Source: Sedimentibacter sp. SX930 (GTDB taxonomy: Bacteria > Bacillota > Bacilli > Lactobacillales > Aerococcaceae). From it: a DNA stretch of 64,000 bases. The notes beneath the pieces were generated by a model. It did not search any database. It worked only from the letters and a program-made list of their open reading frames with translations, and had not been told where the DNA came from. The stretch is from NCBI GenBank assembly GCA_002155105.1, contig MUZD01000004.1, positions 124,001 to 188,000 on the forward strand. Direction: 5' to 3'. Of the stretch, positions 1 through 64,000 are shown one piece after another. Made by a program: the position numbers and the translations under genes. How positions within the stretch are numbered: the stretch's first letter is position 1; every line of letters begins with the position of its first letter.

Positions 1-1
1 T

Positions 2-1546
2 GTCCTGGAAAGCGGAGAAGACTACAAATTTCTGATTTCCCAACGGATTGCGGTGGCGCGTGCGTACTTGATGACCGGAGATGTGGCTTTCAAGGACATG
101 TTTACTCAATTTACCGAACAGAGCGATGTTGCCAAAGCAGAAATATTGGCTATAGACAATTCAAAAAATGTTACTGCATTATTTGAAGCGAACGATCAGT
201 GGGCCGAATTGATGGAATCGGATGTTCTCGCACAGTATCAAGCAGGCAATACAGAAGCAGCAGTGCTGACCATGGTGAACGTTGCGGATCCTGTCGTTCG
301 CGAGCAGATTGATTCTGTAAGCGGAATGTTGGAAAGTAAAGTCCAGACGATCGATAAAAATGGCCACGAGATAATCGCGAGAGGTCAAAAATCGCTGATG
401 CTTGTTGTTGCACTATCCGGGACTGCTGTAATTATGAGCATCGTGATTGCGTTCGTACTTTCAAATGAAATCTCCGGCAAAATCAAGCTTATCAAGGAGC
501 GTATGGGCTTAATCGCTGATGGCAGATTAAATGTCGAGCCGATTGAAATAGCAGGCCGAGATGAACTGGCTGAGTTGGCAATCGCGACCAATACAATGCA
601 TGAACAATTAACTGCAATTGTTGTCAATATCCTGGATTCATCTGAACAATTAGCAGGTCATAGTCAAGAATTGACTCAATCTGCAAATGAAGTGAAAATT
701 GGGTCGGAGCAGGTTGCTTTAACCATGCAAGAATTGGCAACGGGATCCGAGGCTCAAGCGAGCAATGCCAGCGCACTTGCAAATGTCATGGAAACTTTTA
801 ATGAAGAATTCAAAGTTGTTAACGAAAACTCATTGATCATTGCGGATGCGTCTCGTCAAGTGATCGATCAATCAAACGAGAGCGAACAGTTGATGGATTT
901 ATCAAGTCAACAAATGGATAAAATAGAAACAATCATGAAACAAGCTGTGGTAAAAATGCAATCTTTGGAATTCCAAACGCAAGAAATCACGGCGCTGGTG
1001 AGATTGATCCAAAATATTGCAGACCAAACAAACCTGCTTGCTCTTAATGCAGCAATAGAAGCGGCACGAGCAGGTGAACATGGCAGAGGATTTGCAGTCG
1101 TAGCTGATGAAGTCCGGAAATTATCGGAGCAAGTCGCTGTTTCTGTAAAAGACATTACCGGATTTGTCGGAAAGATTCAGACTGAGTCCAGAGATGTGAG
1201 TGTATCCTTGGAGCAAGGATATACGGAGGTTAAAGCAGGAGCGGAACAAATCCAAAGAACAACAGATGTGTTGAATGAAATGGAAAGCTCATTAAACAAC
1301 ATGATCCAGAATATTCTGCTTGTTTCCGAAAAAATGTCCAGTCTGACGGAAAATACTGCAAGCATGAGTGTGGCGATTGAAGAAATAGCTTCCATTTCTC
1401 AAGAGTCTGCAGCGGGTGTCGAAGAGACTTCCGCAGCTACGCAGCAAATCAACAGTTCCATGGAAGAAGTATCCATCAATTCGGAACAGATTTCCGGTTT
1501 GGCAGAAATGCTGCATGCGATTGTTAACCACTTTAAATTCCAGTAA
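2..1546 (+). CDS. Methyl-accepting chemotaxis protein, 5' end missing
   Basis: A membrane chemoreceptor that senses an extracellular ligand and controls CheA through CheW. The reading frame is open to the first base of the window, so the N-terminus (TM1 and the start of the ligand domain) lies outside. Visible in order are the end of a four-helix-bundle sensor, one membrane helix (about 137-158 codons in), a HAMP linker and a long coiled-coil signalling domain. The hairpin tip is conserved ([20 protein letters not shown]). The signalling half is very similar to the second chemoreceptor at 39.9 kb, whereas the sensor halves differ. There is no C-terminal NWETF-like tether, as is usual for Bacillus-type receptors that rely on CheD. 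The ligand cannot be read from the sequence. Confidence 0.95.
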
Positions 1547-1562
1547 TAAAAAAATGATTCTC

Positions 1563-1593
1563 CCCGCCAAAAGTGATTTTGGCGGGTTTTTTT
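1563..1593 (+). terminator. Rho-independent terminator of the chemoreceptor gene
   Basis: A perfect 10-bp stem (CCCGCCAAAA with TTTTGGCGGG) has a 4-base loop and is followed by seven T. It lies 17 bases after the chemoreceptor stop codon and isolates it from the chemotaxis operon. Confidence 0.93.
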
Positions 1594-1664
1594 GAGCATA
1601 AATTCACTTTCCGAATAAAATCAAAGGGACTGTTGTATGAAAAACTGTAATTATGCAGAAGGAC

Positions 1665-1690
1665 TAAATAATTTCAAAAGAATGCCGATT
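1665..1690 (+). promoter_or_regulatory. Sigma-28 (FliA/SigD)-type promoter of the chemotaxis operon
   Basis: TAAA at 1665-1668, then 16 bases, then CCGATT at 1685-1690 (GCCGATT when read from 1684). This matches the TAAA-N15-GCCGATAA consensus of flagellar sigma factors almost exactly. It lies about 65 bases upstream of the first cheW-like gene, and a candidate sigma-28 gene is at 36.7 kb. The rest of 1594-1756 shows nothing else. Confidence 0.8.
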
Positions 1691-1756
1691 AAGATAAGAA
1701 TACCAGAATCATAAATAGTATGAATCATATACCAAAAAATTGATGGGAGTCACATC

Positions 1757-2200
1757 ATGAAAAAATTTATCGTGTTTATCTGCAGTCAGCAGCAATTCGC
1801 CATTCCAATTGAAATCATTGAGAAAATATTGCCTTTAGGAAAGGCAACCTTGATTCCGGAAGCTTCACCATACGTCAGTGGTGTTATCCAATACGCTGAA
1901 ACCACAATGCCTATCGTCGATCTGAGCAAGCGGCTCTTCGATAACGATATGGAGATTACGGAAAACGCCAAAATCATCGTCGTGTCCGACAATGAATTGA
2001 GATTCGGAATTGCGGTGGACAGCGTCGTTTCAGTCAGTGAATTCGATGAAGAACTTCCGACAGTAAACGGCAATGTCGAAAATAAAGTCCAATATATCGA
2101 GCACCTGTTCAAGACGGATACAGACATCATCATCCATATCGACATCAATGCTTTGTTCCATCCTGATGGCAGGGAAGAGTTAGTTGCATTAAATGGATAG
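1757..2200 (+). CDS. CheW-like coupling protein, first gene of the chemotaxis operon
   Basis: A 147-residue single CheW domain, which normally bridges chemoreceptors to the P5 domain of CheA. Visible family features are the opening beta strand (KFIVFICSQQQFAIPI), the central SGVIQYAETTMPIVDL segment and the FGIAVDSVVSVSEF strand. In a canonical CheW the central part reads GLINLRG; here it is GVIQYAE, so receptor binding may differ from the second CheW of the operon (7604-8017). The start ATG follows GGGAG at a normal distance. The gene is the first after the sigma-28 promoter. It could act as an alternative coupler or as an array-interface protein. Confidence 0.85.
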   Translation: MKKFIVFICSQQQFAIPIEIIEKILPLGKATLIPEASPYVSGVIQYAETTMPIVDLSKRLFDNDMEITENAKIIVVSDNELRFGIAVDSVVSVSEFDEELPTVNGNVENKVQYIEHLFKTDTDIIIHIDINALFHPDGREELVALNG

Positions 2201-2233
2201 CGGGTCAAGTTCAAAAGGGGTTGATTACATACT

Positions 2234-2716
2234 TTGGAAAAGGAACTAAAGGTCGGGATTTCTGATTACAAAATCGGGGAAGCACCACAGTCCTTGTTTA
2301 CAATCGGGCTGGGGTCATGTGTAGGCATAGCGATTTATGATCCAACCACCCGTGTAGGTGGATTAAGCCATATTATGCTCCCCGACAGCAGCATGTTCAA
2401 TGGGGAAAAAAAGATCGAAAAGTTTGCCGATTTGGCCATTCCGCATATGATTTCGGAGCTTACAAAAAAAACACCAAAAAGAAGGCTGGTTGCGAAAATA
2501 GCTGGTGGATCAAGCATGTTCAAAAACTCTTTGAATACGCCTCAAGCGAATATCGGGTTGCGCAATGTAGCTGCTGTTGAAACTATTCTCAAAGAACAAG
2601 GAATCCCTATTCTGGCAAATCATACAGGAGGTTCAATGGGAAGATCCATGTTCTTCGATCTTCACACGCTTCAAGTGAAAGTTAGGATGGGGAATCGAGA
2701 AATTTTTGATCTATAA
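2234..2716 (+). CDS. cheD: Chemoreceptor glutamine deamidase CheD
   Basis: CheD converts specific receptor glutamines to glutamate and, in Bacillus-type systems, binds CheC to tune adaptation. At 160 residues it is the normal length. The catalytic Cys29 is in GLGSCVG, His46 in SHIMLPDS, and Thr23 completes the likely triad. The only in-frame start is TTG at 2234, because a stop lies at 2222; the AAAAGGGG motif sits 13 bases upstream, a long spacing. CheC is encoded four genes downstream, as expected for the CheC-CheD pair. Confidence 0.93.
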   Translation: MEKELKVGISDYKIGEAPQSLFTIGLGSCVGIAIYDPTTRVGGLSHIMLPDSSMFNGEKKIEKFADLAIPHMISELTKKTPKRRLVAKIAGGSSMFKNSLNTPQANIGLRNVAAVETILKEQGIPILANHTGGSMGRSMFFDLHTLQVKVRMGNREIFDL

Positions 2717-2737
2717 ATTTCAACGGGGGGAACAGTA

Positions 2738-3757
2738 ATGGAAATAAATATCTTATTAGTGGATGACTCAGCGTTCATGCGGCAGATACTAAAAGAGAAA
2801 ATAGCGGAAATCGATGGGCTGAATGTTATCGCGACAGCAAGGAACAGCCAAGAAGCTTTTCAAAAAATTAAGCAGTTCAATCCGGATCTGATCACGTTGG
2901 ACATCGAAATGCCTGGGATGAATGGCCTGGAGACATTGAAGGTCATCAAAGCGAGTTGCGACATACCCGTGATGATGATGAGCTCCCTGAGCGGCAAAGA
3001 AATTACGATTGAAGCATTGGAAGCTGGAGCGATTGATTTTATCGAAAAGCCCGCAGACATAAGAAATCAAGGGGAGTCATTTAAAAAACAAATTGAATTT
3101 GTCATGAAGCAGTTCTTCAACCGAACCCAAGAGATGACCGCTCTCCGGATCAATGATGAGGGCTCGATTCCAGCTAAATCCCGTCCAAATGCAGTGCGGG
3201 CTTTAGTGATAGGGGCATCAACCGGCGGGCCAAGGGCGCTTTTGCAAGTGATGAAGGACTTGCCGGAAGGGATCAATGTGCCCATTTTTATAGTGCAGCA
3301 TATGCCGAAGGGGTTCACTGCATCCTTTGCACAACGTATGGACGCGGTTTCGCCAGTAAAGGTGATTGAGGCTTACGACGGTATGCCGGTTGAGGGTGGA
3401 AAAGCCTATGTAGCCCCGGGAGACTATCATATGACGGTGAAAAATCGCCGCATCCAACTGTCTCAAGCCGATAAAATTCATGGGGTGAGGCCAGCTGTGG
3501 ACCATCTTTTCAGCTCAGCAGCCGAAAGTTACGGTAGCCGCCTGATCGGGGTTGTGCTTACCGGTATGGGGAAAGACGGTACGGAAGGTCTAAAGAAAAT
3601 AAAAACTAATGGAGGATATACCTTCGCTCAGGACAAAGAATCTTCCTTGGTTTTTGGCATGCCCGGCAATGCCATCCAGAATAAGGTGATCGACGAAGTA
3701 GTCAATCTGGAAGAATTGACAGATGCGCTAAACCAAGTACTAGGCGGGAGGAAATAA
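2738..3757 (+). CDS. cheB: Protein-glutamate methylesterase/response regulator CheB
   Basis: CheB removes methyl groups from chemoreceptors when phosphorylated by CheA. The 339 residues comprise an N-terminal receiver (acidic pair DD at 9-10, phosphoacceptor Asp55 in TLDIEMPG, Lys in IEKPAD) and a C-terminal esterase. The esterase shows the serine motif GASTGGPRAL, the histidine in QHMPKGFTASFA and the aspartate in GMGKDGTEGL. A linker of about 30 residues joins the two. The ATG follows GGGGG about 8 bases upstream. The stop codon directly abuts the cheR start, so the antagonistic methylase and esterase are translationally coupled. Confidence 0.96.
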   Translation: MEINILLVDDSAFMRQILKEKIAEIDGLNVIATARNSQEAFQKIKQFNPDLITLDIEMPGMNGLETLKVIKASCDIPVMMMSSLSGKEITIEALEAGAIDFIEKPADIRNQGESFKKQIEFVMKQFFNRTQEMTALRINDEGSIPAKSRPNAVRALVIGASTGGPRALLQVMKDLPEGINVPIFIVQHMPKGFTASFAQRMDAVSPVKVIEAYDGMPVEGGKAYVAPGDYHMTVKNRRIQLSQADKIHGVRPAVDHLFSSAAESYGSRLIGVVLTGMGKDGTEGLKKIKTNGGYTFAQDKESSLVFGMPGNAIQNKVIDEVVNLEELTDALNQVLGGRK

Positions 3758-4528
3758 ATGTTGGACTTTAACTGGTTTTATGCTTGGTCAGAAAAAACGT
3801 TGCACTTGAATTTGATAGCATACAAAGAAGGGCAATTACAAAGACGGATTGAGACCATCATGAAAAAATCCGGAGCAACCGATTTGAAGCAATTTGCCAA
3901 AATGATTGAAACCGATGAAAACATAAAAAAGAGTTTTTTGGATTATATCACAATCAACGTGACGGAATTCTATCGCAACAAGGAAATATTTGAGGAATTT
4001 GAAGAAGTATTCATCAATAGACTTTCCTCGAAGTTCAAAGCCTTGAAAGTGTGGAGTGCGGCCTGTTCGACGGGAGCGGAGGCTTATTCGATCGCTATGA
4101 TCCTGAAAAAAAACAAGCTCACTGCGAACAGCAAAATAATCGCCACAGATATAGACGAAACCATTTTGTCAAAAGCTAAGGCTGGAACGTACTCCAAGTT
4201 GGAAGTGCAGAACGTTCCCCCCATGGAAAAAAGGCTCTATTTTACCGAGCAGAACAACCGTTATGTGTTGTCGGATGACATCAAAAAAACGGTTCATTTC
4301 AAAAAACATGATCTGATTCTGGATTCCTACGAAAAGGGCTACCATGCCATTGTCTGCAGAAACGTCACAATCTATTTCAAGAATGAAGTAAAAGAAAAGA
4401 TATACCAAAACATCGCGGATTCGCTAGTGCCTGGGGGATTGTTCTTTATAGGCGCTACGGAGTCTGTCTACAAACCTGAACAATACGGGCTAAAAAAAGT
4501 AGCTGCATTTCTGTATGAAAAGGTGTAA
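3758..4528 (+). CDS. cheR: Chemoreceptor methyltransferase CheR
   Basis: CheR methylates receptor glutamates using S-adenosylmethionine. The 256 residues contain a short helical N-terminal domain and a Rossmann methyltransferase domain. The SAM-binding loop reads WSAACSTGAEAYSI, followed by the acidic ATDID strand, and the NVTEFYR and CRNVTIYF signatures are present. It begins immediately after cheB with GGGAGG just upstream. A canonical CheR would show CRNVLIYF; the Thr is a minor variation. No pentapeptide-binding extension is evident, which agrees with the untethered chemoreceptors of this window. Confidence 0.95.
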   Translation: MLDFNWFYAWSEKTLHLNLIAYKEGQLQRRIETIMKKSGATDLKQFAKMIETDENIKKSFLDYITINVTEFYRNKEIFEEFEEVFINRLSSKFKALKVWSAACSTGAEAYSIAMILKKNKLTANSKIIATDIDETILSKAKAGTYSKLEVQNVPPMEKRLYFTEQNNRYVLSDDIKKTVHFKKHDLILDSYEKGYHAIVCRNVTIYFKNEVKEKIYQNIADSLVPGGLFFIGATESVYKPEQYGLKKVAAFLYEKV

Positions 4529-4569
4529 ATAAGTAAAGCAGCGGACTACGAGAGGAAGGCTGGGATTCA

Positions 4570-6630
4570 ATGGACGATAACAGTAAATACAGGGAACTCT
4601 TCTTTGAAGAGACCGATGAACATCTGCAAAATTTGAACGACCAAGTGATGGAGCTGGAAAATGATCCGGAAAGAGTCAGTATTTTGGACGAGATTTTCCG
4701 TTCCGCGCATACGCTTAAAGGCATGGCGGCAACTATGGGCTACACAACCATGGCCGAATTGACGCACAAAATGGAAAACGTTTTTGAATTGCTCAAAACG
4801 GGCAAGTTAGCTGCAGACGAAGGAATCGTTACGTTGATCTTCGATTGTCTGGATATGCTCTCCGCTATTGTGGAAGATCTGAGAGCTGAGAATGAAGGGG
4901 AGCAGGATACTACAACGCTCAAAAACAAATTGGACAATCTTTTGGCAAGCACAAAAGCAGCACCGAAGGATGAGACAGTCAGCGAAGCCAATTTAAACGA
5001 GACGACGATTGATGATTCAAATTTTGCATTGGAAAAACTTGATTCCTCGGATATTTCGGTCATCCGCGATGCCCACGAGAAAAACTACCATGCATTTTTT
5101 ATCAAGGTCAGTCTCGATGAAACCAGCATGATGAAGAATGCCAGAGTCTATGTGGTCATCAATAAACTGGAGAAGAGCGGAGATATTCTCTATTCCGATC
5201 CCGATGTTGTGACGATGGAGAATGAAGATTTTGGGAATGAGTTCACCATTGTCTACCTGACTAAGACAGAAAAAACGGCTGTCGAAGAACAGATTCTGGA
5301 AACCAGTGAAATAGAATGCGTAGTCATTCACGAAATAACGGCAGAGGACCTCAACGCAGAGACTGCTGTCGTCGACGCAGCTATTCATCCTGAAGCAGAT
5401 GAACAAAATGCAGAAACGGAAACAAAGCCAACAATTATTGCTAAGCCGAAACAAGCCACGAATCATAACAACGCGATGAATCAGTCGATACGGGTCGATA
5501 TCGAGAAATTGGATTCTTTTATGAATCTTGTGTCGGAATTGGTCATCTATCGGACACGTTTGGAAGAGATCAATGAGGATCTGCAAAGGTCCGAACTACG
5601 GGAGCCATTGGAACAAGTGAGCCGGATTGCGACGGATCTCCAGGAATTGGTGCTCAAGATCCGCATGCAGCCCCTCAGCGTTGTCACGAATCGGTTCGGC
5701 AGAATGATCCGTGACTTGAGCAACGAGTTGGAAAAAGATATTGATCTGGTCATCGAAGGCGATGATACGGAATTGGATAAGACAGTCGTATCAGAACTGG
5801 GCGAGCCGCTCATCCATCTTCTCAGGAATGCTGTGGACCACGGAGTAGAAACGCCTGAAGCCAGAACGGCAAAAGGAAAGAACCCTAAAGGAACGATCCG
5901 GATTACAGCTTACCAAGAAGGCAACAGAGTGTTCCTGACGGTATCCGATGATGGCAAAGGTGTGAATCCGACAGTCATCAAAGAAAGTGCTGGCCGAAAA
6001 GGGATCGAAACCGACCATTTATCCGATAAGGAAATCCAACAATTGATTTTCCATCCAGGCTTCTCCACTGCAGTAAACGTGACCAACATTTCCGGACGGG
6101 GAGTTGGCATGGACGTTGTGAAGCAAAAAATCAATGAACTCGGCGGTACGATTGAGATCATCAGTGAAGTCGATAAAGGCACCGCATTCCGGATGAGCTT
6201 GCCGCTGACATTGTCGATCATCCAAGCATTGCTTGTTACAGTCGGAACGGAGCAGTTTGCGCTGCCGCTGGGTGTTGTCAGAAAAGTGATCCGCCCTGAA
6301 CCGGAAGAGATTGTCCAGACGCACACCGGTGAGGTATACTATTTTGAAGACGAGACGATTCCGGTCGTTCGCCTGCAGGATAGTTTGGATATCCATACCG
6401 GAGTGGAAGAGAAACCTTATCTGATAATCGTAAAAATTGATGAGCGCCTGTACGCTTTGGCAGTGGATAATCTGATCCGTCAACAGGAAATTGTCATTAA
6501 AGAACTAGGCAAAGAGCTGAAGACTATCAATAAGTACTTGGGAGCCACCATCATGGGGAACGGGAATATCATCTTGATCCTGGATATCACCGCAATATGC
6601 AACGAAAGAAATGTGGCTGTCTATGTATAA
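4570..6630 (+). CDS. cheA: Chemotaxis histidine kinase CheA
   Basis: The central kinase, which autophosphorylates in response to receptor state and passes phosphate to CheY and CheB. The 686 residues show the expected order. P1 HPt has His47 in RSAHTLKGMA. A P2-like region occupies about residues 155-260 and is followed by a linker. The P3 dimerisation domain begins near SIRVDIEKLDSFMNLV. The P4 ATPase shows the N box HLLRNAVDHG, the G1 box SDDGKGV and the G2 box GRGVGMDVV. The C-terminal P5 CheW-like domain starts near SIIQALLVTVG. The end overlaps the start of cheC, implying coupled translation. Confidence 0.97.
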   Translation: MDDNSKYRELFFEETDEHLQNLNDQVMELENDPERVSILDEIFRSAHTLKGMAATMGYTTMAELTHKMENVFELLKTGKLAADEGIVTLIFDCLDMLSAIVEDLRAENEGEQDTTTLKNKLDNLLASTKAAPKDETVSEANLNETTIDDSNFALEKLDSSDISVIRDAHEKNYHAFFIKVSLDETSMMKNARVYVVINKLEKSGDILYSDPDVVTMENEDFGNEFTIVYLTKTEKTAVEEQILETSEIECVVIHEITAEDLNAETAVVDAAIHPEADEQNAETETKPTIIAKPKQATNHNNAMNQSIRVDIEKLDSFMNLVSELVIYRTRLEEINEDLQRSELREPLEQVSRIATDLQELVLKIRMQPLSVVTNRFGRMIRDLSNELEKDIDLVIEGDDTELDKTVVSELGEPLIHLLRNAVDHGVETPEARTAKGKNPKGTIRITAYQEGNRVFLTVSDDGKGVNPTVIKESAGRKGIETDHLSDKEIQQLIFHPGFSTAVNVTNISGRGVGMDVVKQKINELGGTIEIISEVDKGTAFRMSLPLTLSIIQALLVTVGTEQFALPLGVVRKVIRPEPEEIVQTHTGEVYYFEDETIPVVRLQDSLDIHTGVEEKPYLIIVKIDERLYALAVDNLIRQQEIVIKELGKELKTINKYLGATIMGNGNIILILDITAICNERNVAVYV

Positions 6631-7228
6631 AGATTATTCAGAGATGCAACTGGACATCATAACCGAGTTTTTTTCGATAGGCGGAGGGAATGCAGCGACA
6701 AGTCTATCGCAGTTGATCAATCACCCTGTCGTAATGACAGTGCCCTTGGTGGAAACAATGGACTATTCCGAATTGTTTGAAGGGATCATGTCCGATGAGA
6801 GCAGCGTGAATGCTGCAATTACAATGATTCATGGAGAACTGGAAGGCGCGTTTTTGTTTGTGATCAGGGATGATGAAGCCGATAAACTGGTGTCTTTGAT
6901 GCTGGGTGAGACGCAGGGCGATCATGAAATGGCCGCGTCCGCTTTTATCGAGCTGGTCAATATCATCGTCAACACCTTTTTGAATGCAATCTCGCAAGTG
7001 TTTGATGTGACCGTGACGACAGGCATCCCCTTCATGATCGAAGACATGTTTGGCGCGATCATCAGCAGTATCTACATGGAGCAAGGTGTTTATGAAGAAA
7101 ATCTGTTCATCATAAAGAATGAATTTTCTTATTTGGGAGAACGCCTGGATGCATCCTTGTACTTTATCCCGAAGCAAGGCGTTTTAGATGAATTATTAAA
7201 TGGAATCACAACTGAAAAGGAGAATTGA
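6611..7228 (+). CDS. cheC: CheY-P phosphatase CheC
   Basis: CheC dephosphorylates CheY-P and binds CheD. At 205 residues it is typical. The two pseudo-symmetric D/S-X3-E-X2-N-X22-P sites can be inspected. The C-terminal one is intact (SAFIELVN, then Pro 23 residues on). The N-terminal one reads D-X3-E-X2-S and lacks the catalytic Asn. ATG at 6611 (inside cheA) and ATG at 6623 are both possible starts; neither has a strong ribosome-binding site, as is common in overlapping, coupled genes. The stop lies two bases before the cheY start. Confidence 0.93.
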   Translation: MWLSMYKDYSEMQLDIITEFFSIGGGNAATSLSQLINHPVVMTVPLVETMDYSELFEGIMSDESSVNAAITMIHGELEGAFLFVIRDDEADKLVSLMLGETQGDHEMAASAFIELVNIIVNTFLNAISQVFDVTVTTGIPFMIEDMFGAIISSIYMEQGVYEENLFIIKNEFSYLGERLDASLYFIPKQGVLDELLNGITTEKEN

Positions 7229-7230
7229 TT

Positions 7231-7590
7231 ATGGCGAAAAGTGTAATGATTGTTGATGATGCAGCATTTATGAGGATGAAACTGAAGGACATTCTGGAAA
7301 AGAATGGGTATAGTGTCGTAGCCGAAGCACAGAATGGCGTCGAAGCGATCGAAAAATATAAAGAAGTGCGTCCGGAAATCGTAACGATGGACATCACGAT
7401 GCCGGAAATGGACGGGATTGAGGCCTTAAAAGGAATTAAGGGGATCGATGCAAATGCGAAAGTGGTTATGTGCAGCGCCATGGGCCAACAAGGTATGGTA
7501 ATGGATGCCATTCGGGCAGGGGCGGCGGACTTCATCGTGAAGCCTTTTGACACAGATCGCGTCATCAAAGCATTGGATAAAGTCATTTGA
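7231..7590 (+). CDS. cheY: Chemotaxis response regulator CheY
   Basis: A single-domain receiver of 119 residues that carries the signal from CheA to the switch proteins FliM and FliY. Acidic residues DD9-10, phosphoacceptor Asp54 in VTMDITMPEMDG, the conserved Ser/Thr in MCSAMG and Lys in IVKPFD are all present. ATG at 7231 is chosen over the in-frame TTG six bases earlier because AAAAGGAG lies 8 bases upstream of the ATG and overlaps the end of cheC. It sits between the phosphatase gene and cheW-fliM. Confidence 0.97.
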   Translation: MAKSVMIVDDAAFMRMKLKDILEKNGYSVVAEAQNGVEAIEKYKEVRPEIVTMDITMPEMDGIEALKGIKGIDANAKVVMCSAMGQQGMVMDAIRAGAADFIVKPFDTDRVIKALDKVI

Positions 7591-7603
7591 TCAGGAGGGC
7601 AAC

Positions 7604-8017
7604 ATGCAAATAATCGTCTTTACTTTAAAAGAAAAGTATTATGCTATACCTACTGAAGATGTCGAAGAAATAGTCAAGGAAATGCCTCATACCCATGTTC
7701 CGAAAGCCCCGTCCTGGGTGGAAGGATTGATCAATATCCGTGGGAATGCCATCACGCTGATTAATTTGTATAAATTACTAAGCAACACTAGTGAAACAGA
7801 AGAACTGTGTTACAATAGTATCATCATTTTGAAGAACAACGATAAAAAAGTTGCTTTTGCGGTGGACTCTGTTGAATCTGTTTCGGAAATTGATTCAAAT
7901 GATATACAAATGACTGACTACGCGAATGCAAAGGAAGTAGCAGGCATCATCAGATTAAACAACAAAATGATCAGTCTAATAAGTATGGAAGCATTATTTT
8001 CTATAAATGAGGGGTAA
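7604..8017 (+). CDS. cheW: Chemotaxis coupling protein CheW
   Basis: A 137-residue CheW that links receptors and CheA in the array. It has the canonical core PSWVEGLINIRGNAITLINLY, unlike the variant at the head of the operon. ATG 7604 is preceded by AGGAGGG at 5 bases; the longer in-frame extension into cheY has no support. Only two bases separate its stop from the fliM GTG start. This copy is the better candidate for the main coupler. Confidence 0.95.
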   Translation: MQIIVFTLKEKYYAIPTEDVEEIVKEMPHTHVPKAPSWVEGLINIRGNAITLINLYKLLSNTSETEELCYNSIIILKNNDKKVAFAVDSVESVSEIDSNDIQMTDYANAKEVAGIIRLNNKMISLISMEALFSINEG

Positions 8018-8019
8018 GC

Positions 8020-9012
8020 GTGAGTAAAGTTCTATCTCAACAGGAAATAGATTTGTTGATGGAAAGTGTGAAAAGTGGAGAAATTGACACCGAACTAGTA
8101 GAGGAAGCGGAACACGTTAAGATCAAGACATACGATTTCAGAAGGCCGGCACGGCTATCGAAGGAATATATGACGACTTTAACGATGTTGCTCGAGGAAT
8201 ATGCTAAGATTGCAAGTAATTTAATAACAACTCAAGTGCGTTCGAATGTTACGCTGCGGGTTGCATCGATCGAACAAATCAGCTTTGATGAGTTTTTGCA
8301 TTCTGTTCCTTACTTTACTTTGATGGGTCTATTCCGCTCAGAGCCACAAGAGGGTATGCAGATCGTCGAAATCAATTCTCAGGTTTGTCTGCAGTTATTG
8401 CAGCTGTTATGCGGCGGACCGGATACAAGATTATCTGATACAGGCAACAGCAAAGACAGCTTTACGGATATCGAGATTGCCATTTTGGAAGAAGTGGTCG
8501 GCAATTTTGGGCATGCACTGCAATTGGCCTTCAGGGATATCGTAGAGTTGAACGTGAAGATGGAAGCGATGGAAACGAATGCACAGCTGCTGCAGACGAT
8601 GTCCCCCAATGAACCTGTCATCATGACTACGTTCATAATTGAATTGCTGGAGGACCAGACATTCATCAATTTATGCATTCCGTATGTCTTTTTTGAGAGC
8701 ATGTTGGAGAAATTGAGTTTTCGTAATTGGTTCCATTCAGGCCGCACCACGGATCCTTCAGACAAAGATAATTTGACTAAAAATCTGCAATCTGTTCCTG
8801 TGGGCGTAGAGGTTTTGCTTGGGAAAACGATCGTATCGATGGATAGTTTTTTGCAATTAGAGTTGGGTGATATCATCACCTTGGATAAACCCACACACGA
8901 GCCATTGGTCATGTCCATCGAGAATCTGCCAAGTTATTTGGTGAAGCCTGGTGTACTGGGGAATAAAATGGCGGTTGAGGTATTACACTATATCGGAGGA
9001 GACATGGAGTAA
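8020..9012 (+). CDS. fliM: Flagellar motor switch protein FliM
   Basis: The C-ring middle protein that binds CheY-P. At 330 residues it is the normal length. The N-terminal CheY-binding peptide is clear (LSQQEIDLLMESV). A CheC-like middle domain follows, and a SpoA/FliN-like domain ends the protein. The GTG start follows GAGGGG closely; an ATG alternative is not available. It is immediately followed by fliY (stop and start adjacent), so the two switch proteins should be made together. Confidence 0.96.
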   Translation: MSKVLSQQEIDLLMESVKSGEIDTELVEEAEHVKIKTYDFRRPARLSKEYMTTLTMLLEEYAKIASNLITTQVRSNVTLRVASIEQISFDEFLHSVPYFTLMGLFRSEPQEGMQIVEINSQVCLQLLQLLCGGPDTRLSDTGNSKDSFTDIEIAILEEVVGNFGHALQLAFRDIVELNVKMEAMETNAQLLQTMSPNEPVIMTTFIIELLEDQTFINLCIPYVFFESMLEKLSFRNWFHSGRTTDPSDKDNLTKNLQSVPVGVEVLLGKTIVSMDSFLQLELGDIITLDKPTHEPLVMSIENLPSYLVKPGVLGNKMAVEVLHYIGGDME

Positions 9013-10074
9013 ATGAGCACGGAAAAACTAACACAAGAAGAAATCGACCGCATGATGAGTGAATTAACCCAAGCGCCAGTTGCCGCATCCACAACCATCA
9101 GCCAAATGGAGAGCGACATCATCGGGGAAGTCGGTAATATCTCTATGTCCCAAGCGGCTACGACATTGTCCGAAATTTTAGGTCATAAAGTACACATCAC
9201 AACGCCCCAAGTATTCGTCAAAAGTATCCGTGAGGTGATAGATGCTGCGGTTAAGCCTAAAATCATTACCTCGATCGGCTTCAAAAAAGGTTTGACGGGG
9301 AATAATCTCTTGCTGATGGATGCGCAGGACTCCGTGATCATCGCCAACTTGATGATGGGTGGAGATGGCCAAGTAACCAGTTCGGAATTAACGGAATTGG
9401 AACTGAGCGCGGTCGGTGAAGCCATGAATCAGATGATGGGATCTTCCGCAACGGCCATGGCGACCATGCTGGGGAAAATGATCGATATTTTGCCTCCGGA
9501 AGTGCATTTGGTAGATGATAAAGAACATTTTAATGTCGATATCGGTGTGGATAATTTGAACGCAGATGTCTGTCTGATTGCATTCCAACTGGAAGTGGAA
9601 GGCATTCTCCAGAGTGAAATCATGCAAGTGTTCACAATGGACGCCGTCAAAGAGATCACAGAGATCATGTTGGCGGATCAAGGAGAAGTGCTTGCTCCAG
9701 TCGAACGGAAGCACGAAGAGCGGCCCGCGCAACCACCTCTGCAGCCAGCAGTAGATGTGGTTCCGATTCAAAAACCTGCTTTTCAGGAATTGCATAAATC
9801 CGATAGACAACATCTTCCGCAAAATTTGGAGCTGATACTGGATGTCCCATTGGAATTCAGTGTGATGCTGGGAGAAAGCAAGAAAACTATCAAAGATATC
9901 CTTTCGTTAGGGACGGGCTCCGTTGTGGAACTGAACAAACTGACGGAAGAACCTTTGAGCATCTACGTGAACGGCAAGCGGATCGCTGAAGGCGAAGTTG
10001 TGGTCATCAACGAGAATTTCGGTATCCGCATCACAAACATCCTGAGCAAAGAAAAACGCATCGAAACGCTATAG
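9013..10074 (+). CDS. fliY: Flagellar motor switch phosphatase FliY (CheC-FliN fusion)
   Basis: FliY forms part of the C-ring and dephosphorylates CheY-P at the switch. The 353 residues hold an N-terminal CheY-binding peptide like that of FliM (LTQEEIDRMMSEL), a CheC-like domain and a C-terminal FliN/SpoA domain joined by a Pro/Gln-rich linker. In the CheC-like domain both phosphatase sites are intact (DIIGEVGN and SAVGEAMN, each with Pro 23 residues later). FliN-type residues appear in the last 80 positions (LELILDVPLEFSVMLG). No separate fliN exists in the window. It is the last gene of the operon. Confidence 0.95.
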   Translation: MSTEKLTQEEIDRMMSELTQAPVAASTTISQMESDIIGEVGNISMSQAATTLSEILGHKVHITTPQVFVKSIREVIDAAVKPKIITSIGFKKGLTGNNLLLMDAQDSVIIANLMMGGDGQVTSSELTELELSAVGEAMNQMMGSSATAMATMLGKMIDILPPEVHLVDDKEHFNVDIGVDNLNADVCLIAFQLEVEGILQSEIMQVFTMDAVKEITEIMLADQGEVLAPVERKHEERPAQPPLQPAVDVVPIQKPAFQELHKSDRQHLPQNLELILDVPLEFSVMLGESKKTIKDILSLGTGSVVELNKLTEEPLSIYVNGKRIAEGEVVVINENFGIRITNILSKEKRIETL

Positions 10075-10108
10075 AAAGCAGCACCTTTGGAAAGAGGCGC
10101 TGCTTTCT
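10073..10108 (+). terminator. Terminator ending the chemotaxis operon
   Basis: A 10-bp stem (AGAAAGCAGC with GCTGCTTTCT) overlaps the fliY stop codon and runs into a T-rich stretch. It separates the chemotaxis operon from flgM. Confidence 0.8.
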
Positions 10109-10151
10109 TTCTATTTATCAATCATTCCGTGGGCTTTTTCTGGATTTTGAC

Positions 10152-10178
10152 TTAACTTTTCAGCAAAGTGGTCGACAA
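10152..10178 (+). promoter_or_regulatory. Sigma-28-like promoter of the flgM operon
   Basis: TTAA at 10152-10155, 16 bases, then TCGACAA at 10172-10178. The spacing equals the flagellin promoters, but the -10 starts TCGAC instead of CCGAC/CCGAT, so it may be weaker. A sigma-28 promoter on flgM would give the feedback seen in other flagellar systems. Confidence 0.6.
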
Positions 10179-10237
10179 TAGTGATGTGGATACAATAAGA
10201 TAGATACATACTAACCAGTAAAAAAGGAGTGAGTTGC

Positions 10238-10531
10238 ATGAAAATCGGCAACGGCTATAACAGTTACCTTAAAGCGATCCAAAAGGACACAACCCCTAAA
10301 GAAACAATCAAGGCTGAACCGCTTAAACCGAGAGTGAATGAGGCGGCGGTAAAAGTCGAGATTTCCGAAGAAGCGAAACGCTTGGCTGAAACAACGATAG
10401 CTAGCGCCCCTAGCGCCAAAGCCCAAGAGATAAAAGCAGCCATCCAAAATGGCACCTATAAAGTGAGTGCGGAAAACATTGCAGCGGGCATGATGAAAGC
10501 AATGGAAGAACAAGGAGCTGGCTCGGAATGA
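10238..10531 (+). CDS. flgM: Anti-sigma-28 factor FlgM
   Basis: FlgM holds sigma-28 inactive in the cytoplasm until it is exported through the finished hook-basal body. The 97-residue protein has the usual layout: a disordered N-terminal half and a helical C-terminal half (VEISEEAKRLAE, AKAQEIKAAIQNGTYKVSAENIAAGMM). ATG 10238 is chosen over the GTG at 10229, since AAAGGAG lies 8 bases before the ATG. The stop overlaps the flgN start by four bases. Its target is likely the product of fliA at 36.7 kb. Confidence 0.93.
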   Translation: MKIGNGYNSYLKAIQKDTTPKETIKAEPLKPRVNEAAVKVEISEEAKRLAETTIASAPSAKAQEIKAAIQNGTYKVSAENIAAGMMKAMEEQGAGSE

Positions 10532-10899
10532 TGGAAACCAGACAAAATGGCTTATCCTTGTTGCTAGCACTCAAAGAAACCTTGCAGCGCGAAAAGCAAG
10601 CTCTGATGGCGAATGACAGTGCCACATTCGATAACATTGTCACCGAAAAACAGGCATTTTTAAACCTATTGAAAGAAGCTTCTTTTGAAGACTGCGACCG
10701 TCTTACTGTCGAAAAAGAAGCAAGCGAAATAAAGGAACTGCAGGAATGCAACGTTTTGTTGACAAGACAAGCAATCAGTTATCATGACAGCGTTTTGGAT
10801 GCTTTAAGCGAAGGGATGGAAAAAAAATCCCGGACGTACTCCAAGAAAGGGCAACTGTCCCCTGCCAAAAATGCAGGTCTGTTCAATCAATCAGTGTAA
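10528..10899 (+). CDS. flgN: Flagellar export chaperone FlgN-like
   Basis: FlgN chaperones the hook-filament junction proteins FlgK and FlgL to the export gate. The 123-residue, charged, helical protein has the FlgN pattern of a long N-terminal helix rich in Leu and Glu (SLLLALKETLQREKQALMAND). Sequence identity in this family is low, so the call leans on its place between flgM and flgK. The ATG overlaps the flgM stop; a second ATG directly follows. Confidence 0.85.
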   Translation: MMETRQNGLSLLLALKETLQREKQALMANDSATFDNIVTEKQAFLNLLKEASFEDCDRLTVEKEASEIKELQECNVLLTRQAISYHDSVLDALSEGMEKKSRTYSKKGQLSPAKNAGLFNQSV

Positions 10900-10911
10900 G
10901 GTGGAGGTAGC

Positions 10912-12435
10912 ATGGCAGGATTATTTGGAGTACTAAATGCAGGAACGAACGGCATGAGCGCAGCGCAGGCGGCTATGCAGACAACAAGCAACAACATTTC
11001 AAATGCAAATACGGATGGTTATTCCCGACAACGGGTGAATTTGGTAACGAACAATCCTTACACGCTTTCTGGAGTGGGCCAACTCGGAACAGGCGTACGC
11101 ATGGAATCCGTCACACGTGTCGTCGACGATTATTTGGTGAAGCAAACTTTCACGGAAAATGCTTCTTTGGAAAAATTCACTCAAAAAGCTGATGTATTGG
11201 GCCAATTGGAGTCCGTTTTCAACGAACCTTCCGAAACTGGTTTGAACAATAAACTGACCGAGTTCTATGAATCCTGGAAATATCTGGGGAATAATCCGGA
11301 ACTGACGACATCCAAAACGATGGTCAGCCAGCAGGCGCAGACATTGACGGATACGGTCTCCCATATGGGCGCGCAATTGGACACCCTTCAGGAAGGCACC
11401 GTTCAGGCAATTTCAAAGAAAGTCTTGGACTTCAACACGAAAGTCGAGCAACTGGAAGCAATCAACACGCAAATTTTTTCCGTGGTCACAAAAGGCGAAA
11501 TGCCGAATACCTTATTGGATCAGCGGGATCAATTGGTGGGGGAACTCTCAGGCATCACTTCGGTGGAAGTGAAGACGGATGCTTACCAACGGACATTCAT
11601 CAGTATTGAGGGTGAAGAAATTCTCGGAGCAAATAAGCGCCAAGAATTAAGTGTAGCAATCGGCGACACTTCCGGAGACGGAACACGCATCTCGACCAAC
11701 GGCAGTACCTCGAAAACGGTCGAATCATCCGAAGCTTTCCCAGCCGGAACGCTGTTGCTTCAGAAAACTGCTGAAGACGGTTCGGTGCAATTTACGGAAC
11801 TAGCCAGCAAGAGCGGCCATATCAGTGGTTCCCAGGAAGCGCTGGTCGAAATCGATCGAGGCATCCAGGAATTGAACCAGCTGGTCTCGACTGTGGCAAA
11901 AGCGGTAAATTTAGTTCATAGCGACAATGGAACCGGGATTCCCTTTTTTGATTTGGGCGATGATCCGGATAAGGTCATTTCCAACTTCAAAGTGAATTCC
12001 GCCATCACGGAAGACCCAAGCAAGATTGTTTCAGGCAAATCGCTAATGGGCCAGATAGCCGGTGACGGCACCCGGGCGCGCGCCATTGCCGACATTCAGT
12101 CAGCCGCGCTCAGCTACGCTTCGGAAGAGCCGCTCACATTTGATGCGGACTCGATGAAGATTACAGCGCAGCCCAACGGCACGACTACGGCGGATGCATA
12201 CAATGACATCATCACCCGAGTGGGGATTTCGAAGCAACAGGCCGACTTCATGATGGAGAACCAAAACGAAGTGGTTTCTTTCCTGGAGCAAAGAAAGAGT
12301 TCCATTTCAGGGGTATCCATCAATGAAGAGGTTGTGAACATCATGAAATTCCAAAGTGCGTTTCAGGCAAACGCTAAGGTGTTGGCCGTCACCTCCGAGA
12401 TGCTGGACACTTTGATCAATCGGACAGGGGTATAA
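10912..12435 (+). CDS. flgK: Flagellar hook-associated protein 1, FlgK
   Basis: FlgK forms the first junction ring between hook and filament. The 507 residues show the N-terminal rod/hook family motif (AAQAAMQTTSNNISNANTDGYSRQ) and the C-terminal coiled coil ending SAFQANAKVLAVTSEMLDTLINR. The middle is a variable surface domain. AGGTGGAGG lies upstream of the ATG. The stop is two bases from the flgL start. Both ends match the family well, so the gene appears complete. Confidence 0.97.
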   Translation: MAGLFGVLNAGTNGMSAAQAAMQTTSNNISNANTDGYSRQRVNLVTNNPYTLSGVGQLGTGVRMESVTRVVDDYLVKQTFTENASLEKFTQKADVLGQLESVFNEPSETGLNNKLTEFYESWKYLGNNPELTTSKTMVSQQAQTLTDTVSHMGAQLDTLQEGTVQAISKKVLDFNTKVEQLEAINTQIFSVVTKGEMPNTLLDQRDQLVGELSGITSVEVKTDAYQRTFISIEGEEILGANKRQELSVAIGDTSGDGTRISTNGSTSKTVESSEAFPAGTLLLQKTAEDGSVQFTELASKSGHISGSQEALVEIDRGIQELNQLVSTVAKAVNLVHSDNGTGIPFFDLGDDPDKVISNFKVNSAITEDPSKIVSGKSLMGQIAGDGTRARAIADIQSAALSYASEEPLTFDADSMKITAQPNGTTTADAYNDIITRVGISKQQADFMMENQNEVVSFLEQRKSSISGVSINEEVVNIMKFQSAFQANAKVLAVTSEMLDTLINRTGV

Positions 12436-12437
12436 AT

Positions 12438-13397
12438 ATGCGCATTACAGATAGAATAACTTCAATGAACATGATCCAAAGCATTAACCGAAGCCAAGGC
12501 AAGTTGGAAAAATACAACAACCAATTGTCTTCGATGAAGGAAATCAGCAAACCATCCGATGATCCGCTGCGGGCATCGCAAATCATGAATCTGAACAACA
12601 GCCTGATCCAAAACGAGGAGTTTTCCGTAACGATTGCGGACACTACCGATTGGACCAACATGCAGGATTCCGCGTTGGAAAATGCCACCAATTCACTCAG
12701 ACGGGTCACGACGCTGATCCAGTCGGCTTCCACCGGGACGATGTCGGATTCGGACCGTCAAGCCGTAAAAGCCGAAATGGAAACCGAAATCAGCACATTA
12801 GTCGACTCGCTGAACACAAATTTTGGCGGCAAGTATGTCTTCTCCGGCATGAACACGACGACTAAGCCGTTCGAAATCAGTCGGGATACTGCAGGGGCAA
12901 TGACCGGCATCCAGTACCAAGGGACAGTTGATGGAACCGATGCAGACGGAAATGTCATCCCAGTTAAAGCTGACTTATCCCGCACAATCGCGACAGGCGT
13001 GGATGTCTCGCTGAAGACGGACGGCAGACAGCTGATGAATGAGCAAGGCACTCCAGCAGAAAAAGACGATCTCGGCACCTTCCTTACGGATGCGCTGAAG
13101 GCTTTGGATGCCAATGATACCGAAGCCCTCTCAGGAAAATTATTGGCACGTTCAAACGTGGAGACCGAGAATGTCGTCAATATGCGGACCGAAATCGGCG
13201 CCATCTCCAACCGGCTGAAATCCGCACAAGAGCGGAACACTTCCGAAAACATCAACCTCAAGTCGATCCGTTCCAACAAGCAAGATGTGGATCTAGCCGA
13301 GAAGTATATGGAATTCACGATGGAGCAGCAAGCCTTCCAAGCGGCTCTGTCAATGGGCACCAAGATTCTCCAGACCAATATTTTAGACTATCTTTAG
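12438..13397 (+). CDS. flgL: Flagellar hook-associated protein 3, FlgL
   Basis: FlgL makes the second junction ring, which contacts flagellin. The 319 residues have flagellin-like N- and C-terminal helices (MRITDRITSMNMIQSINRSQ at the start; MEQQAFQAALSMGTKILQTNILDYL at the end) and a variable centre. It is the last gene of the flgM operon; its stop lies inside the loop of the terminator that follows. Confidence 0.96.
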   Translation: MRITDRITSMNMIQSINRSQGKLEKYNNQLSSMKEISKPSDDPLRASQIMNLNNSLIQNEEFSVTIADTTDWTNMQDSALENATNSLRRVTTLIQSASTGTMSDSDRQAVKAEMETEISTLVDSLNTNFGGKYVFSGMNTTTKPFEISRDTAGAMTGIQYQGTVDGTDADGNVIPVKADLSRTIATGVDVSLKTDGRQLMNEQGTPAEKDDLGTFLTDALKALDANDTEALSGKLLARSNVETENVVNMRTEIGAISNRLKSAQERNTSENINLKSIRSNKQDVDLAEKYMEFTMEQQAFQAALSMGTKILQTNILDYL

Positions 13398-13413
13398 GAT
13401 AGTCTATTTTTTT
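13384..13413 (+). terminator. Terminator ending the flgMNKL operon
   Basis: A 9-bp stem TAGACTATC/GATAGTCTA has the flgL stop codon in or beside the loop and is followed by seven T (13407-13413). Confidence 0.92.
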
Positions 13414-13443
13414 ATCATTTTTTGAAATTCAGCAAAATAATGC

Positions 13444-13470
13444 TTAACTATTCCAGACCCGCTCCGATTA
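13444..13470 (+). promoter_or_regulatory. Sigma-28-type promoter of flagellin gene 1
   Basis: TTAA (13444-13447), 16 bases, CCGATTA (13464-13470). The same arrangement precedes the other two flagellin genes. A leader conserved in all three genes follows (GGCAAGGCTT, AACAAAACGAACATA, then AGGAGG). Confidence 0.85.
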
Positions 13471-13524
13471 TATAGATATAGGCAAGGCTTTAACAAAACG
13501 AACATATACTAGGAGGAAATACAC

Positions 13525-14355
13525 ATGAGAATCGGAACAAACGTAGCAGCGATGAATACTTATTCAAATTTATCAGCAGCGAATAGCTCAAAAGCTGGTT
13601 CATTGGCAAAACTGTCATCAGGATTGCGCATCAACAAAGCCGGGGACGACGCAGCAGGACTGGCTATCTCAGAAAAAATGAAAAACCAGGTGAGTGGTTT
13701 GACGCAAGCAAGCCGCAATGCCCAAGATGGCATCTCTTTGATCCAAACGGCTGAAGGCGGGCTTTCAGAAACACACAGCATCCTGAACCGTATGCGCGAC
13801 CTTACCGTTCAAGCAGCGAATGATACCAATTCTACACAAGATAGAGGCGCAATCCAGAAGGAAATTACTTCGTTGACTGCGGAAATTGACCGTATTTCTG
13901 CAGATACAAAATTTAATGGTAGAACACTTCTTAAAACAGACGTAACTAGTAATGCGGTTAATATACAAATTGGTGCTAACGCTGGCGATGCGGCACTTAC
14001 TTTGGATTTATCTAAAGGCTTTGATGCCACCTCTTTAAGTATTGATTCAACAAAGGTAATAGTAGATAGTGCGACAACAGCTAAAGCATCAACAACAGCC
14101 ATTGACGGTGCTATCCAAAAGGTGTCTGATGCGCGTGCAACATTCGGTGCCCAACAAAACCGCTTGGATCACACAATCAATAACCTTTCTACAACAAAAG
14201 AAAACTTGGCAGATGCAAACTCGCGTATTGTTGACGTAGATATGGCTGAAGAAATGACTTCATTCACGAAGTCAAACATTTTGGCGCAAGCTGCGACTTC
14301 GATGTTGGCGCAAGCGAACCAAATGCCACAATCAGTTCTTTCATTATTGCAATAA
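13525..14355 (+). CDS. Flagellin 1
   Basis: The filament subunit, exported by the flagellar type III apparatus. The 276 residues have the conserved D0/D1 ends (MRIGTNVAAMNTYSNLSAAN...; ...MLAQANQMPQSVLSLLQ) and a short central region with no large D2/D3 domain. Flagellin motifs SSGLRINKAGDDAAGLAISE and NRMRDLTVQAANDTNS are intact. The gene is monocistronic with its own promoter and terminator, and AGGAGG lies before the ATG. Its last ~210 bases are identical to those of flagellin 3 (14125-14333 and 16310-16518), whereas flagellin 2 differs there at many silent sites. Confidence 0.97.
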   Translation: MRIGTNVAAMNTYSNLSAANSSKAGSLAKLSSGLRINKAGDDAAGLAISEKMKNQVSGLTQASRNAQDGISLIQTAEGGLSETHSILNRMRDLTVQAANDTNSTQDRGAIQKEITSLTAEIDRISADTKFNGRTLLKTDVTSNAVNIQIGANAGDAALTLDLSKGFDATSLSIDSTKVIVDSATTAKASTTAIDGAIQKVSDARATFGAQQNRLDHTINNLSTTKENLADANSRIVDVDMAEEMTSFTKSNILAQAATSMLAQANQMPQSVLSLLQ

Positions 14356-14370
14356 TAAGAACTACCGATT

Positions 14371-14410
14371 AATAAAGCCACTGGCCTTATGCATGCCAGT
14401 GGCTTTATTT
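14371..14410 (+). terminator. Terminator of flagellin gene 1
   Basis: A 15-bp stem (AATAAAGCCACTGGC with GCCAGTGGCTTTATT) closes a 9-base loop. The 3' arm is T-rich and ends in TTT. Confidence 0.88.
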
Positions 14411-14531
14411 GCGTAAATGAGTAAAGTAAAGTAACGACACAGACTAATAGTACGTTTTTGCAGTCTTTAATTGTGAATGAATAATTTTTTCATTTCTTCT
14501 GATACCGGTTCAGATTTATTCATAAACATTC

Positions 14532-14558
14532 TTAACTATTTTATTGTTTCACCGACTA
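14532..14558 (+). promoter_or_regulatory. Sigma-28-type promoter of flagellin gene 2
   Basis: TTAA (14532-14535), 16 bases, CCGACTA (14552-14558). It is almost the same as the flagellin 3 promoter. The leader up to the start codon is shared among the three genes. Confidence 0.83.
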
Positions 14559-14611
14559 ATCAAGTATAGGCAAGGCTTAACAAAACGAACATACACTAGG
14601 AGGAAACACAC

Positions 14612-15433
14612 ATGAGAATTGGAACAAACGTAGCAGCGATGAATACTTATTCAAATTTATCAGCAGCAAACTCTTCAAAAGCAAGCTCATTGGCAAAATT
14701 ATCTTCAGGCTTGCGCATCAATAAAGCTGGGGACGATGCAGCCGGATTGGCTATTTCGGAAAAAATGAAAAACCAAATCAGCGGTTTGACGCAAGCAACC
14801 CGCAATGCCCAGGACGGCATCTCCTTAATCCAAACAGCCGAAGGCGGATTGTCAGAAACACACAGCATCCTAAACCGCATGCGCGATCTGACCGTCCAAG
14901 CAGCGAATGATACCAATTCTACAGAAGATAGAACAGCCATTAAAACAGAAATCGATTCGCTGAATCAAGAAATTAATCGTATTTCCACAGACACTAAATT
15001 CAACGGTAAAGCGTTGCTTGATGGAGTTGATGATGAAAAAGTTAATATTCAAATCGGAGCTAACGCTTCTGATGCAGCGCTTGAAATAGATATAACCGCT
15101 GGATATTCTTCTACTGATTTATCAACCGTGGGAATTACTGTAACTACTGCTGCAAATGCTAAGTTAGCAACAACAGCAATTGACGGTGCTATCCAAAAGG
15201 TTTCTGATGCGCGTGCAACATTCGGGGCTCAGCAAAACCGTTTGGATCACACAATCAATAACCTTTCAACAACGAAGGAAAACTTGGCTGATGCAAACTC
15301 GCGTATCGTTGACGTTGACATGGCTGAAGAAATGACTTCATTCACGAAGTCAAACATCTTGGCGCAAGCTGCGACTTCCATGTTGGCGCAAGCGAACCAA
15401 ATGCCGCAATCAGTTCTATCATTATTACAATAA
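14612..15433 (+). CDS. Flagellin 2
   Basis: A 273-residue paralogue of flagellin 1 with the same conserved ends and its own central segment (about residues 125-195). It carries a DGVDDEKVNIQIGAN stretch not found in the others. The 5' region shares long exact stretches with flagellin 3 (for example 14846-14952 equals 15920-16026), while its 3' end carries about a dozen silent changes relative to genes 1 and 3. Promoter, leader and terminator are its own. It may be a major or alternative filament subunit; expression rank cannot be judged from sequence. Confidence 0.97.
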   Translation: MRIGTNVAAMNTYSNLSAANSSKASSLAKLSSGLRINKAGDDAAGLAISEKMKNQISGLTQATRNAQDGISLIQTAEGGLSETHSILNRMRDLTVQAANDTNSTEDRTAIKTEIDSLNQEINRISTDTKFNGKALLDGVDDEKVNIQIGANASDAALEIDITAGYSSTDLSTVGITVTTAANAKLATTAIDGAIQKVSDARATFGAQQNRLDHTINNLSTTKENLADANSRIVDVDMAEEMTSFTKSNILAQAATSMLAQANQMPQSVLSLLQ

Positions 15434-15448
15434 TAAGAACTCCCGTTT

Positions 15449-15487
15449 AATAAAGCCAATGGTCTTGTGCAGACCATTAGCTTTATT
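15449..15487 (+). terminator. Terminator of flagellin gene 2
   Basis: The stem AATAAAGC.AATGGTC pairs with GACCATT.GCTTTATT around a single mismatched position, with a 7-base loop. It is a diverged copy of the terminator after flagellin 1. Confidence 0.83.
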
Positions 15488-15605
15488 TGCATAAATGAGT
15501 AAAGAAATGACACAATCTAAGATTAAGTGTTCACAGTTTCTTAATTGCGAATGAAGAGTTTTTTCAATTCTTTTTATATTTGTACAGATTTTCTTCTAAA
15601 TAAAC

Positions 15606-15632
15606 TTAACTAATTTAGTGTTCCACCGACTA
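15606..15632 (+). promoter_or_regulatory. Sigma-28-type promoter of flagellin gene 3
   Basis: TTAA (15606-15609), 16 bases, CCGACTA (15626-15632). The downstream leader is identical to that of flagellin 2 through the start codon. Confidence 0.83.
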
Positions 15633-15685
15633 ATTAAGTATAGGCAAGGCTTAACAAAACGAACATACACTAGGAGGAAACACAC

Positions 15686-16540
15686 ATGAGAATTGGAACA
15701 AACGTAGCGGCAATGAATACTTATTCAAACTTATCAGCAGCAAACTCTTCAAAAGCAGGCTCATTAGCTAAATTATCTTCAGGCTTGCGCATCAACAAAG
15801 CCGGAGACGACGCAGCCGGGCTTGCAATCTCTGAAAAAATGAAAAACCAAATCAGCGGCTTGACGCAGGCAACTCGCAACGCGCAGGACGGCATCTCGTT
15901 GATCCAAACAGCAGAAGGTGGATTGTCAGAAACACACAGCATCCTAAACCGCATGCGCGATCTGACCGTCCAAGCAGCGAATGATACCAATTCTACAGAA
16001 GATAGAACAGCCATTAAAACAGAAATTGATTCATTAAATACAGAAATGAACCGTATTTCCACAGATACTAAGTTCAACGGTAAGGCACTCCTTAGCGGGG
16101 GTGGTGGTTCGGTTAACATCCAAATTGGTGCCAACGAAACCGATGCAGCTCTTACTATAAATTTGACTGGGAAATTTGATTCTGCCACATTAGGACATAT
16201 TGATACAGTAACACCTGCAAATACCTTGCTTCTGAAAGACGTAAAAGTGGATTCTGCAGCTAATGCTAAGTTAGCAACAACAGCTATTGATGGTGCAATA
16301 CAATCAGTTTCTGATGCGCGTGCAACATTCGGTGCCCAACAAAACCGCTTGGATCACACAATCAATAACCTTTCTACAACAAAAGAAAACTTGGCAGATG
16401 CAAACTCGCGTATTGTTGACGTAGATATGGCTGAAGAAATGACTTCATTCACGAAGTCAAACATTTTGGCGCAAGCTGCGACTTCGATGTTGGCGCAAGC
16501 GAACCAAATGCCACAATCTGTTCTCTCTTTGTTACAATAA
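15686..16540 (+). CDS. Flagellin 3
   Basis: A 284-residue paralogue, the longest of the three because of an extended central segment (GKFDSATLGHIDTVTPANTLLLKDVKVDS). The D0/D1 ends match genes 1 and 2. At DNA level it looks like a mosaic: the 5' half follows flagellin 2 and the last ~210 coding bases follow flagellin 1 exactly. This points to gene conversion within the array. Own promoter, ribosome-binding site and terminator. Confidence 0.97.
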   Translation: MRIGTNVAAMNTYSNLSAANSSKAGSLAKLSSGLRINKAGDDAAGLAISEKMKNQISGLTQATRNAQDGISLIQTAEGGLSETHSILNRMRDLTVQAANDTNSTEDRTAIKTEIDSLNTEMNRISTDTKFNGKALLSGGGGSVNIQIGANETDAALTINLTGKFDSATLGHIDTVTPANTLLLKDVKVDSAANAKLATTAIDGAIQSVSDARATFGAQQNRLDHTINNLSTTKENLADANSRIVDVDMAEEMTSFTKSNILAQAATSMLAQANQMPQSVLSLLQ

Positions 16541-16549
16541 TAGCTTTCG

Positions 16550-16581
16550 ATCAAAGGCCGGCCTTAGGGCAGGCCTTTGAT
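16550..16581 (+). terminator. Probable terminator of flagellin gene 3
   Basis: ATCAAAGGCC pairs with GGCCTTTGAT, and the pairing extends inward with one mismatch. The T-run that follows is weak (TTGCTTTA), so some readthrough into fliD is possible. This fits the lack of a clear sigma-28 promoter between 16582 and 16676. Confidence 0.65.
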
Positions 16582-16676
16582 TGCTTTATAGGATCAAAAA
16601 TACTATCATGTCGTTAAGCGGCACCAGCCAGCTTCACTAATAAGACCATACTCTCAGTAAAGAACGGAGTGAAAAA

Positions 16677-18152
16677 ATGAGCGTATCCAGTAATATCAAT
16701 TTTTTGGGATCCTATTCAGGGATCACTTCCGAATCAATCGATTCCTTGATTGCCGCGCAATCCGGCAAATTGACCCAATACAGCAATCAGAAAGAAGCCC
16801 TGACCAAAGAAAAAGCTGCTTGGTCGGATATTCAGACCCGTTTGACTAATCTCAACACAAAAATGGATACTTTGATGGATCCAAAAAGTTTCTTTTCAAA
16901 AAAAATAACAAGTTCCGACGAATCTAAGCTTTCGGTCAGTGCAGGAACCAATGCCGTATCTGGCAAGTATGAAATCACAGTCGATAGATTAGCGACTGCT
17001 TCTCGCTTGACCTCCGGACAGATTCTGACGACCGGCCAAACAAACACCACTGCTCTGGGTTTCGAAGGCACATTCAAACTTTCGAGTCAGGATACGAGTG
17101 AAATCGGCTCAAGCGATCCGAAAACACTGAAGCAGGTGGATATCACCATTTCCAATACGGATAGCTTGAAGGATGTCATCACCAAAATAAACGCCCAAAC
17201 GAAGGAGAGCGGTATTTCCGCTACGATCATCGACGGCCGTTTATCCCTGACGGATGCGCAGTTGGGCGATCGCACGATATCTGTAACAAGTGCGACCGAT
17301 CTGGCTGATAAGCTGGCCCTGAACCCTGCTGCAGCAGGGACAGCCAAAGCCACCCTGGCTGCCGGCACTTCTGCCAAGGTGACCGTCAATGATACGATTA
17401 CGTTGGAACGGAATACCAACACAATCACCGATGCAATCGAAGGCATGACGCTCAATCTGAAAGGGACCACTTCTGGCTCTCCAGTATCCGTATCCGTTGC
17501 GGATGACACAGACAATACCCTGAAGGTCGTAAAGGATTTCGTCGAGCAATACAATTCGACAGTGAGCTTCATCACCGAAAAGCTGTCGGTCGGAAATCCT
17601 ACTTCAACAACCAACGTGTCGGGAGCACTCAGCGGTGACAGCACATTGATGCGTCTGCAATCCAGCCTGAGACAAATGCTGACCGGTGGGGTGGCAATCC
17701 AAAAAACAAATCCTACCGATCCGAACGAAACACAAAAATACGATTTTATTGGTTCGCTCGGCATATCTGTCGACCGTTATGGCAAAGCCAGCATCGATGA
17801 GACCAAACTGAAGGAAGTCATCACTAAGGAACCTGATCGGGTCGCCGGCTTCTTCAGCCGAAGCATCACGGTCGACGGGACCACCGAAAAGAAAAAAGTA
17901 GGTTTGGCGGAAAAACTGCAGACTGTGGTAAACAGCTTCGTGGATTCCAAAGACGGCATGATCACTGCCAAAAATAAGACTTACGATAAAGCGATGGATG
18001 ACATCGCCAAGAAAATTGAAGCATTCAATGTACGGATGGAAGCGCAGCGTGCGCGCTACGTCAAGACCTTTACGGCGTTGGACACGGCGATGATGCAAGC
18101 CGAGTCGCAGATGTCCTATCTGTCTAGCCAGTTGACGAGTTCCAATGACTAA
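16677..18152 (+). CDS. fliD: Flagellar filament cap protein FliD
   Basis: FliD (HAP2) caps the filament and folds incoming flagellin. The 491 residues contain the FliD N-terminal domain (YSGITSESIDSLIAAQSGKLTQYSNQKEAL), the middle beta domain and the C-terminal helical domain (DAMMQAESQMSYLSSQLTS). The length is typical. The ATG has CGGAGTG upstream. Two small genes, the FliT-position gene and fliS, follow closely, as in many Gram-positive filament operons. Confidence 0.96.
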   Translation: MSVSSNINFLGSYSGITSESIDSLIAAQSGKLTQYSNQKEALTKEKAAWSDIQTRLTNLNTKMDTLMDPKSFFSKKITSSDESKLSVSAGTNAVSGKYEITVDRLATASRLTSGQILTTGQTNTTALGFEGTFKLSSQDTSEIGSSDPKTLKQVDITISNTDSLKDVITKINAQTKESGISATIIDGRLSLTDAQLGDRTISVTSATDLADKLALNPAAAGTAKATLAAGTSAKVTVNDTITLERNTNTITDAIEGMTLNLKGTTSGSPVSVSVADDTDNTLKVVKDFVEQYNSTVSFITEKLSVGNPTSTTNVSGALSGDSTLMRLQSSLRQMLTGGVAIQKTNPTDPNETQKYDFIGSLGISVDRYGKASIDETKLKEVITKEPDRVAGFFSRSITVDGTTEKKKVGLAEKLQTVVNSFVDSKDGMITAKNKTYDKAMDDIAKKIEAFNVRMEAQRARYVKTFTALDTAMMQAESQMSYLSSQLTSSND

Positions 18153-18183
18153 TGATCACGGAGGAAAGAAGGTGTCGTGAAAG

Positions 18184-18537
18184 ATGCAGGACGCAGATTT
18201 CGCTAAGCAAAGATTGGATATTTTACTGGAAATGAAACAATTATTTGATTCATGGGACGGCACAGCGACACACGGAATCAAAGTGATCGAAAAAAATAAA
18301 GAACATATTGCTTCTCTGCAAATATTTGATAGCTTTGAAGACGTAAGTCCATTTTCCAAAACGGAAAATGAATTACTCATAAAGGTTATTCAAAAACAGA
18401 AATTAGTGATGTATACTTTAAGGAACAGTAAAGAAGAACTGCTTCAGAAAGCAAAAAAAGTGAATCAAAAAGGCCGTATCATCGAAAGTTACATAAACAT
18501 GAAGAAAACGCCGGTTTTTGTTGATAGAGGCATGTGA
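18184..18537 (+). CDS. Small helical protein in the FliT position
   Basis: A 117-residue, Lys/Glu-rich, probably all-helical soluble protein between fliD and fliS. In other bacteria this position often holds FliT, a chaperone for FliD. I see no diagnostic FliT motif, so the function is inferred from location and composition only. Features: N-terminal AKQRLDILLEMKQLFDSW helix, a central SLQIFDSFED segment and a long basic C-terminal helix (SKEELLQKAKKVNQKGR). AAGAAGGTG lies upstream of the ATG, and fliS begins 13 bases after the stop. A diverged FliT-like chaperone is the leading reading. Confidence 0.6.
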   Translation: MQDADFAKQRLDILLEMKQLFDSWDGTATHGIKVIEKNKEHIASLQIFDSFEDVSPFSKTENELLIKVIQKQKLVMYTLRNSKEELLQKAKKVNQKGRIIESYINMKKTPVFVDRGM

Positions 18538-18550
18538 ATGGGAGAGAAAA

Positions 18551-18913
18551 ATGTATAACCGAAATAAGCAGAACGTTTATCTGCAGAACCAAGTCATGAC
18601 GGCAACGCCAAAGAAATTGATCATCCTGCTTTATGACGGCTGCATCAAGTTCATGAATTTGGCGGAACGGGCGATTCTGGACAAGAAAATGGAAGATGCG
18701 CATATCAATCTGATCAAGGCCCAGAACATCGTTATGGAACTCAAGGGGACCTTGAATTTTGAAGATGGGGCAGCAATCGCTGAGGAACTCGATACGATTT
18801 ATGGACATCTGAATACAGCGTTGATAAAAGCGAACATCGACAAAGATGCGGAGCAAGTGAAAAAATGTTGCAGTATCATGCAGGATTTGAGAGCATCGTG
18901 GGTTGAAGTTTAA
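18551..18913 (+). CDS. fliS: Flagellin export chaperone FliS
   Basis: FliS binds the flagellin C-terminus in the cytoplasm and delivers it to FlhA. The 120-residue four-helix protein shows family motifs QNQVMTATPKKLIILLYDGCIKFM and NIVMELKGTLNFEDGAAIA. ATG 18551 is used because GGAGAG lies just upstream; the longer in-frame extension overlaps the previous gene without a ribosome-binding site. It ends the filament block and is followed by a terminator. Confidence 0.95.
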   Translation: MYNRNKQNVYLQNQVMTATPKKLIILLYDGCIKFMNLAERAILDKKMEDAHINLIKAQNIVMELKGTLNFEDGAAIAEELDTIYGHLNTALIKANIDKDAEQVKKCCSIMQDLRASWVEV

Positions 18914-18926
18914 TTAAAAATGATTG

Positions 18927-18961
18927 AAATAGAGTATGCCTCTTGCATGCTCTATTTTTTT
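18927..18961 (+). terminator. Terminator after fliS
   Basis: AAATAGAGTATG pairs with CATGCTCTATTT (one G-T pair) and a T-run ends the structure. Confidence 0.92.
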
Positions 18962-19176
18962 AGTGTTCCTGGAAGAGAGGACAACCTGGCGGAGAAAGGC
19001 CACCTTCTTGTCTTAATAGTATTATAGGACTAATTGGATAGCATTGTATTTTTGTTCTTTATAATTTGACTAGCAAAGAATATATTTCTTGAATTATTTA
19101 TGCAATCAAATCCGAAAAGTATGCCTATTTGATAGGGAAAAGTTATAAAGGCTTATGGGATTGAAAGAAATTACAA

Positions 19177-19211
19177 TTTTACCTACTTGTAAGGTGAAAT
19201 TGGTGTATAAT
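19177..19211 (+). promoter_or_regulatory. Putative promoter and operator of the large flagellar operon
   Basis: The 318-base gap 18962-19279 holds no gene. Near its end is a consensus -10 box TATAAT (19206-19211) without a good -35 at the usual spacing. Immediately upstream is an imperfect palindrome TTTTACCT-N7-AGGTGAAA (19177-19199), occupying the place where a -35 would be. This looks like an activator- or repressor-controlled sigma-A promoter for flgB onward. No sigma-28 motif is seen here, consistent with an early class of genes. Confidence 0.5.
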
Positions 19212-19279
19212 GTTTAAGGTTGCTGAAGAAAAAAGTGACGAAATTGTGAACAAAACGGTAAATAGAGTGGGGACAATGA

Positions 19280-19660
19280 ATGAATGACATAAATTATAAC
19301 TTGCTGAGAAATGCATTAAATGCATCCTCAATGCGGCAAGAGGTTATTTCGAGTAACATCTCGAATGTTAACACAGACAATTATAAAGTGGGGCAAGTTC
19401 AATTTGAATCGCTTTTAAGCCAGTCAAACAATAGTTTGAAAATGAAACAAACGAACGAATTGCATATTGGCTTCGACGATTTGACCCAAATTGATCCGGT
19501 TGTGACAAAAAGGACGGATACTGCTGTCAAAGAGAACGGAAACAATGTGGATATTGATATGGAGATGGCTAATCAAGCTCAAAACAGTTTGTATTACAAC
19601 GCGCTTGTAACGCAAATGAATGCAAAGTTGGGCCTTCTCAATACTGCTATATCCAGTTGA
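19280..19660 (+). CDS. flgB: Flagellar basal-body rod protein FlgB
   Basis: A proximal rod subunit of 126 residues and first gene of the large operon. The rod-family motif SSNISNVNTDNYK is present near the N-terminus and the C-terminal helix reads NSLYYNALVTQMNAKLGLLNTAI. ATG 19280 has GTGGGG upstream; a competing ATG four bases earlier is out of frame. flgC follows after 25 bases, as in most flagellar operons. Confidence 0.95.
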   Translation: MNDINYNLLRNALNASSMRQEVISSNISNVNTDNYKVGQVQFESLLSQSNNSLKMKQTNELHIGFDDLTQIDPVVTKRTDTAVKENGNNVDIDMEMANQAQNSLYYNALVTQMNAKLGLLNTAISS

Positions 19661-19685
19661 TAAATGAAAGGGGTTAAAAGAACGA

Positions 19686-20120
19686 ATGTCTATTTTTGAT
19701 TCGTTGCACATCAACTCAAGCGGCCTCAGTTTGGAACGCTTGAAGTTGGATGTCATATCCACGAACATAGCGAATGTCAATACGACGCGAACGGAGGAAG
19801 GCGGTCCGTATTTGAAGAAGACGGTTTCTTTCGAGGAGAGCATGAAAAGGACAACGACTCCCGGACTTAACGGTTCGACAGAAAAGAGCTTCGGCGTGCG
19901 TCCGACTGCGATCGATTCAGATGAAACGGCAGTCATCAGGGAGTACGACCCGACACATATAGATGCAGATGAGAATGGATATGTCACCAAGCCGAATGTG
20001 AATATGGCAGACGAGATGGTGGACATGATGCTGACGATGCGTACTTATGAAGCGAATGCTACTGCATTGGAAGCAAGTAAAGATATGCTGAAGCGCGCGC
20101 TGCAAATTTCAGCTGATTGA
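19686..20120 (+). CDS. flgC: Flagellar basal-body rod protein FlgC
   Basis: A proximal rod subunit of 144 residues with the N-terminal motif LDVISTNIANVNTTRTEEGGPY and the C-terminal signature YVTKPNVNMADEMVDMMLTMRTYEANATALEASKDM broken here into its parts: PNVN, then MRTYEANATA. AAAGGGG lies before the start. Gene order flgB-flgC-fliE is conserved across bacteria, so there is little doubt. Confidence 0.96.
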   Translation: MSIFDSLHINSSGLSLERLKLDVISTNIANVNTTRTEEGGPYLKKTVSFEESMKRTTTPGLNGSTEKSFGVRPTAIDSDETAVIREYDPTHIDADENGYVTKPNVNMADEMVDMMLTMRTYEANATALEASKDMLKRALQISAD

Positions 20121-20147
20121 TCAATAAATGAATGAATGGAGTGTCAC

Positions 20148-20480
20148 ATGGCTATCAGTTTACCAATATATAATTTAGGCAGCAGTCCCACCATCAGCAA
20201 TCTTACATCTGAAATCAGCTCGTTAAGTGGAACGACGGGCATTCAGAACCAGAGTGACCCAGCATCGTTTGATAATCTTCTCGGAAAATCGATGACACTG
20301 CTGAATGAAACACAGAATGCCTCCGATGCTGCAACGCAAAGTCTGATCATGGGGGACAGTGAAAACCTGCATGATGTCATGATAAAGGCTACTGAAGCGC
20401 AGTTGGCTCTTGATTTGGCAGTACAGGTCAGAAATAAAAGTTTGGAAGCTTTCAATGAAATCAAAAATATGCAATTTTAA
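20148..20480 (+). CDS. fliE: Flagellar hook-basal body complex protein FliE
   Basis: FliE joins the MS-ring to the rod and is among the first exported subunits. The C-terminal half carries the family features (GDSENLHDVMIKATEAQLALDLAVQVRNKSLEAFNEI). ATG 20148 gives 110 residues and is preceded by GGAG; the in-frame ATG at 20136 has no ribosome-binding site at proper distance. fliF starts 25 bases downstream. Confidence 0.94.
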   Translation: MAISLPIYNLGSSPTISNLTSEISSLSGTTGIQNQSDPASFDNLLGKSMTLLNETQNASDAATQSLIMGDSENLHDVMIKATEAQLALDLAVQVRNKSLEAFNEIKNMQF

Positions 20481-20504
20481 TGATAAGCAAGGGGAATAAG
20501 CTAC

Positions 20505-22070
20505 ATGAATCAATTGAAGAGCACAATGGGGGCGATTCGAGAAGGATGGCTTGGTCTCAGCACTCCAAAGAAAGCAGGGCTGATCACAGCACTCCTTTCA
20601 ATCTTTCTTCTTGTTTCAGGACTCTCTTATTATTCCCAACGCGTGGAATACACAACTTTATTTTCCGGCTTGGAAGAGGCAGATGCAGGCATAATCGTAA
20701 ATGATCTGGAAGCAAAAGCGATCTCTTATAAGCTTGAGGATAACGGGAGAACGATTCTGATCGATGACACACAACTTGATAAATATCGGATTCAATTGGC
20801 TGTCGATGGGATGATGCCGGAGACCTCGACAGGTTTCGAAATTTTTGATGAGACAAGCATGATGGCGACGGACGAAGACCGCAACATCATGTACCAACGG
20901 GCTGTGACAGGGGAATTGGAACGTGCCATCACCTCTATCCAATCCGTTGAGTCAGCCAAAGTGATCTTATCCATTCCGGAAGGAAGCGTCTTTGGAACGG
21001 AACAACCGGAAGCCAGTGCATCCGTTGTGATCGCGACGAAGGGAAATCAACAGTTGTCTTCCGCCACGATTCAAGGGGTAGTTTCCTTGGTGTCTGGTGC
21101 GGTGGAAAATTTGCCGGCCAACAACATCAAAATCGTTGACAAAAGCGGGAATGTCTTGGGAAATGCAGCATTAGCTGGTGCGGATGAGTATTCTCCTGAG
21201 CTGGTGAGCCGCTACAGCGCAATCGTGAGCAGCTACGAACAGCAATTGCAACAGAAATTGATGGCAGCACTCGCGCCAATCTATGGTATGGATAATCTCT
21301 CCATCGCTTTGACTGCCGAGATGGATTTTGATTCCTTGGAACAGGAAATTGTCGATTATGGAGATGCGGCGATCCGAAGCCAGAATGTTGCAGCAACCGG
21401 TGGAACCGTTGATGTGAATGAAGCGGCAGGTGAGACCGCAAATGATAACACGATAAACTCTGTCATCTCGGAAGAAGACGGGGGACAGTCATCCTACGAA
21501 CAGACGATCAATAATGAGTTGGATTCGACAACTACTGTCCGGGTAAGTGCCCCTGGAACGATAAAAAGGGTAACAGCTACTGTCATCTACAATGGCACTT
21601 TGAGCAATGAACAAAAGATTCAACTTGATAACATCACAAAAGCAACAATCGGCTTTGATGCAGGACGGAATGACAGGGTCGAAATCGAAGGGATTCCATT
21701 TATTGCGACCGAAGAGGCTGCAGATACAATCGCCGAATCTGAGGCGGGAATTGCCTTTTACCTGAAAGAATATGGTTTGTATATTGCGGCGGGCATAGGC
21801 GGACTGTTTATTTTGTCTCTGATCGCTTTCTTTTTCCGCAACAGCAAGGAAAAGAAATACCGCGCTTTTGATGAGGAAATGGCTAATGCAACCCGCGTTG
21901 TCGAAGCGAAAAATGTTCCTCAGCCCCCTTCTGTGAGCATTCCGGAAACAGATCAGTTTGATTTTACTCAAAATCCGAAATTCCAGAGGGATGCAAAAAT
22001 GAAGGTTTATGCGAAAGAAAATCCGGAGATGGTCGCGGATATGATAAAAATATGGATGAAAGATAAGTAG
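20505..22070 (+). CDS. fliF: Flagellar MS-ring protein FliF
   Basis: FliF builds the membrane ring on which the rod, export gate and rotor assemble. The 521 residues have an N-terminal membrane helix (about 24-44), two ring-building domains with YscJ-like motifs (ALERAITSIQSVESAKVILSIPE in parts), a second membrane helix (about 425-447, YGLYIAAGIGGLFILSLIAFF) and a cytoplasmic tail that binds FliG. The length is normal. fliG follows after 11 bases. Confidence 0.96.
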   Translation: MNQLKSTMGAIREGWLGLSTPKKAGLITALLSIFLLVSGLSYYSQRVEYTTLFSGLEEADAGIIVNDLEAKAISYKLEDNGRTILIDDTQLDKYRIQLAVDGMMPETSTGFEIFDETSMMATDEDRNIMYQRAVTGELERAITSIQSVESAKVILSIPEGSVFGTEQPEASASVVIATKGNQQLSSATIQGVVSLVSGAVENLPANNIKIVDKSGNVLGNAALAGADEYSPELVSRYSAIVSSYEQQLQQKLMAALAPIYGMDNLSIALTAEMDFDSLEQEIVDYGDAAIRSQNVAATGGTVDVNEAAGETANDNTINSVISEEDGGQSSYEQTINNELDSTTTVRVSAPGTIKRVTATVIYNGTLSNEQKIQLDNITKATIGFDAGRNDRVEIEGIPFIATEEAADTIAESEAGIAFYLKEYGLYIAAGIGGLFILSLIAFFFRNSKEKKYRAFDEEMANATRVVEAKNVPQPPSVSIPETDQFDFTQNPKFQRDAKMKVYAKENPEMVADMIKIWMKDK

Positions 22071-22081
22071 GTGTTATATAA

Positions 22082-23086
22082 GTGAGCGATGTGGCTGGAA
22101 TCAAGAAGGCAGCAATTTTGCTTATCTCATTAGGGACAGAAACCTCTGCAGAAATAATGCGGCAACTGCCTGAAAGCTATATTCAAAAAATAAGCTATGA
22201 AATAGCAAACATTGATTATGTCAATCCAGATGAAGTAGACGAAATCGCTACAGAGTTTTTGGAAATGGCGCAAGCGAGAGAATATGTCCTGGATGGCGGG
22301 GTAGAGTATGCCCGCAACTTGTTGAATATGGCATTGGGTGCGCAGCGAGCCAAAGAAGTCATTGACATGCTGAACCAGATCCAATTACGGGAACGTCCTT
22401 TTGATATAGCGAGAAAAGCCGATCCGCAGCAGTTGACGAATTTGCTCCTGCACGAGCAGCCTCAGACAGTAGCGTTGATCCTTTGTTACATGCAGCCGGA
22501 TAAAGCGGCGATGATTCTGTCCCAGTTCTCTATAGAAAAACAAGCTGAGATTGCGGAAAGAATCGGAACAATCACGCGCACAACGCCTGCAGTAATAGAA
22601 AAAATCGAAAAAGTGATCGAGACAAAATTCTCGAGCTTTGTGGATAACGAAACGGAGTCAGTGGGAGGAGTCCATACGCTGGTTGAAATCCTCAACTCGG
22701 TAGGGCGTAGCACGGAGAAGAACATCATCTCGATGCTGGAGGAGAAACAACCTGAATTGGCTGATGAAGTCAAAGCCAATCTGTTTACGTTCGAAGATAT
22801 TGTCGGCTTGGAACGTGGAGATGTCCAAAAAGTGCTGCGTGAAGTGGACAATGACCAATTGGCATTGGCGCTTAAAGGCGTATCTGAAGACATCAAGCAA
22901 TTTATTTTCCAAAATCTGTCCAGTCGTGCCGTCGAAACGCTGCAGGAAGAGTTGCAGTTTATGGGGCCGGCGCGCTTATCCGCTGTGGAAGAAGCACAGC
23001 AGAAAGTCGTGGCAGTCATCAGAAGGCTGGATGAAGTCGGCGAGATATACTTAAGAAGAGGTGAGCAAGATGCCGTCATCTCATAA
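22082..23086 (+). CDS. fliG: Flagellar motor switch protein FliG
   Basis: The rotor protein that contacts the MotA stator and generates torque. The 334 residues show the FliG N domain (AAILLISLGTETSAEIMRQL), the middle domain with EHPQ-equivalent EQPQ in LLLHEQPQTVALIL, and the C-terminal charged torque helix (DVQKVLREVDNDQLALALKG). The GTG start is followed closely by another GTG. The end overlaps fliH by 17 bases. Confidence 0.97.
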   Translation: MSDVAGIKKAAILLISLGTETSAEIMRQLPESYIQKISYEIANIDYVNPDEVDEIATEFLEMAQAREYVLDGGVEYARNLLNMALGAQRAKEVIDMLNQIQLRERPFDIARKADPQQLTNLLLHEQPQTVALILCYMQPDKAAMILSQFSIEKQAEIAERIGTITRTTPAVIEKIEKVIETKFSSFVDNETESVGGVHTLVEILNSVGRSTEKNIISMLEEKQPELADEVKANLFTFEDIVGLERGDVQKVLREVDNDQLALALKGVSEDIKQFIFQNLSSRAVETLQEELQFMGPARLSAVEEAQQKVVAVIRRLDEVGEIYLRRGEQDAVIS

Positions 23087-23870
23087 CATCATTAAGTCGC
23101 ATCAATGGAAGTCGGATGAAACGACTTCAAGTATCGACACAAAATTATCCTTGAGCCAAAAAGCGGCATTGCTGTCCGCCAACAAAAAAGGGATGAATGA
23201 AAACCGACAAGCCGAGACCGCCAACCCTTTCGCTTCTCAAGCCGAGCAGATCGGACAGCTTTTGCTGGAGGCCCAGGAAGAACGACAAAGTGTCATTGCC
23301 CAAGCCGTTGAAGAAGCAGACCGCATCAAGCAGAAGGCAAACGAAGAAGGATTGCTGCAAGGGAAAGAAATGGGCATGCAAGAAGGTTTTCTGGCCGGCT
23401 ATGAAAAAGGTCGGCAAGAGGGATTGGAGACAGTTTCCAAAATCCGCGTAAGCCTGCTGAATCAATTGAGAGAAACCGATACACTTGTTTCGGCCTATTA
23501 TAAAGACAATAAAGAGGCGATCATTGAGCTGGCTGCGCAGATGGCAGAACAAATCGTACACCAGTCGATTGACAGAGCTGATGAAAAAATCATGCTTCTG
23601 CTCAATCCAATCCTAAAAAGAATGGAAAAAAACGAGCCTTTCATTACAATCACAGTGCGTCCGGAAGATACTGGGGTAGTCAAAGCAAAAGTAAACGAAC
23701 ACGAAACGGATGAATTTACAGCGCGCTATATCGTGTTGAGCGATGACACGTTGGAAAAGAATGGCTGTATCATCGAGTGCAGCCGCTCCATCATCGATTT
23801 GCAGATAAAGAAACAATTGGATGCGATTGTCGCAGATTTGAATGTTCTGGGAGACAATAGCCATGTTTGA
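23070..23870 (+). CDS. fliH: Flagellar assembly protein FliH
   Basis: FliH regulates the export ATPase FliI and docks it to the gate and C-ring. The 266-residue protein has a long charged N-terminal region, a glycine-rich helical repeat typical of FliH (GKEMGMQEGFLAGYEKGRQEG, i.e. G-x3-G spacing) and a C-terminal FliI-binding domain. ATG 23070 has AGAGGTGA upstream; a GTG nine bases earlier is possible but its AGAGG is too close. The 3' end overlaps fliI by 8 bases. Confidence 0.92.
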   Translation: MPSSHNIIKSHQWKSDETTSSIDTKLSLSQKAALLSANKKGMNENRQAETANPFASQAEQIGQLLLEAQEERQSVIAQAVEEADRIKQKANEEGLLQGKEMGMQEGFLAGYEKGRQEGLETVSKIRVSLLNQLRETDTLVSAYYKDNKEAIIELAAQMAEQIVHQSIDRADEKIMLLLNPILKRMEKNEPFITITVRPEDTGVVKAKVNEHETDEFTARYIVLSDDTLEKNGCIIECSRSIIDLQIKKQLDAIVADLNVLGDNSHV

Positions 23871-25173
23871 AATTCCTTTTGAAACCTATCATAAACAAAT
23901 CAGAGAAAAAAAATTCTACCTAAAAATGGGTAAGGTGAGTCAAGTCACCGGAATCATCATCAGAGTTGAGGGTCTGGACGCCTTTATTGGTGAAGTTTGC
24001 GAGATTCAGATCAGGTCGACCGGAAGCACAGTCCTAAGCGAAGTAGTCGGCTTTGTGGATGCAACCGTGTTGCTGATGCCGCTTGATGAAATCGATGGAA
24101 TAGGACCGGGCTGTTTGGTGCGTCCGACCGGAAAGACGTTGCAGATTGAGGTCAGTGATGAGCTTCTGGGCACCACACTGGATGGTCTGGGAAGACCGAT
24201 GGATCAATCTAAGCAACTGAATGGTGTTCCATTCAAAGTGAACAGAAGCGCACCAGATCCATTCAGACGCAACAAAATAGAACAGGTCATACCTACCGGG
24301 ATCAAAGCGATCGATGGTCTGCTTACAATCGGTGAAGGACAGCGTGTGGGTATTTTTGCGGGTAGTGGGGTCGGGAAAAGTACCCTGTTAGGCATGATCG
24401 CACGGTACTGCGAAGCGGACGTCATTGTGATCGGTCTCATCGGAGAGCGTGGACGTGAAGTGTTGGAATTCATCGAAAAGGATTTGGGTGAAGAAGGCTA
24501 CCGTAAATCGGTAGTCGTCTGCGCTACTTCAGACTCTCCGCCGTTGGTCCGGCTAAAGGGTGCGTATGTTGCCACCGCGATAGCAGAATATTACAGGGAT
24601 CAAGGGAAAAAAGTGATTTTGATGATGGATTCCGTGACGCGTGTCGCTATGGCACAAAGGGAAATCGGATTGGCTACAGGGGAACCGCCCACCTCGAAAG
24701 GGTATACGCCTTCAGTGTTCACCGTCCTTCCGAAATTATTGGAGCGAAGCGGCATGTCCGAACACGGTTCGATCACTGCCTTCTACACCGTCCTGGTTGA
24801 AGGCGATGACATGAACGAGCCCATCGCAGATGCGGTCCGAGGAATTTTGGACGGACACATCATCCTTTCAAGGAAAATTGCCGCAGAGAACCAATATCCG
24901 GCAATCGATGTCCAAAATAGTGTGAGTCGTTTGATGAAAGATATCGTTCCGGAATCCCACAGCCGTGCAGCCGGAATGCTGAAAGAGAATATGGCCATTT
25001 ATGCAGAAGCGAAAGACTTGATCGATGTAGGTGCCTATCGGAAAGGGAGCAGCCCTGAAATTGATCGGGCTATTTTGCTTGCGCCAATCATCAAAAACTT
25101 CTTGAAACAGCGTGTGGATGAACCGCATTCTCATGATGAAATTGTGGCTACTTTACAAAATTTGTTCAAATGA
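23863..25173 (+). CDS. fliI: Flagellar export ATPase FliI
   Basis: The cytoplasmic ATPase that energises substrate unfolding for flagellar export. The 436 residues carry Walker A at about 166-173 (AGSGVGKS), Walker B near VILMMDSVTR and the ATPase alpha/beta signature PAIDVQNSVSR. ATG 23863 is chosen because it is preceded by GGGAG; the ORF extension upstream lies within fliH. The product is a flagellar rather than virulence-type ATPase by operon context. Confidence 0.97.
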   Translation: MFEIPFETYHKQIREKKFYLKMGKVSQVTGIIIRVEGLDAFIGEVCEIQIRSTGSTVLSEVVGFVDATVLLMPLDEIDGIGPGCLVRPTGKTLQIEVSDELLGTTLDGLGRPMDQSKQLNGVPFKVNRSAPDPFRRNKIEQVIPTGIKAIDGLLTIGEGQRVGIFAGSGVGKSTLLGMIARYCEADVIVIGLIGERGREVLEFIEKDLGEEGYRKSVVVCATSDSPPLVRLKGAYVATAIAEYYRDQGKKVILMMDSVTRVAMAQREIGLATGEPPTSKGYTPSVFTVLPKLLERSGMSEHGSITAFYTVLVEGDDMNEPIADAVRGILDGHIILSRKIAAENQYPAIDVQNSVSRLMKDIVPESHSRAAGMLKENMAIYAEAKDLIDVGAYRKGSSPEIDRAILLAPIIKNFLKQRVDEPHSHDEIVATLQNLFK

Positions 25174-25196
25174 TCAGAAAATCAAGGTGATATCAG

Positions 25197-25631
25197 GTGA
25201 AAAAACATAAGTTCTCAATGGAAAAAATTCTGGAGTGGCGAATCACAGAAGAAGAGAACGCAAGGAAATCCGTTCTCCATGCCCAAAATCAGATGCAGCA
25301 GCAGCAACAGCAGCTCAGGCATCTGGTTAATGAAAACACGAAATTGAAACACGAACAAATGAAGTTGACCGAGATACACACTCTAAGATATAACCATCAT
25401 CTCAAAGGCCTGATCGACGAAAAAATAGTCATTCAAAAAAATGCTATCGATCAAGCCCAAAGTGACATGGATCAGCTTCAAGAAGCTTTGCTGCAAGCAC
25501 ACAAAGACCGTAAAATAATGGAAAAATTAAAAGAACGCGAAAGTGTGCAAGTGCTTGCGCAAGTAAAAAGTGAAGAACAAAAGGAGCTTGACGAAATCGC
25601 TACCCTACAGTATAAAAAAAGCTACTTTTAA
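25197..25631 (+). CDS. fliJ: Flagellar export protein FliJ
   Basis: FliJ is the coiled-coil stalk that links the FliI hexamer to FlhA and cycles chaperones. The 144-residue protein is almost wholly heptad-like, with a Gln-rich stretch (QNQMQQQQQQLRHLV) and charged helices. It begins FSMEKILEWRITEEENA, which fits FliJ. GTG 25197 has AAGGTGA six bases upstream. Coiled-coil families are poorly conserved, so position after fliI carries much weight. Confidence 0.9.
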   Translation: MKKHKFSMEKILEWRITEEENARKSVLHAQNQMQQQQQQLRHLVNENTKLKHEQMKLTEIHTLRYNHHLKGLIDEKIVIQKNAIDQAQSDMDQLQEALLQAHKDRKIMEKLKERESVQVLAQVKSEEQKELDEIATLQYKKSYF

Positions 25632-25672
25632 GTCGATATAGTATAGGGTAGGTATCGAAAGGAGGTGAAAAA

Positions 25673-27106
25673 TTGATTACTGGTGCATCATCCGGAATTT
25701 CAGCGCAATTTCTCAATCCGGCTCCGTCATCTGCCACAAAAGCAGACGGTTTAATTTTTGACAGTGTTTTATCCGGCATGATCAAAGGCAAGGAACCAGC
25801 GATTCTCATACAAGCAGAACTACCTGTCCCTGCGGAAACGGAGGATTCTCAAGAGAGCACTGATCAGGAAGCAACAGACCAGGGCTATTTGAATCTCTAC
25901 CCCTACAGAATCCTTCAGGATGGGAAAGCTGCGGTATCAGTCAGGAATGTTCCGACAGATGAAGAATCAGATCAGACTGGAACATGGCTCGTCAGCGTGG
26001 CAGAGAAGCAACAAGTGATAACAGGGAAACTTGGCTACGCTGCGCCCACAGAAACGCCTGCACGACCTGAAGCGTTTGAAGCTAGATCACACATGGAAAG
26101 CTTGCCTGTTGCTTCCGTACAGGAAAGCAGCCCGCCTGAGGCATCCTTGACAAACTATCCGGACGGATCAGCAACAGTTGGAAAAGCAGATCAGACGGGA
26201 ACGGGGCTTGTCAGCGTGGCAGAGAAACAGCCAGCGACAACAGATAAATTTAACTATGCTGTGTCCACAGCGGAAACGCCTGCACGACCTGAAGCGTTTG
26301 AAGCTAGGGTTCGCATTGAACAATTGCCTCTCTCGGACACCGCTATCACCACCAGCGCAAGCGGATTGCAAGAGGATGCGCAGGCATCCATTCCTGAAAG
26401 CATAGAGATAAGCGAACACGGAGAAAAAAAGCACTATCCGACCACGGTTGATATGCGGAAACAACAAGTTGATTTTAATTCGGCAGAACCTGAAAACCTC
26501 TTCAAACAGGAAGCAGAGAACAACTTGATTGCTGATGAAGAACATAATCTAGAACTACCGGAAGCAGCGGGAAAAACACCAAATGTAAATGAAAACAAAG
26601 CACTGATGAATCAGGGACCAGTTATCCGTGAACTGGTCACAGAGACTGTGTTTGGGTATAAACCGTCAAAAGTGACTGCATCTCATATCGAAGACATCCA
26701 AAAGACGATTGAAATGCAGATAGAAAAAACGCCCGTGTTGGGTACCACAGTCGTGAAAATACTGCTTACTCCCGATAATATCGGGGATATCCATGTGCAG
26801 CTGATCAAAACGAAAGACAGCATCACTGCTGTTCTGCATGTCCAGGATGCCGAAACGAAGGGGCTATTGGAGGATCAATTGCCACTGTTGATGGAGCCGT
26901 TCAAGCATAGCGTTTCTGAAAGTCCGCTAACACTTACGGTTGTTGCAGACCCGAGTTTGGCTTTTTCATTTTCAGAAGGAGCTGATCCAGGCCATCGAAA
27001 AATGGAACGGCAAGAATCCAGAAAAAGAACATCAAAAGAAAAGACAGAAACAAAAAAAAATCCAACGACGAAACAGTCATCAAGAGGGCTGAGCGTATTG
27101 GCATAA
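25673..27106 (+). CDS. fliK: Flagellar hook-length control protein FliK
   Basis: FliK is a secreted ruler that stops hook growth and switches export specificity through FlhB. The 477 residues have a low-complexity N-terminal ruler part and the conserved C-terminal Flg_hook domain (about 340-430, with VVKILLTPDNIGDIHVQL and LPLLMEPFKHSVSESPLTLTV cores). The TTG start has GGAGGTG nearby. The ruler contains an in-frame tandem duplication: segments starting DQTG.WLVSVAEKQ near residue 100 and DQTG.GLVSVAEKQ near residue 173 both end in ETPARPEAFEAR. A change in such repeats could change hook length. Confidence 0.92.
   Translation: MITGASSGISAQFLNPAPSSATKADGLIFDSVLSGMIKGKEPAILIQAELPVPAETEDSQESTDQEATDQGYLNLYPYRILQDGKAAVSVRNVPTDEESDQTGTWLVSVAEKQQVITGKLGYAAPTETPARPEAFEARSHMESLPVASVQESSPPEASLTNYPDGSATVGKADQTGTGLVSVAEKQPATTDKFNYAVSTAETPARPEAFEARVRIEQLPLSDTAITTSASGLQEDAQASIPESIEISEHGEKKHYPTTVDMRKQQVDFNSAEPENLFKQEAENNLIADEEHNLELPEAAGKTPNVNENKALMNQGPVIRELVTETVFGYKPSKVTASHIEDIQKTIEMQIEKTPVLGTTVVKILLTPDNIGDIHVQLIKTKDSITAVLHVQDAETKGLLEDQLPLLMEPFKHSVSESPLTLTVVADPSLAFSFSEGADPGHRKMERQESRKRTSKEKTETKKNPTTKQSSRGLSVLA
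25970..26307 (+). repeat. Tandem duplication inside the fliK ruler region
   Basis: Two in-frame direct repeats: 25970-26085 and 26189-26307, offset 219-222 bases (73-74 codons). Several blocks are identical, notably the 3' block encoding ETPARPEAFEA. The second copy has one extra codon. This indicates unequal crossover or slippage in the ruler. Confidence 0.85.
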
Positions 27107-27124
27107 AGAGGAGGTGAACAGAAA

Positions 27125-27547
27125 GTGGATATCACATCAAATTTTACGATCGGATCGACGGAACAGCTGGTCAGCAATAAAAGCCAAAGCAATTCTGATC
27201 TTTCCATGGACGATTTCTTACAGATCATGGCTGCAGCCATTAAAATGCCTGCCATGTCAGAAGAAGGCGGAGGAAGCAGTGGCGGTTCCACAGATTACAT
27301 GGCTCAAATGATCCAATTCAGTACGATGGAACAGTTGAAGGATTTGACTGAATCATTGAACACGACCATGCTGATGACGCAACAACAACAGGCATTAGCA
27401 ATGATCGGGAAAACCGTTACGGTGACTGGGGAAGCAAGCATCGTCACAGGAGTAGTGGATAAGGTGAAATTTTCAAATGGATTTGCAACGCTGATGATCG
27501 GCGGAAAGGACTACTATTTGAATGACGTACAGTCGATTGGAGAGTAA
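27125..27547 (+). CDS. flgD: Flagellar hook capping/scaffold protein FlgD
   Basis: FlgD caps the growing hook and is lost when the hook is complete. The 140-residue protein is short but has the N-terminal FlgD motif (MDDFLQIMAAAIKM and STDYMAQMIQFSTMEQLKDL) followed by a small beta domain (MIGKTVTVTGEASIVTGVVDKV). Many Gram-positive FlgD proteins lack the C-terminal Ig-like domains, as here. GTG 27125 follows AGGAGGTG at 7 bases. Confidence 0.93.
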   Translation: MDITSNFTIGSTEQLVSNKSQSNSDLSMDDFLQIMAAAIKMPAMSEEGGGSSGGSTDYMAQMIQFSTMEQLKDLTESLNTTMLMTQQQQALAMIGKTVTVTGEASIVTGVVDKVKFSNGFATLMIGGKDYYLNDVQSIGE

Positions 27548-27551
27548 CCGG

Positions 27552-27932
27552 ATGGACATAAGAGCGAATACCGATATCAAGAGGGTTGAGCCACTCCGAC
27601 AGAACAGTAAGAATCAACAAGTATCAAGAGAGTTCCAAACAATCATGCAAGAGGCGCTGAGCCAAACTACAGATGGCAAAGAACTGAAGATTTCCAACCA
27701 TGCCCAAAAACGACTGGATCAAAGAGGATTCTCATTGGAGGGTGAAGATATGAGTAATCTGAGCCAAGCGATGGATGAACTGGACGACAAAGGTTCAAAA
27801 AATTCTTTATTATTTTATAAAGATATGGCCTTGATCGCAAGCATCGACAACCGCACGATCATTACCGCATTGAATCAAAATGAGTTGGATACAGTGATGA
27901 ACATCGACAGCACCAAGTTCATCAAAGATTAA
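27552..27932 (+). CDS. Flagellar operon protein between flgD and flgE (TIGR02530-like)
   Basis: A 126-residue protein in the slot occupied in many Gram-positive flagellar operons by a small conserved family known only as 'flagellar operon protein' (TIGR02530). The characteristic segment is visible: LKISNHAQKRLDQRGFSLEGEDMSNLSQAMDELDDKGSKNSL in parts (HAQKRLDQRG, AMDELDDKG), then LLFYKDMALIASIDNRTIITA. ATG 27552 is chosen, four bases after the flgD stop, with GGAGAG upstream. Its exact role is not established; hook assembly is inferred from the neighbours. Confidence 0.85.
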   Translation: MDIRANTDIKRVEPLRQNSKNQQVSREFQTIMQEALSQTTDGKELKISNHAQKRLDQRGFSLEGEDMSNLSQAMDELDDKGSKNSLLFYKDMALIASIDNRTIITALNQNELDTVMNIDSTKFIKD

Positions 27933-28014
27933 AAAACGGCCGGACCGATAAGGAAGCCGTGCGATCCTTGAATGACAGATAGGATCAAGATGTTAACTAC
28001 TAGGAGGAAATCAA

Positions 28015-28899
28015 ATGTTAAAATCATTATACTCTGGCGTTACAGGCATGAAAAACTTACAAACAAAGATGGATGTAATCTCGAATAATATAGCTAACGT
28101 AAACACAACCGGATTCAAGAGCGGAAGGGTACGTTTTGAAGATATGATCAGCCAATCAATGGCGAGTGCCCAAGAAGGCACAAATGCGAAGCAGGTTGGA
28201 TTAGGCGTTCAGACAGGCGCCATCGACACCATCATGAACGGCGGATCTTTACAGGCGACAGGAAGAGAACTGGACTTCGGGATTGAAAATGGCGACAGCT
28301 CATTCTTTGTAGTGAGTGGGGATGGTGGCGTCAACAATTACTATACCCGCGATGGGGGATTCTATCTTGATGCCGAGAACAATTTGGTGACGAGTGCTGG
28401 TTACAGTGTGATGGGGGTCAACAATACTGAAGGTGATGGAACCGAGACGCTGGAAAACTTGAGTGTACCTGCCTATATCCAGGTCAATGCTGACGGAACG
28501 ATTGCGGCAATCGACAGTATCCCGGATGGAGCAACAAACGTGTTCGGTTTGAAGAGTCATTCGGTTGACAGTAAAGGTGTCATCACAGGTAATTACGGAA
28601 ATGGCGAATCTTATGTGATCGGACAAGTGGCTATGGCTAAATTCGCTAATGCCTCCGGATTGGAAAAAGCAGGCGGCAATCTGTACGTTGAATCAGCAAA
28701 CTCTGGAACTCCCGAACTAGGTTTTCCAGCAGACGATGGTTATGGCGTTATCAGATCAGGCTTTTTGGAAATGTCAAATGTCGATCTTGCGAATGAATTC
28801 ACTGAAATGATCATCGCCAACAGAGCCTATCAAGCTAATTCCAGAAGCATAACGACCTCCGATTCGATGTTGGAAGAGTTATTGGCATTGAAACGCTAA
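28015..28899 (+). CDS. flgE: Flagellar hook protein FlgE (short form)
   Basis: The hook subunit, assembled under the FlgD cap. The 294 residues have the N-terminal motif MDVISNNIANVNTTGFKSGRV, the internal LDFGIENGDSSFFVVSGD/YTRDGGFYLD segment and the C-terminal SNVDLANEFTEMIIANRAYQANSRSITTSD pattern shared by hook and rod proteins. Short hooks of about this size are usual in Bacillus relatives. Alternative: a FlgG-like rod protein; position after flgD favours hook. CTAGGAGG lies before the ATG. Confidence 0.92.
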   Translation: MLKSLYSGVTGMKNLQTKMDVISNNIANVNTTGFKSGRVRFEDMISQSMASAQEGTNAKQVGLGVQTGAIDTIMNGGSLQATGRELDFGIENGDSSFFVVSGDGGVNNYYTRDGGFYLDAENNLVTSAGYSVMGVNNTEGDGTETLENLSVPAYIQVNADGTIAAIDSIPDGATNVFGLKSHSVDSKGVITGNYGNGESYVIGQVAMAKFANASGLEKAGGNLYVESANSGTPELGFPADDGYGVIRSGFLEMSNVDLANEFTEMIIANRAYQANSRSITTSDSMLEELLALKR

Positions 28900-28925
28900 A
28901 CTTCAAAAAGAAATGAGGAAAGCCC

Positions 28926-29129
28926 ATGATAGCTTTAACCAGTGTTTCAGGCGAGGCGTTTTTTCTAAATTGTGACCTGATTTACCGTATCGACGAAGCG
29001 TACGATACGATAATAACCTTGTCCGATGGTCAGCACATTCGTGTGAGTGAACCGGCAACCAAAATCGTAGAAAAAATTGTGGACTATAAAAGAAAGATTT
29101 ATCTTGCTTTACCGGAGGTTGGAAAATGA
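28926..29129 (+). CDS. FlbD/SwrD-family flagellar protein
   Basis: A 67-residue protein of the FlbD family (MIALTSVSGEAFFLNCDLIYRI; then TIITLSDGQHIRVSE). In Bacillus subtilis the relative SwrD increases flagellar torque, and its gene also lies just downstream of flgE. ATG 28926 is preceded by GAGGAAAG. The stop overlaps the motA start (ATGA), which ties it to the stator genes and supports a role in motor power. Confidence 0.9.
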   Translation: MIALTSVSGEAFFLNCDLIYRIDEAYDTIITLSDGQHIRVSEPATKIVEKIVDYKRKIYLALPEVGK

Positions 29130-29938
29130 AGAAAAATCCGATCCCACCATTGGCCCTTGTCATTGGAGTAGCTTTAATCATCTGGTCCATTAATCAGGGC
29201 GGAAGCATGGGTGGGTTTATTGATGTACCGTCTTTAATCATTACATTAGCCGGCTCGTTCTGTGCCTTGCTGATCAGCTTTCCGCTTGCTGCTATAAAAA
29301 ACATTCCAACAATAATCAAAAAAGTGATCGGCGCTCCCAGTGAGAACAAAAATGATCTGATTGAAAAATTCACAGAACTCTCTCGTCTGTCCCGAAGCAA
29401 AGGGATTTTGACTTTGGAACAAGAAATCAGCAAGATAGATAATTTGATCTTACGAGAGGGACTTCAGATGGCAGTGGATGGTATGGATCCTGCCGACATA
29501 AAAAGCATCATGGAAATAAAAATCGATAATATGGAAGCCAGACATGGCGTCGGCCAAGCCATATTCCTGAAGTGGGGAGAGTTGGCTCCTGCGTTCGGTA
29601 TGATCGGAACCTTGATCGGGCTGATCAATATGTTAAGCCAATTAAATGATCCCAGCACAATCGGCAGCGGGATGGCTGTCGCTTTGATCACCACTTTCTA
29701 CGGAAGTTTTTTTGCCAACCTGCTGTTCATTCCGATCGCGACGAATCTGAAGATGCAGACCGAAGCGGAGCTGGAAGTTTGCGAAATGATCATCGAAGGC
29801 GTGCTGTCGATTCAAGCCGGGCAAAATCCTCGGACAATCGAACAGAAATTGAACGGCTACTTGGACAACAAACCTGTGAAAAACAAAAACAAAAATAGGA
29901 ATACGAACGCTGCTGCTGTTCAAAGCGAGGTAAATTAA
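29126..29938 (+). CDS. motA: Flagellar motor stator protein MotA
   Basis: The ion-channel stator subunit that pushes on FliG. The 270 residues have four membrane helices (about 8-22, 32-54, 147-168, 180-202) and a large cytoplasmic loop between helices 2 and 3. Conserved prolines and the FGMIGTLIGLINML helix are present. Overlap with the FlbD-family gene and immediate continuation into motB show coupled expression. Coupling ion (H+ or Na+) cannot be decided from this reading. Confidence 0.96.
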   Translation: MKKNPIPPLALVIGVALIIWSINQGGSMGGFIDVPSLIITLAGSFCALLISFPLAAIKNIPTIIKKVIGAPSENKNDLIEKFTELSRLSRSKGILTLEQEISKIDNLILREGLQMAVDGMDPADIKSIMEIKIDNMEARHGVGQAIFLKWGELAPAFGMIGTLIGLINMLSQLNDPSTIGSGMAVALITTFYGSFFANLLFIPIATNLKMQTEAELEVCEMIIEGVLSIQAGQNPRTIEQKLNGYLDNKPVKNKNKNRNTNAAAVQSEVN

Positions 29939-29941
29939 CCT

Positions 29942-30766
29942 ATGAGCAAACGGCGGAAACGAGGTGCCGAATCAGGGGGGGGCGCCCCGGAATGGATGAC
30001 AACATTCTCGGATTTGATGACGCTTTTGCTGACATTCTTCATTTTGTTGTACTCATTCTCCAGTGTCAGCAATGACAAGTTCACCCAAGCCGCAGATTCT
30101 TTGCAAAATTCTTTTGTGGGATCCGGTCAAAAGAGTATTTTGACTGGAGGGCAATGGATACCTGAGAAAAATGATCATGCAGCAAGCGGAGATTCCGCAT
30201 CCTTATCAGAAGCGGAAGAAGCTGCTGTTCAAGCGGTAAAAGCTGAAGCTGCTCGGGCAGAGTCCTTGGCTGCAGAAGGTCAAACAATGATAGCGGTGGA
30301 CCCGGAAGTCGTCAAAATGTATCAGGAAGTCATCGATTTTGTCGAAAAAAATGGATTGTCCGAAGAAATCAGTTTGAGTATGGATGCTGATGGTGTCTAC
30401 ATGAACGTGAAGGCAGCAATCTTGTTCACGCCGGGCAGTGCGGTTATTACCGAGAGTGGCACGGCGGCTTTACAAAAAGTGGCAGAATTGATCGGGAATT
30501 TTGAAAATAAGATCATGATAGAAGGGCATACGGACAACGTTCCCCATCATGATCAAAAATTTGAGAGCAACTGGGAGTTATCTGCAGGCAGAGCTCTTGC
30601 TGTGCTCAGGCATTTGGCCGAGCAGCAAAATATTGACCCCGCACGTCTAGCCGCTGTCGGCTATGGAGAATACAATCCGCTTGTCCCTAATGATACGGCC
30701 GAACAGCGTGCTGAAAATCGAAGAGTCAATATTGTGTTGGTCTACGAACCGGAGGGAGCAGAATAA
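29942..30766 (+). CDS. motB: Flagellar motor stator protein MotB
   Basis: MotB anchors the stator to peptidoglycan and carries the ion-binding aspartate. The 274 residues have a basic N-terminus, one membrane helix with Asp24 (TTFSDLMTLLLTFFILLYSF), a plug/linker region rich in Ala/Glu and a C-terminal OmpA-like domain (LFTPGSAVITESG, IEGHTDNVP, SAGRALAVLRHL, AVGYGEYNP). The stop codon overlaps the fliL start by one base. Confidence 0.97.
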   Translation: MSKRRKRGAESGGGAPEWMTTFSDLMTLLLTFFILLYSFSSVSNDKFTQAADSLQNSFVGSGQKSILTGGQWIPEKNDHAASGDSASLSEAEEAAVQAVKAEAARAESLAAEGQTMIAVDPEVVKMYQEVIDFVEKNGLSEEISLSMDADGVYMNVKAAILFTPGSAVITESGTAALQKVAELIGNFENKIMIEGHTDNVPHHDQKFESNWELSAGRALAVLRHLAEQQNIDPARLAAVGYGEYNPLVPNDTAEQRAENRRVNIVLVYEPEGAE

Positions 30767-31239
30767 TGGAAAAAGAAGCACAGTTGCCCAAAAAGCAGAG
30801 CATTCCGAAGCTTGTTCTGATAGCTGTCATTTTGATGGTTTTAATGGTCGGCGGAGGAATGATCGGTTCTTTGATGACGAACGGGCTAGCAACGGAATGG
30901 ATCGCTAACTTCAACAAAAAAGATGCGGAAAGCATCCTTGTTCCGCAAGAGGAATTTCTGGTGAATTTAAAATCCGATGATGGCAGTCTCGATGATTTTT
31001 TGAAAATCGAAATGTCCGTAGAGACAACTGATGAGGACAATGGAGCCATTCTGACCGAAAAGGCGGCGATTGTGCGCGATGCGATCATCAGCGTTCTCAG
31101 GAGTAAATCTACAGCCAATATTTTGGATGAAGCAGATGGAGCCCTGGTCATCAAGCAAGAGATCATCGCCAAAATCAATCAAAGTTTGGGCTCGGAAATC
31201 GCGAGTGATTTATACATTACAAATATCGTCATGCAATAG
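30766..31239 (+). CDS. fliL: Flagellar basal body-associated protein FliL
   Basis: FliL is a single-pass membrane protein that stabilises stators around the motor. The 157 residues show a short cytoplasmic N-terminus, one membrane helix (about 16-38, LVLIAVILMVLMVGGGMIGSL) and an extracytoplasmic stomatin-like domain (EEFLVNLKSDDGSLDDFLKIEMSVE; IVRDAIISVLRSK). Length is normal. Position directly after motB fits. Confidence 0.94.
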   Translation: MEKEAQLPKKQSIPKLVLIAVILMVLMVGGGMIGSLMTNGLATEWIANFNKKDAESILVPQEEFLVNLKSDDGSLDDFLKIEMSVETTDEDNGAILTEKAAIVRDAIISVLRSKSTANILDEADGALVIKQEIIAKINQSLGSEIASDLYITNIVMQ

Positions 31240-31265
31240 CGAAGTGGAAGGTGTGCGTCAAGGAA

Positions 31266-31637
31266 ATGGAAAATGAACTGTTATACATCGGGAAAAGTTT
31301 TATCGTGTTGATTTTTGTGATTTTTGCGATAAATTATCTGTTGAAATTATTGGATCGATTCGTCAACAAGAACGGCAAATACATCACCATGATAGAGCGT
31401 GTTCCATTGAACCGCACATCGTCGCTTTGTATCGTTAAAGTCTCGGAATCCTACTATTTGATGAGCTGTACAGATACAAAGAATGAGATTTTGAAGGAAT
31501 TGAACATTGAAGACATCAAGGAAGAAAAGACTGTTTTGGACATCGCGCAGCATAAAAGATTCCGCCCGGCCAGCCCAGTGGTTTTGGATGAAGTAGATGA
31601 GGGTGGCAGAATTTCACGAAGAGGGATGAGAAAATAG
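31266..31637 (+). CDS. fliO: Flagellar biosynthesis protein FliO (FliZ-like)
   Basis: FliO helps assemble the FliP-FliQ-FliR export gate. The ~123-residue protein has one N-terminal membrane helix (FIVLIFVIFAINYLLKLL) and the FliO core GKYITMIERVPLNRTSSLCIVKVSESYYLM. The start is uncertain: ATG 31266 has a GGAAGG 12 bases away, whereas GTG 31251 has that motif too close. Its place between fliL and fliP is the standard one, one base before the fliP ATG. Confidence 0.88.
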   Translation: MENELLYIGKSFIVLIFVIFAINYLLKLLDRFVNKNGKYITMIERVPLNRTSSLCIVKVSESYYLMSCTDTKNEILKELNIEDIKEEKTVLDIAQHKRFRPASPVVLDEVDEGGRISRRGMRK

Positions 31638-31638
31638 G

Positions 31639-32373
31639 ATGGTGAAAAAAGGGATTGTCACAAGCGGCGTTGGATTGTTATTTCTGACATTTCCTCAAAA
31701 AGTTCATGCGGCGGAAATCGTAGACACGGTTCAAAATGCTCTGGGCGGGACATCGGATGCTGTAAAAATGTATGTGTTGATAGGTCTTCTGAGTGTCATA
31801 CCGGCATTTTTGATATTGACTACGTGTTTTACGCGGATCATCATTGTCTTTTCTTTTTTGAGAAGTTCGTTAGGCACACAGCAAAATCCTCCCAATACTG
31901 TCTTGATAGGCTTGGCGGCCTTCTTGACATTTTTTATCATGAGGCCAGCCTATACGGAAGTTTACCATGAGGCGGCGGTTCCGTTGATGGAGGATCAGAT
32001 CGGCATCGAAGAGTTCTTTTATATAGCAGAGGACCCGATCCGGGACTTTATGCTGAAGCAGACGAGGGAGAAGGACCTTACCCTCTTTCTGGATCTGCAG
32101 GGGGATGACATGCCAACCAATACCGGAGATGTAAGTTTGCTCAGTCTCATTCCGGCCTTTGCGATCAGCGAATTGCGGACGGCCTTTACGATCGGGTTTT
32201 TGATCTTCATTCCCTTTCTGGTGATAGACATCGTGGTTGCAAGTATTTTGATGTCCATGGGGATGTTCATGTTGTCGCCGGTAATGATTTCGTTGCCGTT
32301 TAAGTTACTTCTGTTCGTCTTGGTGGATGGTTGGTATTTGGTCGTTGAGTCGCTGGTATTAGGTTTTCAATAG
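31639..32373 (+). CDS. fliP: Flagellar type III export gate protein FliP
   Basis: FliP is the main subunit of the export pore. The 244 residues have a cleavable-type N-terminal signal (TSGVGLLFLTFPQKVHAAE) and four membrane helices. Family signatures are clear: TCFTRIIIVFSFLRSSLGTQQNPPN and IDIVVASILMSMGMFMLSPVMISLPFKLLLFVLVDGW in parts. It starts one base after the fliO stop. Signal peptide and full length indicate an intact gene. Confidence 0.97.
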   Translation: MVKKGIVTSGVGLLFLTFPQKVHAAEIVDTVQNALGGTSDAVKMYVLIGLLSVIPAFLILTTCFTRIIIVFSFLRSSLGTQQNPPNTVLIGLAAFLTFFIMRPAYTEVYHEAAVPLMEDQIGIEEFFYIAEDPIRDFMLKQTREKDLTLFLDLQGDDMPTNTGDVSLLSLIPAFAISELRTAFTIGFLIFIPFLVIDIVVASILMSMGMFMLSPVMISLPFKLLLFVLVDGWYLVVESLVLGFQ

Positions 32374-32383
32374 GGGTGCATGA

Positions 32384-32647
32384 ATGTCGATAGAAAAAGT
32401 TTTAGATGTTTTGAGAGAAGGCTTCATGACCATTCTGATAGTTGCCGGACCGACGCTGGCCATCGCCTTGGTGGTAGGCTTGATCATCAGTATTATTCAA
32501 GCAGCAACACAGCTGCAGGAACAGACATTGAGTTTTGTTCCAAAAATATTGGCCGTAATCGGAGCCTTGGTTGTGTTCGGCAATTTTATGCTGAACGCAT
32601 TGATCGCTTACACAGAAAAAATATTCGAGTTGATCGCTGGATTGTGA
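32384..32647 (+). CDS. fliQ: Flagellar type III export gate protein FliQ
   Basis: An 87-residue, two-helix gate component that winds around the FliP-FliR core. The family core is visible: LIVAGPTLAIALVVGLIISIIQAATQLQEQTLSFVPK, in parts GPTLAIALVVGL and QAATQLQEQTLSFVPK. ATG 32384 has GGGG upstream. fliR begins ten bases after the stop. Confidence 0.95.
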   Translation: MSIEKVLDVLREGFMTILIVAGPTLAIALVVGLIISIIQAATQLQEQTLSFVPKILAVIGALVVFGNFMLNALIAYTEKIFELIAGL

Positions 32648-32657
32648 TGGCTAAAGG

Positions 32658-33413
32658 ATGCTGATTACATTACAGAAACTCATATTGATCTTCATGCGGA
32701 TAGGTTCTTTCGTTTTTATAAGTAAGGGATTTTCATTCAAAGGTGTACCAACTGTTGTGAAGATCGCCATTTCCTTGGGCTTGAGTTTTCCGGTTTACAT
32801 CATGATACCCGCCATGGAGTCCGAGCTGGGTTTGGTGCAACTGGCGCTTTTCGCGCTGAAGGAATCCTTGGTCGGGCTGGCGCTAGGCTATATCACAAAC
32901 CTCTTCTTTTATGCGGTTGAGATAGCCGGGAATTTTGCCGATTTCCAGGTCGGTTTTTCGATGTCGGCAGTCTTTGATCCTGCTTTAGGGTTCCAGGCTT
33001 CTTATTTCGGGAAAATATATTATTGGATGGCGCTGTCCATCTTCTTTTTTACGGATATGCACCATCATGTCTTGAGGGCATTGGTATCCGGATTTACGGT
33101 TTTCCCCATCGAAGCGTTTTCCGTAGGGGATTTTGGAGTGAAAGGGATTGTCACTCTGTTCTCGATGATGTTTGAGATAGCGTTGAATCTCTCGGCCCCT
33201 ATCGTTATTGTGGCTTTGTTGACGGAAGTCGTTTTGGGAGTGCTCTCTCGGACTGTGCCTCAAATAAATGTGTTGATGCTTAGTATGCCTTTAAAGATTC
33301 TGGTCAGTATGTCACTTATGCTGGTTCTGTTGCCTAGTCTTATGGACAGCATGACAGAGATGCTGCCATTGATGGTGAAATACATGACTGAATTTATCCA
33401 GTCACTAAGCTGA
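32658..33413 (+). CDS. fliR: Flagellar type III export gate protein FliR
   Basis: FliR completes the FliP5-FliQ4-FliR1 pore and contacts FlhB. The 251 residues are nearly all hydrophobic, with about six membrane helices and the FliR region FLALKESLVGLALGYITNLFFYAVEIAGNFADFQVGFSM (in parts KESLVGLALGY and FQVGFSM). The ATG is preceded by AAAGG. flhB follows after 15 bases. Length and order are standard. Confidence 0.96.
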   Translation: MLITLQKLILIFMRIGSFVFISKGFSFKGVPTVVKIAISLGLSFPVYIMIPAMESELGLVQLALFALKESLVGLALGYITNLFFYAVEIAGNFADFQVGFSMSAVFDPALGFQASYFGKIYYWMALSIFFFTDMHHHVLRALVSGFTVFPIEAFSVGDFGVKGIVTLFSMMFEIALNLSAPIVIVALLTEVVLGVLSRTVPQINVLMLSMPLKILVSMSLMLVLLPSLMDSMTEMLPLMVKYMTEFIQSLS

Positions 33414-33428
33414 TGAAGAGGTGATCAT

Positions 33429-34496
33429 GTGAGTGAGAAAGATGGAAAGACTGAAAAACCCACCCCAAAAAAGCTGAAGGATGCCCGAAAACGTGGAGAG
33501 ATAGCCAAGAGCCAAGAATTCAATTCCGCCTTTACTTATATCATGTTCATGATGTTCGCGATCGCGCTATCCACGCACGCCCTTCAATACGGGTATGTTT
33601 ATCTGAAAAGTGAATTTGCGGTTGTTTATGATGTGGGTGGCCTTGAAAATAATCTCAATGATATCGGGATGAAGGCTATCTTATACATATTCATCTTAGC
33701 AGGACCGTTCTTAGGTATTGCTTTTATAGGGGCTTTGATTGCAAATATCATCCAAACAGGATTATTGTTCTCAACAGAAGCCCTAAAATTTAAAATGAGC
33801 CGACTGAACCCAGTGAGTGGTCTTAAAAATATGTTCAGTAAAAAGGCGCTATTCACTTTGGTCAAAAATATTCTTAAGATGATTCTGATTGGTTACGTCT
33901 GTTACATATCGTTCGAAAAATCGGGTTACTACATCATCAACTCGTCTGCAGTTGGAACCGAAAAACTCTATTTTTTGATTCTGGAACTTGTCAAAGATAT
34001 CAGTACGAATCTTGCCATCTTGTTGTTTCTTTTAGGGATGGTGGATTTCATCTATCAAAAATATGACTATAAAAAGAATTTGAATATGACCAAACAAGAA
34101 ATAAAAGATGAATACAAAGAATCAGAAGGCGATCCTTACATAAAATCATTAAGACGTCAAAAATATAAACAATTCAGTAAACAAATGCTGAAGGATGTGG
34201 AGTCTGCGACTGTCATCATCACAAACCCAACGCACTTGGCGATTGCCGTGCGTTATGATAAAAAACGCGACCAGGTGCCTGTAGTCGTCGCCAAAGGTGC
34301 AGACTATGTAGCAGAAAAAATCAGGGAAGCAGCTTCAAAAAATAATATTCCGATTATGGAAAACAAACCAGTGGCACGCGCCATGTACCGATCAGTTGAG
34401 ATTGGCCAGCCGATACCATTGGACTTTTATGAAGCGATAGCTGAGATGATTGCGTTGATCTATCAGATCGATGAAAGCAACAAAAGGAAAATATAA
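33429..34496 (+). CDS. flhB: Flagellar export switch protein FlhB
   Basis: FlhB regulates export specificity and is self-cleaved after the hook is finished. The 355 residues have the N-terminal KTEKPTPKKLKDARKRGEIAKSQE motif, four membrane helices and a cytoplasmic domain with the autocleavage motif NPTH at 266-269. The GTG start at 33429 is preceded by AGAGGTGA; an overlapping ATG two bases upstream is immediately followed by a stop. This is the expected partner of FliK. Confidence 0.97.
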   Translation: MSEKDGKTEKPTPKKLKDARKRGEIAKSQEFNSAFTYIMFMMFAIALSTHALQYGYVYLKSEFAVVYDVGGLENNLNDIGMKAILYIFILAGPFLGIAFIGALIANIIQTGLLFSTEALKFKMSRLNPVSGLKNMFSKKALFTLVKNILKMILIGYVCYISFEKSGYYIINSSAVGTEKLYFLILELVKDISTNLAILLFLLGMVDFIYQKYDYKKNLNMTKQEIKDEYKESEGDPYIKSLRRQKYKQFSKQMLKDVESATVIITNPTHLAIAVRYDKKRDQVPVVVAKGADYVAEKIREAASKNNIPIMENKPVARAMYRSVEIGQPIPLDFYEAIAEMIALIYQIDESNKRKI

Positions 34497-34516
34497 GTGA
34501 GAGAAAGAGTGATGTA

Positions 34517-36607
34517 ATGGCTGCACAACTAACCAAAAAAAATCGGAATGCTTCAGCGTTTATGGATGTAGGGATTGCAACGTTTGTGGTCCTCATTTTG
34601 GCAATGATCATTATTCCATTACCTGCACCACTTCTTGATTTACTGTTGATTGTGAATCTAGCCTTGTCCATGACGATACTGTTGTTGACGTTATTCACTA
34701 AAAATGTCCTGGAATTTTCAACTTTTCCGACGCTCCTTTTACTGACGACCATGTTCAGGTTGGGGTTGAATATCTCTTCAACGCGGTTGGTTCTGACTGA
34801 GGGCGATGCCGGGAAGGTTATCGATACATTCGCGAATTTGGTTGCCGGAAATAATATCATAGTCGGTGCCGTCATTTTTATCATCATTTTCATCATCCAA
34901 ATGATCGTCGTGACGAATGGTGCGGGTCGGGTATCAGAAGTATCCGCACGTTTCACGTTGGATGCGATGCCTGGGAAGCAAATGTCGATCGATTCGGACT
35001 TGAATTCCGGCCTGATCAATGAACAGCAAGCAAAGCAACGACGCAACGATTTAGAGCGGGAAACACAATTTTTTGGGGCGATGGATGGTGCAAGTAAGTT
35101 TGTAAAGGGCGATGCTACCGCCGGAATCATCATTACCTTCATCAACTTGATCGGTGGAACGCTTATTTATTCTCTGCAACAAGGCATGCCCATCATGGAA
35201 GCGTTGAATAAGTTCGGGAGATTGACAATCGGAGATGGTCTGGTGAGTCAGATCCCTTCCTTATTGATTTCAATCGGTTCAGGTATTTTGGTCACAAGGT
35301 CCGGAAACGCAAAAACATTCGGTACATCACTGATACCTGAATTGATGTCCAGTTCAAAGGTACTCTATCTGGTTTCCGCTATTTTACTCGTGTTCGCACT
35401 ATTGCCAGGGTTTCCAACAGTCACCTTTTCAATGATGGCGATACTATTGGGCGGGTCGAGCTATCTTATCCAGCAAAATGAGACGAAAGCACAATTTGAA
35501 AAAATAACCGAAGAACAACGCATTCTGGCAGCAGAGCGGATGCTTCAAAACCAGTCAAACGAGGAAACGGTCACTGCCCATCAAGTGGATCCTATATCCA
35601 TTGAAATCGGCTACGGTCTGATCGCAATAGCTGATGAAACAAAAGACGATAATCTGATGAACCAAATACATAGCATCCGAAAACAGTGTGCCACGGAAAT
35701 TGGCATTCTATTGAAGCCGATTCGTATCAAAGATAATCTGCAACTGAGTATGAACCAATATGTAATCAAAATTAAAGGGAATGTCTACGCACAGGGTGAG
35801 TTGTATATGGATCGCTACTTGATCTTGTCTCCAGGAGATACAGAGTTTGCTTTTAATGGTATCGCAACAAAAGAGCCATCGTTCGGGCTGGATGCCATGT
35901 GGATAACTGGGGATGATCGGGAAATGGCAGATTTGCAAGGGTATACGGTGGTAGACCCACTTACTGTGTTCGTTACACACCTTAAAGAAACCATTTTTCA
36001 GCATAGTCAGGAACTGCTCGGCAGGCAAGAAGTGAAGCAACTATTGGAAACGCTGAAAGAAACGCATAACGTTGTCATCGATGAGTTGATACCGGATATC
36101 CTTAGATTGGGCGAAGTGCAAAAAGTGCTTCAGAACTTGCTGAAGGAAAATATACCGATCACCGACATGGTTACTGTATTGGAGACGTTGGCTGACTATG
36201 GCACCACGGTAAAAGACATTGAATTACTGACGGAATACGTCCGTCAAGCATTGAAGCAAACCATCGTGAAAAATTATTTGGATGAAAATGCAGTGCTGAA
36301 TGTCGTTACGATCCATCCAAACACTGAGGAAATGCTCGGTAAAAATATCCAAAAATCTTCATCGGGATCGATTCCACTGATTCAAGGAAATAATGTCACA
36401 AAATTATTCGACAGCATAAAGAAAATCCATAACCATCTTGAAGCTGAGGGAAGACCGCATGTCCTGCTGGTGTCTCCAAAAATAAGACCCTCTTTAAAAA
36501 ATCTGTTGACATTTAATTTTCCGGAAATAGCCGTATTATCTTTGAATGAAGTACCGAACGAAATCGCGATCGAATCAGTCGGTATGGTTGATGATATTGC
36601 TATTTAA
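34517..36607 (+). CDS. flhA: Flagellar export gate protein FlhA
   Basis: FlhA forms the nonameric gate ring, couples export to ion flow and docks chaperone-substrate complexes. The 696 residues have eight N-terminal membrane helices, the FHIPEP region here reading RFTLDAMPGKQMSIDSDLN in parts (DAMPGKQMSID), and a C-terminal cytoplasmic domain of about 340 residues. Length is standard. After this gene one would expect flhF and flhG in Bacillus-like clusters, but fliA follows directly. Confidence 0.97.
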   Translation: MAAQLTKKNRNASAFMDVGIATFVVLILAMIIIPLPAPLLDLLLIVNLALSMTILLLTLFTKNVLEFSTFPTLLLLTTMFRLGLNISSTRLVLTEGDAGKVIDTFANLVAGNNIIVGAVIFIIIFIIQMIVVTNGAGRVSEVSARFTLDAMPGKQMSIDSDLNSGLINEQQAKQRRNDLERETQFFGAMDGASKFVKGDATAGIIITFINLIGGTLIYSLQQGMPIMEALNKFGRLTIGDGLVSQIPSLLISIGSGILVTRSGNAKTFGTSLIPELMSSSKVLYLVSAILLVFALLPGFPTVTFSMMAILLGGSSYLIQQNETKAQFEKITEEQRILAAERMLQNQSNEETVTAHQVDPISIEIGYGLIAIADETKDDNLMNQIHSIRKQCATEIGILLKPIRIKDNLQLSMNQYVIKIKGNVYAQGELYMDRYLILSPGDTEFAFNGIATKEPSFGLDAMWITGDDREMADLQGYTVVDPLTVFVTHLKETIFQHSQELLGRQEVKQLLETLKETHNVVIDELIPDILRLGEVQKVLQNLLKENIPITDMVTVLETLADYGTTVKDIELLTEYVRQALKQTIVKNYLDENAVLNVVTIHPNTEEMLGKNIQKSSSGSIPLIQGNNVTKLFDSIKKIHNHLEAEGRPHVLLVSPKIRPSLKNLLTFNFPEIAVLSLNEVPNEIAIESVGMVDDIAI

Positions 36608-36667
36608 TTTCACTCGAGGGTCAGTATACAAAATGAATTTTCAATCACCTGAAGATGGGAGCGGGAT

Positions 36668-37384
36668 ATGCAAAATATAGAGGACAGAGAAGCCACCATA
36701 TTGAAGTACGTGCCTCTAGTCGAAAAAGTGGTCCGACACATTGGATTGAGTAATTCTGATTACGAGAAGAGCGATTTGGTGAACATCGGTGTCATCGGAC
36801 TCATGGATGCCATCGATAAATACGATGAAGACAAGAAAGTCCCTTTTGAAAATTATGCATTTATTCGGATCAAAGGGACCATAATCGATGAGATTCGTCG
36901 TAATGGTCCGGTTTCCCGAACAGGGATGAATAAATTAAAGGATTACAGGCTGGCAGTGGAGTCGCTCCAGCACAGTTTAAAAAGAATACCCACCGAAGAG
37001 GAAATATGCCAAGAACTTCAGATCACTTCCAAACAATTAGGCCAAGTATATGATACGGCGTCTTATCTGGCTACGCAGTCATTGGAAAAAATGATCTTTA
37101 ATGATGAAGGCAATGGCGTGGAATTGGGGGATATGCTCGTCGATACGCATGCCGTTTCCGTTGAGGAAGAATTGCTGAAGAACGAGCAGATGGGAGCGCT
37201 GAAGGGCGCAATCGGTCGCTTGAAGGAACGCGAACAATTGATTCTGCAACTGTATTATGTGGAAAAATTACCGCTCAAGGAAATTGCCTTCATACTGGAA
37301 GTTTCCGTCCCCAGAGTTTCTCAGATTCATGGGAAAATGATATTGAAATTGAAAGAAGAAATGAGGAGGGAAGAACTTGATTAG
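36668..37384 (+). CDS. fliA: Flagellar RNA polymerase sigma factor FliA (sigma-28/SigD)
   Basis: Directs RNA polymerase to the flagellar late promoters. The 238 residues hold region 2 (YEKSDLVNIGVIGLMDAIDKYDEDKKVPFENYAFIRIKG, in parts), region 3 (LQHSLKRIPTEEEICQELQI) and region 4 with its helix-turn-helix (LPLKEIAFILEVSVPRVSQIHGK in parts). Six sigma-28-type promoters in this window are its likely targets, and FlgM its likely inhibitor. GGGAG lies before the ATG. The 3' end overlaps flhO by eight bases. Confidence 0.96.
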   Translation: MQNIEDREATILKYVPLVEKVVRHIGLSNSDYEKSDLVNIGVIGLMDAIDKYDEDKKVPFENYAFIRIKGTIIDEIRRNGPVSRTGMNKLKDYRLAVESLQHSLKRIPTEEEICQELQITSKQLGQVYDTASYLATQSLEKMIFNDEGNGVELGDMLVDTHAVSVEEELLKNEQMGALKGAIGRLKEREQLILQLYYVEKLPLKEIAFILEVSVPRVSQIHGKMILKLKEEMRREELD

Positions 37385-38135
37385 AAGTTTGGATACAGTT
37401 GGCCACCAGTTCAACTTATTGCAGAAAAAGCAAGAAAACCTGAGCACAAATATCGCCAACGTGAATACCAGCGGGTACAAATATCAAGAGCTTGTCCAAA
37501 GTACAACTGAAACTTTTCAATTTGGGAATAACCTGAACGGTCCGATGCTGAATCAGCAGAATCCGATCGATGGACTGAATTTCGGAAATCAGATAGATAC
37601 AGCCTACCGCAATCTGAGCCAAGGCGGCCTGAAGGGCACGAATTCAAGAAATGATTTTGCTCTGATGGGGGATGCTTTTTTTACAGTCCAGATGCCAAAC
37701 GGCGGACAAGCTGTTACAAGAAACGGCAATTTTGCGGTTGATGCAACGGGCAATCTGACTACTCAGGAAGGCTACTTGGTGCTCGGCAGAAACCAAGCTG
37801 GACAAATAGCTACCATTCCAGCAGGCAGCGTGCCGTTTACTGTCGACCAGACAGGAAATGTCAACGCTACCGGCGTCCGTTTTTTGTTGACGGATAATGT
37901 GGAAGCAGAAAACCTTCAATCGATTGGGGATACGTTATTTTCTTATCAGGCAGGGATGACAACGGACGATGACACGCTTGTCCTTCAGAAGTATTTGGAA
38001 ACTTCCAATGTTGACATGACAGATCATATGGTCCAAATGATGCAGCTGACAAGAGAGTTCGAAGCGAATCAAAAAATACTGCACGCTTCAGATGAAACGT
38101 TAAGCAAGGCAGTCAATGAAATCGGAAAAGTGTAG
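37377..38135 (+). CDS. flhO: Flagellar rod/hook-basal body protein FlhO (FlgF-like)
   Basis: A distal rod protein of the FlgF/FlgG family, equivalent to Bacillus FlhO by order. The 252 residues show the N-terminal LSTNIANVNTSGYKYQELV motif, the internal ALMGDAFFTVQMPNGGQAVTRNGNF segment and the C-terminal NVDMTDHMVQMMQLTREFEANQKIL motif. The TTG start overlaps the fliA end, with GAGGAGGG well placed upstream. It may share rod-completion duties with the next gene. Confidence 0.92.
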   Translation: MIRSLDTVGHQFNLLQKKQENLSTNIANVNTSGYKYQELVQSTTETFQFGNNLNGPMLNQQNPIDGLNFGNQIDTAYRNLSQGGLKGTNSRNDFALMGDAFFTVQMPNGGQAVTRNGNFAVDATGNLTTQEGYLVLGRNQAGQIATIPAGSVPFTVDQTGNVNATGVRFLLTDNVEAENLQSIGDTLFSYQAGMTTDDDTLVLQKYLETSNVDMTDHMVQMMQLTREFEANQKILHASDETLSKAVNEIGKV

Positions 38136-38155
38136 GAAGAAGGAGTCAGACAACG

Positions 38156-38938
38156 ATGAGTCTACCGATTAATATATCCAAAACTGCCATGAAAGCATTC
38201 CAGACTGGGATGGATAATATTGCGAACAATATTGCGAATGTAAATACAAATTCCTATAAAGCAAAAAATGTGAATTTCCAGGAACTGCTAGTCAACAATC
38301 AAACAGCAAATCAAAACTTGTTATTTTCTGAGGGGTTTGGGGATTTAGCGATTTCCACTGGGGTATCGAGCAAAGTTTCCGGAATGGATCTTTCCCAAGG
38401 AAGTCTGGTCGAAAGTGCTGGCGATTTTCATCTGGCGATTTCCGGAGAGGGCTTCTTCAAAGTCAATGATGAGAATGGAAATGTCTTATACACGCGGGAT
38501 GGCGCATTCCAATTGGGACCGGATGGCATGGTGACCAACTCAGCCGGGAATACCCTCGCAATCGAGCAAAATCTGTTGCCGACGCTGGATCTTACCGATG
38601 CGACCCTTTCGATTTCGGAAAATGGCGAAATTTGGGTAGGAAGCAAAGGCGCTGCGACATTGGCGGGAAGGATTCCACTGTTTTATCCTGCATCTGTTGA
38701 TGCACTAGTCCCGGCCGGAGAAAATCAATATACAGTGGCTGAGGGGACGCGAATGTATTCCTCTGCAGAAGGTTTTACGTTGGGAGGCATCCAGCAAAAC
38801 TTTTTGGAATCATCCAATGTGGATTTGGCAGCCGCATTCACCGATATGATCGTGACCCAACGCGCTTATTCAATGAGCCTGAAAGCAGCGCAAACTTCTG
38901 ATGAGATTATGGGTGTCATAAACGGATTCAAGAGATAA
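38156..38938 (+). CDS. flhP: Flagellar rod protein FlhP (FlgG-like)
   Basis: The second FlgF/FlgG-type rod protein, equivalent to Bacillus FlhP. The 260 residues have the family ends (MDNIANNIANVNTNSYKAKNVNFQEL in parts; NVDLAAAFTDMIVTQRAYSMSLKAAQTSDEIMGVINGFKR in parts) and the central LAISGEGFFKVNDENGNVLYTRDGAF. AAGGAG lies before the ATG. With FlhO it probably forms the distal rod in place of named flgF and flgG. Confidence 0.92.
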   Translation: MSLPINISKTAMKAFQTGMDNIANNIANVNTNSYKAKNVNFQELLVNNQTANQNLLFSEGFGDLAISTGVSSKVSGMDLSQGSLVESAGDFHLAISGEGFFKVNDENGNVLYTRDGAFQLGPDGMVTNSAGNTLAIEQNLLPTLDLTDATLSISENGEIWVGSKGAATLAGRIPLFYPASVDALVPAGENQYTVAEGTRMYSSAEGFTLGGIQQNFLESSNVDLAAAFTDMIVTQRAYSMSLKAAQTSDEIMGVINGFKR

Positions 38939-38994
38939 TGCAGTAACGTGAAGGGATCTCCTGCGGGAGCAAAAGATGGAGGAAGAGAGAGAAG

Positions 38995-39720
38995 ATGGCA
39001 ATAATCGAAGTGGCTGGCGTAACAAAAGAATATCCCAGGGGCATCACGAGTCTGAAGGATGTATCGGTTACCATCGAAGCAGGAGAGTTTGTGTATGTAT
39101 TAGGCGCCAGTGGATCAGGTAAGTCCAGTTTCATTAAGTTACTTTATCGGGATATCAAACCCACAAAAGGAACGGTGACAGTTTGTGGGCACAATGTCGG
39201 CAAACTGAAAAATCACGCCATACACCATCTGCGGCGGGAAATTGGCATTGTGTTTCAGGATTGTAAATTGTTGACTGGCAAAACAGTTTTTGAGAATATC
39301 GCTTTTGCGCTGGAGGTCATGGGAGAAGATACTGAGGCTATTTCGGAAAAGGTACATCGCTCGCTGGAAACGGTAGGGTTGGCGGATAAAGCAGACAGTT
39401 ACCCAGACCAACTGTCCGGCGGTGAAAAGCAACGGGTTGCGATTGCACGTGCTGTCGTACATTCGCCGAAAATCATTCTTGCGGATGAGCCTACAGGGAA
39501 CTTGGATCCGCGGACTTCTCTGGAAATTTTCCGTTTGTTCTACAGAATCAACAAAAGCGGAACAACTATCCTGATGGCCACGCATGACCAAGGCATCATC
39601 GAAAATTTTCGTTTCCGGATTCTCGAGATGAAGGATGGCCAGCTGATAAAAGATCAAGAGAAGAAACAGCAAAACACGCTTCAGTATGATTTCAAACAAA
39701 AAGAGTATTTCATCGTATAA
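38995..39720 (+). CDS. ftsE: FtsE-like ABC transporter ATPase, orphan in the flagellar cluster
   Basis: A 241-residue ATP-binding subunit closely resembling FtsE of the cell-division FtsEX complex. Visible features are Walker [10 protein letters not shown], the Q-loop in [10 protein letters not shown], the signature [14 protein letters not shown], Walker B ILADEP and the H-loop ATHD. FtsE/LolD-typical segments are [14 protein letters not shown] and [10 protein letters not shown]. No FtsX or other membrane partner follows; the next feature is a terminator. It starts 56 bases after flhP with GGAGG upstream and ends the flagellar transcript. FtsEX controls peptidoglycan hydrolases, so a cell-wall role during rod penetration is possible but speculative. 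Confidence 0.85.
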
Positions 39721-39755
39721 TAAATGGTTTTTTTTGATCCATAAAAAAGTGAGAG

Positions 39756-39788
39756 CTGTTGTGCATTCCTTTGCGCAGCAGTTTTTTT
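39756..39788 (+). terminator. Terminator at the end of the flagellar transcript
   Basis: CTGTTGTGC pairs with GCGCAGCAG (two G-T pairs), with an 8-base loop and seven T. It lies 35 bases after the ftsE-like gene. Confidence 0.88.
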
Positions 39789-39837
39789 GTTTATATTGAT
39801 AAGCAAATTTTGTTATGGGATTTCCAACAAAGCACTA

Positions 39838-39864
39838 TTAAATTTTCACAAACATTGCCGATTT
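39838..39864 (+). promoter_or_regulatory. Sigma-28-type promoter of the second chemoreceptor gene
   Basis: TTAA (39838-39841), 16 bases, CCGATTT (39858-39864), preceded by G as in the consensus GCCGAT. It is about 70 bases upstream of the receptor start. Confidence 0.8.
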
Positions 39865-39933
39865 AATGTTAAGGGCCTAAGTCATTCTTTTTGGAATGAA
39901 ACAGGTAAGAAACAGTAAAGGGAAGTGAAAGAA

Positions 39934-41691
39934 GTGCAAGCATCAAACACAGCAGCAACAAGCGCAAAGTCAAAAACGAAAAGAAAATTTAAGATCCAAT
40001 TATTGCAGTTTAAAAGCATCCGTACAAATCTACTTGTAGGATTCTCAATCATTGTCGTGGCTATCTTTTTGCTTGGATACAATAGTTACAATACATCCAA
40101 ACAAATAAATGAGGATACTAACCATATCGTGAATGTCAGTGTTCCAATTTTGGAACAGGCTGCTGAAGTCAGTTATTTAGTTGCAAGCCGTATGTCAGTT
40201 GTAAACAGCTATCTTTTATCAGGCGATCCGATGTATTTGGAATTGTTTGAAAACTATACCCAACAAAGCGAAGCTATCCAAGTCAGTATTTTGGAGGCAA
40301 ACGGCAACAAACAGGTGATTGTGGAATTATTCGAAGGAATCGATGAATGGACCCGAATCACGCGAGAAGAAGTCATCAACGTGTACCAAGCAGGCAATCA
40401 GGAACAAGCGATAAATACAATGTTTGAGAAAGCCGAGCCACTTGCGATTGAAAATATTGGTGCCATGGAAGGAGCTCTTGATGCCAGGATCGCTTCTATT
40501 CATGAAGAGGGGGAAGATGTTGTTGCCCATGGAGATAAAGCAATGAGAGTGACCTTCATCATATCCATATTTGCACTATTGCTGAGTATCGCTATCGCAC
40601 TATTGATTTCTTCCGATTTGATGAAGCGGATCAAGCTATTGATGGACAAAACAACCGAACTGACAAAAGGAAAACTGAATGGAGAACCTATAGACATCAA
40701 ACATTTTGATGAATTAGGCAAACTGGGTGATGCAATCAATCAAATGCAGCAACAGTTGAAAGCCATTATTGTAAGCATTTCAGAAGCATCACATACACTT
40801 GAGGAGAACAGTCGGGACCTCCACCATGCTTCAAAAGAAGTGAAGATAGGCACTGAACAAGTGGCTATCACAATGCAGGAATTGGCGACAGGCTCTGAAA
40901 CCCAAGCAAGCAGCGCCAGCAACTTGGCGACTGTCATCGATGTCTTCAATGATGAGTTCCAAGCTGTTAATCGGAACACCATTCAAATTGCAGAAGGTTC
41001 TAAAGAAATCCTTGCAAATACAAATCAAGGCGAAGAACTGATGCAAAAATCAAGTCTGCAGATGAACATAATTCAGGACATCATGCAAGAGGCTGTCGAT
41101 AAGATGAATATTTTGGAAAATCAGACCCAAGAAATCAACAAATTGGTCGGACTAATCCAAAATGTAGCGGATCAAACGAATTTACTGGCTTTGAATGCTG
41201 CCATAGAGGCTGCACGAGCTGGAGAACATGGCCGCGGCTTTGCTGTCGTTGCCGATGAAGTCAGAAAGCTGTCTGAACAAGTCGCCACTTCAGTCATGGA
41301 CATTACAGGTTTTGTTGACACTATCCAAAAAGAATCCAAAAACGTAAGTTCATCCTTACAATCGGGCTACACCGAAGTGAAGTCGGGTGCTGCCCAGATT
41401 GATAAGACGAGCAATACATTCAATACGATGAAAATGCAATTGGACAGTATGGTGACGAATATTTCCGGCGTAACCAATAATTTGGCGCTTTTGGCTGAGA
41501 ATACAAATAACATGAGTACGTCCATCGAAGAGATTGCTTCAATCTCGGAAGAATCCGCTGCCGGAGTCGAAGAGACATCGGCTGCCAGCCAGGAAATCAG
41601 CAGTTCCATGGAAGAAGTTTCGATGAATTCCGAAAGAATCGCAGGCCTTGCAGATTTGCTGAATCTGTTGGTCAAAGAATTTAAATTTTAA
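39934..41691 (+). CDS. Methyl-accepting chemotaxis protein
   Basis: A complete chemoreceptor of about 585 residues. Order: basic cytoplasmic start, TM1 ([22 protein letters not shown]), a four-helix-bundle periplasmic-type sensor, TM2 ([21 protein letters not shown]), a HAMP domain and the signalling coiled coil with the tip [23 protein letters not shown] 39934 is favoured because AAAGGGA lies 10 bases before it; GTG 39925 has that motif only 2 bases away. The cytoplasmic half is close to the receptor at the window start. It is monocistronic with a sigma-28 promoter and a strong terminator. Ligand unknown. Confidence 0.95.
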
Positions 41692-41710
41692 TCCAAAACA
41701 GAAAGCCAAA

Positions 41711-41761
41711 AAATCTCTCGAGTAAGCTAGCAGCAAGAGCTTACTCGAGAGATTTTTTTTG
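41711..41761. terminator. Bidirectional terminator between chemoreceptor and C39-like gene
   Basis: An 18-bp perfect stem (AAATCTCTCGAGTAAGCT and its complement) with a 9-base loop. T-runs on both strands allow it to end the chemoreceptor and the convergent minus-strand gene. Confidence 0.95.
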
Positions 41762-41770
41762 TGGATTCGC

Positions 41771-42484
41771 TTATTCAATATAGATAGCCTGACTGCCGAA
41801 TTGCTCCCAAGTGGCAATGAATGCATTTTTTTCCACAGGTTGGTTTTTTTTGCCGTAAGGATCATTTACGTAAAAAAAGGTATCATCATAGCCAACGACT
41901 ACGACACTGTGTTCACTATAACTGATGCTGACCTCACCGGTAGGCGTTTGCCACACTTCCATATCAGCTACTGGGGCATAGCTTGTGCTGGTGATTGTCC
42001 AGACTGGGTATCCCTGATTCAAGGCATCAATCACAGCCTCAAATGGGCTGCCGGTGATATCCTTTATGCGATCAGATGATACGAAATTAGCAGCTAAGAC
42101 AGCTATCGGCCCATGGTAGACACTGAAGCCCGAATTATAACCGGTAATGTCTCCTACGAAAGCATCGTTTGGGTTGCCGCGCAGGCCGTTTTCATAAATG
42201 ATCGGAACAGAAGGGAGCCAAGCAGCGACATCATTTTTCGATACATCAACGTTGTTGTACTGCAGTATCATTGTAAGCGAGGTCACCTCGCAGCCGTTAT
42301 ATAAAATGGGATAATCCATTTGATTCAATAGAGGGACATCCAATAAAACTTGCGTGGGCGCTTCCGTTACGATCGCCTGTTCTTCCAGAACAGACGCAAT
42401 TTCTGGGGGCGCCAGCCTGATGGCTAGAGTACCGACGATAATAATTATCAGCAAGCCTCTTTTGAGAAGCGTTCGTTTCCTCAT
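41771..42484 (-). CDS. Membrane-anchored C39-like peptidase family protein
   Basis: A 237-residue protein with an N-terminal signal anchor (RKRTLLKRGLLIIIIVGTLAIRL) and an extracellular Peptidase_C39_2-like domain. The likely catalytic Cys is in NGCEVTSLTMIL and the His in SYSEHSVVVVGYD; a later VNDPYG fits the family's Asp/Asn. ATG 42484 is chosen because GGAGG lies directly upstream; the longer in-frame extension has none. Such proteins occur as cell-surface or secreted cysteine-peptidase-like proteins of unknown substrate. It is transcribed against the flagellar island and ends at the shared terminator. An 8-bp palindrome (GTGCAAAC-N5-GTTTGCAC, 42520-42540) in its upstream region may be an operator. 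Confidence 0.8.
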   Translation of the reverse strand: MRKRTLLKRGLLIIIIVGTLAIRLAPPEIASVLEEQAIVTEAPTQVLLDVPLLNQMDYPILYNGCEVTSLTMILQYNNVDVSKNDVAAWLPSVPIIYENGLRGNPNDAFVGDITGYNSGFSVYHGPIAVLAANFVSSDRIKDITGSPFEAVIDALNQGYPVWTITSTSYAPVADMEVWQTPTGEVSISYSEHSVVVVGYDDTFFYVNDPYGKKNQPVEKNAFIATWEQFGSQAIYIE

Positions 42485-42519
42485 AATTAGCCTCCTTCGA
42501 GTAGTGATGTATTTATACA

Positions 42520-42540
42520 GTGCAAACAAACTGTTTGCAC
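42520..42540. promoter_or_regulatory. Palindrome upstream of the C39-like gene
   Basis: GTGCAAAC (42520-42527) and GTTTGCAC (42533-42540) form a perfect inverted repeat with 5 bases between. It overlaps a possible weak minus-strand promoter (TATAAA complement just below it). It could be an operator. The rest of 42541-42760 shows no clear element; a TATAAT on the plus strand near 42585 lacks an obvious gene to drive. Confidence 0.4.
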
Positions 42541-42773
42541 AATGCCGATGTAATAACTTATAAACCAAAATTAGAAATACCTGTATAATAGTCGGCAGTA
42601 ATTGAATAAAGTTAACCTGTTCTCCCAAAAATTCGCTAAAACAATAGAACCGAATCAATTATGGTACGATCCTTGAGAAAGGAATGCTCCCAAAGAACAG
42701 CTATACTTATTTTGTTGACTCTGCTATCATGATAATTAGATTGTAAGTGTATACAGGAAAGGAGGTGTTTCAA

Positions 42774-43757
42774 TTGGGAACAATGAAAGACGTAGCTGCT
42801 TTAGCGAAGGTGGGCGTCGGAACCGTATCGCGTGTGCTGAACAATTCCGGAGCCGTGAAAGAATCGACGCGCAGAAAAGTGGAAGCGGCGATGAAAGAGT
42901 TGAATTATATTCCGAATGCCTATGCGCGTGGCCTGAAGATGAACAAGACGCACACGATCGCATTGATCATTCCAACGATTTGGCATCCATTTTTTTCGGA
43001 ATTCGCCTACTATGTGGAGCGGAATCTATCCGAGCATAAATACAAGATGCTCTTATGCAACTCCGATGTCAGCAATGACAAGGAGCTGGAATATATTCAA
43101 ATGGTTCAAGAAAACAAAGTGGACGGCATCATCGGCATCACCTATTCGGATTTGGATAGTTTTGTCTCGTCGCATTTGCCTTTCGTCACGATTGACCGTC
43201 ATTTCAAGGAAGAAACGGTTTGCGTCACATCGGACAACTTTCATGCAGGTGAGTTAGCAGCAGAAAAGCTGGTCGAGAAGGGGTGCAAAAAACTCGGCTA
43301 TATCGGAACCCATTCACGCTTTCCTACTGAGACGACAAAGAGAAGGAGTGGCTTTGTAGAGCAAGCTGAGCTTATGGAAATTCCTTATGCCATCTACGAT
43401 GGGGAAGACCCTGTTGTGGAATTCAAGCAGGAGATACGAACCTTTCTCGAAGAAAATCCGGATGTGGATGGCGTATTTGCCCACACCGATTTTATTGCTT
43501 TGGACATTCTGGAAGTTTTGGATGAAATGAAACGCAAAGTGCCGGAAGAGGTGCAGATCATCGGGTGCGATGGCATCAAGATGGAAGCAGGGCGCAAACA
43601 GATCGTATCGACAATCCGTCAGCCTGTGGATTTGATGGCCAAAGCCGCAGTCGAAAAAATCATCCAAGTGATCGACGGCGAACCCGTCAAAACGAAGATC
43701 ACTTTGCCTGTCCATTACATAGAAGGGCCGACGACAAAAAATGAAATTTTAAAATAA
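42774..43757 (+). CDS. LacI-family regulator of the sucrose/fructan locus (SusR-like)
   Basis: A repressor-type regulator of 327 residues. The N-terminal LacI helix-turn-helix reads TMKDVAALAKVGVGTVSRVLNNSGAVKESTRRKV in parts, and the rest is a periplasmic-binding-like sensor (TIALIIPTIWHPFFSEFAYYVE; AHTDFIALDILEVL; IIGCDGI). The start is taken as TTG 42774 because AAAGGAGGTG lies 6 bases before it; the ATG at 42783 is too far. It sits directly upstream of the sugar transporter, as susR does in the pneumococcal sus locus. Palindromes in the following intergenic region are its likely operators. Confidence 0.9.
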   Translation: MGTMKDVAALAKVGVGTVSRVLNNSGAVKESTRRKVEAAMKELNYIPNAYARGLKMNKTHTIALIIPTIWHPFFSEFAYYVERNLSEHKYKMLLCNSDVSNDKELEYIQMVQENKVDGIIGITYSDLDSFVSSHLPFVTIDRHFKEETVCVTSDNFHAGELAAEKLVEKGCKKLGYIGTHSRFPTETTKRRSGFVEQAELMEIPYAIYDGEDPVVEFKQEIRTFLEENPDVDGVFAHTDFIALDILEVLDEMKRKVPEEVQIIGCDGIKMEAGRKQIVSTIRQPVDLMAKAAVEKIIQVIDGEPVKTKITLPVHYIEGPTTKNEILK

Positions 43758-43770
43758 TATGTTTTTGGTA

Positions 43771-43799
43771 TTGACAGAAAACGGTTACTGAATTATTAT
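43771..43799 (+). promoter_or_regulatory. Sigma-A promoter of the sucrose/fructan operon
   Basis: TTGACA (43771-43776), exactly 17 bases, TATTAT (43794-43799). The spacer contains AAAACGGTTACT, a cre-like sequence with two mismatches to the CcpA consensus, so catabolite control is possible but unproven. The leader that follows is long (about 260 bases) and carries three operator repeats. Confidence 0.85.
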
Positions 43800-43820
43800 A
43801 GGTTTAAATCAAAAACATAT

Positions 43821-43856
43821 TTTTTTGAAGCAAAGTGGAAACGTTTCAATTATCGA
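43821..43856 (+). repeat. Operator repeat 1 of 3
   Basis: TTTTTTGAAGCAAAG followed by the LacI-type palindrome TGGAAACGTTTCA and ATTATCGA. A degenerate fourth site (AAACGTTTCC) follows at 43859-43868. Confidence 0.8.
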
Positions 43857-43950
43857 ATAAACGTTTCCCTATTTCTGAAATCGCGGGCAGGTTGGTTATC
43901 GATCAACCGCACCGATTTCAAAAGTAGCATGCCGATTCTTCAGAATTTAT

Positions 43951-43986
43951 TTTTTTGAACTAAAGTGGAAACGTTTCAATTATCGA
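43951..43986 (+). repeat. Operator repeat 2 of 3
   Basis: The same unit with two substitutions before the palindrome (GAACTAAAG). It starts 130 bases after repeat 1. Confidence 0.8.
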
Positions 43987-44004
43987 GCATGAATCTTTCC
44001 ACAT

Positions 44005-44035
44005 TTTTTTGAAGTAAAGTGGAAACGTTTCAATT
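44005..44035 (+). repeat. Operator repeat 3 of 3
   Basis: TTTTTTGAAGTAAAG then TGGAAACGTTTCAATT. It starts 54 bases after repeat 2 and ends just before the AAGGAGGAG ribosome-binding site of the first permease gene, so a bound repressor here could block elongation. Confidence 0.8.
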
Positions 44036-44060
44036 TTCAAAAGGAGGAGTTAGATCAGTC

Positions 44061-45002
44061 ATGAAAAAAAGCCAGACAAGCCTCAAACCAAAGGGCACAC
44101 AAACAAAATGGGAATTCATCAAACAGCACCGAATGCTCTACTATATGCTGTTGCCGGGACTGATACTCACGCTAGTATTCAAGTATTTCCCGATGTACGG
44201 CATTCTCTTGGCTTTCAAGGATTACAACCCGCTGCGTGGGATCATGGGAAGCGAATGGGTGGGAGTGGAAAACTTCGTACAGTTCATCGACTCTCCCAAC
44301 TTCGGCATACTGTTGGAGAACACACTCAAAATAAGCATATACGGACTGATCTTGGGATTCTTCCCGCCGATCCTCTTGGCATTATCATTGAATCATCTGA
44401 TCAGCACAAAATGGAAGAAGCGATTCCAACTGATCCTGTATGCACCGAACTTCATTTCCTTGGTCATCGTTGTGGGGATGCTGTTCATGTTCCTTGCGGC
44501 AGATGGCCCCATCAACGGATTAATTGAAACCATCACCGGTTCGCGCATCACGTTCATGACCGACCCGAATTATTTCCGGACTTTGTACATCCTATCCGGC
44601 ATTTGGCAAGGAATGGGCTGGGCATCGGTCCTCTACACAGCCACACTGGCAAACGTCAGCCAAGATCTGATTGATGCAGCTCACATGGACGGCGCCAATA
44701 TCTTGTACCGAATCTGGTACATCGATCTTCCGGCGCTGCGCCCGATCATGGTCATCCAGTTCATCCTTTCTGTCGGGGGGATCATGAACGTTGGTTATGA
44801 GAAAGCTTTCCTGATGCAAACATCTATGAACCTGCCTGTTTCTGAGATCATCTCGACCTACGTCTACAAAGTCGGGTTGCAAATGGGGGATTACGGATAT
44901 TCAACGGCAGTCGGGTTATTCAATACAGTCATCAATGTCATCTTGCTGTTGGCCGTAAACATGATAGCAAATAAAGTAAGCACTGATGACGCGGCTTTAT
45001 AG
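44061..45002 (+). CDS. susT1: Sucrose/oligosaccharide ABC transporter permease 1 (LplB-type)
   Basis: A 313-residue inner-membrane permease with about six helices. The EAA-loop region is visible (LIDAAHMDGANILYRIWYIDLPALRPIM, in parts). It belongs to the LplB/YteP group that works with large binding lipoproteins. ATG 44061 follows AAGGAGGAG at 11 bases; the longer in-frame extension has no start signal and runs through the operator. The order regulator-permease-permease-binding protein-GH32 equals the pneumococcal sus locus. The ATPase is not encoded here and is probably a shared MsmK-type protein. Confidence 0.85.
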   Translation: MKKSQTSLKPKGTQTKWEFIKQHRMLYYMLLPGLILTLVFKYFPMYGILLAFKDYNPLRGIMGSEWVGVENFVQFIDSPNFGILLENTLKISIYGLILGFFPPILLALSLNHLISTKWKKRFQLILYAPNFISLVIVVGMLFMFLAADGPINGLIETITGSRITFMTDPNYFRTLYILSGIWQGMGWASVLYTATLANVSQDLIDAAHMDGANILYRIWYIDLPALRPIMVIQFILSVGGIMNVGYEKAFLMQTSMNLPVSEIISTYVYKVGLQMGDYGYSTAVGLFNTVINVILLLAVNMIANKVSTDDAAL

Positions 45003-45017
45003 AGAGAGGAGAACAAA

Positions 45018-45899
45018 ATGATAACGTTGACAAAATTTGACCGCAGTGTCCTGCTGCTGAACCGCATTCTGATAGGGCTTCTGGTATTGATCACTCTATC
45101 GCCTTTGCTGTATGTATTGATTGCTTCCTTCATGGATCCCTTCATTCTCCGCTCGCAAGGCCTGAGTCTGAATCCTGCGAATTGGAGTTTGGATGGCTAT
45201 AACCGGGTGCTGAAGGATCCGGCAATCATAAGAGGTTTTGTGAATTCGATTTTCTATTCGTTCACTTACAGTGCATTGACCGTGGGGGTATCGATCTTGA
45301 CTGCCTATCCTTTATCAAGAAAAAAACTGGTAGGCAAACGACCGCTAACAATCTTTTTTATAATCACGATGTTCATAGGTGGCGGGTTGGTTCCTACTTA
45401 TTTATTAGTGAAAAACCTGGGCATGTTGAACACCGTCTGGGCAATTATCCTTCCAGGCTCAATCAATGTTTGGAACATTATCTTGGCCCGGACGTACTTT
45501 CAACAATTGCCCGCCGAGTTGGAGGAGGCAGCCATCATTGATGGCGCGAATGAACTGCAGATATTCTTTAAGATCATGCTGCCATTGGCGAAACCAATCA
45601 TTTTCGTGCTGTTCCTCTACGCTTTCGTGGGTCAGTGGAATTCTTACTTCGATGCCATGATTTACCTGAATGATGCAGACCTGCAGCCACTCCAAATTGT
45701 GCTACGAAAAATACTGATTCAAAACCAACCGCAACAAGATATGATCGGATCGGCGACTCAAATGGCGGAAATGGCTCAGTTGGCTGAACTGATCAAATAC
45801 TCAACAATCGTCATCTCCAGCTTACCGCTTCTGATCATGTATCCATTCTTCCAGAAGTACTTCGATAAAGGGATGATGGCAGGTTCACTCAAAGGTTAG
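45018..45899 (+). CDS. susT2: Sucrose/oligosaccharide ABC transporter permease 2 (YtcP-type)
   Basis: The second permease, 293 residues, about six membrane helices, with the EAA motif LEEAAIIDGANELQIFFKIMLPLAKPI (in parts EEAAIIDGAN, KIMLPLAKP). It pairs with the preceding gene to form the transmembrane channel. AGAGAGGAG lies before the ATG. The segment QNQPQQDMIGSATQMAEMAQLAE near the end is typical of YtcP-like permeases. Confidence 0.87.
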   Translation: MITLTKFDRSVLLLNRILIGLLVLITLSPLLYVLIASFMDPFILRSQGLSLNPANWSLDGYNRVLKDPAIIRGFVNSIFYSFTYSALTVGVSILTAYPLSRKKLVGKRPLTIFFIITMFIGGGLVPTYLLVKNLGMLNTVWAIILPGSINVWNIILARTYFQQLPAELEEAAIIDGANELQIFFKIMLPLAKPIIFVLFLYAFVGQWNSYFDAMIYLNDADLQPLQIVLRKILIQNQPQQDMIGSATQMAEMAQLAELIKYSTIVISSLPLLIMYPFFQKYFDKGMMAGSLKG

Positions 45900-45945
45900 G
45901 CAATACGCAACACAAAATAAATACATTATAAAGGAGAAATACAAA

Positions 45946-47559
45946 ATGAGAGTAAAATACCTTGGCACAGCACTATTATCCACAGCAACAGTTTTGACTT
46001 TAGCAGCATGCGGTTCTTCCGGCGGGGCCTCTTCCCCCGATTACGAATTGACCAATGTATCGTTCCCTTTGAAGGAAGAAGTGACCTTGAAGATGTCCAC
46101 TTCCAGTTCGCCATTGGCACCGGCTGATCCGAATGAGAAGTTGATCTTCCAGCGTTTGCAGGAGCAATCGGGCGTGCAAGTCGAATGGAAAAACTATTCT
46201 TCGGACTACATTGAAAAACGGAATCTGGACATTTCCAGCGGCGACTTGCCTGATGCCATGTGGAATGCTGGCGCCAGCGACTATGATCTGCTTTCCTGGG
46301 CGGAAGACGGCATCATCATTCCCTTGGAAGACCTGATCAATGAACATATGCCGAACTTCAAAAAAGTATTGGACGAAAATCCGGAATATTTGGCCATGGT
46401 CACAGCGCCGGACGGCCATATCTACTCCCTGCCATGGATCGAAGAATTGGGTCAGGATAAAGAGTCCATCCATACCGTAAATGATATTCCGTGGATCAAT
46501 GTGGATTGGTTGGAAACATTGGGCTTGGAGATGCCGCAAACAACGGAAGAATTGATGGTTGTATTGGAAGCATTCAAAACCCAAGACCCGAACGGCAATG
46601 GCAAAGCGGATGAAATCCCTATGTCCTTCATCAACGATGGCGGAAATGAAGACATGAAGTTCCTCTTCGGCGCATTTGGCATCGGTGACAACGATGATCA
46701 CTTGGTAGTCAATGATGACGGCACAATCGACTTTACTGCCGACAACGAAGAATTCAAAAATGGCGTCACTTATTTCAACGAACTGTACAACAAAAACCTG
46801 ATTGATGTGGAAGCTTTTGAACAGGATTGGAATGCCTACGTAGCGAAAGGGAAAGAGCAACTGTTCGGCGTGTATTTCTCATGGGATAAAGCCAACGTTT
46901 CGGGAGCGAATGATTCCTACGAGCCGCTTCCTGCACTGGCTGGTCCGAGCGGAGAAAAACATGTTACGCGTACGAACGGCTTCGGATTCAGCCGTGACCG
47001 TTTCGTAATCACAAGCGCCAACAAAAACCTGGAATTGACTGCCAAATGGGCTGATCAAATGTACGTGCCTATCCAATCTGTGCAGAACAACTGGGGCACA
47101 TACGGAGATGAGACGCAGCAAAATATCTTTGAATATGTAGAAGCTACCAATTCGTTGAAGCATCTGCCGTTGGAAGGCACTGCACCAGGCGAATTGCGCC
47201 AAAAAACAGAAGCTGGCGGACCTTTGGCAATCTTGGATGAATACTACGGAACTGTGACGACAATGCCTGATGATGCAAAATGGCGTTTGGATATCTTCAA
47301 AGACACTTACTTAGCAGATGTTCATAATCAATTCAATTATCCACGCGTATTCTTGTCATTGGAACAAGCAGACCGGATCGCTCAAATCGAAGCGGATTTG
47401 ATGCCGTTCGTCAACAGAAAACGTGCAGAATGGATCGCTAACGGCAAAATTGCCGAAGAATGGGATGCCTATGTAGAAGAGCTGAACCGTTTGGGACTGG
47501 AAGAATGGATGCAAATCAAACAAGATGCTTATGATACATACCTATCAAACAATAAATAA
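45946..47559 (+). CDS. susX: Sugar-binding lipoprotein of the ABC transporter (SusX-like)
   Basis: An extracellular solute-binding lipoprotein of 537 residues. The signal peptide ends in the lipobox LAAC (Cys near residue 22) followed by a Gly/Ser linker. The mature part is a large cluster-type binding fold (LDISSGDLPDAMWNAGASDYDLL). Its size fits LipO/YtcQ-type oligosaccharide-binding proteins. AAGGAG lies before the ATG. Substrate is inferred from the GH32 and fructokinase genes: sucrose or short fructo-oligosaccharides. Confidence 0.87.
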   Translation: MRVKYLGTALLSTATVLTLAACGSSGGASSPDYELTNVSFPLKEEVTLKMSTSSSPLAPADPNEKLIFQRLQEQSGVQVEWKNYSSDYIEKRNLDISSGDLPDAMWNAGASDYDLLSWAEDGIIIPLEDLINEHMPNFKKVLDENPEYLAMVTAPDGHIYSLPWIEELGQDKESIHTVNDIPWINVDWLETLGLEMPQTTEELMVVLEAFKTQDPNGNGKADEIPMSFINDGGNEDMKFLFGAFGIGDNDDHLVVNDDGTIDFTADNEEFKNGVTYFNELYNKNLIDVEAFEQDWNAYVAKGKEQLFGVYFSWDKANVSGANDSYEPLPALAGPSGEKHVTRTNGFGFSRDRFVITSANKNLELTAKWADQMYVPIQSVQNNWGTYGDETQQNIFEYVEATNSLKHLPLEGTAPGELRQKTEAGGPLAILDEYYGTVTTMPDDAKWRLDIFKDTYLADVHNQFNYPRVFLSLEQADRIAQIEADLMPFVNRKRAEWIANGKIAEEWDAYVEELNRLGLEEWMQIKQDAYDTYLSNNK

Positions 47560-47601
47560 CCATAAAGAAAATAAAATCAAATCCAAGAAATGAGGGGTAG
47601 C

Positions 47602-49101
47602 GTGAGCATCCAAAGTCAAACAGCCTATTCAATAGAGAGGGCCAACCGATACATAGCAGAAAATAAAGGGTCAGTGAATCCTCTTTACCGGAATCACTAC
47701 CATGCATCACCGCCAGTGGGCTGGATGAACGATCCGAACGGCTTCGTCCAGTTCCAAGGGGCGTACCACCTGTTTTATCAATTCCACCCGTATGATGCGA
47801 AATGGGGCCCTATGCATTGGGGCCACATGAAGTCGACGGACTTGATCCATTGGGAAGACTTGCCTGTGGCCTTGGCGCCGGATCAAGCGTATGACCGGTC
47901 CGGTTGTTTCTCAGGAAGCGCCATCGAGCGGGACGGAAAACTATATCTGCTTTATACAGGTGTGACCGAAGCCAATGAAGAAGGCGTCCATCACCAGGTG
48001 CAGTGCCTGGCGGTGTCGGAGGATGGTCTGCACTTCGAGAAAGTGCAGCAAAATCCGGTCATCCCGGTTGCGGCTTTACCGGCAGATGCTTCCCAGATTG
48101 ATTTCCGGGATCCGAAAGTTTTTGAACACGAAGGCATGTACTATACGGTAGTCGCCTCCAAAGCTGGCGACGAGACAGGGCAGATTTTGCTTTACCAATC
48201 TGCTGACTTGGTGGAATGGGAGTTTGCCTCCGTCTTCCTGAAGGGGAACAAGCAACAAGGGGTCATGTGGGAATGCCCGGATTTCTTCCGCTTGGATGGG
48301 AAAGATTGCCTGATCTTCTCGCCGATGCAATGGCCGCAGGATGGGGATGATTATCAGAATCTGAATGCGTCAGTATTGGCTGTCGGCGAGGTGGATTGGG
48401 CGACGAAACAGTTCCACCCGGAAAGTTATCAAGAGTTAGATCACGGTTTGGATTACTATGCTCCCCAAAGCCTTGAGGACGACAAAGGCAGAAGGATCTG
48501 CATCGGTTGGATGCAGATGTGGGGAAGAAATTTCCCTACAGATGAGCTGGGCCACGGCTGGACAGGATCGATGACGATCCCGAGAGAGCTGAAATGGGAA
48601 GATGGCAAGTTGAAGCAATATCCGATCGGCATCGTAGCGAACAGTGACAATCAGGGAGAAATCAGCCCGGTGCTCACGATGGCAGATGCCAAAGAAACAA
48701 TCCCTGGTATCGCAGGGGATTGCGGATTGCTGACGCTGAAAGTGGACACGTCCGAATTGGAAAAACTGTCCATCCATCTCCGTGAGAACGAGAACGAAAG
48801 AACAGTAGTGTCCTTCGACAAAGCAAAGAATGAATTGAGTATCGACCGATCCGCTAGCGGCATCGAACTGAAGGGGGAGGAAGCACACCCTCCTGTCAGC
48901 CGGAAAGTAGCATTGTCCGGAAAGAGCGATTATCTTGAACTCGCCATTTACCTGGACAGTTCGTCGGTTGAAGTGTTTGAGAAAAACGGCGAAGCGGTCA
49001 TGACCACAAACGTATATCCAACCGAGACAGCGACGGGCATCTCCTTTGAGTGCAGCGGCAAAGCGGTATTTGAGGAAGCAACTTTTACGCCCTTCATTTA
49101 A
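47602..49101 (+). CDS. susH: GH32 beta-fructofuranosidase / sucrose hydrolase
   Basis: Hydrolyses the beta-fructofuranosyl bond of sucrose or fructo-oligosaccharides. Without a signal peptide it is cytoplasmic. The 499 residues have the five-blade catalytic domain with the nucleophile Asp44 in WMNDPNG, the stabiliser in FRDPK and the acid/base Glu in WECPDFF, then a C-terminal beta-sandwich. GTG 47602 is favoured: GAGGGG lies just upstream, as before fliM; the in-frame ATG at 47590 lacks a ribosome-binding site. ABC uptake delivers unphosphorylated sugar, so plain sucrose is more likely than sucrose-6-phosphate. Confidence 0.92.
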   Translation: MSIQSQTAYSIERANRYIAENKGSVNPLYRNHYHASPPVGWMNDPNGFVQFQGAYHLFYQFHPYDAKWGPMHWGHMKSTDLIHWEDLPVALAPDQAYDRSGCFSGSAIERDGKLYLLYTGVTEANEEGVHHQVQCLAVSEDGLHFEKVQQNPVIPVAALPADASQIDFRDPKVFEHEGMYYTVVASKAGDETGQILLYQSADLVEWEFASVFLKGNKQQGVMWECPDFFRLDGKDCLIFSPMQWPQDGDDYQNLNASVLAVGEVDWATKQFHPESYQELDHGLDYYAPQSLEDDKGRRICIGWMQMWGRNFPTDELGHGWTGSMTIPRELKWEDGKLKQYPIGIVANSDNQGEISPVLTMADAKETIPGIAGDCGLLTLKVDTSELEKLSIHLRENENERTVVSFDKAKNELSIDRSASGIELKGEEAHPPVSRKVALSGKSDYLELAIYLDSSSVEVFEKNGEAVMTTNVYPTETATGISFECSGKAVFEEATFTPFI

Positions 49102-49155
49102 TCGGGTGTGCAGTTAGCTGTGCCGGACAAATATTTTAGGAATGAAGGAGACGTT

Positions 49156-50109
49156 ATGCGGAGAGTTTATACTATTGGAGAAATACTGATTGATTTTTTC
49201 CCGAGTGAAATCGGGGTGCCCTTGAAAGAGGTCCACGGTTTCACCAAACAACCGGGAGGTGCGCCCGCGAATGTCGCGGTGACTGTCAGCCGTCTGGGCG
49301 GGAACGCGTGCTTCATCGGCAAAGTGGGCCAGGATGCCTTCGGGGATTATCTGACCGATGTGCTCAAACAGAATCAGGTGGATACCCGTCACCTGTTCCG
49401 GACCGCTGAGGCAAACACGGCGCTGGCTTTTGTGTCGCTCCAGGAAAATGGGGAGCGCGAATTCAGTTTCTACCGCAATCCCAGCGCGGATATGCTATTG
49501 GACAAGGAAGAACTGAATGAGCTTGTTTTCACGGCTGCAGACATCCTGCATTTTTGCTCGGTCGATCTGATCGAAGCACCCGTAAAGTATGCGCATCTTG
49601 CGGCGCTGGAAAAAATGCAGCAGGCAGGTGGGACAATCGTTTTTGATCCGAATGTCCGCTTGAATCTCTGGCCGGATCCGGAAATGCTGAAGCAGACGAT
49701 CCAGCAATTCCTGCCGTATGCCGACATCCTGAAAATCAGCGACGACGAATTGGCCTTCATTACAGGCAAAGATTCGGAAGCTGATGGGCTTGCGGCATTG
49801 CTGAAGACGGAGCCGAAATTGCTGATCTTTACAAAAGGCAGCAAGGGAGCTGACCTGTACTTCAAAGGCGAGAAGGCCAGTGTGGAAGGGATCAGCGTCA
49901 AAGCGGTTGATACGACAGGGGCAGGCGATTCGTTCATCGGGGCCTTCCTCTATCAGATTGCTGGCAAGGATGCTTGGGAAGAATGCAGTTTGGATGAAAT
50001 ACGCGAGATGGGCACGTTCGCCAATCGTGTTGCCGCATTGGTGACGACGCGACCGGGCGGCATGCAATCCATCCCGACCCTGCAGGAAGTATTGAGCTTG
50101 GAAGTATAA
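49156..50109 (+). CDS. scrK: Fructokinase (PfkB family)
   Basis: Phosphorylates the fructose released by the GH32 enzyme to fructose-6-phosphate. The 317 residues carry the PfkB N-terminal glycine motif (KQPGGAPANVAVTVSRLGG) and the C-terminal signature with the catalytic Asp in DTTGAGDSFIGAF. ATG 49156 has AAGGAG six bases upstream; the ORF extension before it is not supported. It lies 54 bases after the GH32 gene and closes the operon before a 22-bp inverted repeat. Confidence 0.93.
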   Translation: MRRVYTIGEILIDFFPSEIGVPLKEVHGFTKQPGGAPANVAVTVSRLGGNACFIGKVGQDAFGDYLTDVLKQNQVDTRHLFRTAEANTALAFVSLQENGEREFSFYRNPSADMLLDKEELNELVFTAADILHFCSVDLIEAPVKYAHLAALEKMQQAGGTIVFDPNVRLNLWPDPEMLKQTIQQFLPYADILKISDDELAFITGKDSEADGLAALLKTEPKLLIFTKGSKGADLYFKGEKASVEGISVKAVDTTGAGDSFIGAFLYQIAGKDAWEECSLDEIREMGTFANRVAALVTTRPGGMQSIPTLQEVLSLEV

Positions 50110-50322
50110 TAAATGCAGCACTGAATTTAGGTTCATAAATAACCTGCAATAACAATGTCAGCAGGGAAATCAGTTCGAATCACAGGCAGAAAAGCCGCCA
50201 AAACTGACTTGATGGAGAATTTGTCCACAGTAACCTCAATATTTTCCATCAAAATCAATTTAACGGGGAACCTCGACACGAACTCGAACCCAAAAACAAA
50301 CAATTAGACATTCAGATCATCA

Positions 50323-50371
50323 AACCACAAGAAACCGGGCTGCCCTCAAGGCAGCCCGGTTTCTTGTGGTT
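50323..50371. terminator. Perfect inverted repeat between scrK and ftsH (terminator-like)
   Basis: A 22-bp perfect stem (50323-50344 with 50350-50371) has a 5-base loop CTCAA. No T-run follows on either strand, so intrinsic termination is likely but not textbook. Convergent genes on both sides suggest use in both directions. Upstream, 50110-50322 shows nothing else. Confidence 0.75.
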
Positions 50372-50389
50372 GGGGATCTGTTGAAGACA

Positions 50390-52264
50390 TTATTCCCCTA
50401 GTATCTTCATGAACTCCGCACCGGTGATGGTTTCTTCGACCAGCAGGAAGTGGGACAGCTCATGCAGCTTCTCGCTGTTTTCATTCAATATGGAAATGGC
50501 TTTTTCGTGAGCCTGCTTGATGATGTCCAGCACTTCGCGGTCGACCTGCTCGGCCATCCCGGAGGACACATTCATAGAAGTGTCGCCGCCCAAGTATTTG
50601 TTCGTCTGGGTTTCGATCTGCATCATGTCGAACGTGTCGCTCATCCCATAGCGCGTAATCATGGCGCGCGCCATCCGGGTCATCTGCTCAATATCGTTAG
50701 AGGCTCCGGTCGTGATGCTGCCGAAGACGATCTCTTCGGCGGCGCGGCCACCTGCCAAGGTGACGATTTTGTTGAACAGTTCCTGTTTCGTCATCAGCGA
50801 TTTTTCGCCTTCTTCGATCTGCATCGTGTAGCCCAAAGCACCGGAAGTGCGCGGAATGATGGTGATCTTGTGGACCGGCGCGGATTCCGTCTGTTTGGCT
50901 GCGACCAGCGCATGACCGATTTCATGGTAAGATACGATTTCCTTTTCTTTCGGTGAAATGACCGCGTTCTTGCGTTGGTAACCGGCGATGACGGTTTCCA
51001 CCGACTCTTCCAAATCACTTTGGGTGACGGCGTTGCGGCCTTCACGGACTGCTCGCAGGCCACCCTCGTTGATGATGTTCGCCAATTCGGCACCGGAAGC
51101 ACCGGATGTGGCGCGGGCAATCGTATTGTAGTTGATGGAAGGATCCATCTTGTAGTTCGTTGCATGCACTTTCAGGATGGCTTCGCGTCCTGCCAAGTCC
51201 GGCAGTTCGACCGGTACGCGACGGTCAAAACGACCCGGGCGCAGTAGGGCAGCGTCAAGCGATTCCGGCCGGTTGGTGGCGGCCAGGAGGATGATGCCTT
51301 TATTGGCTTCGAAACCGTCCATTTCCGCCAGCAGTTGGTTCAAGGTCTGCTCACGCTCATCGTTACCCCCGCCGTAGCCGCCGTTATCGCGTTTCTTACC
51401 GATCGTGTCGATCTCGTCGATGAAGACGATACATGGGGCTTTTTCGTTGGCTTCCTTGAAGAGGTCGCGGACTTTGGCGGCGCCGCGTCCGACGAACATT
51501 TCGACGAATTCGGAACCGGATATGCTGAAGAACGGCACATCGGCTTCGCCTGCGACAGCGCGGGCCAAAAGGGTTTTACCAGTTCCTGGAGGTCCGACAA
51601 GCAGGATGCCTTTCGGATTCTTGGCACCGATATCCTGGTATTTTTTCGGTTGATGCAGGTAATCGACGACTTCGCTGAGTGCTTCTTTGGCTTCGTCCTG
51701 TCCGGCGACATCCTTGAATGTTTTCGAATCGCCTGCCTTCACGTAGACTTTGGCGTTCGACTTGCCGAATGACAAGGCGCCACTGGCTCCGCCGCCCATC
51801 CGTTTCGCCATCTGTTTGCCTAATAGGCTACCCAATCCCCAGAACAGCAGGAGCGGTAAGACCCAAGAAACCAAGATGGAAAGGATCGGGGAGGCTTCAG
51901 TCGGGATGTCCTTGCTGAAGGTCACATCGGCTTCTTCCAAGCGGGTGACGAGTGTCGGATCATCGATCAGGCCGGTCATGTAGACTTGTTTGTCGCCCGC
52001 GTCATCGGTCGCTACGAAGGTGATTTGGGTATCCTCCAGTTTGACCTCGGATACGTCACCCGCCGATACCTGGTTCAGGAACGTGCTGTAGGTCACTTCC
52101 TCCACGCTTCGGTTCATGTAGCTAGGCAACACGAAATAGTTCAAAAACATCAGGACGCTCAATGCCATCAACAAGTAATAGGCTGTCGTTCTGCGTTTAT
52201 CGGGGTTTTCGTTATTCAAATTCAGATTCCATTTTCGATTGTTTTTATTTTTATCATCTGCCAT
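50390..52264 (-). CDS. ftsH: ATP-dependent zinc metalloprotease FtsH
   Basis: A membrane-anchored AAA+ protease that degrades misfolded membrane and regulatory proteins. The 624 residues show two N-terminal membrane helices (about 26-48 and 126-148) flanking a small extracytoplasmic domain, Walker A at 224-231 (GPPGTGKT), Walker B (CIVFIDEID), the second region of homology ([11 protein letters not shown]) and the zinc motif HEIGH at 447-451. Most FtsH proteins read HEAGH; the Ile variant keeps all zinc ligands. Coupling to a marR gene, rather than tilS-hpt, suggests a specialised second FtsH. Start GAGG spacing is good. Confidence 0.94.
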
Positions 52265-52274
52265 TTATGTTTGT

Positions 52275-52730
52275 TCAATCCTCTCGTTGTTGTTCGTTCA
52301 TTTCCTCTATCAGAAGCTGCAGTTCCTTGATGCCGGCAGAAATTTTTTCAAGCCGCTCTTCGGATACGCCTTCCATCAGCGAGCAGTATTTGCTTTCGAT
52401 ATCCTGCTCCATTTTCTGAAGGATCGCTTGGCCATTCGGAGTGAGTTTCAGCGTGATGAAACGCTCGTCGTCCGCGCGCCGCTCCCGCGTGAGATAACCT
52501 TGCTGTTCCAGTTTTTTGCAGATGGTGGAGACGTTGCCGTTGTTCATATCCATCACTTTCGCCAAACGGTTGAGTGACAGATCTTCGCTCAGCTTGATTT
52601 CCATCAAAATCCGCAATTGCAGCGGGGTGATGCAATAGTCTTTAGCGACCGGGCACGTCACGGTATCCTTGGAAACTTGGATGGTCCGCATCAGATCCCA
52701 GATCTCTTTTTTTAAAAAATCAATTTTCAT
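52275..52730 (-). CDS. MarR-family transcriptional regulator
   Basis: A 151-residue winged-helix regulator upstream of and probably controlling ftsH (10-base gap). The family core is clear: CITPLQLRILMEIKLSEDLSLNRLAKVMDMNNGNVSTICKKLEQQGYLTRERRADDERFITLKLTPNGQAIL, here in parts (QLRILMEI, NVSTICKKLEQQGYLTR, RADDERFITLKLT). An AAAGGAG ribosome-binding site precedes the ATG. Palindromic and direct AATAGTT motifs overlap its own promoter, pointing to autoregulation. Two Cys residues (near 20 and 27) could sense thiol stress; this is speculation. Confidence 0.92.
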   Translation of the reverse strand: MKIDFLKKEIWDLMRTIQVSKDTVTCPVAKDYCITPLQLRILMEIKLSEDLSLNRLAKVMDMNNGNVSTICKKLEQQGYLTRERRADDERFITLKLTPNGQAILQKMEQDIESKYCSLMEGVSEERLEKISAGIKELQLLIEEMNEQQRED

Positions 52731-52755
52731 TTTGAAATCCGCTCCTTTGCCGGAT

Positions 52756-52804
52756 AATAGTTGTGATGTAAAACTATTCTAAATCAAAACTATTCTTTGT
52801 GCAA
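52756..52804 (-). promoter_or_regulatory. Promoter and probable operator of marR-ftsH
   Basis: Minus-strand TTGCAC (52799-52804), 17 bases, TAGAAT (52776-52781). The inverted repeat AATAGTT-N9-AACTATT (52756-52778) overlaps the -10. The 11-base element AAAACTATTCT appears twice on the plus strand, 16 bases apart (52770 and 52786). This is the layout of a MarR autoregulated promoter. The region 52805-52935 beyond it shows nothing further. Confidence 0.75.
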
Positions 52805-52935
52805 GCGGTTCAACTTGTTCTTAAGCAAATCCTAAAGAATCATCCCCAGCAGGAATGATGTGAACCTACTATAGAGCTAGTGTGTGAAGAAAGCGTGAAG
52901 ATGATTGAAATTATTTCATAAGATGTGTTTGCGGC

Positions 52936-53110
52936 ATGTGCCGCTCGTGCCGTTCCCCGGAAGACAGCAGCCGGACGGGGCTTCAGCTCCGGCGAGGGCC
53001 CGCTCGTCGGAGGAGCACTCAAAAATTTTGCCCCACCTCCGGGGAGGACCGCTTCCCCGGAGGTGAGCATTCAGAATGTGGGGCGAACTCCGGCGAAGCC
53101 TGCGTTCACC
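52936..53110. repeat. GC-rich array of imperfect hairpins
   Basis: A non-coding stretch far richer in GC than its surroundings. Three similar hairpins stand in a row: CTCCGGCGAG with CTCGTCGGAG (about 52990-53016), CACCTCCGGGGA with TCCCCGGAGGTG (about 53033-53064) and CTCCGGCGAA with TTCACCGGAG (about 53087-53115). They are separated by spacers of about 20 bases that also resemble each other. A fourth, weaker fold lies at the left edge. It looks like a REP/BIME-type or degenerate MITE element. The ORFs through it on both strands look spurious. Confidence 0.65.
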
Positions 53111-53119
53111 GGAGGAAAC

Positions 53120-53173
53120 AAAAAAAACGCACGCAAACGATACAGCGGGACAGCCCCCGCGCGCTTGCGTGCG
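53120..53173 (-). terminator. Terminator of the XRE/membrane-protein pair
   Basis: Read on the minus strand, CGCACGCAA pairs with TTGCGTGCG, an inner GC stem extends it, and eight T follow. It lies 44 bases beyond the stop of the membrane protein gene. Confidence 0.85.
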
Positions 53174-53216
53174 ACAAAACATTCTGGTGGATATTAATTT
53201 GGTCCAAAATAAATGC

Positions 53217-53627
53217 TTATTGATCCCTGAAACGATTAGCGTACGTCAGCAGTCCATAAATAATCATTGAGACTACCGTACCGCTCATCAAAGCCAATAG
53301 CGGATGGACTTGCAGGAAAGCAAAATAGAAAAAAATAGTCGTGATAAGAAAAACGCCCAAACTAATGAAAATAATTTTTTTGTGGGTCATTTTTTCCTTG
53401 TCCTCCATGGGGCCACTGACATTCACAGATAGAACAATTAGCGTGTATGTGCCTATCGTAAAGACTGCCCAAAGCGGGTTACCATAAGTAAAGACGCCGC
53501 TTGTATCTTGTGACTTGATAATTTGATAAACCAGAAAAATCAGGATCGCTAAGTTTTGAACTATCCAAGCAATGCGTATGTTCATCAAATTCCTCAGGAT
53601 AAGCCGTTCATCTTTAATTTTTTTCAT
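53217..53627 (-). CDS. Small four-helix membrane protein paired with an XRE regulator
   Basis: A 136-residue integral membrane protein with four predicted helices (about 14-34, 47-66, 81-103 and 108-127 of the chosen start) and little polar sequence. I do not recognise a named family; small XRE-regulator plus four-helix membrane protein pairs recur in Bacillota and are of unknown role. ATG 53627 is preceded by GGAGA and overlaps the end of the regulator gene in another frame. Its tight coupling suggests the regulator and membrane protein act together. Confidence 0.75.
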   Translation of the reverse strand: MKKIKDERLILRNLMNIRIAWIVQNLAILIFLVYQIIKSQDTSGVFTYGNPLWAVFTIGTYTLIVLSVNVSGPMEDKEKMTHKKIIFISLGVFLITTIFFYFAFLQVHPLLALMSGTVVSMIIYGLLTYANRFRDQ

Positions 53628-53838
53628 CTTCTGTTTCTCCTTTCGATTGTTCGATCCAGAAAACGTCATCCAATGTTTTATTGAGTGCATAGCAGAGTTG
53701 AAGACAGAGTTTGAGCGAGGGGTTATACTCGGATTTTTCTATAAGACTTAAGGTTTGCCTTGTAATCCCCGCATAGTCTGCAAGTTCCTTTTGTGAAAGA
53801 TTTTTCTCTGTTCTGAATTTTTTCACATGATTTTCCAC
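53614..53838 (-). CDS. Small XRE-family DNA-binding regulator
   Basis: A 74-residue Cro/C1-type helix-turn-helix protein (KFRTEKNLSQKELADYAGITRQTLSLIEKSEYNPSLKLCLQLCYAL in parts; recognition region TRQTLSLIE). Proteins of this size consist of the DNA-binding domain alone and often pair with a membrane partner. The GTG start is preceded by GGAGAG at six bases. Its own promoter (53884-53911) is close. Likely an autoregulator of the two-gene unit. Confidence 0.9.
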   Translation of the reverse strand: MENHVKKFRTEKNLSQKELADYAGITRQTLSLIEKSEYNPSLKLCLQLCYALNKTLDDVFWIEQSKGETEDEKN

Positions 53839-53883
53839 TTGGCGCTCTCCTTATTGTGTAATATATATGTTCCTTATATGTAA

Positions 53884-53911
53884 ATTATATATTACTTTTT
53901 CTGTTTGTAAA
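53884..53911 (-). promoter_or_regulatory. Promoter of the XRE/membrane-protein unit
   Basis: On the minus strand TTTACA (53906-53911), 16 bases, TATAAT (53884-53889). AT-rich repeats between it and the GTG start could bind the regulator. Confidence 0.75.
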
Positions 53912-53978
53912 GTCATTTCAAAAGACCATTTATAGCTTGGCTAGTGTGCGAATGCTTCCTGTTGCCGCCACCGCTGTG

Positions 53979-53984
53979 TATAAT
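53979..53984 (+). promoter_or_regulatory. -10 box of the ogt gene
   Basis: TATAAT, with a poor -35 (TTCCTG, 17 bases upstream). Transcription from here would start near 53991, which excludes the ORF's upstream start codons and supports ATG 54022 or 54031. Confidence 0.55.
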
Positions 53985-54030
53985 GAAACAGAGAGATTTT
54001 ATGATTACGAAAAAAGGACTGATGACCAGT

Positions 54031-54555
54031 ATGAAAGCATATAAATATATCCAAACGCCGCTCGGGAAATACTTGCTGGCTGAAAACGGCAAGGGCATAA
54101 CGTTTCTGGAGCATGTTGCATTGGAATTGGATCCGCGGATCGAAAAGGGAATCGCGGCTGGAGAAATGGTTGAGGCGGACACACCTTTGTTGCTTGAAGG
54201 GGAGCGACAGCTGCAGGAGTTCTTCCGCGGGGAACGTCAAGAATTCGATCTACCTTTGGATGCAGCCGGTACGCCTTTCCAATTGAAAGTGTGGGAAGCG
54301 TTGCGCAAAATCCCTTACGGCGAGACGCGCAGCTACAAAGATATCGCCATCGCTGTCGAAAATCCAAAAGGCGTCCGCGCGATCGGCATGGCCAACAACC
54401 GCAACCCGATTTCGATCATCACCCCTTGCCACCGCGTCATCGGCAAGAACGGAAAACTCGTGGGCTATGCTGGTGGGTTACATCTGAAGGAATATTTGCT
54501 GAATCATGAGACAAAAGTTGCAATCGAGAAAGGTTTGATCAAAGCGGATATCTGA
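54031..54555 (+). CDS. ogt: Methylated-DNA--protein-cysteine methyltransferase
   Basis: A suicide repair protein that transfers alkyl groups from O6-alkylguanine to its own cysteine. The active site PCHRVIG is present, as are the helix-turn-helix region with its arginine finger (NPKGVRAIGMANNRNP) and the asparagine hinge. About 174 residues from ATG 54031. ATG 54022 is also possible: AAAGGA lies 3 bases before 54022 and 12 before 54031, neither ideal. The gene is alone, between divergent XRE and a terminator. It contains no Ada-type regulatory domain. Confidence 0.93.
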   Translation: MKAYKYIQTPLGKYLLAENGKGITFLEHVALELDPRIEKGIAAGEMVEADTPLLLEGERQLQEFFRGERQEFDLPLDAAGTPFQLKVWEALRKIPYGETRSYKDIAIAVENPKGVRAIGMANNRNPISIITPCHRVIGKNGKLVGYAGGLHLKEYLLNHETKVAIEKGLIKADI

Positions 54556-54707
54556 ATCATTGGGAGAAGGGATTCTCAATTATGATGCATATTCTCAATA
54601 AGAGGATGATAAATGGGCATCCATGCTGTCGTAAAGGTAAAGGGAAAACGTCGCCATATAGTAATAAATTGAAATGAAATCCAGCAGAAACTAATCTGAA
54701 AATTCAG

Positions 54708-54746
54708 AAAAGAGCCAGGAACCTATTGTTCCCGGCTCTTTTTTCT
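54708..54746 (+). terminator. Terminator downstream of ogt
   Basis: AAAAGAGCCAGGAA pairs with TTCCCGGCTCTTTT with one mismatch; the loop is short and a T-rich tail follows. It lies about 150 bases after the ogt stop; nothing else is recognised between. Confidence 0.88.
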
Positions 54747-54845
54747 TTGTGGAAATGCATATGATGTCTAAATGGAGCTAAAGAATGTTGGCGGTTAAGC
54801 GCGAAAAAAAACAAATATCCAATATCGTTAATTGTATCCGTTATC

Positions 54846-54866
54846 ATCATAAGTTAAACCTATGAT
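54846..54866. promoter_or_regulatory. Putative LysR operator of the isomerase-transporter operon
   Basis: A 21-bp palindrome with half-sites ATCATA and TATGAT (T-N11-A type). It matches, at about four in five positions, the palindrome between lysR and acnA. It is centred about 30 bases upstream of a -35 box, the normal place for an activating LysR-type regulator. Confidence 0.75.
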
Positions 54867-54884
54867 TCTGATAAAAATGATTGA

Positions 54885-54914
54885 TTGGATATTTGGCTAG
54901 CCAGAAACTATACT
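54885..54914 (+). promoter_or_regulatory. Putative promoter of the isomerase-transporter operon
   Basis: TTGGAT (54885-54890), 18 bases, TATACT (54909-54914). Weak boxes fit a promoter needing an activator. The leader to the start codon is about 120 bases and shows no riboswitch-like fold. Confidence 0.55.
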
Positions 54915-55042
54915 TCAGATATCAAGTTGAGTAATGAGCAATCAATAGAACTGCAGTCTATAGGAACTTGTTACTAAAAGGATTCAACTGGATAAATACA
55001 AATCCATGGATATATGAAAACGCAAACATTTGGAGGGACGAT

Positions 55043-56179
55043 ATGTTAAGAGAGCTACAATGCAGCATCTTTCGCGGTGGCACAAGCAAAGGTGCATTCG
55101 TAATGGAAGAAGATTTACCGGAAAACAAAGAGGAACGTGATCAGATCCTATTAAAAATCATGGGCAGCCCTGATCAACGCCAAATTGATGGTTTGGGTGG
55201 GGCAGTCTCCACAACCAGTAAAGTCGCCATAATTTCAAAAGAAACAACCGAAGATTGGGATGTCAATTATACATTTGCGCAAGTTCAGATCGATAAACCT
55301 TTTGTCTCCTATGCAGGGAACTGCGGGAACATTTCATCTGCAGTAGGAGTCTTCGCACTTGAAAATAATCTGGTGGATATTACCTCCCCAATCACGACTG
55401 TAAGAGTATATAATACAAACACAAAGAAAATCATTCACGAGCATATCCCCACTCCAAACGGAGAAATCACTTATGAAGGAGACTTCAGCATTTCGGGTGT
55501 TCCAGGAACTGGCTCGAAGATCGAATTGGAGTTTTTGAATCCGGAAGGTTCCTTCACCGGCAAGTTGTTGCCGACGGGACAAACCAAAGACGTGCTGAAA
55601 ATCGAAGATTACGGCGATGTCGAAGTATCGATCGTCGATGCGGCAAACCCGCTGGTGTATGTCAAAGCAGAAGCTATCGGTTTTGCAGGAACAGAGACGG
55701 CGGCCATGATTGACGCAGACCCGGCCAATCTGGTGCTGTTGGAAAAAATCAGGGGAGAAGCAGCAGTCAAAATGGGCTTGGCCGATAATTGGGAAGAAGC
55801 CGCTACGGTGACGCCAGGAGTACCGAAAATGACTATCGTGTCAGCAGCGCAGGATTTCATTACGGACAGCGGGAAAGAAATAAACGCATCCGAATATGAC
55901 CTTTCCATCCGGATGATGAGCATGCAGAAAGCCCACAAAACCATCGCTTTGACGGGTGCTTTGTGCACAGCCGCAGCCTGCGCAATCCCGGGCACTATCC
56001 CGAATGAAGTTTTGGGGAACGAAAATGTGAAGAACGAGCTCGTGCTTGGGCACAGCGACGGCCTCATTTCGGTAGCCATGAAGTACAAAAATGAAGATGG
56101 AACGATAAAAATCGAATCCGTATCGAGTCACCGGACCGCGCGAAAAATCATGGTCGGTAAAGTCTTCTATAAAGGATAG
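55043..56179 (+). CDS. PrpF-family isomerase (aconitate/methylaconitate type)
   Basis: A 378-residue member of the PrpF family, which moves double bonds or isomerises cis/trans tricarboxylates such as 2-methylaconitate and aconitate. Family features: FRGGTSKGAFV near the start, a conserved Lys60 in STTSK and Cys94 in AGNCGNISSAVG. ATG 55043 has GGAGGG at a normal distance; the upstream ORF extension is unsupported. Its operon partner is a CitMHS transporter and an aconitase gene lies next door. I infer conversion of trans-aconitate to a substrate of aconitase. Alternatives: 2-methylaconitate isomerase, or an oxalomesaconate-type tautomerase. Confidence 0.85.
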   Translation: MLRELQCSIFRGGTSKGAFVMEEDLPENKEERDQILLKIMGSPDQRQIDGLGGAVSTTSKVAIISKETTEDWDVNYTFAQVQIDKPFVSYAGNCGNISSAVGVFALENNLVDITSPITTVRVYNTNTKKIIHEHIPTPNGEITYEGDFSISGVPGTGSKIELEFLNPEGSFTGKLLPTGQTKDVLKIEDYGDVEVSIVDAANPLVYVKAEAIGFAGTETAAMIDADPANLVLLEKIRGEAAVKMGLADNWEEAATVTPGVPKMTIVSAAQDFITDSGKEINASEYDLSIRMMSMQKAHKTIALTGALCTAAACAIPGTIPNEVLGNENVKNELVLGHSDGLISVAMKYKNEDGTIKIESVSSHRTARKIMVGKVFYKG

Positions 56180-56208
56180 AAATAACACAAAGAATAGGAA
56201 GTGTTGAA

Positions 56209-57585
56209 ATGATAGCATTGTTAGGCTATGGAATGATCGTTACCTTCATGGTTTTGTTATTGACCAAAAAAATGTCACCTTTTGCAGCATTAATTTTAGT
56301 TCCCGTTGTTTTTGGTTTAGCCGCAGCATTTATAAGTGGAACACCACTTTTGGAAGTATTTGATTGGATTTTTGGAGGTTTGTATTACTCGCTGGATGAG
56401 AACAAGACACTTATCAGTAAAGGTGTGGCCCCAACAATCACGTTATTGCTGTTCGCTATTCTTTACTTCTCGGTTATGTTGGACGTCGGTCTATTCGATC
56501 CCTTGGCTACGAAGATGATCAAATGGGCAAAAGGCGATCCAATGAAGATTTGTGTCGCAACTGGTGTTATCTCTCTAATCGTGTCGCTGGATGGTGACGG
56601 GACAACGACTGTGTTGATCGTAACGACAGCAGTTCTGACGCTTTTCAAAAAAATGAAGATGAACCAGCTTTACTTGGCGGTAATCATCGGATTCAGCAAC
56701 TCGGTAATGAACTTAGTCCCTTGGAGTGGCCCGATGGCGCGTGCGATGCCGGTGCTGAACTTGACACCGAAAGAATTCTTCGTACCCGTTATTCCAGGTA
56801 TGATCGGTGCAACAATCCTGGCATTGTATATGTGCTACTACTATGGTAAAAAAGAGCGCGCTCGTCTGGGCTATACAGCGGAGGGCGGCATCATCCATGA
56901 CAGCGACTTGGAACACATCATTAAAGAAATCAACGAAAAAGATGCGTATTTGAAACGCCCTAAATTGATTTGGTTCAACTTTATCCTTACAGCGGCAATC
57001 ATGACAATGTTGATCATGGACGTCATCAATGGCGGTATCCTCTTCGTGCTTGGTACAGCCATCGCGTTGCTGGTCAACTACAGACAGTTGAATTTGCAAT
57101 CTTCCCGTTTGATTGCAAATGGTGGAGAAGCATTAGGTCCAGTAAGTTTGGTTTATGGAGCAGGTATCATCATGGGTGTTCTGAACGGCAGCGGCATGAG
57201 TGAAGCCATCGCACAACAAATGGCTGGCATGATTCCAGAAACTATGGGTGCCTACATTCCTTTCTTTCTGGCTTTGATTTCTTTACCTGGTTTGTTCTTC
57301 TTGCCAAATGACGCTTTCTATTTCGGTATCCTGCCGGTATTGGCACCAATCGCTTATCAATACGGTGCAACACCGACTGAAATCGGTGTCGCTTCCATGA
57401 TGGGTCAAGCCATCCGTTTTGCAAGTCCCTTAGTGGCCTTCCTTTATGTTTTGGTTGACAGAACAGAAGTCAGCTTTGGTGATTACTCAAAAGAATACCT
57501 GAAATGGGGTCTTCCAAGCTTTGTGATCCAAACAGTCATCGCCATTCTGATCGGTGCGATTCCGTTGCCTTTCTTGTTTAATTAA
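56209..57585 (+). CDS. CitMHS-family tri/dicarboxylate transporter
   Basis: A 458-residue polytopic membrane protein with about 11-12 helices. The sequence resembles the CitM/CitH metal-citrate symporters (SLDGDGTTTVLIVTTAVLTLFKKM, in parts; FSNSVMNLVPWSGPMARAM; LFFLPNDAFYFGILPVLAPIA). The family carries citrate complexes and, in some members, tricarballylate or aconitate. It follows the isomerase by 29 bases with AGGAAG upstream, so both should be co-transcribed. The stop is only three bases from the end of the convergent lysR gene with no terminator between. Confidence 0.88.
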   Translation: MIALLGYGMIVTFMVLLLTKKMSPFAALILVPVVFGLAAAFISGTPLLEVFDWIFGGLYYSLDENKTLISKGVAPTITLLLFAILYFSVMLDVGLFDPLATKMIKWAKGDPMKICVATGVISLIVSLDGDGTTTVLIVTTAVLTLFKKMKMNQLYLAVIIGFSNSVMNLVPWSGPMARAMPVLNLTPKEFFVPVIPGMIGATILALYMCYYYGKKERARLGYTAEGGIIHDSDLEHIIKEINEKDAYLKRPKLIWFNFILTAAIMTMLIMDVINGGILFVLGTAIALLVNYRQLNLQSSRLIANGGEALGPVSLVYGAGIIMGVLNGSGMSEAIAQQMAGMIPETMGAYIPFFLALISLPGLFFLPNDAFYFGILPVLAPIAYQYGATPTEIGVASMMGQAIRFASPLVAFLYVLVDRTEVSFGDYSKEYLKWGLPSFVIQTVIAILIGAIPLPFLFN

Positions 57586-57588
57586 TCA

Positions 57589-58497
57589 TCAAACGACTTC
57601 CCGGCAAAGGTCAATCAAGGTTCTGATATAAGGAGGCAGCTTACGCCCTTTGCGGTAAGCCACAATCATATCGGCATAATGTGGCTTACCCTCGAAAGAG
57701 AAAAAGCGCGGAGCGTTGCCGAATTTCAGGTGACGGATATGGGTCTCATTCAAGAAGGAGATGCCATATCCCGTCATCGTCAGATTGACTGCTGTCTCGA
57801 TATTCCGCGTATGCGTCACTTTATTTGGGATGAAATGATGTTCCGCGAAGATTGCTTCGGCGATCTGGCCGGTACGCTGATCGGGGAAATGCAGAATGAA
57901 CCGATCCTTTTTGAACAAATGCAGATCAATGGAAGGGTAGCTGCTCTTCGGATTAGGCTTCCCTTGATTGATGCAAGGATGTCCTGAGGGCACAGCCAAC
58001 AGGATCTCTTCCGATTTGATGATTTCAAAGTCCAAATTCAACGCGTGATGCGGCATATTCATGATTGCGATATCCGCCTCACCATTGTTGATTTTTTCTT
58101 CTACAACTTTGGAAGATTCTTCGAGCAATTCGACTTCGATATTTGGGTAGATTTCATTGAACTTCGGCAAGATATCCGGAGCCAGATAGGAGCCGCGCAT
58201 GAATGGAATGGAAACGCGCAGACGGCCGATTTTGTTGTCCAATATATGGGCAGCTTCATCGTAAAAGTTTTCGCGCATGCGCAGAATCTCGATTCCGGCA
58301 GCCAAAAAACGTTCACCAAGGAAAGTCAGTTCGTATTTCTTTCCGATTTGATTGAAGACTGGAAATCCCAAGCGGGCCTGCATGTTTTTGATGTACATGC
58401 TCAATGAGGGCTGTGAGATGTAAAGAGACTCAGCTGCCCTTGTCAAACTGCCGCAGTCGTTGATCGCCTTCACGTATTCGATATCTTTCATTTCCAT
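57589..58497 (-). CDS. LysR-family transcriptional regulator of the tricarboxylate module
   Basis: A 302-residue LysR-type regulator: N-terminal winged helix (YVKAINDCGSLTRAAESLYISQPSLSMYIKNMQARLG in parts; SQPSLSMYIK recognition helix) and an effector domain of the usual length. It lies between the isomerase-transporter operon and divergent acnA. AGGGG lies before the ATG. A 21-bp palindrome between it and acnA, repeated before the isomerase operon, is its probable binding site. The effector is probably a tricarboxylate; this is inferred. Confidence 0.93.
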   Translation of the reverse strand: MEMKDIEYVKAINDCGSLTRAAESLYISQPSLSMYIKNMQARLGFPVFNQIGKKYELTFLGERFLAAGIEILRMRENFYDEAAHILDNKIGRLRVSIPFMRGSYLAPDILPKFNEIYPNIEVELLEESSKVVEEKINNGEADIAIMNMPHHALNLDFEIIKSEEILLAVPSGHPCINQGKPNPKSSYPSIDLHLFKKDRFILHFPDQRTGQIAEAIFAEHHFIPNKVTHTRNIETAVNLTMTGYGISFLNETHIRHLKFGNAPRFFSFEGKPHYADMIVAYRKGRKLPPYIRTLIDLCREVV

Positions 58498-58511
58498 AGA
58501 ATCATCCCCTT

Positions 58512-58532
58512 ATCATAAGTTTTGGTTATGAT
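58512..58532. promoter_or_regulatory. Putative LysR operator between lysR and acnA
   Basis: Palindrome ATCATAA-N7-TTATGAT, extended by T/A on both sides. It serves the divergent lysR (start at 58497) and acnA. Its centre is about 30 bases above a -35 box, the same as at the isomerase operon. Confidence 0.78.
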
Positions 58533-58551
58533 ATACATAAAAAATATATAT

Positions 58552-58580
58552 TTCATTTATGTTTATTATAGGGATACAAT
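58552..58580 (+). promoter_or_regulatory. Putative promoter of acnA
   Basis: TTCATT (58552-58557), 17 bases, TACAAT (58575-58580). The -35 is weak, as expected for an activated promoter. The start codon lies about 40 bases after the likely transcription start. Confidence 0.5.
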
Positions 58581-58626
58581 CACACTAAGTAAATACAAGA
58601 ATTTAAAATTGGAGAGGTACTATACT

Positions 58627-61320
58627 ATGAACAGCAAGCAGAAATCAATCAAAACCATCAATACAAATGGGAAGGAGTATAAGTACTACGATCTGAAATC
58701 ACTGGAAAATGGACAAGTGGCGATCGCCAAATTGCCATATTCCATCCGTGTCTTGCTGGAAAACTTGTTGCGACAAGAGGACGGCAAAGTCATCACCGAA
58801 CAACACGTCCTGTCCTTAGCCAACTGGAAACCTGTAAACGAAGTGAAAACTGAGATCCCCTTCAAACCATCCCGTGTCATTCTGCAGGATTTGACAGGCG
58901 GAGCGGCGATTGTGGATTTGGCGGCCCTGCGTTATGTGACCGATAAATTGGGTAAAGATTCCGCGATCATCAATCCGGACATACCAGTGGATTTGGTGAT
59001 TGACCATTCCGTTCAAGTCGATTACTCCGGATTCAATGATGCCTTCAGAATGAACGCGGAAATTGAGTTCGATCGGAACCGCGAGCGTTACGAATTCTTC
59101 AGCTGGGCGGAAAAATCGTTTGATTCCTTCAGTGTGGTGCCGCCAGCGACAGGAATCGTTCATCAGGTGAACTTGGAATACCTGGCGGACGTCGTGAAGG
59201 AAGCTGAAGCCGATGGGGAAACTATCCTCTACCCGGATACTTTGGTCGGAACCGATTCGCATACGACAATGATCAACGCTTTGGGCGTGCTTGGTTGGGG
59301 CGTCGGCGGTATCGAAGCGGAGGCAGGTATGTTGGGTCAACCGTGCTACCTGCAGATGCCGGATGTCGTTGGCGTACGCTTCACAGGCAAGCTTCAAAAT
59401 GGCGCAACCGCGACCGATTTGGCTTTGAAAATGACGCAAGTATTGCGGGAGCAAAAAGTGGTCGGGAAATTCGTCGAATATTTCGGCGAAGGTCTGAAAA
59501 ACCTGACGATCGCCGACAGATCGGTCATCGCCAACATGGCACCGGAATATGGTGCGACTTGTGGTTTCTTCCCGGTTGATGACGAAACATTGGGCTATCT
59601 GCGCTTCACCGGCAGAGAAGATGCGAAAGTCGATAGGATCGAAGCCTATGTCAAAGCGAACAACCTTTTCTACAATGATGAAATCGAACCGGAGTATTCA
59701 GAGCTGATCGAAATCGACCTTTCAACAGTGGAACCAAGCTTGGCCGGTCCGAAAAGACCGCAGGATTTAGTGAAACTGTCCGATGTCAGCCAGAAATTCA
59801 AAGAGGCATACGCCGCGCCGATGGGAAATCAAGGTTATGGGTTGGATGCAGCCGATATCGACCATAAAGTTACCATCACTTATGAAGACGGCTATCAAGA
59901 AGAAATGGAAAACGGAGCCGTATCGATCGCAGCCATCACCAGCTGCACGAACACAAGCAACCCGTACCTGATGCTCAGCGCGGCTTTGTTGGCAAAAAAT
60001 GCGGTTGAAAAGGGATTGTCCGTCAAACGCTACGTCAAAACATCCATGTCGCCGGGATCGAAAGTGACGGCGCGCTATTATGAAAAATCGGGCTTATTGC
60101 CTTATCTGGAAGCATTGGGCTTCAATATCATCGGCTACGGCTGCATGACTTGCGTAGGCAACTCCGGACCGCTGAGACCGGAAGTCAGCGAAGCGGCCAA
60201 AGAGGGCAACATCCTGCTTTCGGCTGTATTGAGCGGGAACCGCAACTTCGAAGGACGCATCCATGCGGAAGTGAAAGCCGGCTACTTGGCAGCGCCGCAC
60301 TTGGTCATCGCTTATGCCTTAGCTGGAAACGTCAAAGTGAATCTGGCCACCGATCCGATCGGGACAGACAAAGAAGGGCAGCCTGTCTATTTCAAGGACA
60401 TTTTGCCTAGCAATGAAGAAGTCCAGAAAGTCGTGAATGAATCGGTTCTGGCGGATATGTTCAAAGAAGAATACCGTTCCGTATTCGACTCGAACGACTT
60501 GTGGAACAAAATCGAATCAGCAGATAAACCGGTCTACGACTGGAATGCCGATTCGACTTATATCGCAAATCCGCCATACTTCGAAAACTTCCAATTGGAA
60601 ACAGAGCCGATTACGACCCTGAAAGGATTGCGCGTTTTAGGGAAATTCCAGGACTCGATCACAACCGACCACATTTCACCGGTTGGAGCCATCGCAATGA
60701 AGTCTCCGGCTGGAAAATATCTGATGGAGCATGGCGTGAAACCGAAGGACTTCAATTCGTATGGCAGCCGCAGAGGACACCATGAAGTAATGGTGCGCGG
60801 TACCTTCTCGAATATCCGCCTGAGAAACGCTTTGGCTGACGGACTGGAGGGTGGATTCACCAAATACATCCCGACCAACGAAATCATGCCGATTTTCGAT
60901 GCCAGCGTGAAATATAAAGAAGATGGCACCGGCTTGGTCATCTTGGCCGGAGACGACTATGGAATGGGATCTTCCCGCGACTGGGCAGCAAAAGGCGCCA
61001 GACTGTTGGGCGTCGATGCGGTCATCGCCAAGAGTTTCGAACGGATCCACCGCTCCAACCTGATCATGGTGGGTGCGCTTCCGCTGGAATTCCTGAAAGG
61101 CGAAGATGCGGACACGCTGGGATTGACCGGCTTGGAAGAGTACGCAATCGCAATCACGGATGAGGTAAAACCGAATGAAGTGATCACTGTGACAGCGCAA
61201 GCTGCGGATGGAACGGAAAAAACATTCCAAGCAATCGCAAGGCTGGATTCTGAAATCGAAATCGACTACTACCGCAACAAAGGAATTTTGCCGATGGTGC
61301 TCAGAAACAAGATCAAATAA
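58627..61320 (+). CDS. acnA: Aconitate hydratase AcnA
   Basis: Interconverts citrate, cis-aconitate and isocitrate through a [4Fe-4S] cluster. The 897 residues are the AcnA/IRP1 type: cluster cysteines Cys440 (TSCTNTS), Cys506 and Cys509 (GCMTCVG), the substrate motif [19 protein letters not shown] in parts, and a C-terminal swivel domain with [19 protein letters not shown] 58627 is chosen since GGAGAGG lies 9 bases upstream; the ORF extension crosses the promoter. No citrate synthase or isocitrate dehydrogenase accompanies it here. This isolated acnA, tied by a shared operator to the PrpF/CitMHS genes, points to a catabolic rather than full TCA role. Confidence 0.96.
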
Positions 61321-61361
61321 GCTTTTCTTAACATGCTATTCCAAGTTATCGATAAATAGAA

Positions 61362-61385
61362 GAAGCCGGCCCCGACTCCGGCTTC
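61362..61385. terminator. Short GC-rich hairpin after acnA
   Basis: GAAGCCGG pairs with CCGGCTTC across 8 bases. There is no T-run, so its role is uncertain. Confidence 0.45.
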
Positions 61386-61388
61386 CAG

Positions 61389-61432
61389 AATACGCAAAAA
61401 GCAGGCCCGTAACAGCCTGCTTTTTGCGTATT
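61389..61432. terminator. Strong inverted repeat between convergent genes
   Basis: An 18-bp perfect stem (AATACGCAAAAAGCAGGC and complement) with an 8-base loop. T-runs occur within the stem on either strand. Probably ends acnA. Confidence 0.78.
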
Positions 61433-61439
61433 AAACTGA

Positions 61440-61478
61440 AAAAGAGGCAACCTCAAAAAAAATGAGGTTGCCTCTTTT
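61440..61478. terminator. Terminator of the amino-acid ABC genes (bidirectional)
   Basis: A 16-bp stem AAAAGAGGCAACCTCA/TGAGGTTGCCTCTTTT. On the minus strand it follows the permease stop and is trailed by a T-run. Confidence 0.88.
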
Positions 61479-61479
61479 G

Positions 61480-62160
61480 TCATTCCACATACATAGATAA
61501 TTTCTTCTCGATACGTGTCTGGAAAGCAGCGAAGACGCTGCAGACCGCCCAGTAGATGAGCGCGACCAGGATGTACATGGTCATATAATCGAACTCGCGG
61601 CCGCCGACAATCTTGGCGTTCTGGAACATTTCCGGAACGGTAATCATCGCCGCCAAAGACGAGCCTTTGATCAGGTCCAAAAGCACATTGCTCATCGGCG
61701 GGATGGCGATCCGCAGCGCTTGCGGCACGATCACTTTCCGCATGATGAACGACCACTTCAGCCCCAGCGCATAAGCCGCTTCCCATTGACCGTGATTGAC
61801 GGAATTCAATGATGAGCGGATGATTTCCGCGCTGTAGGCGGCTGAACTCATGCTGAAGCCGATGATGGCCGCCGTAACTGCAGTGAATTGGATGCCGATG
61901 AACGGAAAGCCGAAGTAAAGCAGGAACAAAATGACCAAAGTAGGGGTTCCCCTCATGAAGGAGATGTAGAGCCGCGCTAGCCAGCGTAGTGGTTTCAACT
62001 TGGCCAACTGCAGCATCGCAAGAACAAAGCCAAGCAGCGTGCCATTCACCATGCTGGTCAACGCGATTCCAAGTGTATAGCCCATCCCTTTCAGGACGTA
62101 CGGAAGGCTTTCTAGAGCCAACTCCGGATTGAAGATATACTGCCATTGGATGCCTGACAT
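61480..62160 (-). CDS. Amino-acid ABC transporter permease (HisM/GlnP type)
   Basis: A 226-residue permease with about five helices and the EAA loop AAYALGLKWSFIMRKVIVPQALRIAIPPMSN (in parts AAYALGL, VIVPQALRIAIPP). It belongs to the polar amino-acid family. AAAGGTGGG precedes the ATG. It follows the binding-lipoprotein gene. No ATPase gene lies downstream, where the transcript ends at the terminator; a shared ATPase elsewhere is needed. The substrate could be cystine or another amino acid. Confidence 0.9.
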   Translation of the reverse strand: MSGIQWQYIFNPELALESLPYVLKGMGYTLGIALTSMVNGTLLGFVLAMLQLAKLKPLRWLARLYISFMRGTPTLVILFLLYFGFPFIGIQFTAVTAAIIGFSMSSAAYSAEIIRSSLNSVNHGQWEAAYALGLKWSFIMRKVIVPQALRIAIPPMSNVLLDLIKGSSLAAMITVPEMFQNAKIVGGREFDYMTMYILVALIYWAVCSVFAAFQTRIEKKLSMYVE

Positions 62161-62201
62161 GTCTTGCCCACCTTTCTGTTCTACGTATTTACTTCATGTT
62201 T

Positions 62202-63092
62202 CTATTCTACGTCGCTTACATCAATCACAGGGAAATCATATTCGATCTGTACGGTTACGTCCGCGCCGTCGTAGAACTGTTTCGACAATTCCGCCAAAGT
62301 GCCGTCAGCACGCATTTCGTCCAATGCTTCGTTGAATTTTTCGGTCAATTCGTCGTTGCCTTTTTTGATGGAGAAATTAGTTTCGGATGGGTTGTAGAAA
62401 ATGTCATGCACTTTTACCGGGATATCCGGCAAAGCGGCAGTCGCCAGTTTTTGTGCGTAGTAGTCGTTCAGGATAACGTCGGTCCGTCCGTTCGCAACGT
62501 CCGAAAGGTACATATCGTTTGTCGCGTTGTCGTAGATTTTTTCTTCCGCGCCGAAGTAACGCGCGACTTTCATGTAAGTCGTCGTTGCCGCACCGGCAGC
62601 GATTTTGCCTTTCAAATCTTCCAGCGTTTCGATGCCGGAATTATCGGATTCACGGACAACCATGGCACCGAATGAATATTTGTATGGAGTTGTGTAATTG
62701 TATTTGTCGGCATTTTCGCCATTGCGGTCGATCCCGAATGCTGCAACATCCACTGCGCCGCTGTTGACGGAAGTAAGCATACCGTCCACGCCCATTTCTG
62801 TGAATTCCACTTCCACGCCGATGCGCTCAGCGATTTCACGGAGGATTTCCACCTCGTAACCGGTCAATTCGTCGGTTTCTTTGTCGTGATAAGAATTAGG
62901 GTAAAGCGTTCCGGAAGTGGCTGCCTTCAAAACCCCGGCTTCCTCGATCTTGTCCCATGCTGTTTCTGAATCAGTTAATACTGCTGTATCAGTAGCGCTG
63001 CTGTCGGCAGTTTCGCCGCTCCCGCAGGCCGCCAAAGTCAAACCTAGTAATGCTGTCAAACCGCCAAATAAAACTCTCTTTTTCTTTACCAT
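62202..63092 (-). CDS. Amino-acid-binding lipoprotein of an ABC transporter
   Basis: A family-3 solute-binding lipoprotein of 296 residues. The signal peptide ends with lipobox LAAC (Cys about residue 23) and a Ser/Thr/Asp-rich linker. The mature part has the SBP_bac_3 pattern (LTGYEVEILREIAERIGVEVEFTEMG; VDVAAFGIDRNGENADKYNYTTPYKYS). AAAGGAGAGG lies before the ATG. First gene of a two-gene operon with the permease. An Arg residue in the expected amino-acid carboxylate site is not certain from this reading. Confidence 0.92.
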   Translation of the reverse strand: MVKKKRVLFGGLTALLGLTLAACGSGETADSSATDTAVLTDSETAWDKIEEAGVLKAATSGTLYPNSYHDKETDELTGYEVEILREIAERIGVEVEFTEMGVDGMLTSVNSGAVDVAAFGIDRNGENADKYNYTTPYKYSFGAMVVRESDNSGIETLEDLKGKIAAGAATTTYMKVARYFGAEEKIYDNATNDMYLSDVANGRTDVILNDYYAQKLATAALPDIPVKVHDIFYNPSETNFSIKKGNDELTEKFNEALDEMRADGTLAELSKQFYDGADVTVQIEYDFPVIDVSDVE

Positions 63093-63133
63093 CCGTGAAA
63101 CCTCTCCTTTTTCCTCGAATAAGAACTAGACAT

Positions 63134-63162
63134 AAGATAGCACGTATCAGGGATGAAAGCAA
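63134..63162 (-). promoter_or_regulatory. Promoter of the amino-acid ABC operon
   Basis: On the minus strand TTGCTT (63157-63162), 17 bases, TATCTT (63134-63139), about 42 bases before the start codon. Confidence 0.65.
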
Positions 63163-63184
63163 CCGTTTTATCTATAAAAATAAT

Positions 63185-63201
63185 ACAGTTTTAAAAACTG
63201 T
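63185..63201. promoter_or_regulatory. Palindrome upstream of the amino-acid ABC promoter
   Basis: ACAGTTTT-A-AAAACTGT, a perfect 17-base palindrome about 22 bases beyond the -35. It is a candidate operator. The remaining sequence to 63368 shows no riboswitch or T-box-like element. Confidence 0.5.
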
Positions 63202-63368
63202 TATAAATCATTTTCATCGGAAAGATTGAACAAAATGAACATGTCTTGTTATGTGGTTCCGAACATTCGCTTGGGATGTTGGTACAGTTCGCAAAACAGA
63301 TTGTGAAGTGGGGAACAGCCTTCGCAATATGCAACGAAAGTTACTGAAAACAAAAAATGTTTAGGATT

Positions 63369-63611
63369 GTCCGATTACCGGGAAGAATCGGACAAGCGGA
63401 ACAAGTATCATAGCGTAGTTGTCCGATTACCGGGAAGAATCGGACAAGCGGAACAAGCTACATAGCATAGTTGGCCGATAACCGCAAAGAATCGGACAAG
63501 CGGAACAAGCTACATAGTGTAGTTGTCCGATAACCGCAAAGAATCGGACAACCGGAACAAGTATCATAGCGTAGTTGTCCGATAACCGGGAAGAATCGGA
63601 CAACCAGAATA
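63369..63611. repeat. 52-bp tandem repeat with internal hairpin, about 4.6 copies
   Basis: Units start at 63369, 63421, 63473, 63525 and 63577 (the last is partial). Each begins GTCCGATTACCGGGAAGAAT or a close variant, with the arms TCCGAT(T/A) and (A/T)ATCGGA forming a hairpin, then AAGCGGAACAAG and a variable AT-containing part ending GTAGTT. Copies differ by a few substitutions but keep length exactly. Open frames through it on the minus strand reflect periodicity and are unlikely to be genes. Confidence 0.92.
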
Positions 63612-63638
63612 TGATCCAGCACCGCATGCAAAACAAAA

Positions 63639-63669
63639 ACCCGGATCGGCATCAAACACCAATCCGGGT
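63639..63669 (-). terminator. Terminator of the P-II-like gene
   Basis: On the minus strand ACCCGGATTGG pairs with CCGATCCGGGT (one mismatch), followed by TTTTTGTTTT. It lies about 35 bases after the P-II-like stop. Confidence 0.82.
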
Positions 63670-63701
63670 CCATTAAGTTTGTCTATCAAATCGTGTTTTT
63701 C

Positions 63702-64000
63702 TTAACGCACCCCGCGCACATTTTCGGCATCGAAACTGAACAGGATGCCATTACCCGGCACATCCAGTTGCATCTGCTCGACGATGGCGGTTTCCACCGC
63801 CGGAGCGACAGCGGAGGTGACGAGGTTCATGATGATGTCTTTGCCGGCATCCACTTCGATCCCGAACACTTTTCGGCATTTTTCTGCGAAGGCTCCGGTA
63901 CCGTGGAAGAGGGTGCCGCCGCGTGCGCCTGCCGCTGCTGCAGCTTCGACGACTTCGTCTCCCAATCCTGCGGCGACGAGCGTGAAGAAAACTTCGTGAT
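63702..64000 (-). CDS. P-II-like signalling protein, N-terminus beyond the window
   Basis: The C-terminal ~98 residues of a GlnB/P-II-type protein. The visible sequence EVFFTLVAAGLGDEVVEAAAAAGARGGTLFHGTG (in parts GDEVVEAAAAAGARGG and LFHGTG) resembles the P-II segment around the T-loop base, and the end shows the beta-strand pattern of the family. The frame is open to the last base, so the start lies beyond position 64000. It probably senses small molecules such as ATP/ADP; its partner is outside the window. The Gly-rich T-loop is atypical, suggesting a P-II relative rather than canonical GlnB/GlnK. Confidence 0.65.
   Translation of the reverse strand, partial: HEVFFTLVAAGLGDEVVEAAAAAGARGGTLFHGTGAFAEKCRKVFGIEVDAGKDIIMNLVTSAVAPAVETAIVEQMQLDVPGNGILFSFDAENVRGVR

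Follow-up and report, generated by a model that had tools for sequence, protein, structure and literature searches.

A four-gene prpF-citMHS-lysR-acnA cluster in a Trichococcus bacterium is a probable inducible module for trans-aconitate catabolism

In the window, i.e., the whole 64,000-nucleotide stretch of DNA that was analyzed from a Trichococcus bacterium, the genes prpF and citMHS (forward strand), lysR (reverse strand) and acnA (forward strand) are packed into 6.3 kb (Table 1). The gaps between them are 29 bp (prpF/citMHS), 3 bp (citMHS/lysR, convergent) and 129 bp (lysR/acnA, divergent). We placed the prpF start at an ATG 3' of a GGAGG sequence; an alternative TTG ORF from position 54968 is longer and less likely. 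The initial annotation had described four compact genes of these families, and Pfam and NCBIfam, with which all four were checked, agreed with it. The isomerase matched PrpF (PF04303, 447.5 bits, Pfam) and the aconitase passed the cut-off for AcnA (TIGR01341, 1342.5 bits vs. 945), while the symporter passed that for CitMHS (TIGR00784, 394.6 bits vs. 259.7).

Table 1. Positions of genes and putative regulatory elements in the window.
Feature	Position	Strand	Evidence
Box A, LysR-type 21-bp palindrome ATCATAAGTTAAACCTATGAT, upstream of prpF	54846-54866	+	genome scan, genus conservation
Putative -10 TATACT, prpF promoter	54909-54914	+	53 bp from box A centre, conserved spacing
prpF-family isomerase, proposed aconitate isomerase	55043-56179	+	family profiles, Lys/Cys alignment, TarA-orthologue identity
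CitMHS-family tricarboxylate:cation symporter, proposed trans-aconitate importer	56209-57585	+	family profiles
LysR-type regulator (lysR)	57589-58497	-	HTH_1 and substrate domain
Box B, LysR-type palindrome ATCATAAGTTTTGGTTATGAT, between lysR and acnA	58512-58532	+	genome scan, conservation
Putative -10 TACAAT, acnA promoter	58575-58580	+	53 bp from box B centre, conserved spacing
AcnA-type aconitase (acnA1), dedicated paralogue	58627-61320, ATG	+	profiles, genus presence, tree

A palindrome common to the cluster had also been noted initially, and this was borne out by near-identical 21-bp copies, one in front of prpF and the other in the gap separating lysR from acnA. With at most one mismatch, 6 sites were found in the 3.13-Mb genome, two of which are boxes A and B, and with at most two mismatches there were 36 sites genome-wide vs. 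10 for the pattern read backwards. At three or fewer mismatches, the 5 matches in the window showed no excess over the 4.98 expected from shuffles, and the significance of the palindrome therefore rests on its two best sites, their positions and their conservation. The distance from box A to the prpF ATG is 176-179 bp in the nine genus copies read. A sigma-70 scan of the window was not above chance (9 found vs. 10.2 expected), so that the -10 assignments depend on conserved spacing only; the acnA candidate TACAAT ties with a TATTAT located 42 bp from the box B centre. A terminator scan found 6 candidates vs. 7.3 expected. A box whose centre is 53 bp away from a -10 hexamer was also found in three streptococci and one MAG. 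The box was not found upstream of prpF in Enterococcus HY326 or Clostridium 12(A), and none was seen between lysR and acnA in two Enterococcus loci. Thus, the promoter architecture is conserved across genera, though not in every relative. LysR would bind boxes A and B, ~65 bp upstream of the predicted prpF-citMHS and acnA starts, and co-activate both transcripts, with trans- or cis-aconitate as the probable ligand. Because only 15 bp separate box B and the start of lysR, autoregulation of lysR is likely as well.

Among described systems, TarRAB from Bacillus velezensis FZB42 comes closest; it was reported in 2024 to mediate trans-aconitate assimilation (PMC11495376). The window isomerase is identical to a TarA orthologue from B. 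siamensis, whose locus matches the published FZB42 tarRAB in gene lengths and gaps, at 178 of 377 positions (47%). The catalytic Lys and Cys are kept: K73 and C107 in Shewanella PrpF correspond to K60 and C94 in the window protein. Together with the family assignment, these features suggest that the protein isomerises trans- to cis-aconitate. It scored below the cut-off of the PrpF equivalog for 2-methylaconitate isomerase (TIGR02334, 316.5 bits vs. 440.55), and the TarA orthologue likewise fell below both the PrpF and GalD equivalog cut-offs. A gallate-type 4-oxalomesaconate tautomerase (GalD) was rejected for the window isomerase at 363.1 bits vs. a cut-off of 440 (NF033377). Substrates vary across the PrpF family. 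In a plasmid search aimed at a TbrA copy, all 341 records were below 60% identity, and none was from Bacillus among the 40 of 341 listed.

As in TarRAB, a LysR regulator is present and a PrpF-family isomerase gene is followed directly by a transporter gene. However, TarB is an MFS protein, whereas the window carries a CitMHS transporter with no detectable similarity to the TarB orthologue. The window LysR is no TarR orthologue, as it could be aligned over 152 N-terminal residues only, with 26% identity. The tarR gene is divergent from tarA and has a common promoter with it, whereas the window lysR lies between citMHS and acnA, convergent with citMHS. A 21-bp palindromic box takes the place of the three TTATAA motifs of TarRAB, and the window cluster includes an aconitase, which TarRAB lacks. 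Given TarRAB, the system is not new in principle, and its own dedicated aconitase sets it apart. A literature search pairing Trichococcus with aconitate found no report; the supplementary tables of PMC11495376, outside that search, may list Trichococcus as tarA-type.

Of 12 genus genomes, the 9 with the aconitase gene acnA1 are those with prpF, and a second gene, acnA2, was found in all 12. In the window's own genome, acnA2 belongs to a separate acnA2-citZ-icd operon that contains the only citrate synthase. In a tree with 29 class aconitases and acnA2, the acnA1 sequences of Trichococcus and two Enterococcus strains formed one side of a branch with 100/100 support, and by sequence the cluster aconitase is a dedicated paralogue. 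Its Fe-S cysteines are kept, as judged by eye from an alignment to IRP1/cytosolic aconitase. A GCMTC motif at these cysteines was considered as a cluster-specific mark and dropped because it is also present in human IRP1. The AcnD-PrpF variant of the 2-methylcitrate cycle for propionate is characterized by the pairing of PrpF and a dehydratase of the aconitase family (PMC5690661). However, the cluster enzyme reached only 789 bits vs. the AcnD cut-off of 1419.85, no dedicated PrpC accompanies the single citrate synthase, and the sole PEP-mutase/PrpB-family match in the genome scored 27.5 bits vs. a cut-off of 31.5. We rejected this cycle on the AcnA and AcnD scores and the lack of a PrpB-family gene above cut-off, and regard it as largely refuted. 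The initial annotation had named co-regulated prpB and prpC elsewhere in the genome as evidence that would speak against trans-aconitate, and the search thus left that reading standing.

The initial annotation had also found no lyase and doubted a classic 2-methylcitrate function. The doubt held, but the genome was found to contain citrate lyase genes, in a cluster with its own CitMHS (43% identical to the cluster symporter). citF was present in 11/11 genus genomes and 7/7 core genomes in which it was sought, T. pasteurii belonging to both sets; two near-complete genus genomes that lack the cluster (G003 and G010) carry it. In the class sample, 8 of 9 full-length citF genes fall within the window's order, and among the 38 class genomes with PrpF, citF was found only in the window's own genome and one other (G222). 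Hence citF is not specific to cluster carriers. Its presence in all core genomes asked suggests a route in which trans-aconitate is turned into cis-aconitate and then citrate, which yields acetate and oxaloacetate, and a fermentative end is likely. The dedicated AcnA, an aconitase by sequence, would hydrate cis-aconitate to citrate or isocitrate; citrate may then be cleaved by the lyase and oxaloacetate decarboxylated by enzymes whose genes are present, and isocitrate could be oxidised to 2-oxoglutarate by the Icd of the acnA2-citZ-icd operon. Acidaminococcus fermentans ferments trans-aconitate by the same proposed route, via citrate, oxaloacetate and pyruvate, a likeness by route only; PMC3035267 names no isomerase (0 occurrences).

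The genes alone do not give the direction of the pathway. In Bacillus thuringiensis, the TbrAB operon, likewise a PrpF-family isomerase plus a transporter, synthesizes trans-aconitate; in vitro, the equilibrium of such isomerases lies toward trans-aconitate, and TbrA and TarA can stand in for each other, according to PMC11495376. By analogy, AcnA would convert citrate to cis-aconitate, PrpF would form trans-aconitate, and the transporter would export it. We consider this quite unlikely, since the window transporter falls into the subfamily of citrate:proton symporters while the exporter TbrB is assigned to a different family (TC 2.A.7), citrate lyase is present in the core genomes asked, and LysR boxes on both transcripts appear to resemble substrate induction. 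In the sections of that paper from which TbrAB was compared, by description, neither an aconitase nor a LysR is mentioned with it.

The prpF-citMHS core is also found in Enterococcus, Streptococcus and Clostridium, and the third enzyme varies within the same core clade: AcnA, a YbhJ-type hydratase or MmgE/PrpD. At one core locus of Clostridium (L088), the hydratase matches the NCBIfam model NF008503, which we take to correspond to the name YbhJ. The streptococcal MmgE/PrpD partner fell below every PrpD cut-off, and the MmgE/PrpD family also includes other activities, cis-aconitate decarboxylase among them. This leaves room for another tricarboxylate or branched dicarboxylate as substrate, i.e., citrate or isocitrate (PrpF then being secondary), methylitaconate/dimethylmaleate, or tricarballylate; the closest solved relative of the isomerase is 3-methylitaconate isomerase, and CitMHS takes its family name from citrate. 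However, AcnA scores as a true aconitase, citrate is served by the separate CitMHS of the lyase cluster, neither citrate nor isocitrate by itself would call for a PrpF, and no tricarballylate oxidase is among the four cluster genes, which makes such substrates unlikely. A broader idea, possible but rather doubtful, is that the core is a mobile trans-aconitate module that takes up three cis-aconitate-consuming enzymes (AcnA, YbhJ-type and MmgE/PrpD), that AcnA1 tolerates trans-aconitate, and that the YbhJ family, E. coli ybhHIJ included, are cis-aconitate hydratases. The tolerance idea arises because trans-aconitate inhibits housekeeping aconitase, for which reason the dedicated AcnA lineage may be kept.

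Bacillaceae PrpF/LysR/CitMHS loci, presumably the type whose B. subtilis genes are named yraMNO, have three families in common with the window. In these loci, e.g., that of B. altitudinis (L158), CitMHS lies behind LysR with both divergent from prpF, and PrpF and CitMHS are of other clades; no aconitase was found within 5 kb of the B. altitudinis locus. The E. coli ybhD-ybhHI-ybhJ locus also combines a LysR, a PrpF-family protein, a putative tricarboxylate transporter and ybhJ. Its transporter is likened to a 2-oxoglutarate/malate translocator and the locus is tentatively tied to L-malate in PMC9068703, from which it was compared by description except for the solved YbhH chain. Two papers were found that mention at least two of the names ybhH, ybhI and ybhJ.

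Altogether, our results indicate that the cluster is probably an inducible trans-aconitate catabolic module. The flow proposed initially, from import through isomerisation to hydration, fits the family assignments and the common boxes, with the CitMHS symporter as the candidate importer of trans-aconitate; trans-aconitate use is most likely, as the best-supported reading, with substrate and direction predicted from sequence. The CitMHS family is named for citrate, and trans-aconitate import by a member is a prediction. If correct, trans-aconitate use would reach lactic-acid-type fermenters, and grass-derived trans-aconitate would be tied to citrate fermentation. CitMHS would become a candidate for the further trans-aconitate transporters called for in PMC11495376, and YbhJ-type hydratases would gain a concrete candidate function. 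A trans-aconitate-tolerant dedicated aconitase would help aconitate production.

The four genes of the proposed trans-aconitate module lie in a genome of 3.13 Mb (G000), which we assigned to Trichococcus because the nearest named record among the best 80 loci is T. pasteurii, with a PrpF that is 97% identical. The prpF and citMHS genes are separated by 29 bp and probably form one transcript, and lysR is convergent to citMHS and divergent from acnA. Two perfect inverted repeats with arms of 18 and 16 bp lie in tandem downstream of acnA and are probably terminators; the gene beyond them, on the opposite strand, encodes a polar amino-acid ABC permease whose best NCBIfam match, cystine permease, is below the cut-off. 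Elsewhere in the window, a MarR-family regulator gene is directly followed by an FtsH-type protease gene.

Coordinates of features in the window and in other loci or contigs, where named
Feature	Position	Strand
prpF	55043-56179	+
citMHS	56209-57585	+
lysR	57589-58497	-
acnA	58627-61320	+
21-bp palindromes, near-identical pair	starts 54846 and 58512	
Tandem inverted repeats	61389-61478	
MarR-family regulator and FtsH-type protease genes	50390-52730	-
Further genomic palindrome site	G000 C19:213150-213170 (L002)	
TTGTATACAGGTATACAAT-type palindromes	L088:8191-8962	
prpF and citrate lyase alpha genes	G222 C3:54148-62683	
Second prpF and neighbors	L060 (G008), 5427-13901	

Assimilation of trans-aconitate through a LysR regulator, an isomerase and an importer has been published, as seen in the part of the source available to us (PMC11495376). 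The window PrpF is identical to the TarA orthologue of Bacillus siamensis (L130) at 178 of 377 positions, and neither protein reaches the cut-off of the named PrpF equivalog or of the named GalD equivalog. In L130, the lengths of tarR (861 bp), tarA (1131 bp) and tarB (1377 bp) and the gaps of 173 bp (tarR-tarA) and 43 bp (tarA-tarB) equal those given for FZB42 tarRAB in the same available text (PMC11495376). In contrast, the window transporter belongs to the CitMHS family and has no detectable similarity to TarB. The solved chain closest to the window PrpF is 3-methylitaconate isomerase (307.8 bits), followed by Shewanella PrpF (260.9) and E. coli YbhH (248.4). The catalytic lysine and cysteine are kept as K60 and C94, which align with Shewanella PrpF residues K73 and C107; for the Shewanella enzyme, the accessible text reports that K73 variants fail all growth tests and C107 variants the stringent test only (PMC5690661).

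The cluster aconitase is AcnA, as the initial annotation had proposed, and not AcnD. A branch with 100/100 support separates the cluster AcnA proteins from the product of acnA2, the second aconitase gene, and 29 other class aconitases (the nearest kept; midpoint root), in a tree where acnA2 and L197 are long branches that, by the program's own warning, may be joined falsely.

At E <= 0.001, PrpF was found in 9 of the 60 genomes searched, i.e., our own and 8 of 11 other genus genomes, and in none of the 48 from the rest of the family and order. The order of the four genes is the same in the eight other genus copies. The cluster aconitase gene, acnA1, occurs in exactly the same 9 of 12 genus genomes as prpF, and acnA2 in all 12. 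Both prpF and acnA1 are missing from G003 and G010 (about 99% complete) and from G007, where absence weighs little because the genome is only 51% complete. Some PrpF is present in 38 of 398 class-sample genomes, own included, the closest outside the genus being 47-50% identical.

The palindrome said to be common to the cluster was borne out as a near-identical pair, box A upstream of prpF and box B between lysR and acnA. Their positions are kept in nine genus copies, one from the window and eight from other genomes, with L053 and L083 belonging to one genome: the distance from box A to the prpF ATG is 176-179 bp, and box B is found 13-15 bp beyond the start of lysR. Allowing one mismatch, the genome holds 6 sites, 2 of them in the cluster; allowing two, it holds 36, versus 10 for a backwards control pattern. 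A further genomic site fits both palindrome arms exactly.

A weight matrix built from ten distinct Trichococcus sites was run over seven loci outside the training set, and the best match of the entire locus (10.9-19.1 kb) lay upstream of the operon in five: the MAG L084, Streptococcus orisasini (L085), S. devriesei (L087), S. ratti (L090) and Enterococcus 669A (L086). The upstream site ranked sixth in Enterococcus HY326 (L089) and seventh in Clostridium sp. 12(A) (L088). Of 2000 base shuffles of the upstream stretch, the observed score was reached by 0 (L084), 19 (L085), 6 (L087), 49 (L090), 36 (L086), 270 (L089) and 252 (L088), the three streptococci being close kin and thus non-independent. 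In L088, the stretch before prpF carries three near-identical TTGTATACAGGTATACAAT-type palindromes rather than the LysR box. None of the genes in this 19-kb locus matches the window LysR, which suggests that control has passed to a different regulator.

A -10-like hexamer starting 53 bp downstream of the box centre was the best or tied best candidate in 20 of 23 sites (A at position 2, T at position 6, 35-75 bp from the centre; L088 and L089 left out). In the genus copies it reads TATACT at every one of the nine A boxes and TACAAT at seven of the nine B boxes (six of these tied with TATTAT at 42 bp). The three streptococci and L084 have TATAAT, and in L086 the hexamer starts at 54 bp. At box B of L052 and L059, the hexamer at 53 bp was not the best candidate, and a plain promoter scan gave no excess over chance. 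With the putative -10 at 53 bp, the box lies near -65, where LysR-type activators usually bind.

Eight of the best 80 loci, taken from one scan of genome contigs, share a prpF-citMHS core (L083-L090), in which citMHS directly follows prpF and each protein forms one clade with 100/100 support (trees of 44 chosen PrpF and 41 CitMHS rows). The third enzyme changes: it is AcnA in Trichococcus and the two Enterococcus loci, a YbhJ-type hydratase (NF008503) in Clostridium 12(A) and L084 (there cut at the contig end), and MmgE/PrpD in the streptococci (L085 by Pfam; the L087 and L090 proteins are 92% and 96% identical to it), where its gene is apparently the first of the operon and the protein falls below every PrpD equivalog cut-off. 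Hydratases acting on aconitate or on its methyl analogue occur in the AcnA and MmgE/PrpD families, and YbhJ belongs to the aconitase superfamily; cis-aconitate is therefore likely the common denominator of the three. Of the three, the step in streptococci carries the most uncertainty, since MmgE/PrpD also includes a cis-aconitate decarboxylase. Within 5 kb of prpF, 34 of the best 80 loci have a BLAST match to one of these enzymes and 46 have none, some through contig ends. YbhJ-type genes lie within this distance in L093, L094, L096, L097, L100, L102, L106, L107, L110, L114 and L137; these eleven loci, from Lachnospiraceae, Erysipelotrichaceae, Cetobacterium and others, 10 with a LysR match, represent a wide family of probable aconitate modules.

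Finding no citrate synthase, 2-methylcitrate synthase or lyase in the window, the initial annotation had considered a classic 2-methylcitrate function less likely. Genome-wide, this held for prpB and prpC, the single citrate synthase adjoining acnA2 and icd and the sole PrpB-family match being below its cut-off; citrate lyase, by contrast, is present, in a citrate fermentation cluster that encodes, besides the lyase subunits and citrate lyase ligase, a CitMHS of its own, a GntR regulator and oxaloacetate decarboxylase subunits. CitF was found in all 11 genus genomes asked (G007 left out) and all 7 core genomes asked (T. pasteurii included, L084 left out). Full-length CitF (over 600 bits) occurs in 9 of 398 class-sample genomes, 8 of them in the window's order, the class tallies of 135 and 77 including short partial matches. 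Citrate lyase looks like a setting for this version of the cluster and not a marker of it, because CitF is present in G003 and G010, both without the cluster, and because only our own genome and G222 have full-length CitF among the 38 class genomes with PrpF. In G222, the two genes share a contig at a distance of 6 kb, the PrpF being 39% identical and the citrate lyase alpha gene full length. The genus genome G008 has a second PrpF (36% identical), whose contig also carries accessory genes for citrate lyase. Next to this second prpF are a PucR-type regulator and genes for citrate fermentation (oxaloacetate decarboxylase, CitX, CitG, CitMHS), a further link between PrpF and citrate fermentation.

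The sequence shows which families the four genes belong to, that boxes of conserved geometry are shared, that acnA1 co-occurs with prpF, and that the genome encodes citrate lyase. In the mechanism that we propose, the CitMHS protein would import trans-aconitate, which would be isomerised to cis-aconitate and hydrated by AcnA1, the resulting citrate then being cleaved; the LysR protein would act as activator with aconitate as ligand. Trans-aconitate is described as an aconitase inhibitor in the part of the source available (PMC13188880), which may explain the second aconitase; alternatively, acnA2 may serve glutamate synthesis and be regulated accordingly. In the open literature, covered mostly as titles and abstract starts, we found no paper joining Trichococcus with aconitate, and the term aconitate isomerase was absent among the matches listed for lactic genera, citrate lyase and LysR. 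Relative to the literature covered, including the text on TarRAB (PMC11495376), the new elements are the CitMHS importer; the dedicated aconitase, together with the enzymes that replace it in other loci; the conservation of the box and of its spacing; and a likely fermentative route.
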